Positions 1 through 64,000 of a stretch of 64,000 nucleotides of DNA are shown here, piece after piece. Position numbers and translations under genes: made by a program. The first letter of the stretch is position 1, and every line of letters begins with the position of its first letter. Source of the DNA: Myxococcota bacterium (GTDB taxonomy: Bacteria; Myxococcota_A; Polyangia; Polyangiales; Houyiibacteriaceae); contig JAHDCI010000003.1 of the NCBI GenBank assembly GCA_020629955.1, positions 1-64,000 of the forward strand, written 5' to 3'. A model generated the notes under the pieces. The model was given only the letters and a program-made list of their open reading frames with translations. It was not told the DNA's origin and searched no databases.

Positions 1-49
1 CGCTAGTTTTGGGAACTAGAAGTCGTCGGTTCGAATCCGGCCACCCCGA
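1..49 (+). tRNA. tRNA-Pro(UGG), 3' part only (5' part lies outside the window)
   Basis: Anticodon arm CTAGT-TTTGGGA-ACTAG (anticodon TGG), T-arm GTCGG-TTCGAAT-CCGGC, acceptor CACCCCG + A. Confidence 0.85.
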
Positions 50-63
50 CCCAGTTAAATAGG
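5..63. repeat. Direct repeat, left copy (putative attL core in tRNA-Pro 3' half)
   Basis: Identical to 5814-5872 except one base (T56/C5865). Confidence 0.9.
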
Positions 64-64
64 C

Positions 65-250
65 CTAAACGACCTCAACGGAACCCGGCTCAAAATCCCG
101 TCCACCCCGCTGTCCACCCCTCTCAGGGTGGGATTCACCCCGAACGAGGGTCACTATCGAAGCCATCGCCTCGCGCTTCTCGCCGAGCTCCACGGCGTCG
201 TAGTGCTCTGACATCTGATCCGTGACGTGTCCGACGATCGATTTCTGAAC
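65..250 (-). pseudogene. Tyrosine recombinase (phage-type integrase) C-terminal remnant
   Basis: Minus-strand ORF 65..316 contains TVQKSIVGHVTDQMSEHYDAVELGEKREAM, typical of the C-terminal (Tyr nucleophile) region of tyrosine integrases; the catalytic core upstream is missing. Confidence 0.65.
100..120. other. Candidate integrase arm-type sites, left (GTCCACCCCgctGTCCACCCC)
   Basis: Same paired motif with the same 12-nt period at 5701-5721. Confidence 0.5.
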
Positions 251-566
251 CGTCTTGTTCGTCCTGCAATCCTTCCTTCCGGTACCGAACGACGCAGGAC
301 CGAAGGAGCTACCCACGCCCGAGGAACGCGCCCTTGCGTTCGTGGAACGGCTCGAACGAGAGAGAATGAAACGACGATCGGCTCTGGATTAAACACCCGC
401 GGTGGCGGCATTGCGCAGGGACTGAACCACGGTCCCAAACGCGTCGAGCCTCGCGTTGTGATCGGAGGTCGCGTCAACGTCGTTCGGAGAATCGAGGTGA
501 GCGCCAACATTGTTCGTTTCGTCGAACGCCGCGCTTCGATCTCCAGGACCGGGAGAAGGTGAAGAG

Positions 567-881
567 ATGAACAAACCACAACCGAAAGCGCTCCGAGACT
601 GGCTCGCCGGCGATGTTTCCCCGAACCGGCCGCGGCAAGAGATGTATCTCCGGCCCGGCATCGCGCCTCTCGCGAAGCGGCTCGCTTGCCGTAGGTCGTC
701 GCCGCACGTGCCCGACGAATGCCCCATCTTGGGCGTTGCGCTCTCCCGCGAGGCTGGCTCGCCGCACTTCCCGGAGAGCGTTCGCGGCTTCTGGATGAGC
801 CGGCTGGCGGCGACGATCGTCAAAGCGAACGTGACAGTCGAAGAGCTCGAGCGAACGATCGCGTACCTGCGGACTCGTTGA
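567..881 (+). CDS. Hypothetical protein (island cargo)
   Basis: ORF with ATG at 567 after a purine-rich stretch. Confidence 0.45.
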   Translation: MNKPQPKALRDWLAGDVSPNRPRQEMYLRPGIAPLAKRLACRRSSPHVPDECPILGVALSREAGSPHFPESVRGFWMSRLAATIVKANVTVEELERTIAYLRTR

Positions 882-927
882 GCGCCCGGTCTTGCACCTA
901 GGAGAGTGTGCGTGATATCCCGGAACA

Positions 928-3565
928 ATGGGAAATCTAGGTGGGCGGGCTTCGTTGCCCTGTGTTTTGACGTTGTTGCTGGGCCTCGCGTGCGATCCAG
1001 GGACCGACTTCGACCCGATTCAAATCGCGGACTCGAATGAATGTTCTGAAGGGATTCGAGCCGAGGAGTGCGTTCGGGTTCCTCCGCGCGGTGGCTCGAT
1101 TCCCGTCGAGATCGACGGGCAAATGGGGGATAGAGAATATTGGGGGGCGGTTGAACTCCCTGTCACAAGTGTGTCCCTCCAGCGGGCAAGCCGAATGTTC
1201 GTGCTACTCGAAGATGAGACCCAGACGTTGCGAGTCTTCCTTGACCAAATCGCTGTTGAACTAAACTCGACAGAGCTCTTTATCGTCTTCGACCACAAAC
1301 GATTCGAAAACGCTTCTCCGTTGTTCGGCACGGAGGACCGTCGGCTGGTGGCAAACGTGGACACCGGCAACGTTCAAATGGAAGAACTCTCCGATGGGGG
1401 CATTTGGGGGCCGACAGCCGAACCGTTCGACGCAGTCGCTTCCTGCTTCGATGATGTAACGGAGAACCTGACACGTTGTTCCATCGAGCTCGCGATCCCT
1501 CTCCCTGAATCAGCTTTCGTCGCACCAACAGCGGACACTTTGCCCGGAATCGGCCTGGGTGTGTTCGACGACGCTTTCTTGACGGGCCAACCCGAGGAAC
1601 TCGCCGATACAGAGGGGGCCGCCGCAATCGATCGCCGGTCTTTGACAACTCTCCTCTTCGGTCGACCTCAGGGTGTTCCGCTGTCGATTATGTCGTGGAA
1701 CGTCGCCCGGTGGGGTGAAGGGCTAGAAGCTTCGATCACGCAGGACCCCTTCGGCGACGTTCCTCTTGCATCCATCGCAGCAACGATGGTCCCGCACGAT
1801 ATTGTCATGGTCCGAGCTCTGGGGGCGTGCGGACGCGGATGCGCTTTTGGAAGAGGCGAACGCGCAACGCGCCCTCGCTGGGTTGCCGGAGTTCCACCTG
1901 GTCGGGCCAGCTTCTCGGTCTCCTCTTGCGATCGAAGAGATTGGACTTGCGCCCCTTGGAGATCCTGATGCCGGACTCTTTATCTTCTCGCGATTTGAGG
2001 TGATGGACCAAGGATTCCGGATTTACGATCGGTGCCGCGGCGAGGACTGCTTGAAGCCCAAAGGGATTCAGTGGGCCCGTCTCCGGTTGCGCGGGCAGGA
2101 CGCCATCCCGGAGAGTTGCCTCGCCGATCGGGCGAAAGATGGTGGATGCCCGCCCGAAGCGACCGACGAAGCTTACGTAGATGTCTTCAACACGCATCTT
2201 CAAGCCACCGGACCTTTGCTCTGCAACGATGGTGTAGATGCCTCCGCGTTCCTTCTCGAACTGTGCGCCGGAAATGCTTTAATCCCGCCCGGGCTCTGTG
2301 AGTCGCTGAGCCCTATCGCAAAGGGACTCGCGAGCTCCTGTAACGTCGTAAGTGATGAAGAGGTCAGGCAGTCGCAACTTGAGCAACTACGCGAGTTCGT
2401 CGCATCGGTCGTCGACGAGGGATCCGACCAACCTGCGATTCTGGGCGGCGATTATAACATCGACGGGCGAACGCTGACGATTGCTGAAGAGGAATACGCC
2501 GGCATGCTCGATGACGTGCTCGGCCGCGATCTCGAGACAACTGACGACTTGATTTCCACTGCGCCAGAGGCGTTTTCCTGGGATATCGATCACAGCGACC
2601 TGGCGCGAGAAGAACCTCAATACGATTGGGAGCGATGCGGGCACGGGACGTCCCATGGAACAGAGTTGCAAATCGGTCAGAATCCCTTCGCTGATGGTTC
2701 CTTCCCCAGTGCTCTCGACCCTGACTGCCCAGCATGGGAATGCGATGTTGCTGGCGATGAAGCACACGAACGGCTTGACTATTTGTTCGTTCGTCCACCC
2801 GCAGCGCGAGAGGATGGCGATCCTCCGGGATACTTCCTCGCCCGCACCCTCGATGCCGCTCCTCTTTGGCTGCCGCTTTGGCCGACAGATGCCCCGGACG
2901 GAGACCGTTCACATCTTTGCGCACAGGCTGCCACAGAGGAGGAAGGGATTCCGAGCGACTTTCCGCGCATCAGTGACCACCGGCCAATCGTGACGGAGCT
3001 TGAGTTCCTCACGCTTCGGCACCCCGGACGCTTCCACCCAGCGTGGAATCACACCGTGCGGTCCAGGGTCACAAGCGTGACGCTGACGAATGAACCCGAT
3101 TGCTTCCTCGACCTCTGCGGGCCGAGAGATCCATTTGTGGAGTTTGAGGGATGGGCAACCGACGCGGGAACCGGTCTTCCAGTACCTTCTCCAGGCATTC
3201 GAGCTCTGGCGTCTTGCGACAACCGAGACGCTGGTTCGCTCGTCGCCGCGGATAACGAGTGTATGGATCCGTGGTTCCTGACCCAACGAGCGCCAGCGGG
3301 CGCGTACACGCAACACAGTGTGACTTGGCGACTTTTCGATTCAGATACAGGTTTCGACGACGAGATCGTCACCATAGACGGCACCTATCACCCACGATTG
3401 CAAGTTAACTGGGACACTTCGATGTTTGAAGTGTACGCAGACGGTGAAGTCCCAGAAACTGCACGATATGAAGCGGGGCTTCGAACGAGCGACCCGCTTC
3501 GTTGGTGCTCGTCCATTCAATCTCCAAGTTTTTGCGTTGAGACTTCCCTGGAGGAACAACGGTGA
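928..3565 (+). pseudogene. Endonuclease/exonuclease/phosphatase-family lipoprotein, frameshifted near 1805-1825
   Basis: N-terminal part in ORF 928..1968 (lipobox-like LLLGLACD, IMSWNVARWG), remainder in another frame in ORF 1766..3565 (FNTHLQA, GGDYNIDG, SDHRPI). Confidence 0.7.
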
Positions 3566-4866
3566 AGGCCATCGCACCGCTGTTGCTCGTGGTGCTTACC
3601 GCGTGCGACTGCTCGATGAGCCACGAACTCGATGGTGGCTCCGATGGGGGGCGAGATGCAGGAGTCGATGGCGCGGATGCCACCGAGCCCCTCGACGCAC
3701 AGGTCGACAGCGATGCGAGCTCGCCCGATGCCGACGCCGACGCCGATACAGGAACTCCCCCGACTTGCTCGGAAGAAGAGATCGAGTTTGGATGGATTCG
3801 CGCAGACGAGTTTCCTTTGAGTCAAGATGTGAGCGATTTCCTTGTGATCGGAGATGAGGCCGTCGTGACGGGAGGTGACTTCCGAATGGGCCCGGATATC
3901 TTGGCCTATTCCATTGATTCGGGAGAATGGAGAGTTGTTGCCGAGGGCAGAGCCCGAAACGAGGCCGCATCCACAATCGAAGGAAATCGGATACTCCTCA
4001 CTGGCGGAGGAGGGCGAAGAGGTCGGGAAACAATAGACGGTTTCAGCACAGACCGGGCCGAGGTCTACGAAGATGGGGCCGTCACTACTGTTACGAATAT
4101 GGGGTTGTCCCGCGGGAATCATGAGTCGGTGACCTTGGACGACGGGCAGGTCTTGGTTGCAGGTGGCTGGAGCTGGGCTAGCCGTCGAGAACCCAGCGAA
4201 GTTACGGGGACATGTGAGCTCTATAACGTCGAGTCGGATGCGTGGCGTTTCGTTGCAAGCCTCAACGACCCTCGTTGGAGTCACTCGCTCACGATGCTTT
4301 CAGACGGGAGGGTTCTGGCGATTGGCGGCCTCCAAGGGCAGGACGAAAGCGTCGTGCACCTCGACAGCGCGGAGGTCTACGATCCGGCGACAGACCGTTG
4401 GGAGCGCACCGGTTCGATGTCAACGGGCCGCGCCTACCACGAGGCGCTGCTCCTTCCATCGGGGCGAGTCCTTGTCGTAGGTGGGCAACGAGCTCGCACC
4501 GAGACGCTTGCTTCGGCGGAGATCTGGGACCCAGCGACCGGTGAGTTCTCACCGACGGCATCGCTCCCCTTGTCCGCCGAAGACATGGCCTCGGTCACAT
4601 TGCCCGATGGTCGGATTGTCGTCGCCGGCGGGGTACACTTTGAAGATGATGGCGACGGCTACGGCCTGGCCACGGTGCACCTCTTCGACGAACGTGCTGA
4701 TTGCTGGCAGTCAATGTCCAGTTTGTCGGTTCCGCGCGGCGCATTCGGAATGGTCCTCTTGCCGGATGGGCACCTTATGGCTGCGGGCGGATTGATCGCT
4801 GACTTCGAGCTCAACCGGGTCACCGAGATCAGCTCGCACCCGATCGACCTCATCCTCGCGGAGTAG
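3562..4866 (+). CDS. Kelch-repeat lipoprotein with Asp/Gly-rich linker
   Basis: Lipobox LLVVLTAC; low-complexity DGGSDGGRDAGVDGADA; repeated AEVYDPATDRWERTGSM...VLVVGG kelch blades. Confidence 0.85.
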   Translation: MKAIAPLLLVVLTACDCSMSHELDGGSDGGRDAGVDGADATEPLDAQVDSDASSPDADADADTGTPPTCSEEEIEFGWIRADEFPLSQDVSDFLVIGDEAVVTGGDFRMGPDILAYSIDSGEWRVVAEGRARNEAASTIEGNRILLTGGGGRRGRETIDGFSTDRAEVYEDGAVTTVTNMGLSRGNHESVTLDDGQVLVAGGWSWASRREPSEVTGTCELYNVESDAWRFVASLNDPRWSHSLTMLSDGRVLAIGGLQGQDESVVHLDSAEVYDPATDRWERTGSMSTGRAYHEALLLPSGRVLVVGGQRARTETLASAEIWDPATGEFSPTASLPLSAEDMASVTLPDGRIVVAGGVHFEDDGDGYGLATVHLFDERADCWQSMSSLSVPRGAFGMVLLPDGHLMAAGGLIADFELNRVTEISSHPIDLILAE

Positions 4867-4941
4867 CTTCGCGCCGCCTCGTCCGCTGCTACCCTGTTGC
4901 CGCAATCCCGATGATTATCAGTGGGAAGGAAAGGGGTGGAG

Positions 4942-5670
4942 CTAGAGCTTCTCAACTATTCGTCGCGGACGGTTCTCGTGTGCTCGAAGTTCTTTCTCAA
5001 TCGCATCACACAGTCTGCGCGCTTCCAAGGCATGCTCGGCGAAGAAAGCTTGGACTGGGGTCGTGTTGCCGAGTCCCGTCTCGACGCGAGCCATGACATC
5101 TGGCCATCTTCCTTCAGAGCACTTCGCGCTTCCTAGCTCTGTCCATCGTTGTAGCTCTGCTCTCGCAGCTAGCAGGTTTGCCTGAATCTGTGCGCGATGA
5201 TGTCGGTCTGCGGCTTGGCTCGCATGGAAGATCTCAAAGACGAGCGATTGAGTTTGGAGAGCCTGTTCGTTAAGAGCGCCAACTTGCTGGGTCATGGCTG
5301 CAGCCTGACTCGCAAGGGACTCGGCTTGCTTCGCGAGCTCTCGCCTATTCTCTCTCAACTCCTGACGTTGAAGCCGAAGCTCCTTGCGTTGCAAGAACAC
5401 CGAGAGCACTGCAGCCCCCAGCGCGAGAGCGGAGATAACCCCAACGATTGGTGCGAACGAATCACCGAATGCGCCTCGGTTTTGCACGCTGTCGGGATAC
5501 ACCCACCACGAAATTGCCTGACCTACAGCCATGAAAACGAGCGTTGCTGCGAACGCAACGCCCATCCACTTCCACACGTTGACGTCCTTGTCTTCGGCTA
5601 GCCGCTCAGATTGGGTGGTTCTTTCGGCTTTCGGCGTCGAGGTTTTCGCGTTCTTATCTGGCTGGTTCAC
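4942..5670 (-). CDS. Two-TM membrane protein with coiled coil (FGDSF...LQRKELRLQRQELRENRREL)
   Basis: Two hydrophobic segments then heptad-like Leu/Gln/Arg region; resembles the N-terminal module of putative AbiC-type proteins. Confidence 0.7.
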   Translation of the reverse strand: MNQPDKNAKTSTPKAERTTQSERLAEDKDVNVWKWMGVAFAATLVFMAVGQAISWWVYPDSVQNRGAFGDSFAPIVGVISALALGAAVLSVFLQRKELRLQRQELRENRRELAKQAESLASQAAAMTQQVGALNEQALQTQSLVFEIFHASQAADRHHRAQIQANLLAARAELQRWTELGSAKCSEGRWPDVMARVETGLGNTTPVQAFFAEHALEARRLCDAIEKELRAHENRPRRIVEKL

Positions 5671-5700
5671 CGCGTCGAGCTAAGTCGGAGCGTCGATTCT

Positions 5701-5721
5701 GTCCACCCCTCCGTCCACCCC
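5701..5721. other. Candidate integrase arm-type sites, right (GTCCACCCCtccGTCCACCCC)
   Basis: See 100-120. Confidence 0.5.
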
Positions 5722-5813
5722 TGAAACGCGAAAACACAGGCTGGCATGCGACGTTCGGGGACGTTTTCGCCTGTGTTTTCAACGTTTGCCCAATGGTTGG
5801 TAGGGGCTGATTC

Positions 5814-5872
5814 AGTTTTGGGAACTAGAAGTCGTCGGTTCGAATCCGGCCACCCCGACCCAGTCAAATAGG
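5814..5872. repeat. Direct repeat, right copy (putative attR; tRNA-Pro 3' fragment)
   Basis: 51 bp identical to 5-55, then T/C, then AAATAGG; upstream anticodon-stem half is not complementary, so this copy is a fragment. Confidence 0.9.
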
Positions 5873-6267
5873 AAGATTGTCAATCCAGGCCCAGGCCAAC
5901 AATCTCTCTGTTCCTATTCGACTGAGCCAAAGACGCTCAGAGCCGACTGCGCCATTTTACGAGTGTACTTTTGCCAAGGTCGGTATCCGTCCTGGTGTGT
6001 TCGTTCACGACGCTTACCGTTCCTCGCGCTCGGATTTTGGGGATTCGTTTGCGATTTCCGCGCTGACCTCTGCCTTCTTGTTTCGAAATCGTGCAGAGCC
6101 AAAAACAACGTTTCGCGGCGTGCGACGGTGCGAGACTCTTCCGAAAAGGAGCGAGTCTTTTCGGTTGGCGAACGACCTGAAACGGTTCTCCGCTCTTCCT
6201 CGTCGAGCTCGGCGTGTTTGTTGCTCAAGAAGGAAGGCACGACCCGCTTCGATCGTATGAAGACGTC

Positions 6268-7347
6268 ATGACAGGAGAGCATCCATTCCAACCATTCGTT
6301 GAGCGACTCGAAGCGGCGGGAGAGCCGTATGAGTTGAAGTTGGCGAAGACACCGTCAAAAGCTGCGGAGAAGCGATTTCGTAAGGCGTGTCCTGACCAGA
6401 TTCGGTTACTCGATTCCATGGATGGTGTTTGGGGAGCGCGGCTGTCTTGGCGAGATGGCGATATGCGCTTCTCGACTCTCAAGGGTGGGGCTGACGATGG
6501 GCGGATTCTGCTATCAAACTCCGCTTACCAAGGCGTCTTCTTGTATCTTTATGGGACGGCCGAAGGCCTCGTCGTCGAGGTCAAGACCTCTCAAGAGACG
6601 CGCACATTTCCATTTCCGGGAGATGTTGATGACTACATCGCGCACGGCGTTCGGTATGGCGGCGCACCCTTATGGCAGCTGATCACGATTGGTCTCGTAC
6701 CAGAACGGGTTGGGGCGAGTCTCGAACTGGAACTTGCAGATGTCCTCGCGGGGAGGAGCTCCGATTGGAGCGATTACATTGAGCGTTTTCGAGGAGGGTG
6801 GTGGCCGAAAAAGCGTCCTTTCATCAACGGTTACCGTCTTGCGACCCCGTTTCAAATCTCCTCTTCGTTGATGGGGGTTGACGTGCCCACGGCGCTGGCG
6901 CGCTTCTATACAACGCTGCTCAGCGCAGGCTATCCGAAGAACCGATATGCACACGAGCTATCGATTGGTTGGAAGCACGGACAATGGCGCCTGCCTACGT
7001 TCTACGAGTTGCTCAGTGCCCCTCGGGCAAGCAGAGTCTTAAAAAACGCCTGTCGGCCTGAGCATCACGAGTTGTTACATCTCGTTCGGGCGGAGGACGA
7101 CGTGTTCGTGGATCTGGAAAACGAAGGTCTGTTCGTCTGGGATCATAGCCAAAGAGAGATGCGCCGGATCACGCTGTCTCTTGATGGGTTCTTTCAACGT
7201 CTGATCGCCTGTGGGGGGATCAATGGGTGGGTGTTTGAGTTCACGGAAGATGCCGAATCGCGGCGTGCGTCAAGCGAGGTCGTTCCGGTCCTGAAGAGAG
7301 TGGTGCCGGACCTCGACAAATTTCTGGATGACCAGGGTTCGCTCTAA
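6268..7347 (+). CDS. Hypothetical protein
   Basis: Long ORF, ATG at 6268. Confidence 0.65.
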   Translation: MTGEHPFQPFVERLEAAGEPYELKLAKTPSKAAEKRFRKACPDQIRLLDSMDGVWGARLSWRDGDMRFSTLKGGADDGRILLSNSAYQGVFLYLYGTAEGLVVEVKTSQETRTFPFPGDVDDYIAHGVRYGGAPLWQLITIGLVPERVGASLELELADVLAGRSSDWSDYIERFRGGWWPKKRPFINGYRLATPFQISSSLMGVDVPTALARFYTTLLSAGYPKNRYAHELSIGWKHGQWRLPTFYELLSAPRASRVLKNACRPEHHELLHLVRAEDDVFVDLENEGLFVWDHSQREMRRITLSLDGFFQRLIACGGINGWVFEFTEDAESRRASSEVVPVLKRVVPDLDKFLDDQGSL

Positions 7348-7421
7348 CGAGCCCGTGCTACGTCGTCCAAAATCGTTTCTTCGCCCAATCGGAAAAGTGG
7401 AAAGATTTGGCGTCGGTTTAA

Positions 7422-7901
7422 ATGTTATTCATTGGAGACGGCGTGCGATTTCGGTTCGGGGTAGAGGATTATCGGTCCCTGCGGCATGTGCGCCTCGGTG
7501 ATTTTTCGCAGTTTGGTTGGGGGCCGGACGAGCTGCGGCGACGGGGGGGGGCGCTGCGGGCCATCGAAGACGCTCTCTGTTTGGACATCGGGCTTTCGGA
7601 GTTCGAAGCTTTCAGGCTTTTGACCTTCGATGAACGTCTCGCTGCGGAGTGGATGGAGCCGTGGGGAATTTTCTACGCCGACAAGGAGCCGCATCGCGTA
7701 GATTGGTCGTGGGCCAGCGGTGGGCTTGCGCCCGATGAACAACAGGTCCGCGAACGCGCCGTGTTCGTGCATTCGTTTTTCCACGGCATGTGGATCACGT
7801 TGAGCGCGCAGCCCTACCTCGCGACGCGTTTGGAGGCGAAGCTTGTGGAGCGGCTCGTTGCGGCCGGAGCCGTCCTCGAAAGAGAAGACGGCCCCTGGTA
7901 G
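7422..7901 (+). CDS. Hypothetical protein
   Basis: ORF of 159 aa. Confidence 0.55.
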   Translation: MLFIGDGVRFRFGVEDYRSLRHVRLGDFSQFGWGPDELRRRGGALRAIEDALCLDIGLSEFEAFRLLTFDERLAAEWMEPWGIFYADKEPHRVDWSWASGGLAPDEQQVRERAVFVHSFFHGMWITLSAQPYLATRLEAKLVERLVAAGAVLEREDGPW

Positions 7902-8025
7902 AAGAAGAAACCGCCGCCGAGCGCTGGGTTTTGGGCAGCGATGGGCAGAGTTTTCAATGACGCACATCGCACAACCCCGCCGGGTTTTGTTCCGCCCCAA
8001 ACGTGGTAGGCTTCGCCTTGTGGAG

Positions 8026-8892
8026 ATGAACATCAGACGCACCCGCGTTCCGACGCCGGCCAAGCCCGAGGTTCGTGGCGGGGTTGTGGTGGCCGATCGC
8101 TACCGCATCGATGGTGTGCTCGGCGAAGGCAAGATGGGGCGCGTCTTCGAGGCGATAGAGCTCGAAACCCTCAACCGAGTCGCATTAAAGGTTTCCTACC
8201 TTGGGAGCGGCGATGAGCCGTTTCAGCGATTTCTCCGGGAAGTGGAGATCACTCGCTCGGTTCGTCACCCAAACGTTGTGCGGATCTTGGATGCGGGACG
8301 CACCGACGATCAGCACGGGTTCATTACGCTCGAACTGCTCGAGGGGCGCACGCTTCAAGAGGCGCTCCATGACGGTGAAGACGTACCGAAGGAGCTTCTC
8401 CTTCAACAGCTTCTCGACGCGCTCGTCGCGTGCCACGATGTGGGCGTTGTCCACCGCGATATTACGCCGAAGAATATTTTCATGACGGTCCGATTCGGAC
8501 GCATGGCGGCGGTGCTCATCGACTTTGGTCTCGGAAAACCGGTCGGCGGGTCGCGGATGACGGACCCCGATGATCTGCTTGGGGTGCCCACGTACCTAAC
8601 GCCCGAACAGGTGCTCGGTGAGGATGTTGACGCACGAGCCGATATCTACGGCTTTGGGGTCGTGGCGCACGAGCTGCTCAGTGGCACTCGACTTTTCCAG
8701 GCGGAAGAGACCCACGCGGTCTTGCAGAAGGTTCTTGAGGAAGTCCCACCACGGCTCGACACTGTCGCACCTGGAGTCTCGTCGGCGCTCGCGGACCTCG
8801 TCGCGCGCTGTCTCGAAAAAGCGGCCTCAGCGCGCTTCGCAGATTCCCGGGAGCTTCGCGAAGCGTGGCGCGCCGCAACGGCCGCGAACTAG
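8026..8892 (+). CDS. Serine/threonine protein kinase
   Basis: GEGKMGRVFEA, VALKVS, HRDITPKN, DFGLGKP, GVPTYLTPEQ. Confidence 0.92.
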   Translation: MNIRRTRVPTPAKPEVRGGVVVADRYRIDGVLGEGKMGRVFEAIELETLNRVALKVSYLGSGDEPFQRFLREVEITRSVRHPNVVRILDAGRTDDQHGFITLELLEGRTLQEALHDGEDVPKELLLQQLLDALVACHDVGVVHRDITPKNIFMTVRFGRMAAVLIDFGLGKPVGGSRMTDPDDLLGVPTYLTPEQVLGEDVDARADIYGFGVVAHELLSGTRLFQAEETHAVLQKVLEEVPPRLDTVAPGVSSALADLVARCLEKAASARFADSRELREAWRAATAAN

Positions 8893-9086
8893 GTTATATG
8901 GGGCGCACATCGCGTGCGCCGCTGCATATGCGCGCCGGTCGCACGTTCCTAATGATTTGTAATCATTGGGTAAAATGGCCTGTCGAAAAAATGTGAAAAA
9001 AAGATCGGGAAAATGTCGATCGGGGAATCCTCGAGTCGTCATGGAGGTGAGCGCGGAAATGTTTCGCGCCGGAAAAGGAACCTCCC

Positions 9087-9602
9087 ATGATCAAAATCGC
9101 TCTCATCGTTAGCTCTGCTCTCCTCCTCCTCACACTCCTTGCTGCCTTCGTATTGCCCGCGCGTCGCACCGTCCGGCGCGAGCGGATTGTTTCCGCCTCA
9201 CCTGCGGCAATTAGCGAACTGCTTCGCTCTCCTCGCGCGTTTCAGCGCATCAACCCCTACAAGGACACCGACCCGACGCTCTCGATCGAGTTCTTTGGAC
9301 AGCCTGAAGGGGAGGGCGCTGGTTTCCGTTTCGACGGCGCCGAGGGCAGCGGAACGCAGACGATTCGTACCTGCTCCGAGAGCGAGGTCGTCGTCGATAT
9401 CGACCTCGGAGCGATGGGCCAGCCCGTGACCACCTACCAGTGGGAAGAAGTGGACGGCGGAACCGCTGTCTCTTGGACCACGGAACTTCGCTTCGGTCAC
9501 AACCCGTTGCAGCGCGTTTTTGGGATTTTCGCCGACGGGATGCTCGGTGAGGTCTACGAGCGCGGCTTGCAGAATCTCGACACGGCCCTCGCTGGCGCCT
9601 GA
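9087..9602 (+). CDS. SRPBCC-family (polyketide cyclase-like) protein
   Basis: N-terminal TM, ERIVSASPAAISELL..., GFRFDG, TAVSWTTEL, FGIFADGMLG. Confidence 0.8.
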   Translation: MIKIALIVSSALLLLTLLAAFVLPARRTVRRERIVSASPAAISELLRSPRAFQRINPYKDTDPTLSIEFFGQPEGEGAGFRFDGAEGSGTQTIRTCSESEVVVDIDLGAMGQPVTTYQWEEVDGGTAVSWTTELRFGHNPLQRVFGIFADGMLGEVYERGLQNLDTALAGA

Positions 9603-9707
9603 ACCGCTGGGCGCGAAGAGACGCTTCGCGCTTTCTCATTCTCACAATCTCGATACACTTCCCCCACATCAAATCCGGGGCGCACGCTTGCTCCGGTTCG
9701 AAACAAC

Positions 9708-10079
9708 ATGCGTTATACCTTCCTACTTTATTCCGACCCTTCCGACTTCAAAGACGTGACCGAAGAAGAGATGCAGCAGCAGCTCGAGGTCTTCGGCCGC
9801 TATATTGCGGACCTGCAAACCGCCGGTGTGTTTGTCGATACGGATTGGCTTCAGCCGGCGATGACGGCGACCAGCGTCTCGCTGAAGACAGGCTCCAAGC
9901 AGATTCAGGATGGTCCTTTCGCCGAGACCAAAGAGACCCTGGGCGGCTACTTCGTCGTGGATGTCCCCGACCTGGACGCCGCGCTCGCCTGGGCAGCAAA
10001 ATGCCCAGCGGCACACTATGGAACGGTTGAAGTTCGTGCGTCCGCCATGCCGGAAGGCGGAAACCCTCACGCCTCGTGA
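9708..10079 (+). CDS. YCII/DGPF-domain protein
   Basis: MRYTFLLYSD..., IQDGPFAETKETLGGYFVVDVPDLDAALAWA. Confidence 0.9.
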   Translation: MRYTFLLYSDPSDFKDVTEEEMQQQLEVFGRYIADLQTAGVFVDTDWLQPAMTATSVSLKTGSKQIQDGPFAETKETLGGYFVVDVPDLDAALAWAAKCPAAHYGTVEVRASAMPEGGNPHAS

Positions 10080-11302
10080 GTGACCCCCGGTCAGTCGCTG
10101 CAGAAGTTGCGCGACGTTCCTATGGACGTCTCATCGCGCTGCTTTCGGCGACGACCGGGGATATCTCTATGGCGGAGGATGCGCTCGCCGAGGCCTTCGC
10201 CAGAGCGCTTCAAAAGTGGACAACGCCACCCTCGAATCCCGAGGCGTGGCTGTTGACCGTTGCTCGAAACATCCATCGCGACCGACGCAAAAGTGCAGCC
10301 GAGCGAACGCGTACCTCGTTGGAAGACGCGCCCGAAGCGAGCGTCGGACCGAAAGAAAGGCTCCTCGAGGAGGCGCTGCTCGCAGCGAACGAAGATCGTC
10401 GCCTCAAACTGCTCTTTGTCTGCGCGCACCCCGCAATCGCCGAGAGCGTTCGAACGCCGCTGATGTTGCAAACCGTGCTTGGGCTCGACGCGGCCCTCGT
10501 CGCCAATCTCTATTGCATGCCGGCCGCGACCCTTTCGCAGCGCCTCGTCCGCGCGAAACGAAAGATTCGGGATTCGAAGATTCCATTTCGAATTCCGGAC
10601 GGCGGGGAACTCGAAGAGCGTTTGCCTTTTGTCTTGGAAGCGATCTACGGGGCCTACGCTCTGGATTGGACCCGCGCCGACTCGCTGGAGGAAGACCTTC
10701 GCGGAGAAGCGCTTTTTCTCGCGAGCCTGGTGTGCGAGACGCTTGCGGTCCCAGAAGCGCTCGGTCTCTTTTCCCTCCTTGCATTTTCCGCAGCGCGTCA
10801 ACCAGCGCGCTTCGATCTTGAGGGGGCCGTCATCGCGCTTGAAGAGCAAGAGATGGATCGGTGGCACGCGCCGCTTTTTCGAGCGGGAGAGCGTGCCCTT
10901 GCGCAGGCTTCGATGGCCCGTACGCCGGGACGATTTCAGCTCGAGGCTGCGATTCAAGCAGCCCATATGTCGCGTCGACGGACCGGAGTGACTCCGTGGA
11001 AAGAGATCGCCGCGCTTTATGATGGCCTACTCTCTTTCGCTCCGACGCGCGGTGCGTTGGTGGCTCGGGCTGCAGCGCTGCTCTCTGCCCATGGACCTGA
11101 TGCCGCCCTTCGATCGCTCGAGGGGAATCTCGCTGAGCTTCAGGATTTTCAGCCCTATTGGGCCACGTTGGCGCACGCTCGTCTCGAGATGGGAGAGATC
11201 GAAGAAGCGAAGGCTGCGTTGGGCCGAGCGATCTCGCTTTGCACCGAACACAGCCTCCGGCTTGTCCTCGAGCGGAAGCTCGAGTCACTTCGCACCCTTT
11301 GA
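10076..11302 (+). CDS. ECF sigma factor with C-terminal extension (ECF42-like)
   Basis: GTG start overlapping the DGPF gene stop (GTGA); AEDALAEAFARALQKW, LLTVARNIHRDR, long C-terminal TPR-like region. Confidence 0.9.
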   Translation: MSDPRSVAAEVARRSYGRLIALLSATTGDISMAEDALAEAFARALQKWTTPPSNPEAWLLTVARNIHRDRRKSAAERTRTSLEDAPEASVGPKERLLEEALLAANEDRRLKLLFVCAHPAIAESVRTPLMLQTVLGLDAALVANLYCMPAATLSQRLVRAKRKIRDSKIPFRIPDGGELEERLPFVLEAIYGAYALDWTRADSLEEDLRGEALFLASLVCETLAVPEALGLFSLLAFSAARQPARFDLEGAVIALEEQEMDRWHAPLFRAGERALAQASMARTPGRFQLEAAIQAAHMSRRRTGVTPWKEIAALYDGLLSFAPTRGALVARAAALLSAHGPDAALRSLEGNLAELQDFQPYWATLAHARLEMGEIEEAKAALGRAISLCTEHSLRLVLERKLESLRTL

Positions 11303-11367
11303 CAAACTGCCGCTCCTATTTTTACTTCACGTTCAGCGCGGGGGTTCATCTACGCTGCGCGTTTTGT

Positions 11368-12510
11368 TCAGGCGATCGAGAGACGGGTCTTTCGTCCCAC
11401 TCGGACGCGGTTTCCACGCCAGCTCACGTGTCGCCGGACCGGTCCCATCACCCACGCCGCGAGTACGAGGATGTCCCGAAGTGCGATGAGCGGAAGCGCC
11501 TGAAGGACCTCCCCAAGGGTCTGCATCCGTGGCTGCGAAGTGCCGCGGAGGAGCGTCCACTGAATCGCCTCGCGGAGCATCGTTACGCCTGCGCCAATGA
11601 CGAGTCCGAGGGCGAGGTTACCGCCAATGAATGGCGCCATCATTCCAAGCACGAGGGGCATCGAGAGAGGCTCGAGAAAATAGATCCCCGGGGTCAGCCG
11701 CGCGCGCATCATCGCCCATCGCTTTTGTCGCTGGTAGAAGCCGTTGAGGGTCTGACCTTCGGTGATGTTGGTAATCGGCGTCGGCGCGACCTGGACGCGA
11801 AGTCCCGCGTGTTCGAAGCGCTTTCCCAGCACGTAGTCTTCGGCCAGCGTGTTCGCGACACTGGCGAGGCCACCAACGTTCCGCAGCGTGCTGAGGCGAA
11901 ACATCATCGACTTGCCGATGACGGCCGCGTTGCGGAAGGCGACATTTGACGCCGCGATACCGGAGGCGATCTGACCCGCGAGGTGAAGGTTCTCGACCAT
12001 CGCGCCAAGCGACTGTCCGCGACCCACGATCAAGCTTGTGACCAGTCCATCTTCTTCTTCGAGAAGATGCGCCATCTCGGCGACGTAGTGGGACGGCACC
12101 TGCACGTTGCTATCGCTGATCACCGCGATGTCGTGTTTCGCGTGTCGAAGCATCGCGCGGAGGTTTCGCACCTTCGGGTTCAATCCGCTGGCCGAGGGGA
12201 GCGACGCATCGGCAATCACAAGTTCGGCATCGACCTCCGGGTAGGCATGGAGCAGCGAGCGAACGACTTCGACCGCGGGGTCGCTGATCCGCTCGACACC
12301 AAAGAGGATCTGGGTCTCAACACCGTCCTGCTGGAAGAACGTCTCCAGGTTCTCCCGGAGGGAGGGATCGGCGCCGCAGAGCGGTTTGAGGATTGTGACG
12401 GATTCCTTTGGCTCAGGCGTGAAGGTCCGCAGCCGAGCGATGCCGATCCCAACAAGACCAACGAGCGAGAAGATTGCGCAGAGGAGAACGAGAGCGAGAT
12501 AGATGAACAT
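11368..12510 (-). CDS. Ceramide glucosyltransferase-like / HpnI-like glycosyltransferase
   Basis: VTILKPLCGADPSLRENLETFF, D..SDSNV, AEDYVLGKR, QRQKRWA. Confidence 0.85.
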   Translation of the reverse strand: MFIYLALVLLCAIFSLVGLVGIGIARLRTFTPEPKESVTILKPLCGADPSLRENLETFFQQDGVETQILFGVERISDPAVEVVRSLLHAYPEVDAELVIADASLPSASGLNPKVRNLRAMLRHAKHDIAVISDSNVQVPSHYVAEMAHLLEEEDGLVTSLIVGRGQSLGAMVENLHLAGQIASGIAASNVAFRNAAVIGKSMMFRLSTLRNVGGLASVANTLAEDYVLGKRFEHAGLRVQVAPTPITNITEGQTLNGFYQRQKRWAMMRARLTPGIYFLEPLSMPLVLGMMAPFIGGNLALGLVIGAGVTMLREAIQWTLLRGTSQPRMQTLGEVLQALPLIALRDILVLAAWVMGPVRRHVSWRGNRVRVGRKTRLSIA

Positions 12511-12670
12511 GCTCGAAGGACATAGCGAGAAGCGTTCCAGATTGAATTGATTAAAGAAAACGCCGCGCTGAACCGGTAGGTGTATCAAAAATTCACGCGC
12601 GTTCGTGAATTGCGGCAACGGGCGATGTGCGTATTGGAGCTTGATGTCGTGGTGAGATGATCGTTGTGAT

Positions 12671-13588
12671 TTGACATTGCTGAGTCGTTCTCGCTCAATA
12701 AGCCTCGTGCGACTGATGGAAGGCGAAATTCCTGCTGAGGGATTGGTGGAGAAGCTTCATGAGATCGAAGCGTTATGCGCCACCGGCAGGCTCTGCTTTC
12801 GATCTCCGAGCGGTGAGGGGGAGGTTCGCCTGACGCGCGGAGAGTTCGCAGAGGGAGATGACGAAGCCCTCGAAGAATTGCTCGAGCTTCGCGAAGGGAG
12901 CTTTTGGATCATTCAAGAGCTTCCCTCGCTCTCCGTCTCGCGTGGGGATGCGACCCGTAAGGAAGGCTCGCTCGAGGTCCATGTGCCAGCCGACCTCATG
13001 AACTATTGCGAACGCGCTGGCCTCTCTGGGGCGCTGGCCTTTTCGTTTCGAGGAGCAAGCGCGACATTGAAGTACCGCGCGGGAGAGCTGAGCGATATCG
13101 AACTTTCCGGCGTGTCCGATCTCTCCGATGTGTTCGGATGGACCGACGGTGCGTTTGTGATTCACGCGCGCGAAGAAAAGTCGAAACGAGAGAGCACTGA
13201 GCAGTTTCTGACGGTTGTTGAAGTTGCGCTACGGGAGATTGAAAGGGAACGCGAAGAGCGCCGGCCGGCGACTCGTTCGAGCCCGGAAATGCCCCCGCTC
13301 CCAACCCCTTCGGAGCTGCCGACTCTCAAGTTCAAACGTCCCAAACCGGAAGAGCGGCGAAAAGACCAAACGGTTCGCGTCATCTACATCAACGATGATA
13401 AAGAGAGCGAACCGCCCCGCGCGAAGAGCGCGAAGGAGAAGAAGATGAGCGAAGCCAAGACCGAAGTAACCAGCGAAGCGAATGACGAATCGCGTGGTCT
13501 GCCGCGCACCCTTGTCAGCGTCGCAATCACCCTCTTCGTAATGATCTTGGCGCTGGTCTTTATTGCGCAGCTTCCGCCTCTCGACTGA
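12671..13588 (+). CDS. DUF4388 (PATAN-like)-domain protein with C-terminal TM
   Basis: SGALAFSFRGASATLKYRAGELSDIE...DLSDVFGWTDGAFVI; hydrophobic C-terminus. Confidence 0.65.
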   Translation: MTLLSRSRSISLVRLMEGEIPAEGLVEKLHEIEALCATGRLCFRSPSGEGEVRLTRGEFAEGDDEALEELLELREGSFWIIQELPSLSVSRGDATRKEGSLEVHVPADLMNYCERAGLSGALAFSFRGASATLKYRAGELSDIELSGVSDLSDVFGWTDGAFVIHAREEKSKRESTEQFLTVVEVALREIEREREERRPATRSSPEMPPLPTPSELPTLKFKRPKPEERRKDQTVRVIYINDDKESEPPRAKSAKEKKMSEAKTEVTSEANDESRGLPRTLVSVAITLFVMILALVFIAQLPPLD

Positions 13589-13686
13589 ACGAGTCGGTCT
13601 CCGGAGCGGGGCCGGTTCTCGCATCCTTCATTGCCCGTCGATTGTCCACGCTTTTCCGCTTCTTCTCAAACTGTTACCCTTGCGTC

Positions 13687-14385
13687 ATGCGCGCTGAGAA
13701 AAAGCTCCTGGAATCGCTCTCTCAGTATGGGCTCGACCTGCTATGGCGCTTCGATCTCAAGGCGTATAACGCCTTCGCGGAGCTAAATCCCAGGCTCCAT
13801 CCACTCGAAGATTTTGGGCACGCGCACCCGAGGACCTACTTGCTCGGGAACACGCGCGCACTCTGGCAACCCTTCGCGAATGCCTACGTCGATTCTGCCG
13901 AGATTCAGAAGCACGCGGACCCTCTTGAGCACTATATCGAACTTTCGGTGAACGAAGTTTTGGAGGAGCTCGATGTACGTGGCGCGGCTTTCTTTGGACA
14001 TGAATCGGGCGATCGTCTGGTGTCTCTCACCGAAGCGGGCCGTTTGACGGGCGAGATGAGTCTTGGCCCAGCGCACCTTTGCGTACATTCGTCGCTCGGT
14101 TCTTGGTTTGGGCTTCGAGCGATCATCGTTCTCGACATTCCCTCGGATGAGTTCGCCCCCCGGGATCCAAACCTCTGCGATGGCTGCGACGCGCCCTGCG
14201 TTACGGCGCTCGAACAGGCGCGCACCGGCACGACCCCCCCGACCGCAGGAGATGTCGTCTCCAACTGGCGCGAGTGGGTCAAGGTTCGAACTGTCTGTCC
14301 GCTGGGAGAGGGCTCCGAGTACGGTCCTCAGCAACTTGAGTATCACTACACCCGTCGAAAATCGCTGATCTACCCCGAGCGGTAG
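13687..14385 (+). CDS. CblC (MMACHC)/QueG-superfamily-like cobalamin-binding protein
   Basis: CVHSSLGSWFGLRAIIVL and NWREWVKVRTVCPLGEGSEYGPQQLEYHY resemble MMACHC; plus CDGCDAPC. Confidence 0.6.
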   Translation: MRAEKKLLESLSQYGLDLLWRFDLKAYNAFAELNPRLHPLEDFGHAHPRTYLLGNTRALWQPFANAYVDSAEIQKHADPLEHYIELSVNEVLEELDVRGAAFFGHESGDRLVSLTEAGRLTGEMSLGPAHLCVHSSLGSWFGLRAIIVLDIPSDEFAPRDPNLCDGCDAPCVTALEQARTGTTPPTAGDVVSNWREWVKVRTVCPLGEGSEYGPQQLEYHYTRRKSLIYPER

Positions 14386-14634
14386 TCGATACACCTTGGG
14401 GACGTGCGGAACTCTACGGTAAAGGAACATCGCTTGTTGCGATCGGGGGATCGGCCGTTCTTTCGCAAACGTCGCGGAAGTTGCCGGGGAGATGGGCCGT
14501 CTTCTCGCGAAGAGAACGTTCGTTCGGCCTCTCGAGGCGCCATGGTCCTTCGCGGAGACCCCACTTGAACATGTCGCCGGGTTTCCGGAAGAACCATGTG
14601 CGGATGACGCGTCACGGGCTATGCTAGCCATCTC

Positions 14635-15726
14635 GTGTCCAAGCGTGATTATTACGAAGTCCTCGGCGTCGAACGCGACGCGGACGATGCGACGATCAAA
14701 AAGGCGTATCGCGCCCTCGCCCGGAAGTACCACCCGGACAAAAACCCAGATGATCCAGATGCTGCGGAGGAGAAGTTCAAAGAGGCTTCCGAAGCTTTCC
14801 GGGTTCTTAGTGACGCCGAACAACGCCGAAGATACGACCGCATGGGGCACGGTGCGTTCTCCGGCGGAGGTCAGGCAGATTTTAACCCCTCGGACTTCAG
14901 CGGATTTCAAGATGTGCTCCAAGGGATTTTCGGCGATCTTTTCGCCGCCCGTCAAAAGCCACCTGGGCGCGACCTTACCTACGATCTGAACCTCAGCTTT
15001 GAGGAAGCAGCGCGGGGCGTCGAAAAGACGATCCAAATCCGAAAGCCCGGACCTTGTGGGCGGTGCGAAGGCGTCGGGGCGGAGCCGGGCACACCCGTGA
15101 ACCAATGCTCGCAGTGTAACGGTCAGGGCATGGTTCGTTTTCAGCGCGGCTTCTTCTCCTCCGCGAGGACCTGTCCTGCGTGCAACGGGCGCGGCAAACG
15201 GTTCCGTACGCCGTGCACGGAGTGTCGCGGCGAAGCGCAAGTGCTCCGCGATGAGTCGCTTAACGTGAGGGTTCCGGCCGGCGTGGATCAGGGTGCGGTT
15301 CGCACGGTGCGGGGCGGAGGAGAGATCGGGCCTGGCGGGGCGGGCGATCTTCACCTCACGATTCATATTGAGGAGCACCCGATTTTCGGACGCGAAGGCG
15401 TCGATATTCTCTGCGAGATTCCGATCAGCTTTGCCGAGGCGGTTTTGGGTGGTTCGCTCGAGATCCCCACTCTCGACGGCAACGTGCAGATGAAGTTGCC
15501 GGCGGGCACGCAATCGGGAAAGGTCTTCCGCCTGCGGGGCAAAGGCGTCAGCGCCTATGGCGGCGTGGGGAAGGGCGACCAGCTCGTGACCGTGGTCGTT
15601 GAGGTCCCCGAGAAGATCAATAAGAAGCAACGAAAGCTCATTGAAGAACTCGCCCGCGAGCTCGGTACCGAGACTCACCCACAGCGCGCGAGCTTTATCG
15701 ACAAGCTTCGCGGTCTTCTCGACTGA
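14635..15726 (+). CDS. dnaJ: Chaperone DnaJ
   Basis: J domain (DYYEVLGVERDADD...HPDKN), four CxxCxGxG-type zinc motifs, GTG start. Confidence 0.95.
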   Translation: MSKRDYYEVLGVERDADDATIKKAYRALARKYHPDKNPDDPDAAEEKFKEASEAFRVLSDAEQRRRYDRMGHGAFSGGGQADFNPSDFSGFQDVLQGIFGDLFAARQKPPGRDLTYDLNLSFEEAARGVEKTIQIRKPGPCGRCEGVGAEPGTPVNQCSQCNGQGMVRFQRGFFSSARTCPACNGRGKRFRTPCTECRGEAQVLRDESLNVRVPAGVDQGAVRTVRGGGEIGPGGAGDLHLTIHIEEHPIFGREGVDILCEIPISFAEAVLGGSLEIPTLDGNVQMKLPAGTQSGKVFRLRGKGVSAYGGVGKGDQLVTVVVEVPEKINKKQRKLIEELARELGTETHPQRASFIDKLRGLLD

Positions 15727-15844
15727 CAGGGCTTTTCTCTTTCGTTTCGGCCTCGTCAAAAGAGGTCGAAGACGACGTGCCGTCCCACGCTATCCGGGTT
15801 AGGGTTGGCCCTCGCGAAATCCGCGAGAAAGACAAGACATCGGC

Positions 15845-16906
15845 ATGGCAGAGACGAAGAAGATCGCAACGATTGGTGGAGACGGCATCGGCCCGGAGGT
15901 GGTCGCCCAAGGTGTCCGGATTCTGGAAGCGGTCGCGGGCCGTTTTGGGCACGATCTCGACCTTGTGCACCTCGACCTCGGAGCCGATCGATTTCTTCGC
16001 GATGGGACGACGTTTCCGGAAGAAACGAAGGCGATGATCGAAAACGAGTGCGACGCGGTTCTCCTCGGCGCCCTCGGTGACCCTCGCGTACCTTCCATGG
16101 AGCACGCTCGCGATATCCTCTTTGGTCTTCGTTTTGGGCTCGACCTCTACTGCAACTTCCGCCCAGTGCATTGCATTCACGATCGACTCATGCCGCTTCG
16201 CGATCGCTCGGCGAGTGACTGTCAGATCTCCGTTTTCCGGGAGAATACGGAGGGCCTCTACGTTGGGGTTGGCGGGAACTTCAAAAAAGGCACGCCTGAC
16301 GAGATCGCCATTCAGGAGAGCATCAATACGCGCAAAGGCGTCGAGCGCGTGATTGTGGCGGCGTTCGAACACGCGAAGTCGATCGGCGCGAAGACCGTGC
16401 ACATGGCCGACAAGCACAACGCTCTCCCCCAGGGCCACGGCCTTTGGCTTCGGACTTTCCGCGAAATCGCGGAGCGCTACGATGGAATCGAAGCGAAGCA
16501 CGTCTTCGTGGACGCGCTTTGCCTTTTCCTCATCCAAGACCCCTCGCAGTTTGAGGTGATCGTCACCTGCAATCTCTTCGGCGATATCGTGACCGACCTC
16601 GGCGCTGCGCTACAGGGCGGCATGGGAATGAGCGCGAGTGGGAACGTGCACCCTGGCAAGGTGAGCATGTTCGAGCCGGTCCACGGCAGTGCGCCTCCTC
16701 TTGCAGGCAAAGACATCGCCAATCCCTTCGCGACGATTCTTAGCGCCGGAATGATGCTGACCCACCTCGGGCTTGAGGGAGAAGAGCTCCTGACGAACGC
16801 GGTGCGCGGCGCGATCGCGGACGGTGAGTGCACGACGGATGTTGGCGGTCAGCTTGGCACCGTCGCAGCAGGCGACGCGATTCTTCGACGGATCGAAGCG
16901 AGTTGA
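15845..16906 (+). CDS. Isocitrate/isopropylmalate dehydrogenase family (LeuB-like)
   Basis: IGGDGIGPEVVAQG, FRENTEGLYVGVGG, HMADKHNAL, FEPVHGSAPPLAGKDIANP. Confidence 0.92.
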   Translation: MAETKKIATIGGDGIGPEVVAQGVRILEAVAGRFGHDLDLVHLDLGADRFLRDGTTFPEETKAMIENECDAVLLGALGDPRVPSMEHARDILFGLRFGLDLYCNFRPVHCIHDRLMPLRDRSASDCQISVFRENTEGLYVGVGGNFKKGTPDEIAIQESINTRKGVERVIVAAFEHAKSIGAKTVHMADKHNALPQGHGLWLRTFREIAERYDGIEAKHVFVDALCLFLIQDPSQFEVIVTCNLFGDIVTDLGAALQGGMGMSASGNVHPGKVSMFEPVHGSAPPLAGKDIANPFATILSAGMMLTHLGLEGEELLTNAVRGAIADGECTTDVGGQLGTVAAGDAILRRIEAS

Positions 16907-17895
16907 TCCCACGCGCGACCCGGCTTGCTGCGGCTGCCTTAGCGGTCGCGGCGCTGATCGCGATCGGCGAATTGATCGCGCACGGCGTTCAAGCTTCGCG
17001 AGCGGTGGACGCGGAGGACTGGGCTGCCGTTGGCGCGCATTTGCGCGAGCGCTTTGAGCCCGGCGATACAATCCTTGTTTCGCCGGAGTGGGCCGACCCG
17101 CTACTCCGAACCGAGCTTGGAGATCTGATTCCACCTCCTCACGCCGGTCGCAGCGACCTGGCGGCGTATCGACGTGTTTTCGAAGTCAGCCTGAGAGGTC
17201 ATCGCTCTCCATGGGTGCAGGGAATGTCGGAGGCGAGCTCGGAGGATGTCGGTCGGGTACGGATCCGCCGATATGACCTCGGAGAGCCCTCTGTCCGTTA
17301 CGACTTGGTTGAGCATCTCGCGGATGCGCAGGTGACGCTAAACGGGAACCCGTGTCCGCGCGTAAATCGTCCCAATAGTACTGGCGGCGCGTTTCGTGGT
17401 CCTGCGATTCCTCGTGAGCGCTTTCATTGTGGGCCAGAGGACTACTTCTACATTGGGCAAACGGTCCTGGAAGACCTGGACCTCACGCCGCGCTACTGCG
17501 TTTGGACCCATCCGCATCGAGACCAAAGCGTTCAGGCGGTTCGATACGAGATTCCGAACTCGGAGCGTTTTGTTTTTTATTCCGGAATGGAATACGGGTC
17601 CGCTCGGGAACTTCACGGTGGGGCGGTGACGGTCGACGTTGCGTTCTATCGCGGAGATGTCTTGCTGGAAGAAGGGTATCTCGACACCCATCGAGATGGC
17701 GACGGATGGAAACGCGTGGAGCGTGCCGTCCCAGAAGGGGCCGATGGGGTAGAGGTCCGCATTTTTGCCGTTGACCCCGGGCACCGATGGTTCTGCTGGG
17801 CCGGCTCGCTTCGGGGACCCGCTCGGGAACACGGCGAAGGACGCAGTCGAGGCGGAGTGCGCTTCTTTCAGGTGACGGAGCCCGAAAACGAATAG
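16903..17895 (+). CDS. Hypothetical membrane-anchored protein
   Basis: TTG start overlapping upstream stop; N-terminal hydrophobic segment. Confidence 0.6.
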   Translation: MIPRATRLAAAALAVAALIAIGELIAHGVQASRAVDAEDWAAVGAHLRERFEPGDTILVSPEWADPLLRTELGDLIPPPHAGRSDLAAYRRVFEVSLRGHRSPWVQGMSEASSEDVGRVRIRRYDLGEPSVRYDLVEHLADAQVTLNGNPCPRVNRPNSTGGAFRGPAIPRERFHCGPEDYFYIGQTVLEDLDLTPRYCVWTHPHRDQSVQAVRYEIPNSERFVFYSGMEYGSARELHGGAVTVDVAFYRGDVLLEEGYLDTHRDGDGWKRVERAVPEGADGVEVRIFAVDPGHRWFCWAGSLRGPAREHGEGRSRGGVRFFQVTEPENE

Positions 17896-17920
17896 CCCTC
17901 CATCGGGAGACGATGGAGGG
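17896..17920. terminator. Bidirectional terminator hairpin between convergent genes
   Basis: CCCTCCATCG-GGAGA-CGATGGAGGG, 10-bp perfect stem. Confidence 0.7.
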
Positions 17921-17950
17921 CCTTCGTTCGCGTGAAACTCGGCGAAGCGA

Positions 17951-19462
17951 CTAAGCGGCTTTGCTCCGCTTGCGTACGTCTGCCAGCAACTCTGCGGCGC
18001 GCCAGACGATCGCGTTGATCGAGTGCTGCGGGTTCACGCCAAGGTTCGTCGGGAAGACCGACGCGTCCATGACGGAGAGGTTTCGATACTTGTGCGAAGT
18101 CAGCGTTGGATCGACCACGCTCTGCTTCGGATCGTGACCGGCGACGGCTGTTCCGAAGAGATGGGAGGCGACGAGGTGAATCGCGCCCCGCTTCCACTTT
18201 CGATGGGCGTGCTCGTCGAGCATTGCCTCCGAGGTCAGTACTTCGGGCAGGCCGGTGATGCCAGGATAGACCTCGGTGGCGCCTGCGCGGAACATCATCC
18301 GCATCAGTAGCACCATGGCTTCTTGCGCCTTTCGAAGGTCATCGCTGGTGGGCTCATAGACCGCGATCGGTGCTCCGCCTGGACCTGAGTAGATGCGTCC
18401 CTTGGCCTGCATGCGTACCTGCGCGCACCACTGCGCGTAGTGGTCCATCATGCCCATTCGCTTCTGCCATTCTTTCCCGACACCGGGGAGCCGGGCCGCC
18501 AAAAGCTCGGGCGGCAATGAGAGTGACTCAAGCTTATAACCGAGGTGCCGAAGCGGGACTTCGTAGCCCTGCGTCGCGCCGAAAGTCATCCGAACCGGCT
18601 CGGGAAACTGACCTACGATCGCTGCTCCAGGATGCGCTTGAAAGCGCCGGCCGACCATTCCCCGCATGCCGCTTCGAAGCAAAATGCCAGGGGTGTGTAC
18701 GACGCCGGCGGAGACGACCACATGCTCGGCGCGGACGCGGAAACGGGCTTCGGGTTTCCGGGTTTCGGGATCCATCACGGAGCCGAGAACACCGACAACT
18801 TTTCCGCGTTCGATCCAGAGCCGGTCGACGCGGCGAAGCGTCTGCAGGCGCGCCCCAAAACGCTGTGCCGTCGGCACAAACGATACGTCCATGCTGCGGC
18901 GTCGTTCGTTCGGGCAACCTTGCAGACACTGGGAGGACCCTTCGCAACGTCCCGCGTTTCTCTCCATGGATTTACCGGGGAGCCCCATGAGGTCCGACGC
19001 GCGCCGCATCATCGCCGCGTTGCCGCCCAGGACATCATCGCCGGTTGTCTCCACCTCGAGTTCGTCTTCGATGGTCTCGTAGATTCGGTCCATCTCAGAA
19101 CGCTCGAGGAGTGGCGCGAGGCCGTGATTTTTGATCCAATCCTCTCGGACATCCTCTGGAAGACGCCAGATGATCCCCGAGTTGATCGCGGTGCTTCCTC
19201 CGACGCAGGAACCCTGCATGAGCGGCATTGGAGCAAGCCCTGCGGTTGTCTGTGTGCCGGCGCCGCGCATCGCGCTGCTGAGCGCACCGATAATATCCCG
19301 GGGTCGATTCTTCGTGTGAAGACGCGGGCCCTCCTCGAGCATCAAGACATCAATGCCCTTTTCGGCAAGCACTCGTGCAGCGGTGGCACCACCAGCGCCA
19401 GTCCCAACGATGACGACTTCCGCACGCTCGTCCTGAATCTTTTTTCGCCACGGTCCGATCAT
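17951..19462 (-). CDS. GMC-family oxidoreductase
   Basis: VVIVGTGAGGATAARVLAEKG...LEEGP, GSCVGGSTAINSG, C-terminal NPQHSINAIVWRAAE. Confidence 0.93.
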   Translation of the reverse strand: MIGPWRKKIQDERAEVVIVGTGAGGATAARVLAEKGIDVLMLEEGPRLHTKNRPRDIIGALSSAMRGAGTQTTAGLAPMPLMQGSCVGGSTAINSGIIWRLPEDVREDWIKNHGLAPLLERSEMDRIYETIEDELEVETTGDDVLGGNAAMMRRASDLMGLPGKSMERNAGRCEGSSQCLQGCPNERRRSMDVSFVPTAQRFGARLQTLRRVDRLWIERGKVVGVLGSVMDPETRKPEARFRVRAEHVVVSAGVVHTPGILLRSGMRGMVGRRFQAHPGAAIVGQFPEPVRMTFGATQGYEVPLRHLGYKLESLSLPPELLAARLPGVGKEWQKRMGMMDHYAQWCAQVRMQAKGRIYSGPGGAPIAVYEPTSDDLRKAQEAMVLLMRMMFRAGATEVYPGITGLPEVLTSEAMLDEHAHRKWKRGAIHLVASHLFGTAVAGHDPKQSVVDPTLTSHKYRNLSVMDASVFPTNLGVNPQHSINAIVWRAAELLADVRKRSKAA

Positions 19463-19914
19463 TTTGCGCTCTCCGACTTCTTCTTGATGCGTAGCTTTAT
19501 GGGGGTGCCTGAATCTCTCTCTTTGTCATATCGAGAGCGTCGACGAATATCGTCGACACCGAGCAAGGCCATCCCTGTCTGAACCTTTAGGAGCCACGTC
19601 AGCTCGCGAACCGCGGCGTTCGAGTGGGCGCTCAGTTCGCCAAGAAGCTCTGTTCGCTCCTCACGCGAGAGCCCATTCACCGACTTGAGCCCGCGCCCCG
19701 TCCATACGGGGGACGTCGCGATCATAACAACCGCGGCGCGGAGCCCGAGTTTCGCAACCGGCGTCGCGTGCCGGTTGAGCACAGCGAAGTCGTCGGCGTA
19801 GTCGACTTCGCCTGGCGCCGGTGCAAGTTCGCCCTCTTCCGTGATCGTCGAAGGTGGAGCGAAGCTCTCGAAGATGGATTGAATCCACTTCTTTTCAGGA
19901 GATGTCAGCTTCAT
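19459..19914 (-). CDS. Hypothetical protein, probable partner of the GMC oxidoreductase
   Basis: Overlaps the GMC gene start by 4 nt; same strand. Confidence 0.7.
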   Translation of the reverse strand: MKLTSPEKKWIQSIFESFAPPSTITEEGELAPAPGEVDYADDFAVLNRHATPVAKLGLRAAVVMIATSPVWTGRGLKSVNGLSREERTELLGELSAHSNAAVRELTWLLKVQTGMALLGVDDIRRRSRYDKERDSGTPIKLRIKKKSESAK

Positions 19915-20675
19915 GTCGATTCCTTCTTTTCCTTTGCGCGGTCCATCGTGTCCCTTAGCTCGCGAATCTTTGCGCTCGTCGCCCCGTCCAAACGCTCAAG
20001 GACTCGCAGGGCAAGGCGCCGCGTCGCCTCAGCGTCGCCGGCCTCCAGGAGGTCCACGATCCGCTCATACGTTTTCACGATCGCGGACGCATTCAGCATA
20101 AAGGCAGCTTCAAAACCTCGATTGCCGAGGATGATTCTTTGCACGGTGTTGAAGAGCAGCTCGAGCGCGAGATTATTGGTTGCCCGCACCATGCCCTGCG
20201 CGAAACGAAGGTCGGCCTGCATGAACTTCCGTGGCGAAGTAACGAGCTCATGCAGCTCCGCGACGATCGCCCGGAGGTGACGAATATCGTCTTCGCCGGA
20301 GCGTTCACACGCGAGCGTCACGACCTCCACCGCGATGAGCCGACGAACCTCCAAGAGCTGCTCGATCAAACGTACCGGCAGCTCTCCCCCCGAAAGCGAA
20401 AGCTGCATCAGGTGACCAATGACTTCAATGCCGCCGGACTCTCGAAAGTCGCGAACTCGGTTGCCTGCGCCGTGTTCTTTGGCGATGAGTCCCTCCGCCT
20501 CCAGCGTGGACAAGGCGGAACGAAGGGACAGACGGCTGACGTCGAGTGACGTCGCGAGTTCACGTTCCGCGGGAAGGGTGGTGCCAGGCGCGTACTCATT
20601 CGATAGAATGGCGCGGCGAAGCGTTCCCGCGACGGAATCCGCAACCGTGGTTTTCGAATTGGTATCACCACTCAT
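19911..20675 (-). CDS. FadR/GntR-family transcriptional regulator
   Basis: LPAERELATSLDVSRLSLRSALSTLEAEGLI; FCD-type C-terminal region. Confidence 0.92.
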   Translation of the reverse strand: MSGDTNSKTTVADSVAGTLRRAILSNEYAPGTTLPAERELATSLDVSRLSLRSALSTLEAEGLIAKEHGAGNRVRDFRESGGIEVIGHLMQLSLSGGELPVRLIEQLLEVRRLIAVEVVTLACERSGEDDIRHLRAIVAELHELVTSPRKFMQADLRFAQGMVRATNNLALELLFNTVQRIILGNRGFEAAFMLNASAIVKTYERIVDLLEAGDAEATRRLALRVLERLDGATSAKIRELRDTMDRAKEKKEST

Positions 20676-20688
20676 TGGTATTACCAAT
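20659..20688. promoter_or_regulatory. Tandem FadR/PdhR-type operators (TTGGTATCACCA and ATTGGTATTACCAAT)
   Basis: Two TGGTnnnACCA sites 16 bp apart at the start of the FadR-family gene; the second is a 15-bp perfect palindrome. Confidence 0.7.
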
Positions 20689-20868
20689 ATCAGGCAATCC
20701 CCAGTGGGGCAAGTGATTTTGGCGAAGGGGGGTTCAGTGTCCGTGAAGGTGTATCCTCATCTGGAACGATATTCGAGTGTGTATCCTCGACCCAGGTCAA
20801 CGAAGGTCTCATCATAACCTTATCGGCGTGTTGGAAAACAAAGATAAAGCCGCCGGAAAGGTCTTGAA

Positions 20869-21951
20869 ATGAAGTCTCCATGTGTATCCTTGAATTTCTC
20901 CGTTTTCTGTCTCCTAGTCGCTGCCTTGGGCTCTGCCTGTGCGCCCGGTGTTTCCAAATCGGAGGCCGCTGCGCGCGATGGCATCGATCCGGCGGACGGC
21001 GCGGATTACTGCGAATTGAATGGCTGGTACGGTGACGGTGAGTGCGATGAGTTCTGCGTGCGCGCCGATCTGGATGATTGCGTCTCCTGTCTGGCGATTC
21101 CGGAATGCGACCCTGGATACTCCCAGGTGGAAACGTGCGCGCCCGGTAGTGAGTGCATGGAGCTCAGCCTCTGCGGCGTGACCATTCTCTGCGAGGCCAA
21201 CGCGGTAAGCTGCGCCGCCGTTCCGACGTGCGAAGAAGGCGAAGAAGAAGTTGAAAGCTGCGAAGGTTCGGAGAACTGCGATGCACGCAGCCTTTGCGAC
21301 CAGACCATCTACTGTCGCCGAGATGAGGTGCGCTGTCTGGCTGAACCGGTCTGTGCGGAGGGCGAGGCCGAGGTCGAGTCGTGCGAAGGGCGTGAGCCGT
21401 GTCATGAGGTTCGGGCCTGCGGCGTCGTGAAGTATTGTGAGCCGGTCGCGACCTGCGCCGCGCTGCCAGTCTGCGAAGCGGACGAGAGCGAGGTGGAGAG
21501 CTGCGAGGGCATCGACTTCTGTGAGCCCCGATCGATCTGCGGGACGACCATCTATTGCGAGCGCCCTGCCGTCGCTTGTGCCGCCGTCCCCACCTGTTCC
21601 GAGGAAGAGGTCGAAGTGGAGAGCTGCGAGGGACGTCCGGATTGCCATGAGGTTGAGGTCTGCGGCCGGACCATCTTCTGCGAAGAAGCCAGTGTGACCT
21701 GTGCCGCGATCCCTGTTTGCGCGGAAGACGAGGTGGAAGTGGAGAGCTGCGAAGGGCGCGAGGATTGCTACTCGGCGGAGCTCTGCGGTCACACGATTTT
21801 CTGCGAAGCGGATGGTGGCGTGACCTGCGCGGCGTTCCCCACGTGCGGCGAGGGAGAACGTTACGTCTCCGAAGAAGAGTGCCTGCGTCGAGACGATTGT
21901 TATGCCGTCTCGCTTTGCGGCTCGACCTCCTACTGCGCACCTATCGAATAG
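20869..21951 (+). CDS. Secreted cysteine-rich tandem-repeat protein
   Basis: Signal/lipobox region, YCELNGWYGDGECDEFC motif, then seven ~40-aa six-Cys repeats. Confidence 0.88.
   Translation: MKSPCVSLNFSVFCLLVAALGSACAPGVSKSEAAARDGIDPADGADYCELNGWYGDGECDEFCVRADLDDCVSCLAIPECDPGYSQVETCAPGSECMELSLCGVTILCEANAVSCAAVPTCEEGEEEVESCEGSENCDARSLCDQTIYCRRDEVRCLAEPVCAEGEAEVESCEGREPCHEVRACGVVKYCEPVATCAALPVCEADESEVESCEGIDFCEPRSICGTTIYCERPAVACAAVPTCSEEEVEVESCEGRPDCHEVEVCGRTIFCEEASVTCAAIPVCAEDEVEVESCEGREDCYSAELCGHTIFCEADGGVTCAAFPTCGEGERYVSEEECLRRDDCYAVSLCGSTSYCAPIE
21088..21948 (+). repeat. Seven intragenic tandem repeats (~120 bp each)
   Basis: Consensus CAAxPxCxEgExEVESCEGxxxCxxxxxCGxTIxCE read from the translation. 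Confidence 0.85.
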
Positions 21952-22040
21952 CGAACGCCTCGCATGTTTGAGGACATCATCCTTTGATAGAGTAGCGAGA
22001 CGCGTGGGCCCCCGCCGGCGCGTCTCGCTTGTCTTCGCGT

Positions 22041-22871
22041 ATGCCTTCGAAACCCAACGTCTTCGACTATCTCGATTATCGCGACTACCTGCGCGATACC
22101 TACGAGTTCAAGAAAGCCGAACGCTCAAGCTTTTCGTATCGCGCGTTCGCGCGCCGTGCGGGAACGAAGGCGCCGAATCATCTGAAACGCGTGATCGATG
22201 GGGATAGACACCTCGGCGCGGCCGCGATGCCGGGCTACCTACGTGCGCTCGATCTGAGCGGCGATGAAGCGGAGTTTTTTCAGGAGCTCGTCGCGCTTGC
22301 ATCGAGCAAGACGCTTCGTGCGCGCCGCGAGATCCTCGCGCGGCTCAATCGGTTTCGGGGATACCGCGCCGCTCAGCATCTCGATGTTGATTTCCGCGAA
22401 TATCATAGCGAGTGGTACATCCCCGCAATTCGAGAGATGGTGGCGACGCCGCACTTTCGAAATGATCCGAAGTGGATTGGTCAGCGTTTGCTTCCGAAGG
22501 TGTCGTCCAAGGACGTGAAGCGGGCGCTCGCCTTGCTCGAACGACTCGGCATGATCGAGAAAGTGGGCGATGATTATCACGCGTCCCACCCCGTGGTTTC
22601 AACGGGAGCCTTGGTGGAGCGCGTGCACGTTGCGGCATTTCACGAGACGATGAGTCGAAAGGCCGTCGCCTCCATCGAAGAGGTGCCTCATGCGCTAAGA
22701 GAGCTTGGAGGCTTGACCTTCTCGGTCGGAGAAGATCAGTTAGAGGCACTCAAGGCACGCCTTCGAGAAATTCGGCGCGAGCTGATCGCATTCGAGGAGA
22801 CAGGGACCCGGCAGCGGGTGGTTCATGTCAACATTCAACTCTTTCCGCTGACTGAGAATTTGGAGAAGTAG
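22041..22871 (+). CDS. TIGR02147-type protein
   Basis: VFDYLDYRDYLRDTYEFKKAERSSFSYRAFARRAG...FHETMSRKAVASIEEVP.... Confidence 0.85.
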   Translation: MPSKPNVFDYLDYRDYLRDTYEFKKAERSSFSYRAFARRAGTKAPNHLKRVIDGDRHLGAAAMPGYLRALDLSGDEAEFFQELVALASSKTLRARREILARLNRFRGYRAAQHLDVDFREYHSEWYIPAIREMVATPHFRNDPKWIGQRLLPKVSSKDVKRALALLERLGMIEKVGDDYHASHPVVSTGALVERVHVAAFHETMSRKAVASIEEVPHALRELGGLTFSVGEDQLEALKARLREIRRELIAFEETGTRQRVVHVNIQLFPLTENLEK

Positions 22872-22872
22872 C

Positions 22873-23541
22873 GTGCGTTTGAGGAAAGTCCTTCTTGTTC
22901 TGCTGAGCCTCGTCGCCGGCGCTTGCGTTGCGACGGATACGGGGAACCCGAGCGCCAGCGTTAATCTCGATGCACTTCTTCCTCCCCAGGTCGGGGTTGC
23001 GTCGTTTCCGGATCCTTTTGTCGTGGAAGCGGCGGCCGGAACCGCCAACCCGGCGGAAGGCGAAATCGTCTTCCGAATCGCAGCCCCGGGCGGAGAAGAT
23101 GTCCGGGTGAATGTGGAGGCGGACGGGCGCTTTGCAGCGGCCATTCCGATCGCCGAGATGGGCTCTTTGGTTCAGCTCGAGCATCGATACGTCGGCGGCC
23201 CAGGAGAAGTCGCGCTCCTTACGATGACGTATGAAGAAGATGTCCGCGTCGCGGCGGAGCTTGCCGGCTGTATTCAAATCCCTCGCTACATCGACTCGAC
23301 CGAGGGCGGGATCGTAGAGCTGCAGATCGAGAACACCTGCAGCGAAGAGGTGCGCTTTGGAGCCGCGCGCGTGCGTGGCGAAAGCGGCGCCCGAGTCGAC
23401 GACGCCCCGACCGCACTGCCCGCGGGAGAGAGTGGAAGGATCACCCTGAATCTACAGGCTGGCGCAGACGATATTCTTCTGATCCCGATCGCGGCGCCCC
23501 AGGTCGACCAACGGGTGGTCTCTATCTACCCGGCGCTCTGA
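22873..23541 (+). CDS. Lipoprotein with TDTGNP motif after the lipobox
   Basis: GTG start; LSLVAGACVATDTGNPS. Confidence 0.75.
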   Translation: MRLRKVLLVLLSLVAGACVATDTGNPSASVNLDALLPPQVGVASFPDPFVVEAAAGTANPAEGEIVFRIAAPGGEDVRVNVEADGRFAAAIPIAEMGSLVQLEHRYVGGPGEVALLTMTYEEDVRVAAELAGCIQIPRYIDSTEGGIVELQIENTCSEEVRFGAARVRGESGARVDDAPTALPAGESGRITLNLQAGADDILLIPIAAPQVDQRVVSIYPAL

Positions 23542-23765
23542 TTCGATGGCCTTCTGGGCCGCACCGGCCAGAGCTCGTTTCGGGGTTTCGAATATCGCTT
23601 CACGGCGCTTTTGAGCACTCACCCGCCATCCGGCCTTTTCACTGCACGCGAATATTCGGCGTCAATGTGGACGCGTCGGCGCACACAAAAATTCCGCAAT
23701 TCGACAATGGGAATAAATCAGCGGGCTTGCTAGAGTCTGCGCCCAGCGCCTGCTAAGGAGTTCCC

Positions 23766-24377
23766 ATGCGCCGTATTTTGATTTCCCTCGCTATGTTTGC
23801 CTCTCTCGCCGCTTGTGGTGGAGCGGGTCGTGCCGATATCACGATCGCCCCGATGCCCGATGGCGCGAGCTTTCACGGTGTTTGGCAGTCTCCGCAGTAC
23901 GGAGATATGCATCTGTGCCAGACGGGGAGTAGTGTGATCGGCGATTACGAAAAGGATGAGCGCCGGGGCCGAATCCAGGGAACGATTCAAGGCAATACGC
24001 TCCGCTACACGTGGGAAGAGCGGCGCCAGATGGTCGTCGGACGAACGCAGGTCACCCGCGGCCGGGGCTACTTCCAGCTGGTTTTGGGCGAAGACAACAA
24101 TCAGTACTTCACTGGCGAGTGGGGGGTCGACGAGCAAGAGACCGGAGGCGGACCTTGGAACGCTGCGAAGCTCAATGAGCGTCGCCGTCCGACGCGCTGC
24201 ACCAGCATGGAAAGCTCTGGCGGTTCGTCGAGTAGCTCCTCCGGTGGATACGACGACTACGATTCATCCGATAGCTACGATAGCAATAGCGATAGTGGTT
24301 CAAGCTACGAATCCGATACGCCGACCGACAACAGCGACGTGGATACAGAAGCGCTCGAAGGGCTCGACGAGTTCTAA
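23766..24377 (+). CDS. Lipoprotein with Ser/Asp/Tyr-rich C-terminus
   Basis: MFASLAACGG lipobox; GGSSSSSSGGYDDYDSSDSYDS. Confidence 0.8.
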   Translation: MRRILISLAMFASLAACGGAGRADITIAPMPDGASFHGVWQSPQYGDMHLCQTGSSVIGDYEKDERRGRIQGTIQGNTLRYTWEERRQMVVGRTQVTRGRGYFQLVLGEDNNQYFTGEWGVDEQETGGGPWNAAKLNERRRPTRCTSMESSGGSSSSSSGGYDDYDSSDSYDSNSDSGSSYESDTPTDNSDVDTEALEGLDEF

Positions 24378-24421
24378 GCGTGGCTCAATCGCTTGAAGGT
24401 CGACGCTCCTGACCGACATTG

Positions 24422-24451
24422 CGCCCTCCTGCGATCTTCGTTTGGAGGGCG
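24422..24451 (+). terminator. Terminator-like hairpin
   Basis: CGCCCTCC...GGAGGGCG. Confidence 0.45.
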
Positions 24452-24464
24452 TTTGAATATCCCC

Positions 24465-24878
24465 ATGACGATTCGAAGTTCTTTCCTCTGGTTCTCTTGT
24501 GCGCTCCTTAGCGCTTGCGTCAGTCCATCGACGCTCGCCATTCAAGGAAGTTCCCTCGTTTCCGGCGCGAGCGGGGAAGTTCAACTTGAGCAGGTCGAAG
24601 GCGGTTCGTGGATGGTGAGCGTTGCCCTCGAGCAGCTTCCGGCACCGGAGCGAATTGGGGGACAGCACCGCTACGTGGTTTGGGCACTCCTCGAAGGAGA
24701 GGTGATCGCCTCGGAGACCGTTCGCTACGTCGAAGAGCATCGAGCGGGACGGTCGATGCTCGTCGCTCCAGAGCGTCCGGATCGCTTGATCGTTTCTGCG
24801 GAGCGCAGTGAACACGAGAGCGTTCCGAGCGAGTTCCTTCTTTTCGATGATGCGCTGACGGAAGCTGCGGAGAGGTAA
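24465..24878 (+). CDS. Lipoprotein, hypothetical
   Basis: SCALLSACVSP lipobox. Confidence 0.7.
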   Translation: MTIRSSFLWFSCALLSACVSPSTLAIQGSSLVSGASGEVQLEQVEGGSWMVSVALEQLPAPERIGGQHRYVVWALLEGEVIASETVRYVEEHRAGRSMLVAPERPDRLIVSAERSEHESVPSEFLLFDDALTEAAER

Positions 24879-24883
24879 CGTTC

Positions 24884-25306
24884 TCAGAACTCAGGGAGCG
24901 GACGGATCTCCGCCTCGGGGTCGACCGCTCGACGTGCCAACACTTCATCGTCTTCGCGGCGCACCACCAGTTCGAGCCGTTCCCGTCGAAGGATGAGCGT
25001 CTCGGTATTGGGCCCCCACCAACACTGGGCGCGAACCAGTTCACCCTCGGTCGGTCGTTGATGGGTACACGCGCCCTCGAAGATTCCAAGCGGCGTCTCT
25101 TCTCGAAGGCCCGTATGCGCGATCAGGACGAGCGTCACTTCGGTTTCCGGGGCTTCGTCTTCGTCGGTCTCCTGTTCTTCGAAGCGAAGGGAGACGACGA
25201 GCGGCGGCGTACCTTCTTCGGGAGCGGCGATCGCGGGTCTCGGCGCCGCGCTTCCACAGGCAGAGATGGCCAGGATAAGAGGGGCCAGTTTGAGGAGTGA
25301 GCTCAT
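24884..25306 (-). CDS. Lipoprotein, hypothetical
   Basis: [11 protein letters not shown] lipobox. Confidence 0.7.
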
Positions 25307-25962
25307 ACGAGCATCTTACGTCCGGTGGCCTGGATTTTCTTGTCGCCGTCGCCCCGCTTGATGCGCTCGGGAATTGCGAGGCCCCGCTCAACCGCGGGCC
25401 GGGCGCGGATCGCATCATGCCAACGCTGCAAAGCATCGAGGCCGTCTAGCGTGAGCCCGGACCACTCGTAGGTCCGAACCCAAGCGAAGTTCGCGATGTC
25501 GGCGATGGAATAGTCTCCCGCCAGGTACTCCGTTTCGTTGAGTCGGCGGTTGAGCACCTCGAGGAGACGACGCGATTCCCGCTGGTACCGTTCGATGGCG
25601 AAAGGGATCTTCTCTTCCGCGTAGCGAAAGAAGACATTGGCCTGCCCCATCATCGGACCGACCCCGCCCATCTGAAACATCAACCATTGGATCGCGCGGG
25701 ACCGCCCTTCTGCGCTCTTCGGCAGCAGCGCATCGAATTTCTCGGCGAGGTGCAAGAGAATGGCGCCCGACTCGAAGATCGGAAAGTCACCATCCACGAG
25801 AACAGGGATTCGGCCGTTTGGATTGAGCTCGAGAAACCACGCCTCCTTTTGCTCCTTCTTTCGGAAGTCGATCGGCTTTACTTCGTAGTCGACGCCGAGC
25901 TCCTCAAGAGCGATTGAAATCTTGTGTCCGTTGGGGGTAGGGGCGGTGTAGAGCGTTAGCAT
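25303..25962 (-). CDS. Glutathione S-transferase
   Basis: [64 protein letters not shown]. Confidence 0.93.
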
Positions 25963-25994
25963 CGTTTCTTCTTTTTCGTAGGTATCTAGTGCGT

Positions 25995-26140
25995 GGTTCA
26001 CATCGCTAGAAGGGCCCTCTTCCGCCAGGAACGCGGAGGCGAGCTTCGCTTTTCCTTCGATATACTCGGCATGTCGTTCGTTGACCGAAGCTCGCCTCGG
26101 CGCCCCTGACGAAAGATCATCCCTTCTCTCGATGTGATCC
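25995..26140. mobile_element. MITE-like palindromic element, copy A
   Basis: Terminal inverted repeats GGTTCACATCG/CGATGTGATCC; ~83% identical by hand alignment to copy B; most of its length can fold as one imperfect hairpin. Confidence 0.75.
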
Positions 26141-26221
26141 CCGCACCAGTCTGTAGCCCGCTCCGCGAAGAGGAAAGGGTTTTGGTCCCTCCGGTGCATT
26201 CCACGATACGCTGGTGCAAGA

Positions 26222-28576
26222 ATGGGAACGCTGCGGCAGCCTTGTAGAGAGTTATGCCTTCGCGGGCTGCGCGTTTCACTCGCTGCCCATTTTGCGCTTT
26301 TCGTCTCTTTCGCTGCTTCCGCGTGTGACGGTGAGCCCGAGGTTGCGCCGTCCGTAGAAGAAGAACGTTCGCCGGCTCCAGCCTCGTTCGAGCGTTCTGC
26401 GCCCACAGAGGTCTCCTCCGCGGAGCCCGCAACGGTCCCTTGCACGGGGCCGACGCCAATTCGGATCTCGGTGGAAGACGAACAAGCGCTCGACGAAATC
26501 ATCGATGCGGAGCTTTTGAGGGGGAGAATACCTGGCGCCGTCGTCGTGCTGGGAGATGCGGACGGGGTCGCGTTTCGGCGTGCCTATGGGGACGCAGCGA
26601 GAGTCCCAGTGACAAGACCGATGCGAGAGGACGCCATTTTTGACCTCGCCTCAGTCACCAAGCTCGTGGTGGCGATCGCTGCGCTTCGCTGGATGGAGGA
26701 GAACGAGACTGGCAGCGAACAGGCGTTGGTCGATTCGGTCCTTCCGGAGCTCGCTGGCCGCGGAATTCGGCTCGCCGACTTACTTGGGCATACGGCTGGG
26801 TTTGCGCCCGCAAATCCGCTTTCAGAATATGGTGAAGATCGCGAAGACTCGATCGCAACACTTCTTCAGCACGCAGGGGGACGAGGCGGTTCGGAGCGAC
26901 GCTATTCGGACGTCGGCTATATCGCGCTCGGTGCGTACCTCGAACGAGCGACGCACCAGTCCCTTCAAGAGTTCCTAGAGGAGTATCTTATTTCCCCGGC
27001 CGGCCTTCATGAGATGGGGTATCGAAGCGTCCGCTTTGGAGCCGGAGCGCTGGCGGAGCGTCTGGTTCCCACCGAGTTCGCGGCGCGCAGGGGGGCTCCG
27101 CCCCCGATGATTCACGGGATTGTCAACGATCCGCGCTCGTTTCGACTTGAGGGAATGGCAGGAAATGCTGGGCTTTTTTCAACAGCAGACGATCTCGCTG
27201 CTCTTGCAAGGAAACTCCTCGAACGCGGCTTCTTGACCGAGCGTTCGCGACGTCTCCTCAGCCAATGGACGACCGCCGAGACGGGCAAGATCTCGCAAAG
27301 TGGCTACACAGGAACTTGGATTGGAATCGACCTCGAATCGGCTCGCTTCGCGATCGTGCTGACCAACCGAGTTCACCCAAACGGGGAAGGGAGAGCCCAG
27401 CGTCTCCGTGCTCGTATTCGGCGAGCCTGGGCGGGAATGCGCCTTCGGCCGGGAAACTCCTCGCGTTCGGTTTATACCGGTGTCGACGTGCTTCGATGTG
27501 AGGGTTTTCTCTCACTTCAGGGGCATCGCTTAGCAATTTTGACCAACGGAGCCGCGCGCGCGCGTGACGGAATGCCAACATGGAGACTGCTCGATCGTGA
27601 AACGCAGCTTGTGCGAATTTTCACACCGGAGCACGGCCTTAGCGCTGGATCCGAAGGGGAAATTCCGAGCGAGGGACGCGTCATTAGCCTTTTTGGTCAG
27701 CGCCGAGCGCCGCGTGCCGAGGACTTTGAAGGGGTCGATCGGCTTCTAATTGACCTTCCGGACGTGGGCGTCCGTTTCTTTACGTACGCATCCACAGCCC
27801 TCGCGACGCTGCGAGTCGCTGCCGAACACAATGTTCCCGTGACCGTCCTTGATCGCCCCAATCCACTTGGAGGGCAGGTGCGTGGACCGATGCTTGACCC
27901 GGCGATGTCGTCTTTCGTGAATTATCATCCGCTTCCGATTCTTCACGGATTTACCCTCGGGGAGCTTCTCCATTTTCTCGCGGATGCGAACGACTTGCCC
28001 CGTCCCGAAATCGTGCAGGTACGGGGTTGGCACCGGGCATTTCGTTTCTCCGAAACCGGCCTACGGTGGGTGCCTCCATCGCCCAATCTCGGTACGTTCG
28101 GACAGGTCAGGCTCTATCCGGGAATCGCGCTTCTGGAGGCCAGCAATCTCAGCGTGGGGCGCGGCACCGACGACGCATTTCGGGTCGTTGGCGCGCCGGG
28201 CGTTGACTCGGAAGCGTTACTCACAGAGCTCGCCTTTCCCGGCGTTCGCTTCGCTCGCGCGCGATTTCGACCTCGATCCGGCCCCTATCGCGGTCAACGA
28301 TGTCAGGGGGTGCGGATGACGCTCTTGTCCGATGACGTGGATGTTGTTGGCCTCGGGTTGCATCTTTTTGCGGTGTTTTCGCAAACGCAGGCGATGTTTG
28401 AGCCCCGTCGAAGCGACCGGATGCTTGGGCGAGTCGGAGCTGCCGAGGCCCTGCATAACGGAGAACCCGTCGAAATCGCAGCTCAGCGGGAGGCTCTAGA
28501 GGAGTTCACTCGGATTCGTCAGTCTGTGCTGTTTCCGGAGTACGCTGAAGGTTCTGCGGCAGCCGGCGCGCGATAG
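26222..28576 (+). CDS. Beta-lactamase-like serine hydrolase fused to DUF1343/NamZ-like exo-beta-N-acetylmuramidase
   Basis: N-terminal domain: DLASVTK (SxxK), RYSDVGY, LLGHTAG. C-terminal domain: [63 protein letters not shown]. Confidence 0.9.
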
Positions 28577-29438
28577 GTCCCCAATCGAGCAGCTTTTCGA
28601 CGTGAAAGAACGGGGCAAAGGCCACCATTGTGAGCTGGTAGACAAAGCCGATCGCCATCAGCAGCAACACCCCGAAGTGAAAGCCCCACACGCTCCACGA
28701 CCACCACTTGCCGAGTCGGTGCGAAAGGACTGCAGCGGGCGCTCCGAGTTCCAAGACCAGCGAAAACCAGCCAAGTCCCTGGAAGAGACTTGGGAAAGCC
28801 AGTAGCGCGACACCGATGGGTGAGTGTGCACTGCCCAGTTCAATCTTTCGCACGTTCACGAAGGCGATGTAGTTTCGGAGGGTCTCTCCTTCGGCAAGGG
28901 CGAAGCCGCTGTTGCGGATTTTGGCAATACCGGCCAGCAGATAGACGAGGGCACACACGGCGGCCATCAGCTTGATAGGCCAGCCGTAGTGCGAGGGGAG
29001 ATCTCGCTTCGCTCTTGCTTGCTGAGCATCAAAGCTGAGGACGTCAGCACTTCTCGTGAGCGCTAAAATTCCCACATGCAACACCAAGAGGTTGTCCGTG
29101 TGGAGAATTTTTCCCCAAGAATTTGTGTAGGTTAGCACCCATAGGAGCATCCCAGCATAGACAGGCGCGAGAAACCGATGCCGGTAGCCGAGCAGGAACG
29201 CACCCGCCAAGATGAGGGTGATGACAACGAGAACACGGTACACCCAAGGGAGGGTCGGTGTTTCGGCCAACGTCACAATGCCCACAGGCTGAAATCGCGG
29301 GATTTCGTCGAGCGCGTAACTGAGCAAGTGGGGAGTTCGGATCAACAGGTAGATGAGTCCATAAAGTCCAACAATGATTCGAAGAACTGCCAGGCGCTCG
29401 GCTGGCGCGCCCCTTAGCCACCACCGATGAGGCATCAT
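28506..29438 (-). CDS. HTTM-domain membrane protein
   Basis: Multiple TM segments; LRIIVGLYGLIYLL, HTDNLLVLHVGILAL, YLLAGIAKI. Confidence 0.8.
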   Translation of the reverse strand: MMPHRWWLRGAPAERLAVLRIIVGLYGLIYLLIRTPHLLSYALDEIPRFQPVGIVTLAETPTLPWVYRVLVVITLILAGAFLLGYRHRFLAPVYAGMLLWVLTYTNSWGKILHTDNLLVLHVGILALTRSADVLSFDAQQARAKRDLPSHYGWPIKLMAAVCALVYLLAGIAKIRNSGFALAEGETLRNYIAFVNVRKIELGSAHSPIGVALLAFPSLFQGLGWFSLVLELGAPAAVLSHRLGKWWSWSVWGFHFGVLLLMAIGFVYQLTMVAFAPFFHVEKLLDWGPIARRLPQNLQRTPETAQTDESE

Positions 29439-29914
29439 CGGCGCACCTCACAGCTCACGCGGATGTCCCTTTCGGTCGCGGCTTCGGCGTCTTCGAAGTA
29501 CGCAACAGCATCGAAGGTCGACATCGAGAGTTCGACTTGCTCAACGTCCCGAAGGTCCTCTTCTCCAGCCACGCGCTCCGCAATTTCCGCACAAAAGGCG
29601 CTCGCCCGCGGGGAGTGGAGCTCCCGGTGAATCGTCATCATCGACTGCAGAACCTCGCGATTTCCCGAAGAGATCATCGGCGCGAGAGGAACTTTTTCTC
29701 CATTCGATCGCACGCCGAGCGCCTGAGCGAGCACCATGCCGGGATCCGGGCGCCCATGGCTGAACATCGGAAAATCACTTAAGGGGAAACTATCTTGAGG
29801 CGGCGTCCGAAATGCTGGGAAAAGTACAGCACCCATGAAAAACAGGCTCAGGGCAGCGCACCACACAGCTCCCTTTAATGGTGGGATCGGTTCTTTCAAC
29901 GGGTCAGAGCTCAC
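29435..29914 (-). CDS. Hypothetical membrane protein paired with the HTTM gene
   Basis: Overlaps HTTM gene by 4 nt; FPLSDFPMFS motif after a TM. Confidence 0.7.
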   Translation of the reverse strand: MSSDPLKEPIPPLKGAVWCAALSLFFMGAVLFPAFRTPPQDSFPLSDFPMFSHGRPDPGMVLAQALGVRSNGEKVPLAPMISSGNREVLQSMMTIHRELHSPRASAFCAEIAERVAGEEDLRDVEQVELSMSTFDAVAYFEDAEAATERDIRVSCEVRR

Positions 29915-30001
29915 AGGTTTGCAATGACTTGATTTGCTCAGATGGCAAATTTTGATGTTTACTTGTTGACCTTTCCTGTCGCTTGGGGTCCACTAGCCAG
30001 C

Positions 30002-31921
30002 GTGACAGCTTCTACTCACCATCTTCGCGTCGCTTTAGCTGCCTTAATCGCGCTCAGCGGCTCCACAGTTTTTGCTCAAGATTCAGCAACGCTGAACGTA
30101 TTTAGCCCTGGTGAAACACCAGAGGATGACTTCCATATCAGTCGTCCTAACGACTTTGGGCACGTACGTTTTGGCGCTCAGTTGCATTTTGATTACGCCA
30201 ACGACCCGCTCGTGTATGAGAACATGCATGGTGATGCCGATACCGAGGCGCACCGCATTGTTGGTCATCAGTTGACCGGGACGCTTGGACTTAACCTTGG
30301 TTTGGCAGACCGTTTGGTCATCTACGCCGGACTTCCCCTCGTGCTCGTCCAAAACGGCGACGATGCAGACGCCACCGGCGCTCCAGCGGGGGTTGCGTCC
30401 GCGGACGGCTTCGGACTTGGCGACGCCTACCTCGGCGCACGTCTTCGCATCTTCGGTGATGCGGACGACACCGTTGCCCTCGGCCTGCAGGCCACGGTGA
30501 CGTTCCCCACCGCGGGCGAGCAGCTCTTCCGCGGCGACAGCTTCCTCTCGGTTCATCCCGAGTTGCTCTTCGAGATCCGTCCCGGTTCCGCACGCATCAA
30601 CGTGAACGTTGGTGGTCGCGTTCGCGAGAACGTAATCGCGGGCAACACGGACGATAACGCGGAGGTCGAGCCCGGAAACGGTGCCCTTACATTCCTCGAC
30701 GCCTTGACCTTCGGTCTTGGTTTCGCGGTTCCGATTTACACGGGCGATGACCCCCGTACGCACCTCGACCTTCATGCTCAGATCTACGGTTCGACCGCGT
30801 TCGCTGATTTCTTCAGCCGCGACAGCACCCCGCTTGAAGCGATCGGTGGTCTTAAGTTCTTCCACTCCAGCGGCCTCGTGATTGGTGCAGCTGGTGGCCC
30901 GGGCATCGTCCGCGGTTTCGGTTCTCCCGACTTCCGCGTCATTGGAATGCTCTCTTACATGCAGCCGCCCGAGCTTGAGGGCGAGCCGGAGCCCGTCGCG
31001 GGTGACCGCGATGGTGACGGAATCAGCGACGAGGACGACCAGTGCCCCGACGATCCCGAAGACGTCGACACCTTCGAGGACGAAGACGGTTGCCCCGACC
31101 CCGACAACGATCAGGATGGCATCCTGGACGCCAGCGACGAATGTCCGCTCCAGCCGGAGACGGTCAACGATATCGACGACGAAGACGGCTGCCCCGATGA
31201 AATGGGCGACCGTGACGGCGACGGCCTCCTCGACAACGTTGACCAGTGCCCGGACCAGCCGGAAGACATGGACAGCTTCGAAGATGAGAACGGCTGCCCC
31301 GATCCCGACAATGACAACGACGGCATCCTTGACGGTCCCGACCAGTGCCCGATGGAGCCCGAAGACCGCGACGGTTTCGAAGACGAGAACGGTTGCCCCG
31401 ATCCCGACAACGATGGTGACGGCGTGCTCGACAATGTCGACAACTGCCCGATGGAGCCTGGACCAGAGCGTAACCAGGGTTGCCGCGAGCGGCAGCGCGT
31501 TCGCATCACCGGCGAGACGATCGAGATCCTCGACAAGGTCTACTTCCGCACGAATAGCGACGTCATTCAGCCGCGCTCGTTCCGACTTCTTCAGAACGTC
31601 GCGACCGTCCTCAACAACCACCCGGAGATTCGTCGGGTGCGCGTCGAGGGACACACCGATGCCCGTGGTTCCCGTGACCACAACATGGACCTCTCCCAGC
31701 GTCGTGCGCAGTCTGTCGTGAACTGGCTCAGCGGCGAAGGAAGCGTCGACGGCAGCCGCCTTGTCGCGCGTGGATTCGGCCCGGATCGCCCGGTCGTTGA
31801 GAACGCCCGCAACCGTCGCGAGCATGCTCAAAACCGACGCGTTGAGTTCCACATCGAAGGTGCCGAAGGCAATATCCAGAACGGTAGCTCTGGCGCCGCA
31901 GCGCAGGGAACGATCGACTAA
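30002..31921 (+). CDS. OmpA-family outer membrane protein with thrombospondin type 3 (calcium-binding) repeats
   Basis: Signal peptide ending STVFAQ; repeats DRDGDGISDEDDQCPDDPEDVDTFEDEDGCPD; OmpA C-terminus VRVEGHTDARGSRDHNMDLSQRRAQSVVNWL. ORF extends to 29942. Confidence 0.93.
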   Translation: MTASTHHLRVALAALIALSGSTVFAQDSATLNVFSPGETPEDDFHISRPNDFGHVRFGAQLHFDYANDPLVYENMHGDADTEAHRIVGHQLTGTLGLNLGLADRLVIYAGLPLVLVQNGDDADATGAPAGVASADGFGLGDAYLGARLRIFGDADDTVALGLQATVTFPTAGEQLFRGDSFLSVHPELLFEIRPGSARINVNVGGRVRENVIAGNTDDNAEVEPGNGALTFLDALTFGLGFAVPIYTGDDPRTHLDLHAQIYGSTAFADFFSRDSTPLEAIGGLKFFHSSGLVIGAAGGPGIVRGFGSPDFRVIGMLSYMQPPELEGEPEPVAGDRDGDGISDEDDQCPDDPEDVDTFEDEDGCPDPDNDQDGILDASDECPLQPETVNDIDDEDGCPDEMGDRDGDGLLDNVDQCPDQPEDMDSFEDENGCPDPDNDNDGILDGPDQCPMEPEDRDGFEDENGCPDPDNDGDGVLDNVDNCPMEPGPERNQGCRERQRVRITGETIEILDKVYFRTNSDVIQPRSFRLLQNVATVLNNHPEIRRVRVEGHTDARGSRDHNMDLSQRRAQSVVNWLSGEGSVDGSRLVARGFGPDRPVVENARNRREHAQNRRVEFHIEGAEGNIQNGSSGAAAQGTID

Positions 31922-31944
31922 ATCGTCCCCCATCAGGAACGAAG

Positions 31945-31968
31945 AGGCGGCCTCCGGGTCGCCTTTTT
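31945..31968 (+). terminator. Rho-independent terminator
   Basis: AGGCGGCC-tccg-GGTCGCCT followed by TTTTT. Confidence 0.8.
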
Positions 31969-32139
31969 GTTTTCCGTCGGGTCCCAACAGATGAGCTGTC
32001 GAGCTTCGAATCGTGGTGACCGATCTCCAGTGAGGATTGAATCGGTCGGATAGAAGCGACGTCTTGGTTTGAAAGGGAGAAGCGAAGCCCTCGATGCGAG
32101 GCCGTTGCTTCCTTCACGAGGAAGCGATAAGGAGTTTTC

Positions 32140-33144
32140 ATGAAGTTCTACGGCGTTCTCACCCTCGCTCTCCTCGTCGCATGCGGAGGCGCGCCCGTCT
32201 CCGAGGACACCACACCCGTTCGCGAAGCCGTTCAGGCTGCGGCGCCGGTGCGGTCGGTCTATGCGCCCCATGATTCGGTCACGCTCGTGCGTTTTGATCT
32301 CGCCGGTGCCCGCGCAACAAACGCGGGTCAGCGCGTGATGAACTTCGCGCTCGCCGCCCTGCGTGAGGACGAGCCCGATGCGGCCGCCTTCCTCGGAAGG
32401 ATCGGTGCCGATGCGGATCGGATCGAGGTTGGACTTCCTGCAGATCTTGAAGCCCAATACATCCACATCTCCGGCAACTTGGACCTGGACGGGATTGCGG
32501 CAGATGTCGCCCAGGTTGACTCCTCGCAGAACTACACGGTGCGGGACGTTCAAGGGCATCGCACGCTGAGCGCCGGCCCGACGGAGCCGGTGCAAGCGGC
32601 GCAACTCGGAACCGTCATCCTCCTTGAGGCGAGCGCGGGACACTTCTTGTTCGGACCGCACGAAAACGTCACCGCGGCGCTCGCGGATGTTCGTGAGCCT
32701 GCCCTACTCTCTGACCCTGCGTTTGCAGCCGCGCGGGAGTTCGTCTCCGGTACCCACACGTTGACCGTGATTTCCGCGGGTGCCCCCCTCGCCGAGAAAA
32801 TTTCGGACGGTCCGATTTCTCTCGATGGCGCGGAGACTGTTGCGGCGTTCGCCGACCTCTCCGATTCATTGAGCGTCTCGGCGCAGCTTGAGTATCCAAC
32901 CCAGGATGCGGCCAGTGCTAGCGCGACGCAGTTCAGCGCGCTTCGGGACCAGCTTGCCGGAAACCCGATGATGGCCGTGTTTTCGCTCGCGCCCATTCTC
33001 AATGGGATTCAGATCAGCGCCGAGGGCGAGTTCACTCGGGCCAATGCGAACGTAAGCGCAGAAGATCTGAACCGCCTGCTCGATATTCTCGAGAACCTTG
33101 GTGTTGAGGGAGCGGGGCAGCTCTCAAACGCCCAGGCGCAGTAG
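32140..33144 (+). CDS. Lipoprotein, hypothetical
   Basis: LTLALLVACGG lipobox, good RBS (AAGGAG). Confidence 0.8.
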   Translation: MKFYGVLTLALLVACGGAPVSEDTTPVREAVQAAAPVRSVYAPHDSVTLVRFDLAGARATNAGQRVMNFALAALREDEPDAAAFLGRIGADADRIEVGLPADLEAQYIHISGNLDLDGIAADVAQVDSSQNYTVRDVQGHRTLSAGPTEPVQAAQLGTVILLEASAGHFLFGPHENVTAALADVREPALLSDPAFAAAREFVSGTHTLTVISAGAPLAEKISDGPISLDGAETVAAFADLSDSLSVSAQLEYPTQDAASASATQFSALRDQLAGNPMMAVFSLAPILNGIQISAEGEFTRANANVSAEDLNRLLDILENLGVEGAGQLSNAQAQ

Positions 33145-34496
33145 TGAGCGATATGAAGGTGTGGCGCGTTCGGGGAGGGAAGCCGCTCCGCGGCCGCGCC
33201 GCCGTTCCTGGCGATAAGTCGATCGGGCACCGGGCTCTGCTCTTTGCAGGACTCGCTCGCACGCCCTCGATTTTGCACGGGGTCTCCCGAGGCGAGGATA
33301 ACGAATCCACTGCCCAGGCGCTCCGTGAGATGGGCGTTCGAATTGAGCGTGATGGCGATACGACGCGCGTGGAAGGGCTTGGTCTCCGTGGGCTTCGAAT
33401 GCCGAAGGGGGTGCTGAACTGCGGCAACTCCGGGACGACGATGCGCTTGGTTGCGGGTCTGCTCTCCGCCCAACGTTTTGGTACGCGCCTCGTTGGAGAT
33501 GCGTCTCTAAGCCAGCGGCCAATGAACCGTATCCTCGGGCCTCTACAAGCCCGAGGTGCTTACATCGAAGGAACTCGGGACCAGACGCGAGACGAGGACG
33601 AGCGCTACGCGCCTCTCTCCGTGGCGCCGCTGCTCGAAGGCGAAACGCTCCTCGGTATTCAGTACGAGATGCCGGTCGCCAGCGCGCAGGTGAAGAGCTG
33701 TCTATTGATCAGTGGACTTTATGCGAATGGACCGACCCTCCTTCGAGAGCCGTTCATTTCTCGGGACCATACCGAGCGAATGCTCGCGAGTCTGGGGGTT
33801 CCACTTCAGACCATGGGAACCGAAGTCGCCCTGGATCCCCGGGAATGGGAAGGCGGCTGGGACGGGTTCGAGTGGACCGTTCCAGGAGATTTTTCGAGCG
33901 CAGCGTTCCTACTCGGAGCCGCCTTGGCGGTGCCGGGTAGCCGGGTTGTGGTCGAAGGGGTCGGCGTCAATCCCACCCGCACGGGTTTCCTCGATGCGCT
34001 TCGCATGATGGGGGTGGCCGTCCAACACTCACCCCGCGGCGAGTGCGGCGGGGCGGAACCCTGGGCCGATTTGGAACTCGAAGGCCGCGGCCTCCGGGCT
34101 TCGGTCGCCGCGGATGAGATGGTCGTTCGAATGATCGACGAGGTTCCGATTTGGTGCGTCATCGCCGCAGTCGCGCGCGGGAAAAGCGAGCTCCTTGACG
34201 CGAAGGAGCTCCGGGTGAAGGAGAGCGACCGCATCGCCGCGATGTCGCGGGTGCTCAACGCGTTTGGCGTGCCCGTGGAAGAACGTGAAGATGGTCTGCT
34301 GATTGAGGGAGGCGGTCCGCGTCGCGCGGCGCACGTGAAATCGGAAGGCGATCATCGGATTGCGATGTCCGCCGCGATTCTTGCGCTAGCCACCGAAGGA
34401 GAGTCGACCATCGAAGATGTCGATTGCGTCGAAACGAGTTTCCCAGGATTTGTCGCTTGCCTGAAGGCGCTCGGCGCTGATATCGAGATCGCGTGA
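33144..34496 (+). CDS. aroA: 3-phosphoshikimate 1-carboxyvinyltransferase
   Basis: VPGDKSIGHRALLFAGLA, NCGNSGTTMRLVAG, LRVKESDRIAAM, GDHRIAMSAAI. Confidence 0.96.
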   Translation: MSDMKVWRVRGGKPLRGRAAVPGDKSIGHRALLFAGLARTPSILHGVSRGEDNESTAQALREMGVRIERDGDTTRVEGLGLRGLRMPKGVLNCGNSGTTMRLVAGLLSAQRFGTRLVGDASLSQRPMNRILGPLQARGAYIEGTRDQTRDEDERYAPLSVAPLLEGETLLGIQYEMPVASAQVKSCLLISGLYANGPTLLREPFISRDHTERMLASLGVPLQTMGTEVALDPREWEGGWDGFEWTVPGDFSSAAFLLGAALAVPGSRVVVEGVGVNPTRTGFLDALRMMGVAVQHSPRGECGGAEPWADLELEGRGLRASVAADEMVVRMIDEVPIWCVIAAVARGKSELLDAKELRVKESDRIAAMSRVLNAFGVPVEEREDGLLIEGGGPRRAAHVKSEGDHRIAMSAAILALATEGESTIEDVDCVETSFPGFVACLKALGADIEIA

Positions 34497-35167
34497 CCGA
34501 GTCGACGAAGAGGCGCCCAGTTGTGGCAATCGACGGACCCGCCGGAGCGGGAAAGAGCTCCGTATCCAAGGCGGTCGCGAGCGCGCTTGGGTTTGTACTG
34601 GTGGATACCGGAGCGATCTATCGTGCGCTCGGCTTGGTCGCGTCCGAACGCGGGCTCGATTTACACGAAGAGGAAGCGCTCTGCGGTCTGCTTGAGCAGA
34701 TGGCCATCGATTTCGTCATGGTCGAGGGGAAGCCTCATATTCGCGTCAATGGTGTTGACCGCGCCGGAGAGATACGAACTCCTGCCGTTTCGGAAGCCGC
34801 AAGTCATGTGAGCGCTCATCCGCGCGTACGTGAGGCCCTCCTCGGCTTGCAGCGTGCGCTGGCGAGTGAGGGTGGAGTCGTCATGGAAGGCCGAGATATC
34901 GGCACCGTCGTCTGCCCCGGAGCGGAGGTGAAGGTATTCCTCACGGCGTCTGCCGAAGAGCGAACCCGCCGTCGCGCCGCTGAGCTGCAGGCCCGCGGGG
35001 AAGAAGTGGACGAAGCCGCGCTCTTCGAACAGATCGTCGCCCGCGATCGACGGGATGAGGAGCGTGCAACCGCGCCTCTCAAGCCAGCGGACGATGCGAC
35101 GATTCTCGACTCTACCTCGCTGAGTTTGGCAGAGGTCGTAGAGCGAATCGTTCAGCTCGCCTCTTAA
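34493..35167 (+). CDS. cmk: Cytidylate kinase
   Basis: VVAIDGPAGAGKSSVSKAVASALGFVLVDTGAIYRA; EGRDIGTVVCPGAEVKVFLTASAEERTRRR. Confidence 0.96.
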   Translation: MTESTKRRPVVAIDGPAGAGKSSVSKAVASALGFVLVDTGAIYRALGLVASERGLDLHEEEALCGLLEQMAIDFVMVEGKPHIRVNGVDRAGEIRTPAVSEAASHVSAHPRVREALLGLQRALASEGGVVMEGRDIGTVVCPGAEVKVFLTASAEERTRRRAAELQARGEEVDEAALFEQIVARDRRDEERATAPLKPADDATILDSTSLSLAEVVERIVQLAS

Positions 35168-35478
35168 TCATCGCTTCCTTTAAGACGACCAAGCTCCTCT
35201 CGCGCCCGCCTTTCTCGTTCGCCTTTCTCGGCAGATCCATTGAGGAAAACTCGATGGATCCGTCCAGTGCCAACAGATCGGTCCAACAAGGGTTCGCGGT
35301 GAGCACCGGAGCGATCTGTTTGTTTCGAAAATACCGAGGTAAACGCGTTGACATCCCACATGTAGGCTGCTACCTGACGCCTCCCTTCGAGGGCTGCGCT
35401 TACGCAACGGTGCGAGCGCGCAGAACTTCCTACTCCAGCCGGACAGTGCTGTTTTTTCGGCTCGGTTCGCACACATTT

Positions 35479-37236
<1,758 letters not shown>

Positions 37237-37259
37237 AGCTTTCCACTCGCAAGAGAGAG

Positions 37260-37290
37260 AGGGTCGAACTTCGGTTCGGCCCTTTCTTTT
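37260..37290 (+). terminator. Rho-independent terminator downstream of rpsA
   Basis: AGGGTCGAAC-ttcg-GTTCGGCCCT followed by TTCTTTTT. Confidence 0.8.
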
Positions 37291-37371
37291 TGTCCGTCAC
37301 GCGCGTTCGAATGCTTGGTTGCTTTCGTGACCTTTTGACCGAGGCGCGGTACACCAGGCCCGAGGGAATCC

Positions 37372-38811
37372 GTGTCGAGCGAGGAAAACGAAGAAAAACT
37401 CTCCGAAACATCGGGAGCGGAAGAGCCGCAAAAGTCGGCGGAGACGTCGCAGAGCGGAAATCGGTCGTGGAAATCACGGCTGGGGATTCAGGCGAACGCA
37501 CCTGAGCCACGGCGTCGAGCTTTCTTTCTCGGGTTTTGGGGCGCGGTGGCTCTCGCGGCGCTCTTCCTATTTCGAAGCGTGCTACTTCCGTTCTTTTTGG
37601 CGGTTGTCGTCGCTTATGTTCTGGCGCCGGTCGTGCGCTGGCTCGAGCGCCGAAAGGTGGGCGCGAAGAATATCCCTCGCTGGGTTTCGGTCGTATTGGT
37701 CTACCTCGCTTTGCTCGGGGTCAGCGGCGTGCTCCTTGGTTTTGGCGCGCCGCGTATGGTTGTCGAAGTGCAGCGCCTCGCTCGCGAAGTACCGGAAGCG
37801 GTATCCCATATTCGAGACGAGTGGGTCCCCACGATCCAGCGCACGATGCGCCAAGCCGTTCGGGAAGCGACCCCCATGGAAGTCGAGCCGGACGAATCGT
37901 CGGAATCGAACCCGTCGAGCGGAGCCGATGGTTCCGAAGGCCAAGTCGACCGTGAGCCGGCTCCTGAGACCACGGCCGCACTTCGCATCATTCCCACCGA
38001 AGATGGCGCCTTTGAAGTCCATTTGCCTGAGCAGGGCATCGTCGTCGAGCCACGGGGAGAGCGATACCGAATCGTCGAGTCTCGGCCGCGAGGCGAAGAG
38101 GGTGGCGACCTCGCTGAGGTGGTCGTTCGCGCGGTAGAACACGCCACCGAAGACACCAGCCAGACCGCCAGCACGCTGCTCCGAACCGCCCGAAAAGTCA
38201 TCGAAGCGCTGGTGAAAGGTGTCTTTAACTTCTTCCTGATGTTGATGATCAGCGCCTATTTGTTGATCACGTCGGACCGAATTTTGGGTTTCTTCCGGGC
38301 GCTTTGGCCCCAGCGGCGGCGTCGAAGTTTCGATCGCCTCATCCTGCGGATCGACAAAGGCCTTTCAGGCGTGGTGCGTGGCCAAATTCTCATCAGTTTG
38401 GTTAACGGCGTGCTGAGCGGGATTGGCTTCTATGCTCTCGAACTTCGCTATTGGCCCGTTCTCACGCTGATCGCGACTCTTTTGAGCGTCATTCCGATCT
38501 TCGGCTCGATTCTCAGCACGATTCCGGCAGTGATTATCGGTCTGCAGCAGAGCCCAAGCGTCGCCGCATTTGTACTGATCTGGATCATCGTTATCCATCA
38601 AATTGAGGCGAATTTCCTCAATCCGAAGATTATGGGCGACGCCGCGAAGGTGCACCCGGTGATGGTCGTATTTGCGCTTCTCGCGGGAGAGGCGGTCTTT
38701 GGTTTGGTGGGCGCGCTACTCGCTGTGCCAGTTCTGTCCATTACGCAAAGCTTGTTTAACCATTATCGCGAAGTTTATCTCGGCGCGGAGCAAAATACCG
38801 CAAACGGGTAA
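37372..38811 (+). CDS. AI-2E family transporter (PerM-like)
   Basis: FFLAVVVAYVLAPVVRWLERR; IVIHQIEANFLNPKIMGDAAKVHPVMVVFALLAGEAVFGLVGALLAVP; GTG start. Confidence 0.88.
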   Translation: MSSEENEEKLSETSGAEEPQKSAETSQSGNRSWKSRLGIQANAPEPRRRAFFLGFWGAVALAALFLFRSVLLPFFLAVVVAYVLAPVVRWLERRKVGAKNIPRWVSVVLVYLALLGVSGVLLGFGAPRMVVEVQRLAREVPEAVSHIRDEWVPTIQRTMRQAVREATPMEVEPDESSESNPSSGADGSEGQVDREPAPETTAALRIIPTEDGAFEVHLPEQGIVVEPRGERYRIVESRPRGEEGGDLAEVVVRAVEHATEDTSQTASTLLRTARKVIEALVKGVFNFFLMLMISAYLLITSDRILGFFRALWPQRRRRSFDRLILRIDKGLSGVVRGQILISLVNGVLSGIGFYALELRYWPVLTLIATLLSVIPIFGSILSTIPAVIIGLQQSPSVAAFVLIWIIVIHQIEANFLNPKIMGDAAKVHPVMVVFALLAGEAVFGLVGALLAVPVLSITQSLFNHYREVYLGAEQNTANG

Positions 38812-38880
38812 TGAAAAAGGTTGGCGAATGCACAACTCGGTGTTACGTCAAACACGTCAATTTTGGATCAGGAGGAATTT

Positions 38881-39810
38881 GTGACCAAGTTTAACCAGCG
38901 AATGCTCGGGCTTGCCGTATCGGCGCTCGGACTTCTCAGCACCGGCTTTGCCGCCGCTCAGGATGCGGCCGAAGGTGCCGACGCGCCGCCCGCGGAGCCC
39001 GTCACTCTGGACAGCATCTGGGCCACCGTTGTCGAAGAAGGGCCGAAGTTCGGTCTCAAGCTTCTCGGCGGCATTGCACTTTGGATCGTCGGTCGCTTCC
39101 TTATCTCGCGTGCGGAAGGTCTCTTCAATCGGGTCATGAAGAAGACCCTTCCCGATGACACGCTCCGCCGTTATCTCGGGTCGACGCTTGGCGTCATCCT
39201 TCGCGTCGTCCTCATCGTCGCGATCCTCGGATTCTTCGGAATCGAGACCACCACCTTTGCCGCTCTCCTCGCCGGCGCCGGCCTCGCGATCGGTACCGCC
39301 TGGGGTGGCCTTCTCACGAACTTCGCCGCGGGCGTTTTCCTCGTCATCCTCAAGCCCTTCGGCAAGGGGGACTTCATCAACGCCGGTGGTGTTATCGGCA
39401 CCGTCGAGGACATCGGGCTCTTCGTCACGACCATCGACACGATGGACAACGTTCGCACCGTCGTTGGCAACAACAAGATCTTCTCGGACAACATCCAGAA
39501 CTTCACCGCGAACCCGTTCCGCCGTGTGGACCTTGTCGCACAGCTTGAGCATGGCGCCGACCACGCGAAAGCCATCGATCTTTTGAAGGAAGCGCTTCGC
39601 AAGATTCCGAACGTGCATGAGACGGACCCGACCGTCGAAATCCTCGAGTTCAACCTTGCCGGACCGGTCCTCTGCGTTCGCCCCTACGTTCACAACGACC
39701 ACTACTGGCAGGTTTACTTCGACACCAACCGCACCATCCGCGAAACCCTTGGCGGTGCCGGATTCCAGGTGCCGTGGCAGGAGTACCAGATTCGTCAGAA
39801 GAGCGCGTAA
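38881..39810 (+). CDS. Small-conductance mechanosensitive channel (MscS family)
   Basis: AGGAGG RBS before GTG; FAALLAGAGLAIGTAWGGLLTNFAAGVFLVILKPFGKGDFI. Confidence 0.93.
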   Translation: MTKFNQRMLGLAVSALGLLSTGFAAAQDAAEGADAPPAEPVTLDSIWATVVEEGPKFGLKLLGGIALWIVGRFLISRAEGLFNRVMKKTLPDDTLRRYLGSTLGVILRVVLIVAILGFFGIETTTFAALLAGAGLAIGTAWGGLLTNFAAGVFLVILKPFGKGDFINAGGVIGTVEDIGLFVTTIDTMDNVRTVVGNNKIFSDNIQNFTANPFRRVDLVAQLEHGADHAKAIDLLKEALRKIPNVHETDPTVEILEFNLAGPVLCVRPYVHNDHYWQVYFDTNRTIRETLGGAGFQVPWQEYQIRQKSA

Positions 39811-39829
39811 GTTCGCGTTTTGAGAAAAG

Positions 39830-39854
39830 AGGCCGCCTTCGGGTGGCCTTTTTT
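39830..39854 (+). terminator. Rho-independent terminator downstream of mscS
   Basis: AGGCCGCC-ttcg-GGTGGCCT followed by a T-run. Confidence 0.8.
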
Positions 39855-39944
39855 CGTTTCGTGACACGTTCTCGGCCTTGCATGCCGAAGAGGGCTGATC
39901 GATGTTTCCCTCGAAGCGAGAGCTTCGTGAAGGATGGGTGTGGA

Positions 39945-40691
39945 TTGAGCGATCTTGAGGCAAAACGAATCGTCGTGACTGGCGCGAGCCGTGGCATCGG
40001 CCAGGCGATTGCGCTTGAGTACGCACGCAGGGGAGCGACGGTCATTGCGAGCGCTCGCTCGGAGACCTCGCTCGCGGAGACCAAAGCGGTCTTTCCCGAT
40101 CGGATCCGGACAATCTCAGCGGATCTCTTGGATGAGGAGTCGCTCGCCGGGCTCGCTCGTACGGTTTCAGAAGCATTCGGGGAAGTCGATGCGCTTGTCT
40201 GCTGCGCGGGAGCGCTACGTTATGGAACGCTGGAAGAGCTTGAGGCGTCAGATTTCGAATGGATGATGAAGCTCCACGTCGTCGCGCCGGCGATGTTGGT
40301 TCGGGCGCTCTTACCTGCGCTTCGCGCCGGCTTTGGTTCGGTGCTCATGATTGGGAGCACTCTGGCCCAGCAGACCGCGCCAGGCATGTCCGCGTACGCG
40401 GCCTCCAAAGCAGCGCTTCACTCGCTAACGCACTCCCTGGCGCTCGAGCTTGCCCCTGAGATTCGAGTCAACACGCTCTCCCTCGGCGTGATCGAGACGG
40501 ACATGACTCGCTCCCTGCGTCCTGGTTTCGAGAGCGAAAAAGAACAGCTTGAGGTGTTGCGCTCGCTGCATCCTTTGAAGCGCCTGGGGACGGCGGAAGA
40601 GGCCGCGGAGGCTGCAGTGTTTGCGACCGAAGCGAGATGGATGACAGGTTCGATTCTCACGCTTGATGGCGGTCTCGTGAACGCTGGATAG
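39945..40691 (+). CDS. SDR-family oxidoreductase
   Basis: VVTGASRGIGQAIALEYARRGA, YAASKAALHSL, TLDGGLVNAG; TTG start assumed. Confidence 0.92.
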   Translation: MSDLEAKRIVVTGASRGIGQAIALEYARRGATVIASARSETSLAETKAVFPDRIRTISADLLDEESLAGLARTVSEAFGEVDALVCCAGALRYGTLEELEASDFEWMMKLHVVAPAMLVRALLPALRAGFGSVLMIGSTLAQQTAPGMSAYAASKAALHSLTHSLALELAPEIRVNTLSLGVIETDMTRSLRPGFESEKEQLEVLRSLHPLKRLGTAEEAAEAAVFATEARWMTGSILTLDGGLVNAG

Positions 40692-40757
40692 AGAGGCGGC
40701 CCGGTGTTGGCCCTGGCATCGCTTCGTCTCTGATCTTCGGGTTTCGATGCTTCAGGC

Positions 40758-41834
40758 TTGGCGTTCGCGACGACTCAGGGCACCCTATCGGGCGCAGTGT
40801 CCGGACTGACTCATCGCTCGCGTCGAATCCTCTACGCGGCCATTACCGAATACATCGCGACGGGCGAGCCCGTCGGGTCGCGCCGTATTGCCAAGCGCTA
40901 CGGTATCCAGCTCTCCGCGGCGACGATCCGGAATGTATTGGCAGACCTTGAAGACAGCGGTTTGCTTCGGCAGCCGCATACATCCGCCGGTCGGATTCCG
41001 ACCGACCATGGTTTCCGGGTTTTCGTCGACGCCTTGGTGCGCATGCGCGAAGTCTCCGAGCGAGACCAAAAAGCGATCCTCGACGAGATCGCGGCTCTTA
41101 AGCCAGGCGCGGACCTGCTCCAAGCGACCGGAGAGATTCTCAGCTCCGTCACTGGGGCCGCTGCGGTCGTCGTGGCGCCGCGGCCGGAGGAGGAGAAGCT
41201 TCAACGCCTGCATTTTATGCCGCTCCAGGCGACCACTCTCCTCGCGGTCATGGTGACGACCAGCGGCGTTGTCCAAAACCGCCTTGTCGAACTGAGACGA
41301 CAGACGGATTCCGCCGAGCTCGAGCGTGTGAACAACCTCCTGGCAGACCTTCTTAGCGACCCCATGAGCCTCCGCGAGGTCAGAGAGACGCTTGCGGAAG
41401 AAGCGAGCGAGCAGCGGGATCTTCTGGCGGATTTGACGAGCAACGCGGAAAAGGTGGTCAGCGCAACCCTCGAAGAAGAGAGCCCCGCGCGCGTTCATGT
41501 CGAAGGGCAAGGACGCCTCTTCGATCGCCCCGAGTTCCTCGATCCCGAAAAGATCAAACGCTATCTCAAAGCCCTCGATGACCAGGAGAGGCTCCTTGGG
41601 TTGCTCGACGAGACGCTGATCTCCAAAGGGGTGCGGGTGCTCATTGGCGCGGAGGCCAACCTCGGCGATGTCGACGACGTGAGCGTGATCAGCTCCACTT
41701 ATACGCGCTCGGGTGGTTCGCGGGGAACCCTCGGCGTCATCGGGCCATCGCGTATGGACTACGGAAAGATTGTGCCGCTCGTCGAGTTCATTGCAGGCGC
41801 TGTCTCAAGCGCGCTCGATCAAACCGACGATTGA
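40758..41834 (+). CDS. hrcA: Heat-inducible transcription repressor HrcA
   Basis: AITEYIATGEPVGSRRIAKRYGIQLSAATIRNVLADLEDSGLLRQPHTSAGRIPTDHGFRVFVD. Confidence 0.95.
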   Translation: MAFATTQGTLSGAVSGLTHRSRRILYAAITEYIATGEPVGSRRIAKRYGIQLSAATIRNVLADLEDSGLLRQPHTSAGRIPTDHGFRVFVDALVRMREVSERDQKAILDEIAALKPGADLLQATGEILSSVTGAAAVVVAPRPEEEKLQRLHFMPLQATTLLAVMVTTSGVVQNRLVELRRQTDSAELERVNNLLADLLSDPMSLREVRETLAEEASEQRDLLADLTSNAEKVVSATLEEESPARVHVEGQGRLFDRPEFLDPEKIKRYLKALDDQERLLGLLDETLISKGVRVLIGAEANLGDVDDVSVISSTYTRSGGSRGTLGVIGPSRMDYGKIVPLVEFIAGAVSSALDQTDD

Positions 41835-42406
41835 TCTGTCGCGATCGCGGTTCGAATGGTTTCTCGGAGACTCGGAAGGAGAGTCTTCTCAAACCATGGG
41901 TTGGTCTTAAACCAGCGGACATTCCGAGGCGAGGGGTGCGGCAACACCCAGCGCCTGGGCGCGAAGTCTTTCCAGCGTAGAACGCTCGCGGTGAGCGTCT
42001 TCTCGCGCTCCGGGAGATAACGGCGCTGCGCGTACATACCGATGATCAAGAGAATCGGGTCGCTCTTCAGAGAGTCGAGAAAGCGAGGGTGCCAGAGCGG
42101 TGCGCATTCCGGACGCGGCGGTAGATCGCCTGACTTTCCCGTCCCAGGATAACAAAACCCCATAGGGAGAATTGCGAAGTGTTGCTCGTTGTAGAACTCT
42201 TCGTCGCTTACGCCCAGCCAGTCGCGGAGGCGAACGCCGCTCGGATCGTCCCATGGGATCCCGCTTTCATGCACGCGCCGCCCGGGAGCCTGTCCAATAA
42301 TGACAACTTTCGCATTCGTGCTTCCACGCACGACAGGACGGACGCCATGGGGCAGCGCATTCGCGCAGACCTCGCAACTCCGGATTTCGCTTAGTAGTGA
42401 CTTCAT
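41819..42406 (-). CDS. Uracil-DNA glycosylase-family protein
   Basis: VVIIGQAPGRRVHESGIPWDDPSGVRLRDWLG; ILPMGFCYPG; WVLPHPSPRNVRW. Confidence 0.9.
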   Translation of the reverse strand: MKSLLSEIRSCEVCANALPHGVRPVVRGSTNAKVVIIGQAPGRRVHESGIPWDDPSGVRLRDWLGVSDEEFYNEQHFAILPMGFCYPGTGKSGDLPPRPECAPLWHPRFLDSLKSDPILLIIGMYAQRRYLPEREKTLTASVLRWKDFAPRRWVLPHPSPRNVRWFKTNPWFEKTLLPSLRETIRTAIATDQSSV

Positions 42407-42531
42407 CCCAGGGTTCTCGTGACATATCTCGAGGTGCTTTGAAATGTCCCGGAACCACGACCGTGCCAGTTTGGACGGACCCTCCCAATTCGGCGGCTTG
42501 CGAAGGGAGCAGAACGCGATACGTCGCCGGG

Positions 42532-43560
42532 GTGAATACGAGCTCTTCTAGCCGAGTGGGGGCCGCGCGCGCCCGTGCGAATATTGCGCTGGCCAAATAC
42601 TGGGGTAAGTCGGATATCCCGCTCAATTTGCCGGCGGTCCCAAGTATCTCGCTTACTCTTGATGGGCTGGTTACCGAAACCACCGTGCGATTTGTAGACG
42701 GGCTCGACGCCGACCGGGCGACGCTCGATGGGCGGGACGCTTCCGAAAAAGAGATGGTTCGGATCCGAGAACTTCTCGATCGCGTCCGAGCGAAAGCAAA
42801 GCTTGATCTCCGCGCCGAAGTCGCGAGCGGAAACCGCTTCCCGACGGCGGCAGGACTCGCATCGAGCGCCTCGGGATTCGCTGCGCTCGCGGCCGCGGCG
42901 TCTCATGCTGCAGGACTGGCCCCAAGCGCGAAAGGTCTGAGCGCGATGGCTCGTCAGTCGAGTGCTTCGGCGGCGAGATCCATCTACGGGGGCTTTTCGG
43001 AACTCCCGGCAGGAAAACCAGGAAACGCTCGTCTCGCGGCGAAGCCCCTCTTCGACGCAGCCTATTGGGATGTTCGCATCGTAGTTGCGGTCACGGCGAA
43101 AGGACCGAAGAAGGTTGGTTCCACCGAAGGCATGGAACGCTCGCGAAAGACCTCGCCCCTCTATGAGGCGTGGGTGCAGCAGGCGCCGAAGCTCACCAAG
43201 GTGATTCGCAAAGCATTGCGCGAGAAGAACCTCGACGCCCTTGGCGCGACGATGGAGCAGAGTACATTTGCGTTTCATGCATGTGCGCTCTCCGCCCGTC
43301 CGGGGATTCGATACTGGCAGCCCGCCACGATGTCGGCACTTGGCGCCGTGGAGTCGCTTCGCGAACGAGGAATCTCGGCCTGGGCGACGATGGATGCGGG
43401 CCCTCACGTAAAGGTGCTCTGTCACGCAGCCGACGCACGGAAGGTTCAGCGCGCTCTCGCGGGCGCGGAGGGAGTGCAGTCGACAAAAACGCTCAAGCCG
43501 GGAGCCGGTCTTGAGGTGGGAAGAACGCTCCGCTCACTACAGCCCTTGGAGGGGGAATAA
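42532..43560 (+). CDS. mvaD: Diphosphomevalonate decarboxylase
   Basis: ANIALAKYWGKSDIPLNLPAVPSISLTLD; TAAGLASSASGFAALAAA; SARSIYGGF. Confidence 0.95.
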   Translation: MNTSSSSRVGAARARANIALAKYWGKSDIPLNLPAVPSISLTLDGLVTETTVRFVDGLDADRATLDGRDASEKEMVRIRELLDRVRAKAKLDLRAEVASGNRFPTAAGLASSASGFAALAAAASHAAGLAPSAKGLSAMARQSSASAARSIYGGFSELPAGKPGNARLAAKPLFDAAYWDVRIVVAVTAKGPKKVGSTEGMERSRKTSPLYEAWVQQAPKLTKVIRKALREKNLDALGATMEQSTFAFHACALSARPGIRYWQPATMSALGAVESLRERGISAWATMDAGPHVKVLCHAADARKVQRALAGAEGVQSTKTLKPGAGLEVGRTLRSLQPLEGE

Positions 43561-43564
43561 TAAT

Positions 43565-44524
43565 ATGGGTTTCGGGGAACGCGTCGCGACGGCGCCTGGG
43601 AAGATGATGGTCTGCGGAGAGTATGCGGTGCTTCATCGCGCTCCGTCTGTGGTGGTAGCGGTCGATCGACGGGCTGAGGTTACTCTTGCGCGAAGTGTGC
43701 CCTTGGACCGTGAATCGAGCGGCGTCCGCTTTCCGGAAGCGCTTGCTTCGTTTCGGTGTGGCGAGGAAGTCTTCGGCTCTCCGCCTCCTGGAATGAAGCT
43801 TGGCGTGGATGTTTCATCGCTTCGGCGCGGAGAGCACAAGCTTGGTCTTGGCTCGAGCGCTGCAAGTGCAGCTGCAGCAGCGGGTCTTGCCTGCGCAGCA
43901 AGCGGTAACGCGATAGAAGATCGGATCGCCGATGTCCTGAACGTTGCGATGGAAGGACATCGCCGCGTATCGCCCAGCGGAAGCGGCGCGGATGTCGCGG
44001 CGGCGGTCCTGGGGGGCTTTGTCCGTTTCCAAAGATTGGCGGAGAGTGTCGATGCCCAACCTGCGGACGTCGCGGAGGGAATGTTCTGGTCGGTGATTTG
44101 GACTGGAGAACCCGCGAGCACCCGTGGACTTGTCGCGAAGGTGAATGAGTTCAGGGAACGAGACCCGAGCGGACATGCGCGGATCATGGCGGAGCTCACC
44201 GAGAGCAGCCACCAGTTCTGTCATGCCCTCTCAACTTCCTGTCAGGATACGATCGATGCGATCGCTGCGTATCACGAGGGGATGAAGACCCTCGGTGAGC
44301 TCGCTGGAGCCCCGATTGTTGAGTACAAACTCGATCGGGTCGCCCATCTTGCGGAACGTTTCGGCGGTTCATCGAAGCCATCTGGCGCGGGCGGAGGCGA
44401 CGTGGCGTTAGCGCTCTTTCTTGACGCGGAATCTCGCGATGCGTTCGAAGAATCTTGCGCCACGAAGGATCTCACGCCGGTATCGCTGAAGCTTGGGGAG
44501 CCCGGGGTTCGAATCGAAACCTGA
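43565..44524 (+). CDS. GHMP kinase, probable phosphomevalonate kinase
   Basis: APGKMMVCGEYAVLHRAPSVVVAVDRRAEV; KLGLGSSAASAAAAAG; KPSGAGGGDVALAL. Confidence 0.85.
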   Translation: MGFGERVATAPGKMMVCGEYAVLHRAPSVVVAVDRRAEVTLARSVPLDRESSGVRFPEALASFRCGEEVFGSPPPGMKLGVDVSSLRRGEHKLGLGSSAASAAAAAGLACAASGNAIEDRIADVLNVAMEGHRRVSPSGSGADVAAAVLGGFVRFQRLAESVDAQPADVAEGMFWSVIWTGEPASTRGLVAKVNEFRERDPSGHARIMAELTESSHQFCHALSTSCQDTIDAIAAYHEGMKTLGELAGAPIVEYKLDRVAHLAERFGGSSKPSGAGGGDVALALFLDAESRDAFEESCATKDLTPVSLKLGEPGVRIET

Positions 44525-44543
44525 CTTCCTTGTGCGAAAACAA

Positions 44544-44573
44544 AAAAGGAGCACCCCCTCGGGTGCTCCTTTT
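44544..44573. terminator. Bidirectional rho-independent terminator
   Basis: AAAAGGAGCACCC-cctc-GGGTGCTCCTTTT between convergent genes. Confidence 0.9.
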
Positions 44574-44590
44574 GTTTCCGCGGCGGAGAC

Positions 44591-45043
44591 TCAGCGTTTG
44601 ACCTTGCCGTTCTCGTCGACCTTCACACCGAGCATGCGCCAGGTCTGGGGATCGAGCTTGTAGAGCTGTGCGTGCTCCTCGATGATTTCGACGAGTTCGT
44701 CGGACATCTGAATGCGCATCGGCTTCACGCCTGCTTTCTTCAGCGAGGCAAAGCTCTCTCCTAGGTCGATCAGCTCCTGCGTGCGCGAGAGGACTTCCTG
44801 CGGCTTGAGCGGCGTACCTCGTCGACCCTTCTTCATCTCCTTCAGTTCGGTGATGAGTCGAAGACGACGCTTCTCCGTACGGCCATCGCTATCGGGGCGG
44901 GTTCCACCTCCCAGCGCGACCGTATTCAGCGCGCGAGCGATGCGGCGCTTTGCGACCGCCTCCGGGCTTCCGCGAAGGTTGCTCTTCTTCGCGGCCGCGC
45001 TGCGGCTCTTTTTTGTCGTCTTCTTGGCTTTCTTGGCTGCCAT
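44591..45043 (-). CDS. Lys/Ala-rich (histone-like N-terminus) protein
   Basis: MAAKKAKKTTKKSRSAAAKKSN basic tail followed by a mixed-charge domain. Confidence 0.7.
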   Translation of the reverse strand: MAAKKAKKTTKKSRSAAAKKSNLRGSPEAVAKRRIARALNTVALGGGTRPDSDGRTEKRRLRLITELKEMKKGRRGTPLKPQEVLSRTQELIDLGESFASLKKAGVKPMRIQMSDELVEIIEEHAQLYKLDPQTWRMLGVKVDENGKVKR

Positions 45044-45210
45044 TGAGATCTCCTAGTCAGTTTTGCGATCGTGAAAGGTGAGATTCGTTATCACGATTGG
45101 ATGATCCCCCACATGGACGTTCAAACACGATATCAAAAGCATCTTTGTGCCAATGATGCAAGTGGACAACCCCCCTTCGTTCAGAGCGGGACATGTGCTA
45201 ACCTATTTGA

Positions 45211-45705
45211 GTGACGTTTCCGTCTAAGATTCCGCCAGGTTCTCGCCGGTTTAGCGATGCCGAACATGAGCTGATCACCAAGCGAATGAACGAGATTGTG
45301 GCTCAGAGCTACCTCTTTCGAAGCCTGGATGAACAGGCCCGAGGAGACCTACTCAGTTTGGGGTACGTTCGGCGCTTCCCAGCAGGGACGACGATCGTAG
45401 AAGAAGGTCAGTTAGGTGCCGAGATGTTCCTGTTGATCGAGGGCTCTGTCCGGGTTGAAACGGACTCACCTGCTGGCAAAGTAGAGCTCGCGACCTTGGG
45501 AGTGGGCGCTTGTATTGGTGAAGTTTCACTTTTGACCGGCAGGCCGCGTACAGCGACCGTGATTGCGACTTCGACGGTTGACGCAGCCGTTTTCGAGAAA
45601 CATCGAATTGATCGATTCCTCGACGAACACCCGAAGATGCGAAACGTCCTTGAGGGCCTAATTCAAGCGCGCGCCCGCGACACGATTGAGAAAATCATCG
45701 GTTAG
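45211..45705 (+). CDS. Cyclic nucleotide-binding domain protein without a DNA-binding domain
   Basis: FPAGTTIVEEGQLGAEMFLLIEGSVRV...GVGACIGEVSLLTGRPRTATVIATS. Confidence 0.88.
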   Translation: MTFPSKIPPGSRRFSDAEHELITKRMNEIVAQSYLFRSLDEQARGDLLSLGYVRRFPAGTTIVEEGQLGAEMFLLIEGSVRVETDSPAGKVELATLGVGACIGEVSLLTGRPRTATVIATSTVDAAVFEKHRIDRFLDEHPKMRNVLEGLIQARARDTIEKIIG

Positions 45706-46117
45706 CAGCCCGTCGATTTACTCTCGCTCTGAAAAACGTGGGGAGTTTGCGTGCGTAGATGCGTCCGATTTGATGGCAAGGTTTGTACATACGTGGCGAG
45801 AATTGGATGGCGTTCGAGTGGGTGAAAACGCCACGAAGCGGCATTCGGATTAAATCAACGGGCTGCTAGCGATCGGATGGTCGATCGAGTTCGTTGGGCC
45901 CGGCCCGTACGTTCACCTTTTCGATGGAGAGCAAATCGGCTCCTCCGTTCGTTCGGCGCTGGGCAACCTGTCGTGAATCCGGCGATGGCCTGTCAGATTG
46001 GCGCTCCAAACCAGATGGTTGGATCCCTCGCAACCCTCGGCTGCCACGTGTGACCGTGCCTTCTTGAGCGACTCCACGCGACCGCCGTTTGGCATGCTTT
46101 GAGCAACGCGCGGGGAC

Positions 46118-47203
46118 GTGAAACCAGCTTTTCGACTCGCCAAAAGAAATATCATCATCTCGCTGCTTGGAACCCGCGCTGGAGACGCGAGGGGATTGCC
46201 TTTTGAAGGCTTGGCTGCACGGAGTCTGCCACCGAATCTGGATGAGTTTCGGATTCCGTTGTGGCCGGGGCTCGTTTCTGATGACACAGAGCTCAGCGTG
46301 CTGACGGCATGGAGCCTCCTCAGCCTCCCCGTAGGTGCTTACGACATTGCGGACGCCGCAGAGCGAGCGTTCCGCCGGGGGTTTCGAATGTGGCTCCTCG
46401 CGCTTCCTTTCGGGGCGGGTTTCGGAACGTTGCGTGCGGCGTTCAAGAACCTTTTCTTTCATTCACAGACGGCTGCCCCGAGTGCCGGAAATGGGGCGGC
46501 GATGCGCGCCCCCGTGATCGGTGCGGCGCTCCCTGATTCACCACTTCTGCGGCGGAAGCTCACCCTTGCTCTTTCGGCCGTTACCCACTCCGATCCGCGC
46601 GCGCTGGAATTTGCGCTCTTCTCAAGCGAGGTTAGCGCGCTTGCATTCTCGGACCAGGACCCGCCCTCTCGCGCTGGCAGAGAGGTACATCTCCGGAGTG
46701 CGTCAGCGCAGCTCAAATGCAAAGCGCTTTGCGAGGCGATCGATTGGGCGCTCGCGGTGGAGAAATCTGGTGCTTTTCCTCCGCGGCTCCTTCGACAAAA
46801 CAAGGGGTACGCTCCCTTTAGCGCAGCGATTTGTGCGTATGCGTACCTACGAGGGGACTCTTTTGACGAGGCACTCGAACTCGCCATCCGGTGTGGGGGC
46901 GACACGGATACGCACGCCGCAATCGTCGGAGCGTGGCGGGCGAAGGAAGCTGCTGGACAGCTAATCGGCGATGCAGAACAGAGCAGAAGCTCGATGCCGT
47001 ACTCTCCTGTGAAGCTATTGCGCCTCTCGACCGTGCACGGTCGAGAAAGCCATCTCCCCAGGCTCGTCCGAGGATTGCTTGGATTTGGCGCGGTGGTGCT
47101 CCACGCCTTGACGCGACGGCTACGCCTTCGGGTAAGGGCTATTCGACGCCTGGCGCATGAGGGCCAAATCGATCGAGATAGTCCTGCATCGACGCCCGAA
47201 TAA
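46118..47203 (+). CDS. ADP-ribosylglycohydrolase-family protein
   Basis: [59 protein letters not shown]. Confidence 0.88.
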
Positions 47204-47768
47204 CCTTTTTTGCGTGGACTGCACCATACGTATCCTGGACGGTGATCGCATTTTCGGAGGGCTTCGAGAAGTCGAGTTTGTAGGTGCCGAAATAGTGCAC
47301 GATCCGCTGCAATACGGCTGCTGGGATCTGCTTTAGCTCGGTCGCGTAGTCGAAGACGGGGTCGCTGCTCAACACCGCGATGATCTTATCGTCGGCCTCA
47401 CCGCCGTCGAGAATCTGAAGTCCGCCGAGGACGCGCGCGCGAAGGATAATCTCCGCGCGGTTGATCGGCTGCTCGCTCAGAATACAAATGTCGAGAGGGT
47501 CACCGTCACCCCGTTCGGCGTTCGGCGCGAGCTCGGCGACTCGGTCGCCGCAGTACGTCCGCGGGACAAACCCATACAACGTCGGTGGTAACGCGGACGA
47601 GCCTTGGGGGCGGTCGACGCGCAAGAAGCCCGTGCGTTTGTCGATCTCGTATTTCACCGCGTCGAAAGGGGTAATCTCGATATACGCCTCCACGATATCG
47701 GGAGCATCGGGTCCGATCGAGAGTCCGTGCCAGGGGTGAGCGCGAAAGCGGCTAAAAGAGTCCGTCAC
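47139..47768 (-). CDS. ppa: Inorganic pyrophosphatase
   Basis: [46 protein letters not shown]. Confidence 0.93.
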
Positions 47769-47878
47769 GTCGCTAGGCTACCTCGAATGACATCTCACGG
47801 CACGCGTGATTCTCGGCAACGAATCGTCGTTCCGCGGAAGTGAAGGGGTGACCGTTTGGAAGCGCGCGGCGAGCGCGT

Positions 47879-48023
47879 GGTTCACGTCGCTAGAAGAGCC
47901 CTCTTCGGCCAAGAACGCCGATCCGAGCTTCGCTCATCTTTCGATATACTCGGTCTATCGTGCGCCCGTCGAAGTTCGCCTCGGCGCACCTGACGAAAGA
48001 TCGCCCTTCCATCGATGTGATCC
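47879..48023. mobile_element. MITE-like palindromic element, copy B
   Basis: Second copy of the 25995-26140 element with GGTTCACGTCG/CGATGTGATCC termini. Confidence 0.75.
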
Positions 48024-48029
48024 ACCCTG

Positions 48030-48659
48030 CTAGGTTTTTAGGACACCGCGGAGATTAAAGTCGAGAACCGCCAGTGCGATGCGATCGACGTCCTGATGAA
48101 GGTCCCCGTTCTCGTCCATGATCAGCTGCTCCATGAGCTGTTTGATCGTTCCGAGGATGCAGAAAGCCCCTACCTGGGTGTCGAAGTTGCGCAGGAGGCC
48201 CATCGTCTTCCCTCGGTCGAGTGAGTCTTGAATGTAGGCCAATAAGTCGCTGTAGAACTGCGCTAGGCGCGCGTCGATGTCGGAATCCAGCCCCACCGCT
48301 TCTCGGACAAGAATGCGCGCGAGCGCTCTGTTTTCTGCGACCGTGGTCAGGATCTTTCGAACGATACCGATCAGCTGCATTTCGACCGGCGGCGCGTTCT
48401 CTCCAGTGTCCACGCCGTGAATGCTCGACCGCATTTCTCCGAGAAGGTCTTCGAGCAGTTCCGCAAAAATCGCGTTCTTCGACTCGAAGTAGAGATAGAA
48501 GGTACCTCGGGCGATGCCGGCGGCTTTGATGATATCGCTGACGTGCGTCTGGTGATAACCGCGCTCGGCGAAGACGGACTTCGCGTGCTCCAGAATCCGC
48601 TTTCTTCGGTTCTCGCGTTTCCGGCTCGCGCGGACCGTCCTCCCATCGAGCGCGTTCAT
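48030..48659 (-). CDS. TetR-family transcriptional regulator
   Basis: RKRILEHAKSVFAERGYHQTHVSDIIKAAGIARGTFYLYFESKNAIF. Confidence 0.93.
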   Translation of the reverse strand: MNALDGRTVRASRKRENRRKRILEHAKSVFAERGYHQTHVSDIIKAAGIARGTFYLYFESKNAIFAELLEDLLGEMRSSIHGVDTGENAPPVEMQLIGIVRKILTTVAENRALARILVREAVGLDSDIDARLAQFYSDLLAYIQDSLDRGKTMGLLRNFDTQVGAFCILGTIKQLMEQLIMDENGDLHQDVDRIALAVLDFNLRGVLKT

Positions 48660-49492
48660 TGTCCGTGCTTCTCCGCAAAGTACGCGTCGACCCGACGCGC
48701 GATCGCAGATCGAACTTCTTCAATTTTGGCCGGCAGCTCTTCGTCCGAAACGCCGGCGAAATCGACTGGCTTTTCGTGCCAAAGCGTGACCTCTTGGAAA
48801 GGCCGGATGTGGTAGGAGCTTCTCCGCATGACGTCGTACATCCCGGTGACGGCGGAGGGCACAACCTTCATTCCCAGGTCTCGGGCCACCACGAATAGCC
48901 CCGATTTGAACTCGCCCACGCGGCCGTCGTGTGTGCGTGTTCCCTCTGGAAACGCGAGAATCGATTGTCCCTTGTCGACGGCAGCCGTGATCTGCTTTTT
49001 GATCTTCGGGAGGCGCTCGTTTCGATCCGCGGGAACGCCGATCGTGCCGCGAGATTTCATGTACCAGCCGTAGACCGGATATTTGAAGTGGGTCTCGAGC
49101 TCGACGCCCTGTTTGATGTGTTTCGTGCCCGGGTAGAGCGTGACGAAGTCGAAATGATTGATGTGGTTTTGCGCGAAGAGATACGTCTCGTCGTCACGGA
49201 TATCGGGATGCGAGACCGTGCGCCATTTGGCGAACGTGCACGCCACCATACCGCGGCAAAATAGCCGGCTCACGCCCTCCGCAGCTTCGATTCCCCGTAG
49301 GTGCTGCGCCGCGGCCATGAGCGGCGTCATGGTGCTCATCCAGCTGATGCCGGCGACCCAGCTTGCCGCGCTCAGAGCTTTCTCTTTGACGGTCGGCTCA
49401 TAGTCTCGCCAGCCACCGTGAAGTTTGTGCTCCGTGGATTCGGAGCTTTGCTCCTCGGCTTGATTCGTATCGTTTTGCTGAATCTGAGTCAT
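48656..49492 (-). CDS. 1-acyl-sn-glycerol-3-phosphate acyltransferase (PlsC-like)
   Basis: AQNHINHFDFVTLYP (HX4D), ILAFPEGTRTHDGRVGEFKSG. Confidence 0.92.
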   Translation of the reverse strand: MTQIQQNDTNQAEEQSSESTEHKLHGGWRDYEPTVKEKALSAASWVAGISWMSTMTPLMAAAQHLRGIEAAEGVSRLFCRGMVACTFAKWRTVSHPDIRDDETYLFAQNHINHFDFVTLYPGTKHIKQGVELETHFKYPVYGWYMKSRGTIGVPADRNERLPKIKKQITAAVDKGQSILAFPEGTRTHDGRVGEFKSGLFVVARDLGMKVVPSAVTGMYDVMRRSSYHIRPFQEVTLWHEKPVDFAGVSDEELPAKIEEVRSAIARRVDAYFAEKHGQ

Positions 49493-50433
49493 GCGAAGAT
49501 CTCCAATGCGCCTGGAAGCACTTCCAGGGAATGAATCGTGAGGCGCTCGATTTCGCCGTCGAGCATGACGAGCTCCTCGCGGGGTTCGAGGAATTCGATC
49601 CGGCGGGCGCGTCGTTCGTCGACCTTTTCACAGAGCACGTGACGGCCTTCAAAGACGCGGAAAAGCTCTTTGACGAACTCGCGTTTCTTCATTTCGCCCG
49701 CGCGGATGAGATCGACCTTGCCGTCGGTGGGATCGGCATGCGGGGCGATGCGCAAAGAGCCGCCGGTGTATTGGCTATTGGAAAAGCACAGGAAGGAAGA
49801 CGGCACGCGTTCGGCGGGGCCATCGTCCACACGAATGGGATAGGCCTCGTGTTTGAGACGAGCGAGTTCGATCAGCGCGGACATCATATAGCCAGCTTCC
49901 CCGACCCGCTTAAATCGCCGGTTCGTGAGGTCGCCCGCCTTCGTGACGAATCCGATCGTCAGAAGATTCATATAGTGCCGCACGCCTTCTGAATGCGTGA
50001 CGCGGACGACGTCGACACGACGTGTACGGCCCCGCTTAAGCGCGGCGACAGCGCTCTCCTGATCGGTGATATCGAAATCGCGCAAAAACGAGTTGCCCGT
50101 TCCCAGAGGCAAGATGCCGAGGCGCGGCACATCATCGACATCCCGCGGTCCATTGCTCGCGGCAGGGAAGAGTCCGTTCAGTACTTCGTAGGAGGTCCCG
50201 TCCCCGCCAACCGAAAGGAACTGCCTCGTTCCGCTCGCGTAGGCGCGCGCCGCGAGCTCGCTCGCGTGTCCTGGACGCTCGGTATACGTAACGTCGAGCT
50301 CGGAGAGCTGCGAAAGCGCGTCGAGCGTTTCGGTTGCACGTTCTTGGCAACGTCCGCCGCCTGCGGCGCCGTTCACGATCACCTTGGTGCGAACCAAGGG
50401 CATCTCGGAGCTAGGCTGGGGAGAGAGATTCAC
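49489..50433 (-). CDS. Diacylglycerol/lipid kinase (YegS/BmrU-like)
   Basis: VIVNGAAGGGR; LSVGGDGTSYEVLNGL; LGILPLGTGNSFLRDF. Confidence 0.92.
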   Translation of the reverse strand: MNLSPQPSSEMPLVRTKVIVNGAAGGGRCQERATETLDALSQLSELDVTYTERPGHASELAARAYASGTRQFLSVGGDGTSYEVLNGLFPAASNGPRDVDDVPRLGILPLGTGNSFLRDFDITDQESAVAALKRGRTRRVDVVRVTHSEGVRHYMNLLTIGFVTKAGDLTNRRFKRVGEAGYMMSALIELARLKHEAYPIRVDDGPAERVPSSFLCFSNSQYTGGSLRIAPHADPTDGKVDLIRAGEMKKREFVKELFRVFEGRHVLCEKVDERRARRIEFLEPREELVMLDGEIERLTIHSLEVLPGALEIFA

Positions 50434-52187
50434 GCGCGGACCTCGACGCGAGAAGTGCGAACTTCTTGCACGTTCTGTAGGGCGCTCTTCTCAAACCGGG
50501 CGCGGAGCGCTTCGGCGAGCGGCCGGCGCTTGAGTTTCATCGACGCGGTGCGCGGGAACTCTTCGGTCTCAAAGAGCACGCCGGCGATGCGCTTGTAGTC
50601 CGCGAGGCTGCGGTTTCGTTTGGCGATCTCGGTTAGCAGATCCGCTTCCGAGCCTTCCTTCTTCAGTCGCGCAACGAGTACGAGCTGCTCTTCGTCGAGC
50701 GCGATGCCCGGCCAGAGAAAGCCAGAGGCACACACCGCGAACTCTTCGCAATCGAGCCCTTCGAACGCGGTCTCGATGTCTTCCGGGTAGACGTTCTTTC
50801 CGCCCGCCGTCACGATCATATTCTTGCTGCGGCCGACAAGATGAAGCTGCTGGCTCGGGTCGAGATAGCCGAGGTCTCCGGTGCGGAGCCAGCCGTCTTG
50901 AAGAACTTCCGCCGTCTGTTCGGGGTCGCCCTCGTATCCGGCAAAAACGGTTCGGCTCTTTACCCAGACTTCGCCGACTCCTTCCGCGTCCGCGTTCCGG
51001 ATTTCGATTTCAACGCCTTCGAGCGGGCGACCGACCGAGTCGGGGCGGAAGGGCTTGAGGTCATTGACGGTCAAGACCGTTCCGGCTTCGGTGAGGCCGT
51101 ACCCAATGACGACGGGAATCCCGAGATCGTAAAAGCGCTGTGCGCGCGCAGGATCAACAAAGGCGCCGCCAATGTACACACGCTTTAGGTCTGGCCCCAG
51201 CGCGTTGTGTACCGGGCGCAGAAGACGCTTGCTGAGCCACTTGCGAGGCCGGTCGAGCGTGAGGCTTGCATTGAGCGACTGCGCGACGTCGAGGAAGGCC
51301 TCCCGAATCTTGCCGGCGTCTTCGATCTTTTCATCGAGGTTCCGCTCGAAGGCTTCGAGGATCAGCGGAACGATGGCCATATGCGTGATGCCTTCGTTTT
51401 GCAGCGCGTGACGAAGGAACTCAGGACGAAGCGTGCGCTGATGCACGACCGTCGCGCCGCAGGCGAATGCGCCGAGGAAACCACACATGAAGTCGATTGC
51501 GTGGTTCGTCGGCAAGACCGAGAAGTAGCGATGGCCAACCCGGAACGGGTAGAGCGAGATCAGCGTACGATACTGTTCGAGGTAGTTGTCGTGGGTGAGG
51601 ATGCAGCCCTTCGGATCCCCGCCTGTGCCGGAGCTATAAACGAGCGTCGCTTGGTCGCTACGCTTGCGCGGAACGAAAGTCGCCCGGGCGCGCTCTTCCG
51701 CGCATGCGATGGAATCGAAATCGACGTGCACGCCGTCTTCAGGGAGCGGGTCTCGCTCGGAGACTTCGCTGACCAGAACTCTCTCGAAACCGAGAGCGCC
51801 CTCGCGCGTCGCCTTGAGGTCGCGCCATTCGGCGTACTCCGTCACCAGTACCTTGGGCTTCGCGTGCCGGAGCAAGATCTCGTGCTCTTCGCCGCTGAGT
51901 TTGTAGTCGAGCGGCACGACAACGGCCCCGCGATAGAACGCGGCATACGCCGCGGTGAGCCAGCGCCACTGGTTGCTCATCACGATGGCGACGCGGTCGC
52001 CCGCGCCGATTCCGAGGTCTTCGAAGTGCTTTGCGATGCGCTCACCGCGGCGCTTTGTCTCGAGATAGGTCAGCTCTTCGCTCACGCGCTTTCGGCGCAG
52101 CTCAACGAGCGCGGTCTCCGTTTTGAACTGAACAAAAGCGTCGCGGAGAAGCTCCCCAAGCGATTGGTAGCGGTCGGGCGGGATCAC
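50430..52187 (-). CDS. AMP-dependent synthetase/ligase (long-chain fatty acid type)
   Basis: TLVYSSGTGGDPKGCILTHDN; YGLTEAG; GWLRTGDLGYLD; MIVTAGGKNVYPEDIE. Confidence 0.95.
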   Translation of the reverse strand: MIPPDRYQSLGELLRDAFVQFKTETALVELRRKRVSEELTYLETKRRGERIAKHFEDLGIGAGDRVAIVMSNQWRWLTAAYAAFYRGAVVVPLDYKLSGEEHEILLRHAKPKVLVTEYAEWRDLKATREGALGFERVLVSEVSERDPLPEDGVHVDFDSIACAEERARATFVPRKRSDQATLVYSSGTGGDPKGCILTHDNYLEQYRTLISLYPFRVGHRYFSVLPTNHAIDFMCGFLGAFACGATVVHQRTLRPEFLRHALQNEGITHMAIVPLILEAFERNLDEKIEDAGKIREAFLDVAQSLNASLTLDRPRKWLSKRLLRPVHNALGPDLKRVYIGGAFVDPARAQRFYDLGIPVVIGYGLTEAGTVLTVNDLKPFRPDSVGRPLEGVEIEIRNADAEGVGEVWVKSRTVFAGYEGDPEQTAEVLQDGWLRTGDLGYLDPSQQLHLVGRSKNMIVTAGGKNVYPEDIETAFEGLDCEEFAVCASGFLWPGIALDEEQLVLVARLKKEGSEADLLTEIAKRNRSLADYKRIAGVLFETEEFPRTASMKLKRRPLAEALRARFEKSALQNVQEVRTSRVEVRA

Positions 52188-52423
52188 AGCCGTACCTCGA
52201 TGACTTCCGCGAGCTGATCGAAGGTGGTCACGCCCTGAAGCTCGTAGTCTGGGATCTCGACCTCAAGCTCGTCTTCGAGATCCGTCATGAGCTCCATGGC
52301 CTGCATGGAGTCGATGCCGAGCCGGTCGAAAAAGTCGTCCGAAGATTCGAGGCCTTGGGCCTTCTCGCCGAAGCGCTTGGTGGCGAGTTCGATGAGCTTA
52401 GAGATGAGCTGCTGTCGGTTCAT
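52184..52423 (-). CDS. Acyl carrier protein
   Basis: DDFFDRLGIDSMQAMELMTDLEDELEVEIPDYEL (Ser in DSM). Confidence 0.93.
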   Translation of the reverse strand: MNRQQLISKLIELATKRFGEKAQGLESSDDFFDRLGIDSMQAMELMTDLEDELEVEIPDYELQGVTTFDQLAEVIEVRL

Positions 52424-52462
52424 GGTGTTCTTGGGTACGCAGGTGCGTGGAATCGAGTGGAG

Positions 52463-53539
52463 TTAGGGGAGGTAAGGGCGGACGCTCTCGTCATTGACGA
52501 ACTTCTCGAGGGCGCGCTGCACCGTCGGGCTTCCGAGCATGGAGACAAAGAGGTCTTTTTCGCGTGCGAGTTCCTCCACCGGGAGGGGCTTCGTGAATGC
52601 CTTTGCGCGCGCTGTTGTTTCCGGATCGAAACGGGAGGCTTGTTCGGCAACGCTACGAGCCGCGTCGAGCGCTCGTCCGCGGGCGACCAGCTGAGAGACC
52701 AGGCCGACCTCATGAGCCCTTGAGGCGCGCATGCTGCGGCCGGTCAAAAGAAGGTCGCGGACCAGTGCGTTTCCGAGGTCGCGCTTCAGACGCGGGATGC
52801 CGCCAAAGCCCGGAACAATGCCGAGACGAAGCTCAGGGAAAGCGAAGCGGGCGGACTTGTCGGCGATAATGACATCGCTCGTCAGCGCGAGCTCGAAACC
52901 GCCGCCAAAGACAAAACCGTGCACCGCAGAGATCGTGGTGATCGGGGCGGTATCGAACGTGTCGAAGACCGCGTGAATGCGGTCGATGAAGCCGCGTACT
53001 TCGACGGCCGTCTCGACCTTGCCGCGAAGGCCGCCGGTCTCGGTCGCTTTTTCGACGAGGCCCGCGTGAAGTTCGCGAAGGTCAGCGCCCGCACAGAAAC
53101 CGCGCTCGACGGAGGAGTAAAAGATCATCGCGCGTGCGCCGCCTGCGCCCCGCCGGATCAGTGTCGCAAGCAGCTCGAGTTCGCTGAGCGCCGTGGTACC
53201 GATTTCATTGCAGGGCTCACGGCAGAGCTCGACTTCAAGGTGCGCGTTGCCGGTTTTGTTGGTGACCAGCCCCCAGCGCATCGCCTCGCCTTCGAAGTTC
53301 AGCGGAGGAAGCTCGCGGCTTACGATCGGTTTCGGGCCAGGCCGAACATCGACACCGAAGAGGTGCGTTGGAAGGGCGCTCTGCGCTCGGCGAATCAGTT
53401 CTTCGCCAAGCAGACGCGCAGGCCAGAGCCCGAGGCGAGTCCGAAGCGGCACCACATTTTCTGCGGCGAAACGTGGCGGAACGTTGGCGTTCGACGTCTT
53501 TGCTCCGCTTGAGGCGGTCGTGGGTTCGGCGCTCATCAT
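52463..53539 (-). CDS. Enoyl-CoA hydratase/isomerase-family protein
   Basis: RGFCAGADLREL; AVHGFVFGGGFELALTSDVIIAD; PELRLGIVPGFGGIPRLKR. Confidence 0.92.
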   Translation of the reverse strand: MMSAEPTTASSGAKTSNANVPPRFAAENVVPLRTRLGLWPARLLGEELIRRAQSALPTHLFGVDVRPGPKPIVSRELPPLNFEGEAMRWGLVTNKTGNAHLEVELCREPCNEIGTTALSELELLATLIRRGAGGARAMIFYSSVERGFCAGADLRELHAGLVEKATETGGLRGKVETAVEVRGFIDRIHAVFDTFDTAPITTISAVHGFVFGGGFELALTSDVIIADKSARFAFPELRLGIVPGFGGIPRLKRDLGNALVRDLLLTGRSMRASRAHEVGLVSQLVARGRALDAARSVAEQASRFDPETTARAKAFTKPLPVEELAREKDLFVSMLGSPTVQRALEKFVNDESVRPYLP

Positions 53540-55263
53540 CAGACCTGCGCTCTCACGGGCTGGCTCGGACTTGCCGGCGTTTGTTCTGCCGCGGCGCGCT
53601 CTTCCACGCGGCCCACGAGTGCTTTCACGGCAGGAGGCAAGGGCGGGAGGTGCTGCCACGGGTCTCCGTGTGCGCCGAGCTCGGGTGCGAAGGGAAACTC
53701 TGGATGATGCTCGCGCACATGCTCCACCAGCGTCATGCCCATCTCGCCCATACGGATGAGGTTCTGGTAGACGCACGCGTCGATACCTTCGCGGATACGT
53801 TCCCCATCGCGCACCAAAATCTGCAGCACGTTAAAGAGGCTATCCTCGAGGTTCGGATCATCGACTTCGAGGGCGAGCTCAGGCGTCTTCCGATCGGCCA
53901 TCAGGTTGCGGATACGTTCGTCCATCGTGACGCCCGACGAGATCACCCCGCCGGACATCGTCATGACGCACGCGTGGTACCGGCTCGAGACCATATAGGT
54001 GGCCTGGCGCATCGCGCTGACCATCGCGTACATATCGAACTCGTCTGAGACGATGATCGGGATCGCGGGGACTTCGAGCCCTTGGGCTTCAATGGCGGCG
54101 CGCAGTTTCGGCTCCAGGGCCTCGCACGCCAATCGGTCGAGCTGCTCGCTGCCGTAGAGGACGGGCGTCACGGCCGTCTCTTTCATGAGGCGCGCGGTCG
54201 CTTGGGCGAAGGCTTCGAGGTAGGCGTCCTGCTTGTCGTCGATCTCCGCGCTCTCGGCGTGAAAGTAAACCGAGCCGTAGTGGCTCTCGCTGTAGAGATC
54301 CGAGAACGAGTGCACCGCGGCACGCGGCACGTTCGGCTTTACGGGCCACCAGAAGGGGTTGATCGGGCAGAGCGCCAAAATCGGAGTCTCGCCGTCCCAG
54401 CCGCGTTCGATCAGGATATTTCGTCCGACCTCGGGGCCTTCTGGATCGAAGGTCCAAGCGGTATCCGTGCCCGAACTCGATGCCACCCCGAGATCGTCGA
54501 GGATGCCCTTGCTCGCTTCGTTGCGCGCGATGATCAACGCATCTTGGCAGTATCGGCGAACGAGGTCGCGGAGCGGCTCGTCCATCTTGCCGGCTTCTCC
54601 GCCGTAACCGACGGCGATCTTTCCTTCTGCGCTCGCAAGACCGAGCGAGCCCACCATCATCGTCGAGAGCGCGTTCGCGAACTTGCTCTTGAACATCGAA
54701 CCTTCGCAGGCGACGACGGCGTGTTGCTCGTGAACTGTTTCAAAGAGCGTCTTCGGAAAGACCTTCGGAAGATGAAGCTGGCGGACGGTGCGGAAGTAGC
54801 CCCGAGTGAGCTCTTCGTCGATTGTAAAAATCGAGAGCTCAAGGTCCTCGTCTCCGAAGAGATGACGGAACTGCCGAATCATCTCTTCGACGCGAACATC
54901 AGCGCCCGTATTTCGCGTACCGCTGTAGCCTGCGAGAAGAACTTTAAGCGGCTTACCAGGGCTCCACTGATCGCCGGAGTCGAGCGCATAGCGAGAAGCG
55001 GCGAGTTCGATAAAGCCGCTCATCGCGACCATGAGCGCGCGGTCCGCGTCGACGTAGCCTTCAATCTTTTCCTTCGAAGCTTTGAAGAGGTCGGAGAAGA
55101 AGGTTCTCACGTTGTCGGCATCACGCTGCTCCACATGATCTTTGAGCTCGGTGACGACGTTCTTCATCTCCGCCCACGACTTCGGAAGCACGACCTGCCC
55201 CTGCTCGCTGACCTGCGCCGCGCTCGGAGTGGGCTCCTTCTTTTTGGGACGCCAGATCTTCAC
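53539..55263 (-). CDS. Polysaccharide pyruvyl transferase-family protein
   Basis: LLAGYSGTRNTGADVRVEEMIRQF; SSRYHACVMTMSGG. Confidence 0.85.
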   Translation of the reverse strand: MKIWRPKKKEPTPSAAQVSEQGQVVLPKSWAEMKNVVTELKDHVEQRDADNVRTFFSDLFKASKEKIEGYVDADRALMVAMSGFIELAASRYALDSGDQWSPGKPLKVLLAGYSGTRNTGADVRVEEMIRQFRHLFGDEDLELSIFTIDEELTRGYFRTVRQLHLPKVFPKTLFETVHEQHAVVACEGSMFKSKFANALSTMMVGSLGLASAEGKIAVGYGGEAGKMDEPLRDLVRRYCQDALIIARNEASKGILDDLGVASSSGTDTAWTFDPEGPEVGRNILIERGWDGETPILALCPINPFWWPVKPNVPRAAVHSFSDLYSESHYGSVYFHAESAEIDDKQDAYLEAFAQATARLMKETAVTPVLYGSEQLDRLACEALEPKLRAAIEAQGLEVPAIPIIVSDEFDMYAMVSAMRQATYMVSSRYHACVMTMSGGVISSGVTMDERIRNLMADRKTPELALEVDDPNLEDSLFNVLQILVRDGERIREGIDACVYQNLIRMGEMGMTLVEHVREHHPEFPFAPELGAHGDPWQHLPPLPPAVKALVGRVEERAAAEQTPASPSQPVRAQV

Positions 55264-56411
55264 GCGCGCGCCTCCGGGCTCGCCTTCGTCGGCGCAGGGG
55301 GAAGCGGCGCGTAGGGGTAGCGGTAGCCGCTGTTCTTGCACCATGCCGTATAGGCCGGGCCGTACTCGAGGAACGAGGTTGGCGCGACGCCGATTTCGTT
55401 CACTGCGCGATCGTTCTTAAAGACCGTGTCGAAGCAGATGTACGGAAGGAAGACTTTGAAGAGCGAGCCGATATAGGTCACGGCGTTTCGCTGCGGCATC
55501 GACGCGATCGCATTAAACATCATCTCGGTCGCACCGTAGAGACGCGGCGTAAACTTCGGCGGCCGGCGGCCATGTTCGCGCATCTGCGCAGCGATCTGCT
55601 CCGCACGCGGAGACTTTTCACCCGTCGCCAGGTGGTAGATCTCGTGGTCGGTTTTGTCCTTCTTGTGAAGCTCGAAGATCGCCTTCCCGACCCAGTCGGC
55701 GTTGACGATATCGACGCGCGCCTCCGGGCGGATGGGGAAGAGCGGGAGCTCGAAGATGGTGTTAAACGCCTGCACCATTTCGAACTGCGTGGTCTCCGGG
55801 AAACGCGAATCACCGAGCACGGTCGAGGGCCGGAAGATCGTCTTCGGGACGTTCGGAAGCAGCTCGAAGACCATATGCTCGCACATCTTCTTCGTGCGGG
55901 CGTAGGGGTCATAATCGCTGCGCGTCCATTCGATGGAGGCATCCTCGTCGAGCGTCTCCGACTGGCGCTTGCCAGCCACGGCCGTCGTCGAGACAAAGGA
56001 GAACCGGCGGAGGCCGTTTTTGGCTTCGGTTGCCTGCGCAAGCTTCAACATCGCGAGCGTGCCGCGGAGGTTGTGATTGAGGCAGGATTTTTCGCTCTTT
56101 CGGTTCAGCGACGCGGCGATATGGAGGATTGAATCCGTATTGTCGACGACGCTCTTATACGCATCGTCGCTCATGCCGAGCTTCGGCGCGGAGAGGTCGC
56201 CGGTGACCACGTTCACCCGGTCGATATGACGGTAGAAGACTTCCGGCGTCTGGTGGATCTGTAGTGCCTTCCAGAGCTTCTCGCGGCCCTCCTGATCGTT
56301 CTTCGCGCGGGTCAGAACGGAGACCTTCGCGTTGGTCGTACGCAGGTAATGGTCGAGAACGTAGGAGCCGAGAAATCCAGTCGCGCCGGTGATGAAGATA
56401 TTTTCGCTCAT
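55260..56411 (-). CDS. SDR thioester/fatty acyl reductase-like (NAD_binding_4)
   Basis: IFITGATGFLGSYVLDHYLR; FVSTTAVAG; YARTKKMCEHMV. Confidence 0.9.
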   Translation of the reverse strand: MSENIFITGATGFLGSYVLDHYLRTTNAKVSVLTRAKNDQEGREKLWKALQIHQTPEVFYRHIDRVNVVTGDLSAPKLGMSDDAYKSVVDNTDSILHIAASLNRKSEKSCLNHNLRGTLAMLKLAQATEAKNGLRRFSFVSTTAVAGKRQSETLDEDASIEWTRSDYDPYARTKKMCEHMVFELLPNVPKTIFRPSTVLGDSRFPETTQFEMVQAFNTIFELPLFPIRPEARVDIVNADWVGKAIFELHKKDKTDHEIYHLATGEKSPRAEQIAAQMREHGRRPPKFTPRLYGATEMMFNAIASMPQRNAVTYIGSLFKVFLPYICFDTVFKNDRAVNEIGVAPTSFLEYGPAYTAWCKNSGYRYPYAPLPPAPTKASPEARA

Positions 56412-58054
56412 GATGCACGCACCATTGTCTCGTTCGCGGGTGTTGGTTGTCCTGCGATCACGAATTCACCCGTGCGACGGGCTTTCTCTTCGCCGAGACG
56501 CGGAAGAGGTGGATCGTCCGGCACCTTTTCGTTGCGCATGAGCGGAAGGCTCCACTTCTCGAGCCCGGGCACCTGGGTATTCATCCAGTAGTCCCGCCAG
56601 CAGATATCGTGGATATCGAATCCGAAGCGTTCGCGATCTTCCTCGGCGAGCATCTGCGTATCGATGACGAGATTGTCGGTGAGGAAGGTGTAGTTGTAGT
56701 CGTGAATGAACGGCCGGTACTGACGAAGCATGCCGTCGACGCGGTCGAGAATTCGGTCCGTGGAACGTGCTTCTTTCGAGACTTCGTCGAGCGCTTTTTG
56801 AATGCGCTTACCGTCGATCTTCTCGAAGAGCGAAGGCGAGAGATAGCGCTCGAGCTTGTGGCTACGCAGGAATGAGCGCGTCGCCTTGGCGGCCTTCTGC
56901 ATGCGGCGGAAGCCGAGCACTTCGGTCTTCGTTGGGTCCGCGCAGTGTGAATCAAGGTAGGCGGTGAAGTTCTTTTCGACAGAGTTCCCGGTTCGCTTGT
57001 GCATGCGGCGGATCGCGATGCCGCAGAGATCCACGGCGCGCTCAAACGTGAACGGGTTCTGATGGCCCGAAGCGCACTGATAAACGTGCTGTGCCGTATC
57101 TTCGAGCGCGCGGCCCGTGACCATCACCATGGTGCGCGCGACGGTGTCGACGGGCACGATATCGAAGTTATTCGTGGCCTTCGCGGGGAAGCGCTGGAAG
57201 CTCGTCGAGAGGAGCCAGACGATCGGCCCTGAGGTATTGATGCCTTCGTTCCAGCCTTGGAAAGGATAGTTCCGGGCGCATTCCACAATCGCGGGGCGAT
57301 ACGTCGTCGTGACGACGTCCGTGCGCAGGTCGATCAGATGCTCGGAGAGCCCCTTCGAGTACGTGTAGATATTCGGCCAGCCGAGCGCTTGGGCGCGCGC
57401 CATGACCAAATCGATGCGCTCCTTCTTCGTTTCGAGCTTCGCGATTTCCGCTTCGCAGATCCGAAGTTCTTCGCTCGGATCGAAGCGGGTGCCGTTCGGG
57501 GAAATCCCCGGCGTGACGACCTCCGCGATTTCGCCGTTGCGCATGCCGCCCACGAATGTTGTCGAGACGTGCACGTAGCGGTGCTTCGGGGAAAGCGCCG
57601 CAAGGTCGGCGACATGTGCTGCGCCGTGAATATTCGCGTCGATCGACCACTGTGGATCGGGCTCGAAGTCTGTGAGACCGGCGAAGTGAACCACGGCGTC
57701 AACATTCGCCATGAGCTCCTTGGCTTCGCTCTCCGAGAAACCGCAGAGCGGCTCGGTAAGCGCCGCCTTCTTGACGGTGACTTTGTCGGCGATCAGCGCG
57801 CGCAGCTCCTGCCCAAGCTTATCCCGGAGCGGGCGGAACGCCGGCGAGGCTTCGAAGATCCGCGTGAAACGTTCGTCTGCGCTCTCGCCCTTCTTGCCGC
57901 GAATAAGCAACGTGATGTGTCCAACCTCCGGGAGGAAGTCGAGGACCATCGCGAGCCAGACCTTTCCGAGGAAACCGGTCGTGCCGGTGACGACAAGGTG
58001 CTTGCCAGCGTAGGTTTCGCGAAGTGGCTTCATGGGAGTGGCGGGGTGATTCAT
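56408..58054 (-). CDS. Fatty acyl-CoA reductase-like SDR
   Basis: LVVTGTTGFLGKVWLAMVL; YVHVSTTFVGG; YTYSKGLSEHLI; C-terminal sterile-like region. Start could be as far upstream as 58120. Confidence 0.92.
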   Translation of the reverse strand: MNHPATPMKPLRETYAGKHLVVTGTTGFLGKVWLAMVLDFLPEVGHITLLIRGKKGESADERFTRIFEASPAFRPLRDKLGQELRALIADKVTVKKAALTEPLCGFSESEAKELMANVDAVVHFAGLTDFEPDPQWSIDANIHGAAHVADLAALSPKHRYVHVSTTFVGGMRNGEIAEVVTPGISPNGTRFDPSEELRICEAEIAKLETKKERIDLVMARAQALGWPNIYTYSKGLSEHLIDLRTDVVTTTYRPAIVECARNYPFQGWNEGINTSGPIVWLLSTSFQRFPAKATNNFDIVPVDTVARTMVMVTGRALEDTAQHVYQCASGHQNPFTFERAVDLCGIAIRRMHKRTGNSVEKNFTAYLDSHCADPTKTEVLGFRRMQKAAKATRSFLRSHKLERYLSPSLFEKIDGKRIQKALDEVSKEARSTDRILDRVDGMLRQYRPFIHDYNYTFLTDNLVIDTQMLAEEDRERFGFDIHDICWRDYWMNTQVPGLEKWSLPLMRNEKVPDDPPLPRLGEEKARRTGEFVIAGQPTPANETMVRAS

Positions 58055-58109
58055 GGAAAGCTCAGGGGTGGAGGAGGAGGTGTTCACGTCGGTGCGCTGC
58101 ATGGACGTC

Positions 58110-58769
58110 TTACTTTTCAACGACGGGCCAGGAGTGGTCCTTCGCGAGTCGGCGAAGCTGGCGATCGGGGTTGACCGCGCACGGCTGACCCAGTGCGCTC
58201 ATGAGCAAGCTATCCGCCGCGCTCGCGCCGTACGCCCAGGACTGCGAAAGATCGATCGCGTGCTCGCTCGCGAACTCACGTGCCCACTGTCCAGCAACGT
58301 TGCCGCCGATAACGGGCTCTTCGAGTTTGCCCGTTGCTTTGTTCTTGCGAAGCTCGAGACGGTTGCAGATGAGGTCGTCCGCGCCGAGATGCTTCGCGAG
58401 AGGAGCCACGACGACGTCGACGCTGTCGCTGATGAGGATGATGCGACGGCCCTGCTTGCGGGCCTCCTTGAGGAGGCGCTCGCCAACCTCGAGGACTTCA
58501 TCCTTCATATACGTCTCGAAATACTCTTCGCCGAGCAGCACCAAGCGGTCCTCGGACATTCCGCGGACGCCCATCCAGGTCATCTTTGTGGCGGTCGTGC
58601 CAAACTGCATTTCCCCAGCGATTCGGAAGGGGGTTGCGAGCGCAATATTGCCGAGGCGGGCGACGCGCTCTCCGAGACCTTGGGCGTGGGTGGCGATCCA
58701 AGCGGCGGCGCTCAGAGCGCTACGCTCGGTCAGGGTGCCTTCGACGCGGAAAAATGCTGCTGTGCTCAT
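58110..58769 (-). CDS. HAD-IB-like protein with degenerate catalytic motifs
   Basis: AAFFRVEGTLTERS (motif I), LISDS (motif II), YGASAADSLLMSALGQPCAVNPDRQLRRLA (motif IV). Confidence 0.88.
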   Translation of the reverse strand: MSTAAFFRVEGTLTERSALSAAAWIATHAQGLGERVARLGNIALATPFRIAGEMQFGTTATKMTWMGVRGMSEDRLVLLGEEYFETYMKDEVLEVGERLLKEARKQGRRIILISDSVDVVVAPLAKHLGADDLICNRLELRKNKATGKLEEPVIGGNVAGQWAREFASEHAIDLSQSWAYGASAADSLLMSALGQPCAVNPDRQLRRLAKDHSWPVVEK

Positions 58770-58802
58770 AATCGGGACGGTCCTCTGTGAGTCCTAAAAA
58801 CT

Positions 58803-58870
58803 AGACTGACGTGTCAGTCAAGATTGGGAAGGCCGTGTCCTTAGCAAAACTAGACTGGCGTGTCAGTCTA
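58803..58870. promoter_or_regulatory. Two TetR-type operator palindromes
   Basis: GACTGAC-GT-GTCAGTC (58804-58819) and TAGACTGGC-GT-GTCAGTCTA (58851-58870) upstream of the HAD gene. Confidence 0.75.
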
Positions 58871-59072
58871 AAGTTTGTGACTAAAGTCACATCTCCGTTC
58901 TGGCCGGTTTTCGCTAAGTTCGCGGCGTGCAAACGAAAATTGGAGTTGCGTGTCCGCGAAGCGCCGCCCCGCAGGTGTCAGCACATTGCGCTGAGACCGA
59001 AAAATCCCGATGGATCTGAGATCGAGCGACGAAGACCGTTGCGTCTCTCGGTCGCCTCGTTACCCTGCCTCG

Positions 59073-61595
59073 ATGCGAAAGCTACTCTTCACGCGGGGGG
59101 CCCCTGGGGCTGGCAAGAGCACGGCGATTCGTGCGCTCGGGCTCGAGAACTTTCTGCTGAGCGCCGACGTTCTGAGGACGGTCTTCGCGGGGCCAACGAT
59201 CTCCGAGCTTGGAACGATGGGCGTGCCCCAAGATCACGACGCGCGCGTCTGGCCTTTTTTCTTTGCTCGCCTTCGCGAGCGAATGGAGCGCGGGGAGACA
59301 CTGGTCCTCGACGCGACCCATACGCAGCTTCGCCATATCACGCCCTATCTTCCCCTCGCCTCACGACATCAATACGAGGTTGCCTGCATCGATGCATCGG
59401 ATGTTCCCCTTGAGACGTGTCTTTCTCAAAATCTCGCTCGCGACCCGGTCGAGCAGGTTCCGCCGCAAGTGGTTGAGCGGATGTGGAATGAGTGTCGCGC
59501 GGTCGAGCTTCCCGGGGAGATCACGCGTATTCCTCATGAGGACCACGATGCGATCCGGGCCTTTCTCGACGTGCCCGTCGCGGACCTCAGTACTTACGCG
59601 GAGGTCCTTACGATCGGCGATCTTCAAGGATGCGCTTGGCCGCTCCTCAACCCAAGCGGGCTGATTCCCGGGGGCGTGCTCCGCGATGACACCTTCTACG
59701 TTTTCGTGGGGGACCTCTGCGATCGCGGTCCCGAGAACGCAGAAGTGCTCGAGTTTGCGCTCTCCGTTCATCAACGCGAGAACGTCGTTTTCCTCTGGGG
59801 CAATCACGAGGATCACTTGGTTCGATTTGCCAACGGAGAAGAGCCCGTCTCGACAGAGTTCGAAGAACGAACCCTGCCTCAGCTGCATGCGGCAGCGATT
59901 ACTCCAGAGATGATCCGCCCGCTCTGCTCGAGTTTTCGAGAGGTTTTTCCGTACTCTCGTGGCGAGCAGAAGGTTCTTGTTTCTCATGCCGGCATGCCGA
60001 TCGTCCCGGCGCAGATGTGGAAGATCAGCGGTCATCAATGGGCGCGCGGCGCGGGGCGGTACAGTGCGCCGGTGGACGAACATTTCTCGGCTCAAGCGGA
60101 TGCGGGCTGGGTGCAGATCCACGGACATCGCAACGTAAAGCTCCTCCCCTCGGAGGCATCGCCGCGCTCGTATAACCTCGAAGGCAAGGTTGAGTTTGGA
60201 GGCCACCTGCGCGCGGTCCGGCATCGCGATGGATTCGAAACCGTCGACATCGTGAATACGCGGTATCGCCCGATTCGCGTCTTTGCCGCCGCAGGAAAAC
60301 TCCGTCGAGAAAAGAGCTATCCCGATTGGGTCGACGGCGAACTCGACGTTTCCCCGAGCGCGCAGGAAGAGCTTGTTCCGAAACTTCTATCGAGTGAATC
60401 GGTCTACGAACGTCAGTCGAGTTCGCGCCCGAATATCAGCGCGTTTAATTTCACGCGCGATGTCTTCTTTCAGTCTGCGTGGGATGAGATTTCCACGCAG
60501 GCGAGGGGGCTCTTCATCGATATGGAGACCAAGCGAATCGCCGCGCGCTCCTACGATAAGTTCTTTAATCTCGGCGAGCGTCCTGAGACCGCGCTCTCCG
60601 TCTTGGCGGAGACGATTGAGTATCCAGCGGAGGTTTACCTGAAGGAGAACGGTTATCTCGGGATCGTTGGCTATGACGAGAAACGGCGGGATCTTTTGGT
60701 GGCGAGTAAGTCGAGCATCGAAAGCGACTTCGCCGGCTGGCTGCGTGAGCGGATCGAGGAACGTTTGAGCGAGGGGCAGCGTGAAGCGCTCATTCGCTAC
60801 TTGCGTGACGCGCATGCGAGCCTGGTGTTTGAAGTCATCGAACCAGAGCGAGACCCGCATATCATCGAATACGAGGCGCCTCGCCTCATCCTGCTCGACA
60901 TCATTCGGCGCGAATATACGTTCGAGCGAGCTTCCTTTAAGCGGCTTCAGAACTTTGGAGAACGTTTTGGATTTGAGGTGAAAGAAAAGGCGGCGACGCT
61001 AAAGAACGCGGACGCGCTTCGCGGGTTCATCGAAGCGACAAAGCGCGAGGACTATCAATACCGAGGGCGCTTTATCGAAGGCTTTGTCATCGAAGATCAG
61101 ACCGGACCGAAGGTAAAGCTAAAGCTTCACTACTACGCTTACTGGAAGCGGCTCCGCTCTCTCCAGGAGCGGGTCCGAAACATTCGCGGCACGAAGAAAT
61201 CGCTCGGGCGAGATATCTCCGAACCGAGCATTGCAGCGTTCCATGCGTGGCTGGTGGAGCAAGATGACGAGACGCTTCGCTTGCCGATCACCGAGGTTCG
61301 GAAGCGCTACCTCGCGGGGCATTCGTCCCCGATCGGAGAACAGCGCGCGCGACAGGCGGAGGACCGGAAGCGTGATGGGTTTCGCCAAGCGCTGGATGGA
61401 CTTCAGCGTTCCATCGAGGCGGGTGAAACGATCCGCTCCGCGACGGCGAATCAGCTCCTTGAACGTGCGCTCGAAACCGACGCGCTCATGGCACTTTTGC
61501 GCGAGCATTCCCTCCGGAACGCGATCGTGATGGCGGCCGAAGATGGGGAAAACCGGCGCCATGCGGCACAAGCGCTGGGCGTCGATATCGACTGA
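59073..61595 (+). CDS. RNA repair enzyme: polynucleotide kinase - metallophosphatase - Trl1/Rnl1-type RNA ligase
   Basis: Kinase P-loop GAPGAGKST; phosphatase GDLQG/GDLCDRGP/GNHED; ligase ARGLFIDMETKRIAARSYDKFFNLGE and nucleotidyl motif KENGYLGIV. Confidence 0.88.
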   Translation: MRKLLFTRGAPGAGKSTAIRALGLENFLLSADVLRTVFAGPTISELGTMGVPQDHDARVWPFFFARLRERMERGETLVLDATHTQLRHITPYLPLASRHQYEVACIDASDVPLETCLSQNLARDPVEQVPPQVVERMWNECRAVELPGEITRIPHEDHDAIRAFLDVPVADLSTYAEVLTIGDLQGCAWPLLNPSGLIPGGVLRDDTFYVFVGDLCDRGPENAEVLEFALSVHQRENVVFLWGNHEDHLVRFANGEEPVSTEFEERTLPQLHAAAITPEMIRPLCSSFREVFPYSRGEQKVLVSHAGMPIVPAQMWKISGHQWARGAGRYSAPVDEHFSAQADAGWVQIHGHRNVKLLPSEASPRSYNLEGKVEFGGHLRAVRHRDGFETVDIVNTRYRPIRVFAAAGKLRREKSYPDWVDGELDVSPSAQEELVPKLLSSESVYERQSSSRPNISAFNFTRDVFFQSAWDEISTQARGLFIDMETKRIAARSYDKFFNLGERPETALSVLAETIEYPAEVYLKENGYLGIVGYDEKRRDLLVASKSSIESDFAGWLRERIEERLSEGQREALIRYLRDAHASLVFEVIEPERDPHIIEYEAPRLILLDIIRREYTFERASFKRLQNFGERFGFEVKEKAATLKNADALRGFIEATKREDYQYRGRFIEGFVIEDQTGPKVKLKLHYYAYWKRLRSLQERVRNIRGTKKSLGRDISEPSIAAFHAWLVEQDDETLRLPITEVRKRYLAGHSSPIGEQRARQAEDRKRDGFRQALDGLQRSIEAGETIRSATANQLLERALETDALMALLREHSLRNAIVMAAEDGENRRHAAQALGVDID

Positions 61596-61620
61596 GATAT
61601 CGGACGAAGAGTCGAGCCGA

Positions 61621-61869
61621 TTATTCGCTGGGCTGGGAGAACTCTTGGACAAGCGCCTTTTGAACGCCCTTTGGAAGGTCTTCGAACCCGCTCGGCTGCC
61701 CGTCCGTCTCGTAATCGAGACGGGGCTGGACTTGCCGTGAGACCTGTCCCTCGTCGTGGTTCCATTCCACCCAAACGAGCGTCTGCTTCCGGCGATCGAA
61801 CTCAACGCTTCGATAGCCGCGCTCATCTGGCGTTTTCCAGCGCCAAGCTTTCGGAAATTGCACCTTCAT
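61621..61869 (-). CDS. Hypothetical small protein
   Basis: ORF overlapping the antiporter gene stop by 4 nt, same strand. Confidence 0.6.
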   Translation of the reverse strand: MKVQFPKAWRWKTPDERGYRSVEFDRRKQTLVWVEWNHDEGQVSRQVQPRLDYETDGQPSGFEDLPKGVQKALVQEFSQPSE

Positions 61870-62843
61870 GTTGTTGCTCCAAAGAGACTGAGCCCGAGAT
61901 AGCCGATGTATGCGGCGTACACGAGGAGGAGAAACGCACCCGATCCTCGAGAGAGCATCCGGTATGGCCGGAAGAATCGGGCAAGCAAGAAGAGCAAGAC
62001 GACGACCCCGAGCATGACCGGGATATCGAGATGAAGTACGCCGGCGTCAACCTCGCTCGGTGAGATGAGTCCGGGGAGGCCGAGAACGCCAAGCGTATTG
62101 AAGAGGTTTGAACCGATGATATTTCCGACGGCGATATCGTGCTCGTTTCGTTTCGCGGCGACCAGTGTGGCTGCGAGCTCCGGGAGACTCGTTCCGAGCG
62201 CGACGACTGTCAGACCGATGATGCGCTCACCGACACCGAAGTGGCGCGCAACTTCTTTGGCACCCCATACGAGCAGCTCCGAGCTACCGAGAAGGATAAA
62301 CAGCCCCAGCATGATCCAGCCGATCGCAGCTTTCGTGCTCAGTCCTTCGGGGATCTCATCGATGTCATCAACGCTCGCTTCACTACCGGCCCGCGCTTCG
62401 CGTAGGACGGTCCAGCCGACGAGGAGGACGAGCGCTCCGAGCAGCATTCCGCCGTCGACGCGTCCGAGGGTTCCGTCGAGAAGTAGGCCGCTCGCGAGCA
62501 ACATCGCGCCGAGAAGGACGGGGAGCTCACGCTTCAGCACGCTGCCGTGAACCTTGAGCGGGTTCATCATCGCGGCCGCTCCGAGAACCAATGCGATGTT
62601 GGTAATATTTGAGCCGATCGCGTTGCCGATACTCAGCCCGGGCACTCCCCTTGCTGCGGCCATTGACGAAACGAGCATTTCCGGAGCGCTGGTACCGAAG
62701 CCGACGATCGTAAGCCCGATCACCAGCGGGCTTACGCCGAGGTTGTGAGCGAGGCCCGCGGAACCCTCCACGAATCGATCTGCCCCCCAAACCAAGGCTG
62801 CGAATCCGGCGATGATGGCCAATATCGGGAGGAGTAGTTCCAC
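61866..62843 (-). CDS. Calcium/sodium antiporter (YrbG-like, CaCA family)
   Basis: Two alpha repeats: GFGTSAPEMLVS...GNAIGSNITNIALVLG and ALGTSLPELAATLVA...GNIIGSNLFNTLGVLG. Confidence 0.95.
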   Translation of the reverse strand: MELLLPILAIIAGFAALVWGADRFVEGSAGLAHNLGVSPLVIGLTIVGFGTSAPEMLVSSMAAARGVPGLSIGNAIGSNITNIALVLGAAAMMNPLKVHGSVLKRELPVLLGAMLLASGLLLDGTLGRVDGGMLLGALVLLVGWTVLREARAGSEASVDDIDEIPEGLSTKAAIGWIMLGLFILLGSSELLVWGAKEVARHFGVGERIIGLTVVALGTSLPELAATLVAAKRNEHDIAVGNIIGSNLFNTLGVLGLPGLISPSEVDAGVLHLDIPVMLGVVVLLFLLARFFRPYRMLSRGSGAFLLLVYAAYIGYLGLSLFGATT

Positions 62844-63045
62844 GAGCGGGCGGTTGAGCGTCCTGGGGGCGGTAAGAGTTCGAAAAGGTTGCCGGGCAAG
62901 TTAACCAGGCTTCGAGAAGATCAAAATTGGAAAGAGTGTTCCCGAGGGTGAGCGGCCATTCGACCGATGTTGGCGAGGTCTAGCAGGCACCGGCGCAGTC
63001 CGCGAACCGCCAGCAGATTGACAATCAAGGTATTTCCAACCGACA

Positions 63046-64000
63046 ATGTCGCGCATGAGTGGTGCGGAGGGTGCGAGTGAGAATGGCTTGGCGAACAAGC
63101 TTCTCAGTGATGCGGTCTTCGGAAAATATACGCTCATCGCGAAGATCGGCCATGGCGGTATGGCCGAGGTCTTTCTCGCCGCGATTCGTGGCCCCGCGAG
63201 CTTTACCAAGCTCTGTGTGCTCAAACGCCTTCACCCGCATCTCGAAGACGACGAGCGCTTGGTCGGTATGTTCCTCGACGAGGCGCGGCTCGCAGCACGG
63301 CTGAACCACCCCAATGTGGTCCAGACCTACGAGGTTGGAGACATCGCGGGCCTTCACTTCCTCACGATGGAGTACCTCGAAGGTCAGGCGTTCTCGCGGG
63401 TGATGCGCGCGCTCAGCCGGCAGAACATGCAGCTTCCGCTGAACATCGCGATCAAGTTTTTTCTCGATGTTCTGGATGGGCTCGAATACGCGCACAACCT
63501 CAAAGATTTCGACGGTTCGCCGCTGCATATCGTTCATCGCGACATCAGCCCTGCGAATATCTTCGTGACCTATGAGGGCCAGTCGAAGCTGCTCGACTTC
63601 GGCATCGCCCGGGCGACGACTCAAACCGTCGAGACTCGCGCCGGCCAGGTGAAAGGGAAGTTCGCTTATATTGCGCCAGAGCAGGCAGCGCCGGATTCCG
63701 ATCACGACCGAAGAGTGGACCTTTGGGCGTTCGGAGTCGTGATGTGGGAAACGCTCGCGGGACGGCGTCTCTTTAAGGGGGAATCGGAGGTCATCACGCT
63801 TCAGAATGCGCTGAACTCCGAGATTCTTCGTCTCGATGAGTCTGCGGATGGAATCCCGCTCGAGCTTGCGGAGATTGTCGATCGAGCGCTCCAGCGCAAT
63901 CGAGAGGAACGGTACGCCAGCGCGTATGAGATGCGAGAAGACCTCGCGGCATTTGCTCGAGATGCTGGGCTCAGTGCAACCCGCCATGAGGTCGGCCGCT
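63046..64000 (+). CDS. Serine/threonine protein kinase (3' end beyond window; not on the supplied ORF track)
   Basis: My translation: FGKYTLIAKIGHGGMAEVFLAA, HIVHRDISPANIFVT, LLDFGIARA, GKFAYIAPEQ. Confidence 0.93.
   Translation, partial: MSRMSGAEGASENGLANKLLSDAVFGKYTLIAKIGHGGMAEVFLAAIRGPASFTKLCVLKRLHPHLEDDERLVGMFLDEARLAARLNHPNVVQTYEVGDIAGLHFLTMEYLEGQAFSRVMRALSRQNMQLPLNIAIKFFLDVLDGLEYAHNLKDFDGSPLHIVHRDISPANIFVTYEGQSKLLDFGIARATTQTVETRAGQVKGKFAYIAPEQAAPDSDHDRRVDLWAFGVVMWETLAGRRLFKGESEVITLQNALNSEILRLDESADGIPLELAEIVDRALQRNREERYASAYEMREDLAAFARDAGLSATRHEVGR

Follow-up and report, generated by a model that had tools for sequence, protein, structure and literature searches.

A ten-gene operon occupies the minus strand of the window (the whole 64,000-nucleotide stretch analysed, contig C317, from an assembly of 5.6 Mb in 355 contigs that is 82% complete), running from position 58,769 to 48,030. 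It is transcribed in the order HAD, FAR, SDR, PPT, ECH, ACP, acyl-AMP ligase, lipid kinase, PlsC and TetR (Table 1). The preliminary description had named the same families, and for all ten genes the Pfam and NCBIfam profiles agree with it, for PPT weakly, every open reading frame lying where it had been placed. Successive genes overlap by 11, 4, 4 and 1 nt from HAD to ECH and then, beyond the ECH/ACP gap, by 4 nt at each of the four remaining junctions; the overlaps of 1–11 nt were thus correctly described, whereas the gap measures 39 nt and not 40 nt. PPT starts with a GTG codon at 55,263, in a 4-nt overlap with the stop of SDR.

Table 1 Genes and predicted operators of the operon (window coordinates).
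Feature	Position	Strand	Details
HAD-IB-fold pseudo-phosphatase (HAD)	58110..58769	-	PF12710/TIGR01490; motif I RVEGT vs DxDGT; model pLDDT 88.4, phosphoserine-phosphatase-like
Fatty acyl reductase (FAR)	56408..58120	-	NAD_binding_4 and weak Sterile domain; YxxxK conserved
Second reductase, thioester-reductase (R-domain) type SDR	55260..56411	-	NAD_binding_4; TIGR01746 1.2e-40, below its cut-off; YxxxK conserved
Pyruvyltransferase-superfamily protein (PPT)	53539..55263	-	PF04230/CsaB-like, weak; R247, R428, H430, R450; GT-B fold, pLDDT 88.7
Crotonase/enoyl-CoA hydratase-like protein (ECH)	52463..53539	-	both catalytic Glu present, E216, E236
Acyl carrier protein (ACP)	52184..52423	-	PP-binding; attachment Ser39
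AMP-forming acyl ligase	50430..52187	-	AMP-binding; catalytic residues conserved
YegS/DAGK-type lipid kinase	49489..50433	-	TIGR00147 above cut-off; GGDGT intact
PlsC-type acyltransferase	48656..49492	-	HX4D intact
TetR regulator, FadR(Bacillus)-like, last operon gene	48030..48659	-	NCBIfam best match Bacillus-type FadR, below cut-off
Proximal TetR-type operator (predicted)	58804..58819	.	GACTGACACGTCAGTC; near-perfect palindrome
Distal TetR-type operator (predicted)	58853..58868	.	GACTGACACGCCAGTC; 1 mismatch from proximal site

Divergent from the operon, at 59,010–61,595 (+), lies a gene for an 861-aa Pnkp-like RNA repair enzyme with AAA_33 kinase, calcineurin-type phosphatase and T4 RNA ligase domains. 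Further away, just past hrcA (40,758–41,834), are the mevalonate pathway genes for a diphosphomevalonate decarboxylase and a mevalonate/phosphomevalonate kinase-like protein (42,397–44,524, +), and at 29,942–31,921 (+) an OmpA-type protein related to the outer membrane exchange protein TraB is encoded, with a 99-nt tandem repeat at 31,219–31,458.

The gene order HAD-FAR-SDR-PPT-(AAL2)-ECH-ACP-AAL-kinase-PlsC-(TetR) recurs across Myxococcota, cultured Nannocystis among them, and in a small number of Acidobacteriota. Among related loci with enough contig, SDR was recovered in 65 of 72, FAR in 57 of 61, HAD in 54 of 59, ECH in 51 of 58, ACP in 46 of 58, the ligase in 44 of 52, the kinase in 38 of 48 and PlsC in 30 of 46; TetR excepted, recovery per gene ranges from 65 to 93%. 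The flanks of the operon in these loci contain no further conserved gene family, and the clusters left over are mostly antisense frames. Of 38 near genomes, 22 contain a PPT relative, as do 25 of 189 genomes spread over the window's phylum and 5 of 199 genomes sampled from the phylum to which an acidobacterial carrier belongs; the operon was consequently rejected as a general explanation of acidobacterial ether lipids. Scanning of 84,980 species gave 294 PPT relatives, the best 80 of which belong to Myxococcota and Acidobacteriota, except for a few from MAGs labelled otherwise that are possibly misbinned; Nannocystis exedens, N. pusilla, N. poenicansa, N. bainbridge and Paraliomyxa miuraensis are among these best 80. 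The nearest relatives of the window operon come from Polyangia-type Myxococcota (a Sandaracinus sp. MAG, a Polyangiaceae MAG and others). A dedicated lipid pathway had been proposed for these genes at the outset, to be given up if the set were not conserved as a unit; the search for the set failed to refute the proposal, and the recurrence of the order in two phyla with high per-gene recovery speaks for a dedicated, co-regulated pathway kept as a unit. The idea that unrelated lipid genes are neighbours here by chance, which has nothing in its favour beyond the families being individually common, is already refuted by the order kept in two phyla together with the paired operator, and its probability is negligible.

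The two predicted operators lie 35 and 84 nt upstream of the HAD start, and a genome-wide scan of the window's assembly gave no other strong or near-perfect site, for which reason a regulon wider than the operon was rejected. The feature expected of autoregulation, a palindrome at the promoter paired with a regulator, is present in the window operon in the form of this predicted operator. Of 60 related loci, all 22 in which TetR was seen have the operator consensus TAGACTGACATGTCAGTCTA upstream of HAD, 31 have neither the site nor TetR, and the remaining 7 have the site and no visible TetR, several of those contigs ending early (Fisher p = 1e-10 for the operator-TetR pairing). Since the palindrome accompanies TetR in 22 of 22 loci and both are missing in 31, the operon is probably self-regulated. 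Given that the best match of this regulator is FadR, below the cut-off, an acyl-CoA is a reasonable guess for the ligand: TetR would repress the operon, and the repression would probably be released by an acyl-CoA.

The HAD protein cannot be an ordinary phosphatase; the loss of its catalytic residues, like the operators, went unnoticed in the preliminary description. Its predicted model matches phosphoserine phosphatases (TM about 0.7–0.83), as befits the HAD-IB fold, and the catalytic DxD pair of HAD-IB phosphatases is lacking (R8, E10). Arg stands at position 8, the site of the nucleophile Asp in this fold, in 62 of 62 aligned relatives, and Glu replaces the second Asp, at position 10, in 61 of the 62; lost as well are the Lys of motif III and the first Asp of motif IV. 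ElbB homologues aligned beside the operon HADs keep all catalytic residues (DVDGT, K, DSxxD). At the acidobacterial loci L123–L143, FAR carries at its N-terminus a fused, truncated HAD in which the RVEG motif recurs. From these observations we infer, as the simplest reading, that HAD acts as a non-catalytic partner subunit of FAR; the invariant replacement of the nucleophile, together with the fusion, would make it a clear instance of an enzyme converted into a partner subunit.

For every other enzyme of the operon, alignment shows the presumed catalytic residues to be intact. Conserved in the aligned relatives are Y252 and K256 of FAR, Y170 and K174 of SDR, E216 and E236 of ECH, S39 of ACP, the GGDGT motif of the kinase, H110 and D115 of PlsC and the catalytic residues of the ligase; their roles we take from general knowledge of the families. 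Many related operons have an 11th gene encoding a second acyl-AMP ligase (AAL2), which in most of them directly follows PPT. In the window's family the operon lacks AAL2; one member encodes it elsewhere, and a search of the window's 82% complete assembly at E 1e-60 gave no match. At two loci, PPT and AAL2 share one open frame (L116, 8947–12129; L122, 1221–4187), possibly through a fusion or a lost stop; this was set aside as weak, since the linkers look non-coding.

The PPT of the window scores 24.1 bits against PF04230, just under the cut-off of 25.3, and several of its relatives match TIGR03609 (CsaB) over the full length with E down to 3e-20, all below the equivalog cut-off. Residues R247, R428, H430 and R450 are invariant in 44 aligned sequences and fall on the columns of CsaB R148, R306, H308 and K328, a match made through alignment with more canonical relatives from the phylum and through shared motifs, not with the CsaB sequence itself. 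These CsaB residues matter for PEP binding, and the K328R variant is still active (PMC10435577). The PEP-binding Arg and Arg-x-His are thus retained in PPT, and the Lys is replaced by the invariant R450, a swap that CsaB tolerates. Searched by sequence, the PDB gave no real match to PPT. Foldseek with the predicted model placed UDP-GlcNAc 2-epimerases, which are UDP-sugar GT-B enzymes, and not Pvg1p, at the top of the PDB matches. These matches would suit a glycosyltransferase-like GT-B enzyme making a glycosylated alkyl or acyl lipid, a reading that we consider improbable in view of the full-length TIGR03609 matches of several relatives and the kept PEP-binding positions. Somewhat less improbable, though still unlikely, is that PPT caps the vicinal diol of a glycerol or sugar lipid to give an anionic pyruvate-ketal lipid, with SDR, ECH and AAL2 merely tailoring the acyl chain: known pyruvyltransferases do form ketals (PMC10435577), and the PEP residues are conserved, but the unit includes no glycosyltransferase, and neither the R-domain SDR nor the position of AAL2 right after PPT would be explained.

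The presence of the ligase, ACP, FAR, kinase and PlsC, along with the parallel to the elb genes of Myxococcus xanthus, makes a dedicated alkyl (ether-type) phospholipid, formed by an elb-related pathway, the most economical reading of the operon product, and we put it forward tentatively, at a little under an even chance. In such a pathway, the ligase and ACP would load a fatty acid as acyl-ACP (step 1), and FAR, partnered by the dead HAD subunit, would reduce it to a fatty alcohol (step 2); finally, the kinase would phosphorylate and PlsC acylate an O-alkylglycerol (step 7). These three steps are fairly likely. FAR, the ligase, ACP and PlsC would be enough for acyl-to-alcohol chemistry, and the product might accordingly be a fatty alcohol or a wax-ester/storage lipid with no glycerol ether, PlsC esterifying the FAR product while ECH and the second ligase modify the chain. 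The unit has no wax-ester synthase, and the conserved PPT and lipid kinase would be left without explanation, which makes this product distinctly unlikely.

For the ether-type phospholipid, a hypothesis regarding steps 3 to 6 may be formulated that gives every gene a job: the glycerol backbone would be derived from PEP, in a route independent of AGPS, ElbD and Ger that leads from a fatty alcohol and PEP through an O-alkyl enolpyruvate to a 2-O-alkylglycerol. Since a ketal cannot form on a mono-alcohol, PPT, on joining the fatty alcohol to PEP (step 3), could leave an enolpyruvyl ether. AAL2, being encoded directly after PPT, could activate the new enolpyruvyl carboxylate, as would the ligase where AAL2 is missing (step 4). 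ECH would then hydrate the enol double bond (step 5), crotonases adding water to α,β-unsaturated thioesters such as the proposed intermediate, and SDR would reduce the thioester to give the O-alkylglycerol (step 6). To the best of our knowledge, the enol-ether route has no precedent, and the lack of AAL2 in the operon of the window's family is its main soft spot; the sugar diols used by known PPTs, the PF04230 score just under the cut-off and the GT-B sugar enzymes among the best folds of PPT also count against the ether-type reading. On the whole we regard the route as unlikely, albeit one that, if true, would be a new way of building the glycerolipid backbone. Bacterial ether-lipid synthesis carries geochemical weight through the brGDGT thermometers, and the enzyme for the sn-2 ether bonds is unsettled; an operon conserved in cultured Nannocystis is a direct, testable ether-lipid candidate.

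Several known systems may be compared with the operon. Its PPT shares the superfamily (PF04230) and the PEP-binding positions with the ketal-pyruvyltransferases CsaB and Pvg1p, but has an N-terminal extension, insertions and new conserved motifs (CPINPFWWPVKP and HYxSVYFH) and is found in a lipid, not a cell-wall, setting. The MXAN_1676-1674 (AGPS) operon of M. xanthus likewise combines a FAR1-like reductase, an acyltransferase and an SDR (PMC9131029), whereas no AGPS-type gene occurs in the window operon or is conserved beside the operon. The anaerobic Ger/PlsA-R enzymes are bacterial ether-lipid makers too (PMC11150832), but they employ an ester-reducing enzyme from a family with no member in the window operon.

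The comparison with the M. xanthus elbA-E genes (VEPE/AEPE/TG-1, BGC0000871), suggested in the preliminary description, stands at the level of parts: a FAR1-like reductase, an AMP-ligase, an ACP, a PlsC-type acyltransferase and a HAD homologue (34–38% identity) adjoining them are found in both. In M. xanthus, elbB encodes the HAD, elbD a FAR-ACS-ACP-AT fusion, and elbA and elbE NAD-epimerases; the ACS and ACP activities of ElbD are known, and loss of elbD strongly lowers ether lipids (PMC9131029). The comparison fails for SDR, which is not ElbE-like, since ElbE is an Epimerase-family protein of at most weak similarity and another family tops the matches of SDR. FAR, ligase, ACP and PlsC are four separate genes here and one fused protein in ElbD, whose homologues in other genomes of the phylum each span a single open frame of about 1,420–2,260 aa, with NAD_binding_4, AMP-binding, PP-binding and acyltransferase domains confirmed. 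The operon FARs form a clade separate from the ElbD FARs (support 0.96 in the tree), and the operon HAD has RxE in place of the DxD that ElbB keeps. PPT, the R-type SDR, the crotonase, the lipid kinase and AAL2, the last often present, have no elb counterpart, and TetR is a further addition. ElbC was rejected as a counterpart of PPT because it is a Lar_N protein, and no such gene lies in the operon or is conserved beside it. The identity of ElbC (loci L145, L148 and L152), listed as of unknown function in PMC9131029, as a lactate racemase-like protein is itself puzzling in a lipid cluster.

The two systems also tend to occupy different genomes. ElbD-sized frames occur in at least 49 and the operon in 25 of the 189 genomes of the phylum, and among the matches listed only one genome (G062) has both; that is, ElbD was listed for 1 of 25 genomes with the operon and at least 48 of 164 without it (Fisher p = 0.006, a value that ignores kinship and draws on few families). 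No FAR-bearing ElbD was found in the five Nannocystaceae genomes tested, all of which have the operon, and the VEPE cluster is reported as not conserved in Nannocystis, Polyangium and Sorangium and absent from Sandaracinus (PMC12224551). In the acidobacterial genomes G211–G216, ElbD-like proteins with no FAR (an AAL-ACP-PlsC span of about 850–980 aa) coexist with the operon. No description of the ten-gene set was found in the open-access papers searched. With three elb features missing, namely the fused ElbD, the intact ElbB motifs and ElbC, the operon is, by its gene content, a related but distinct variant, an unfused sister of elb and not elb itself; it looks like a conserved, regulated and apparently undescribed relative of the elb genes.
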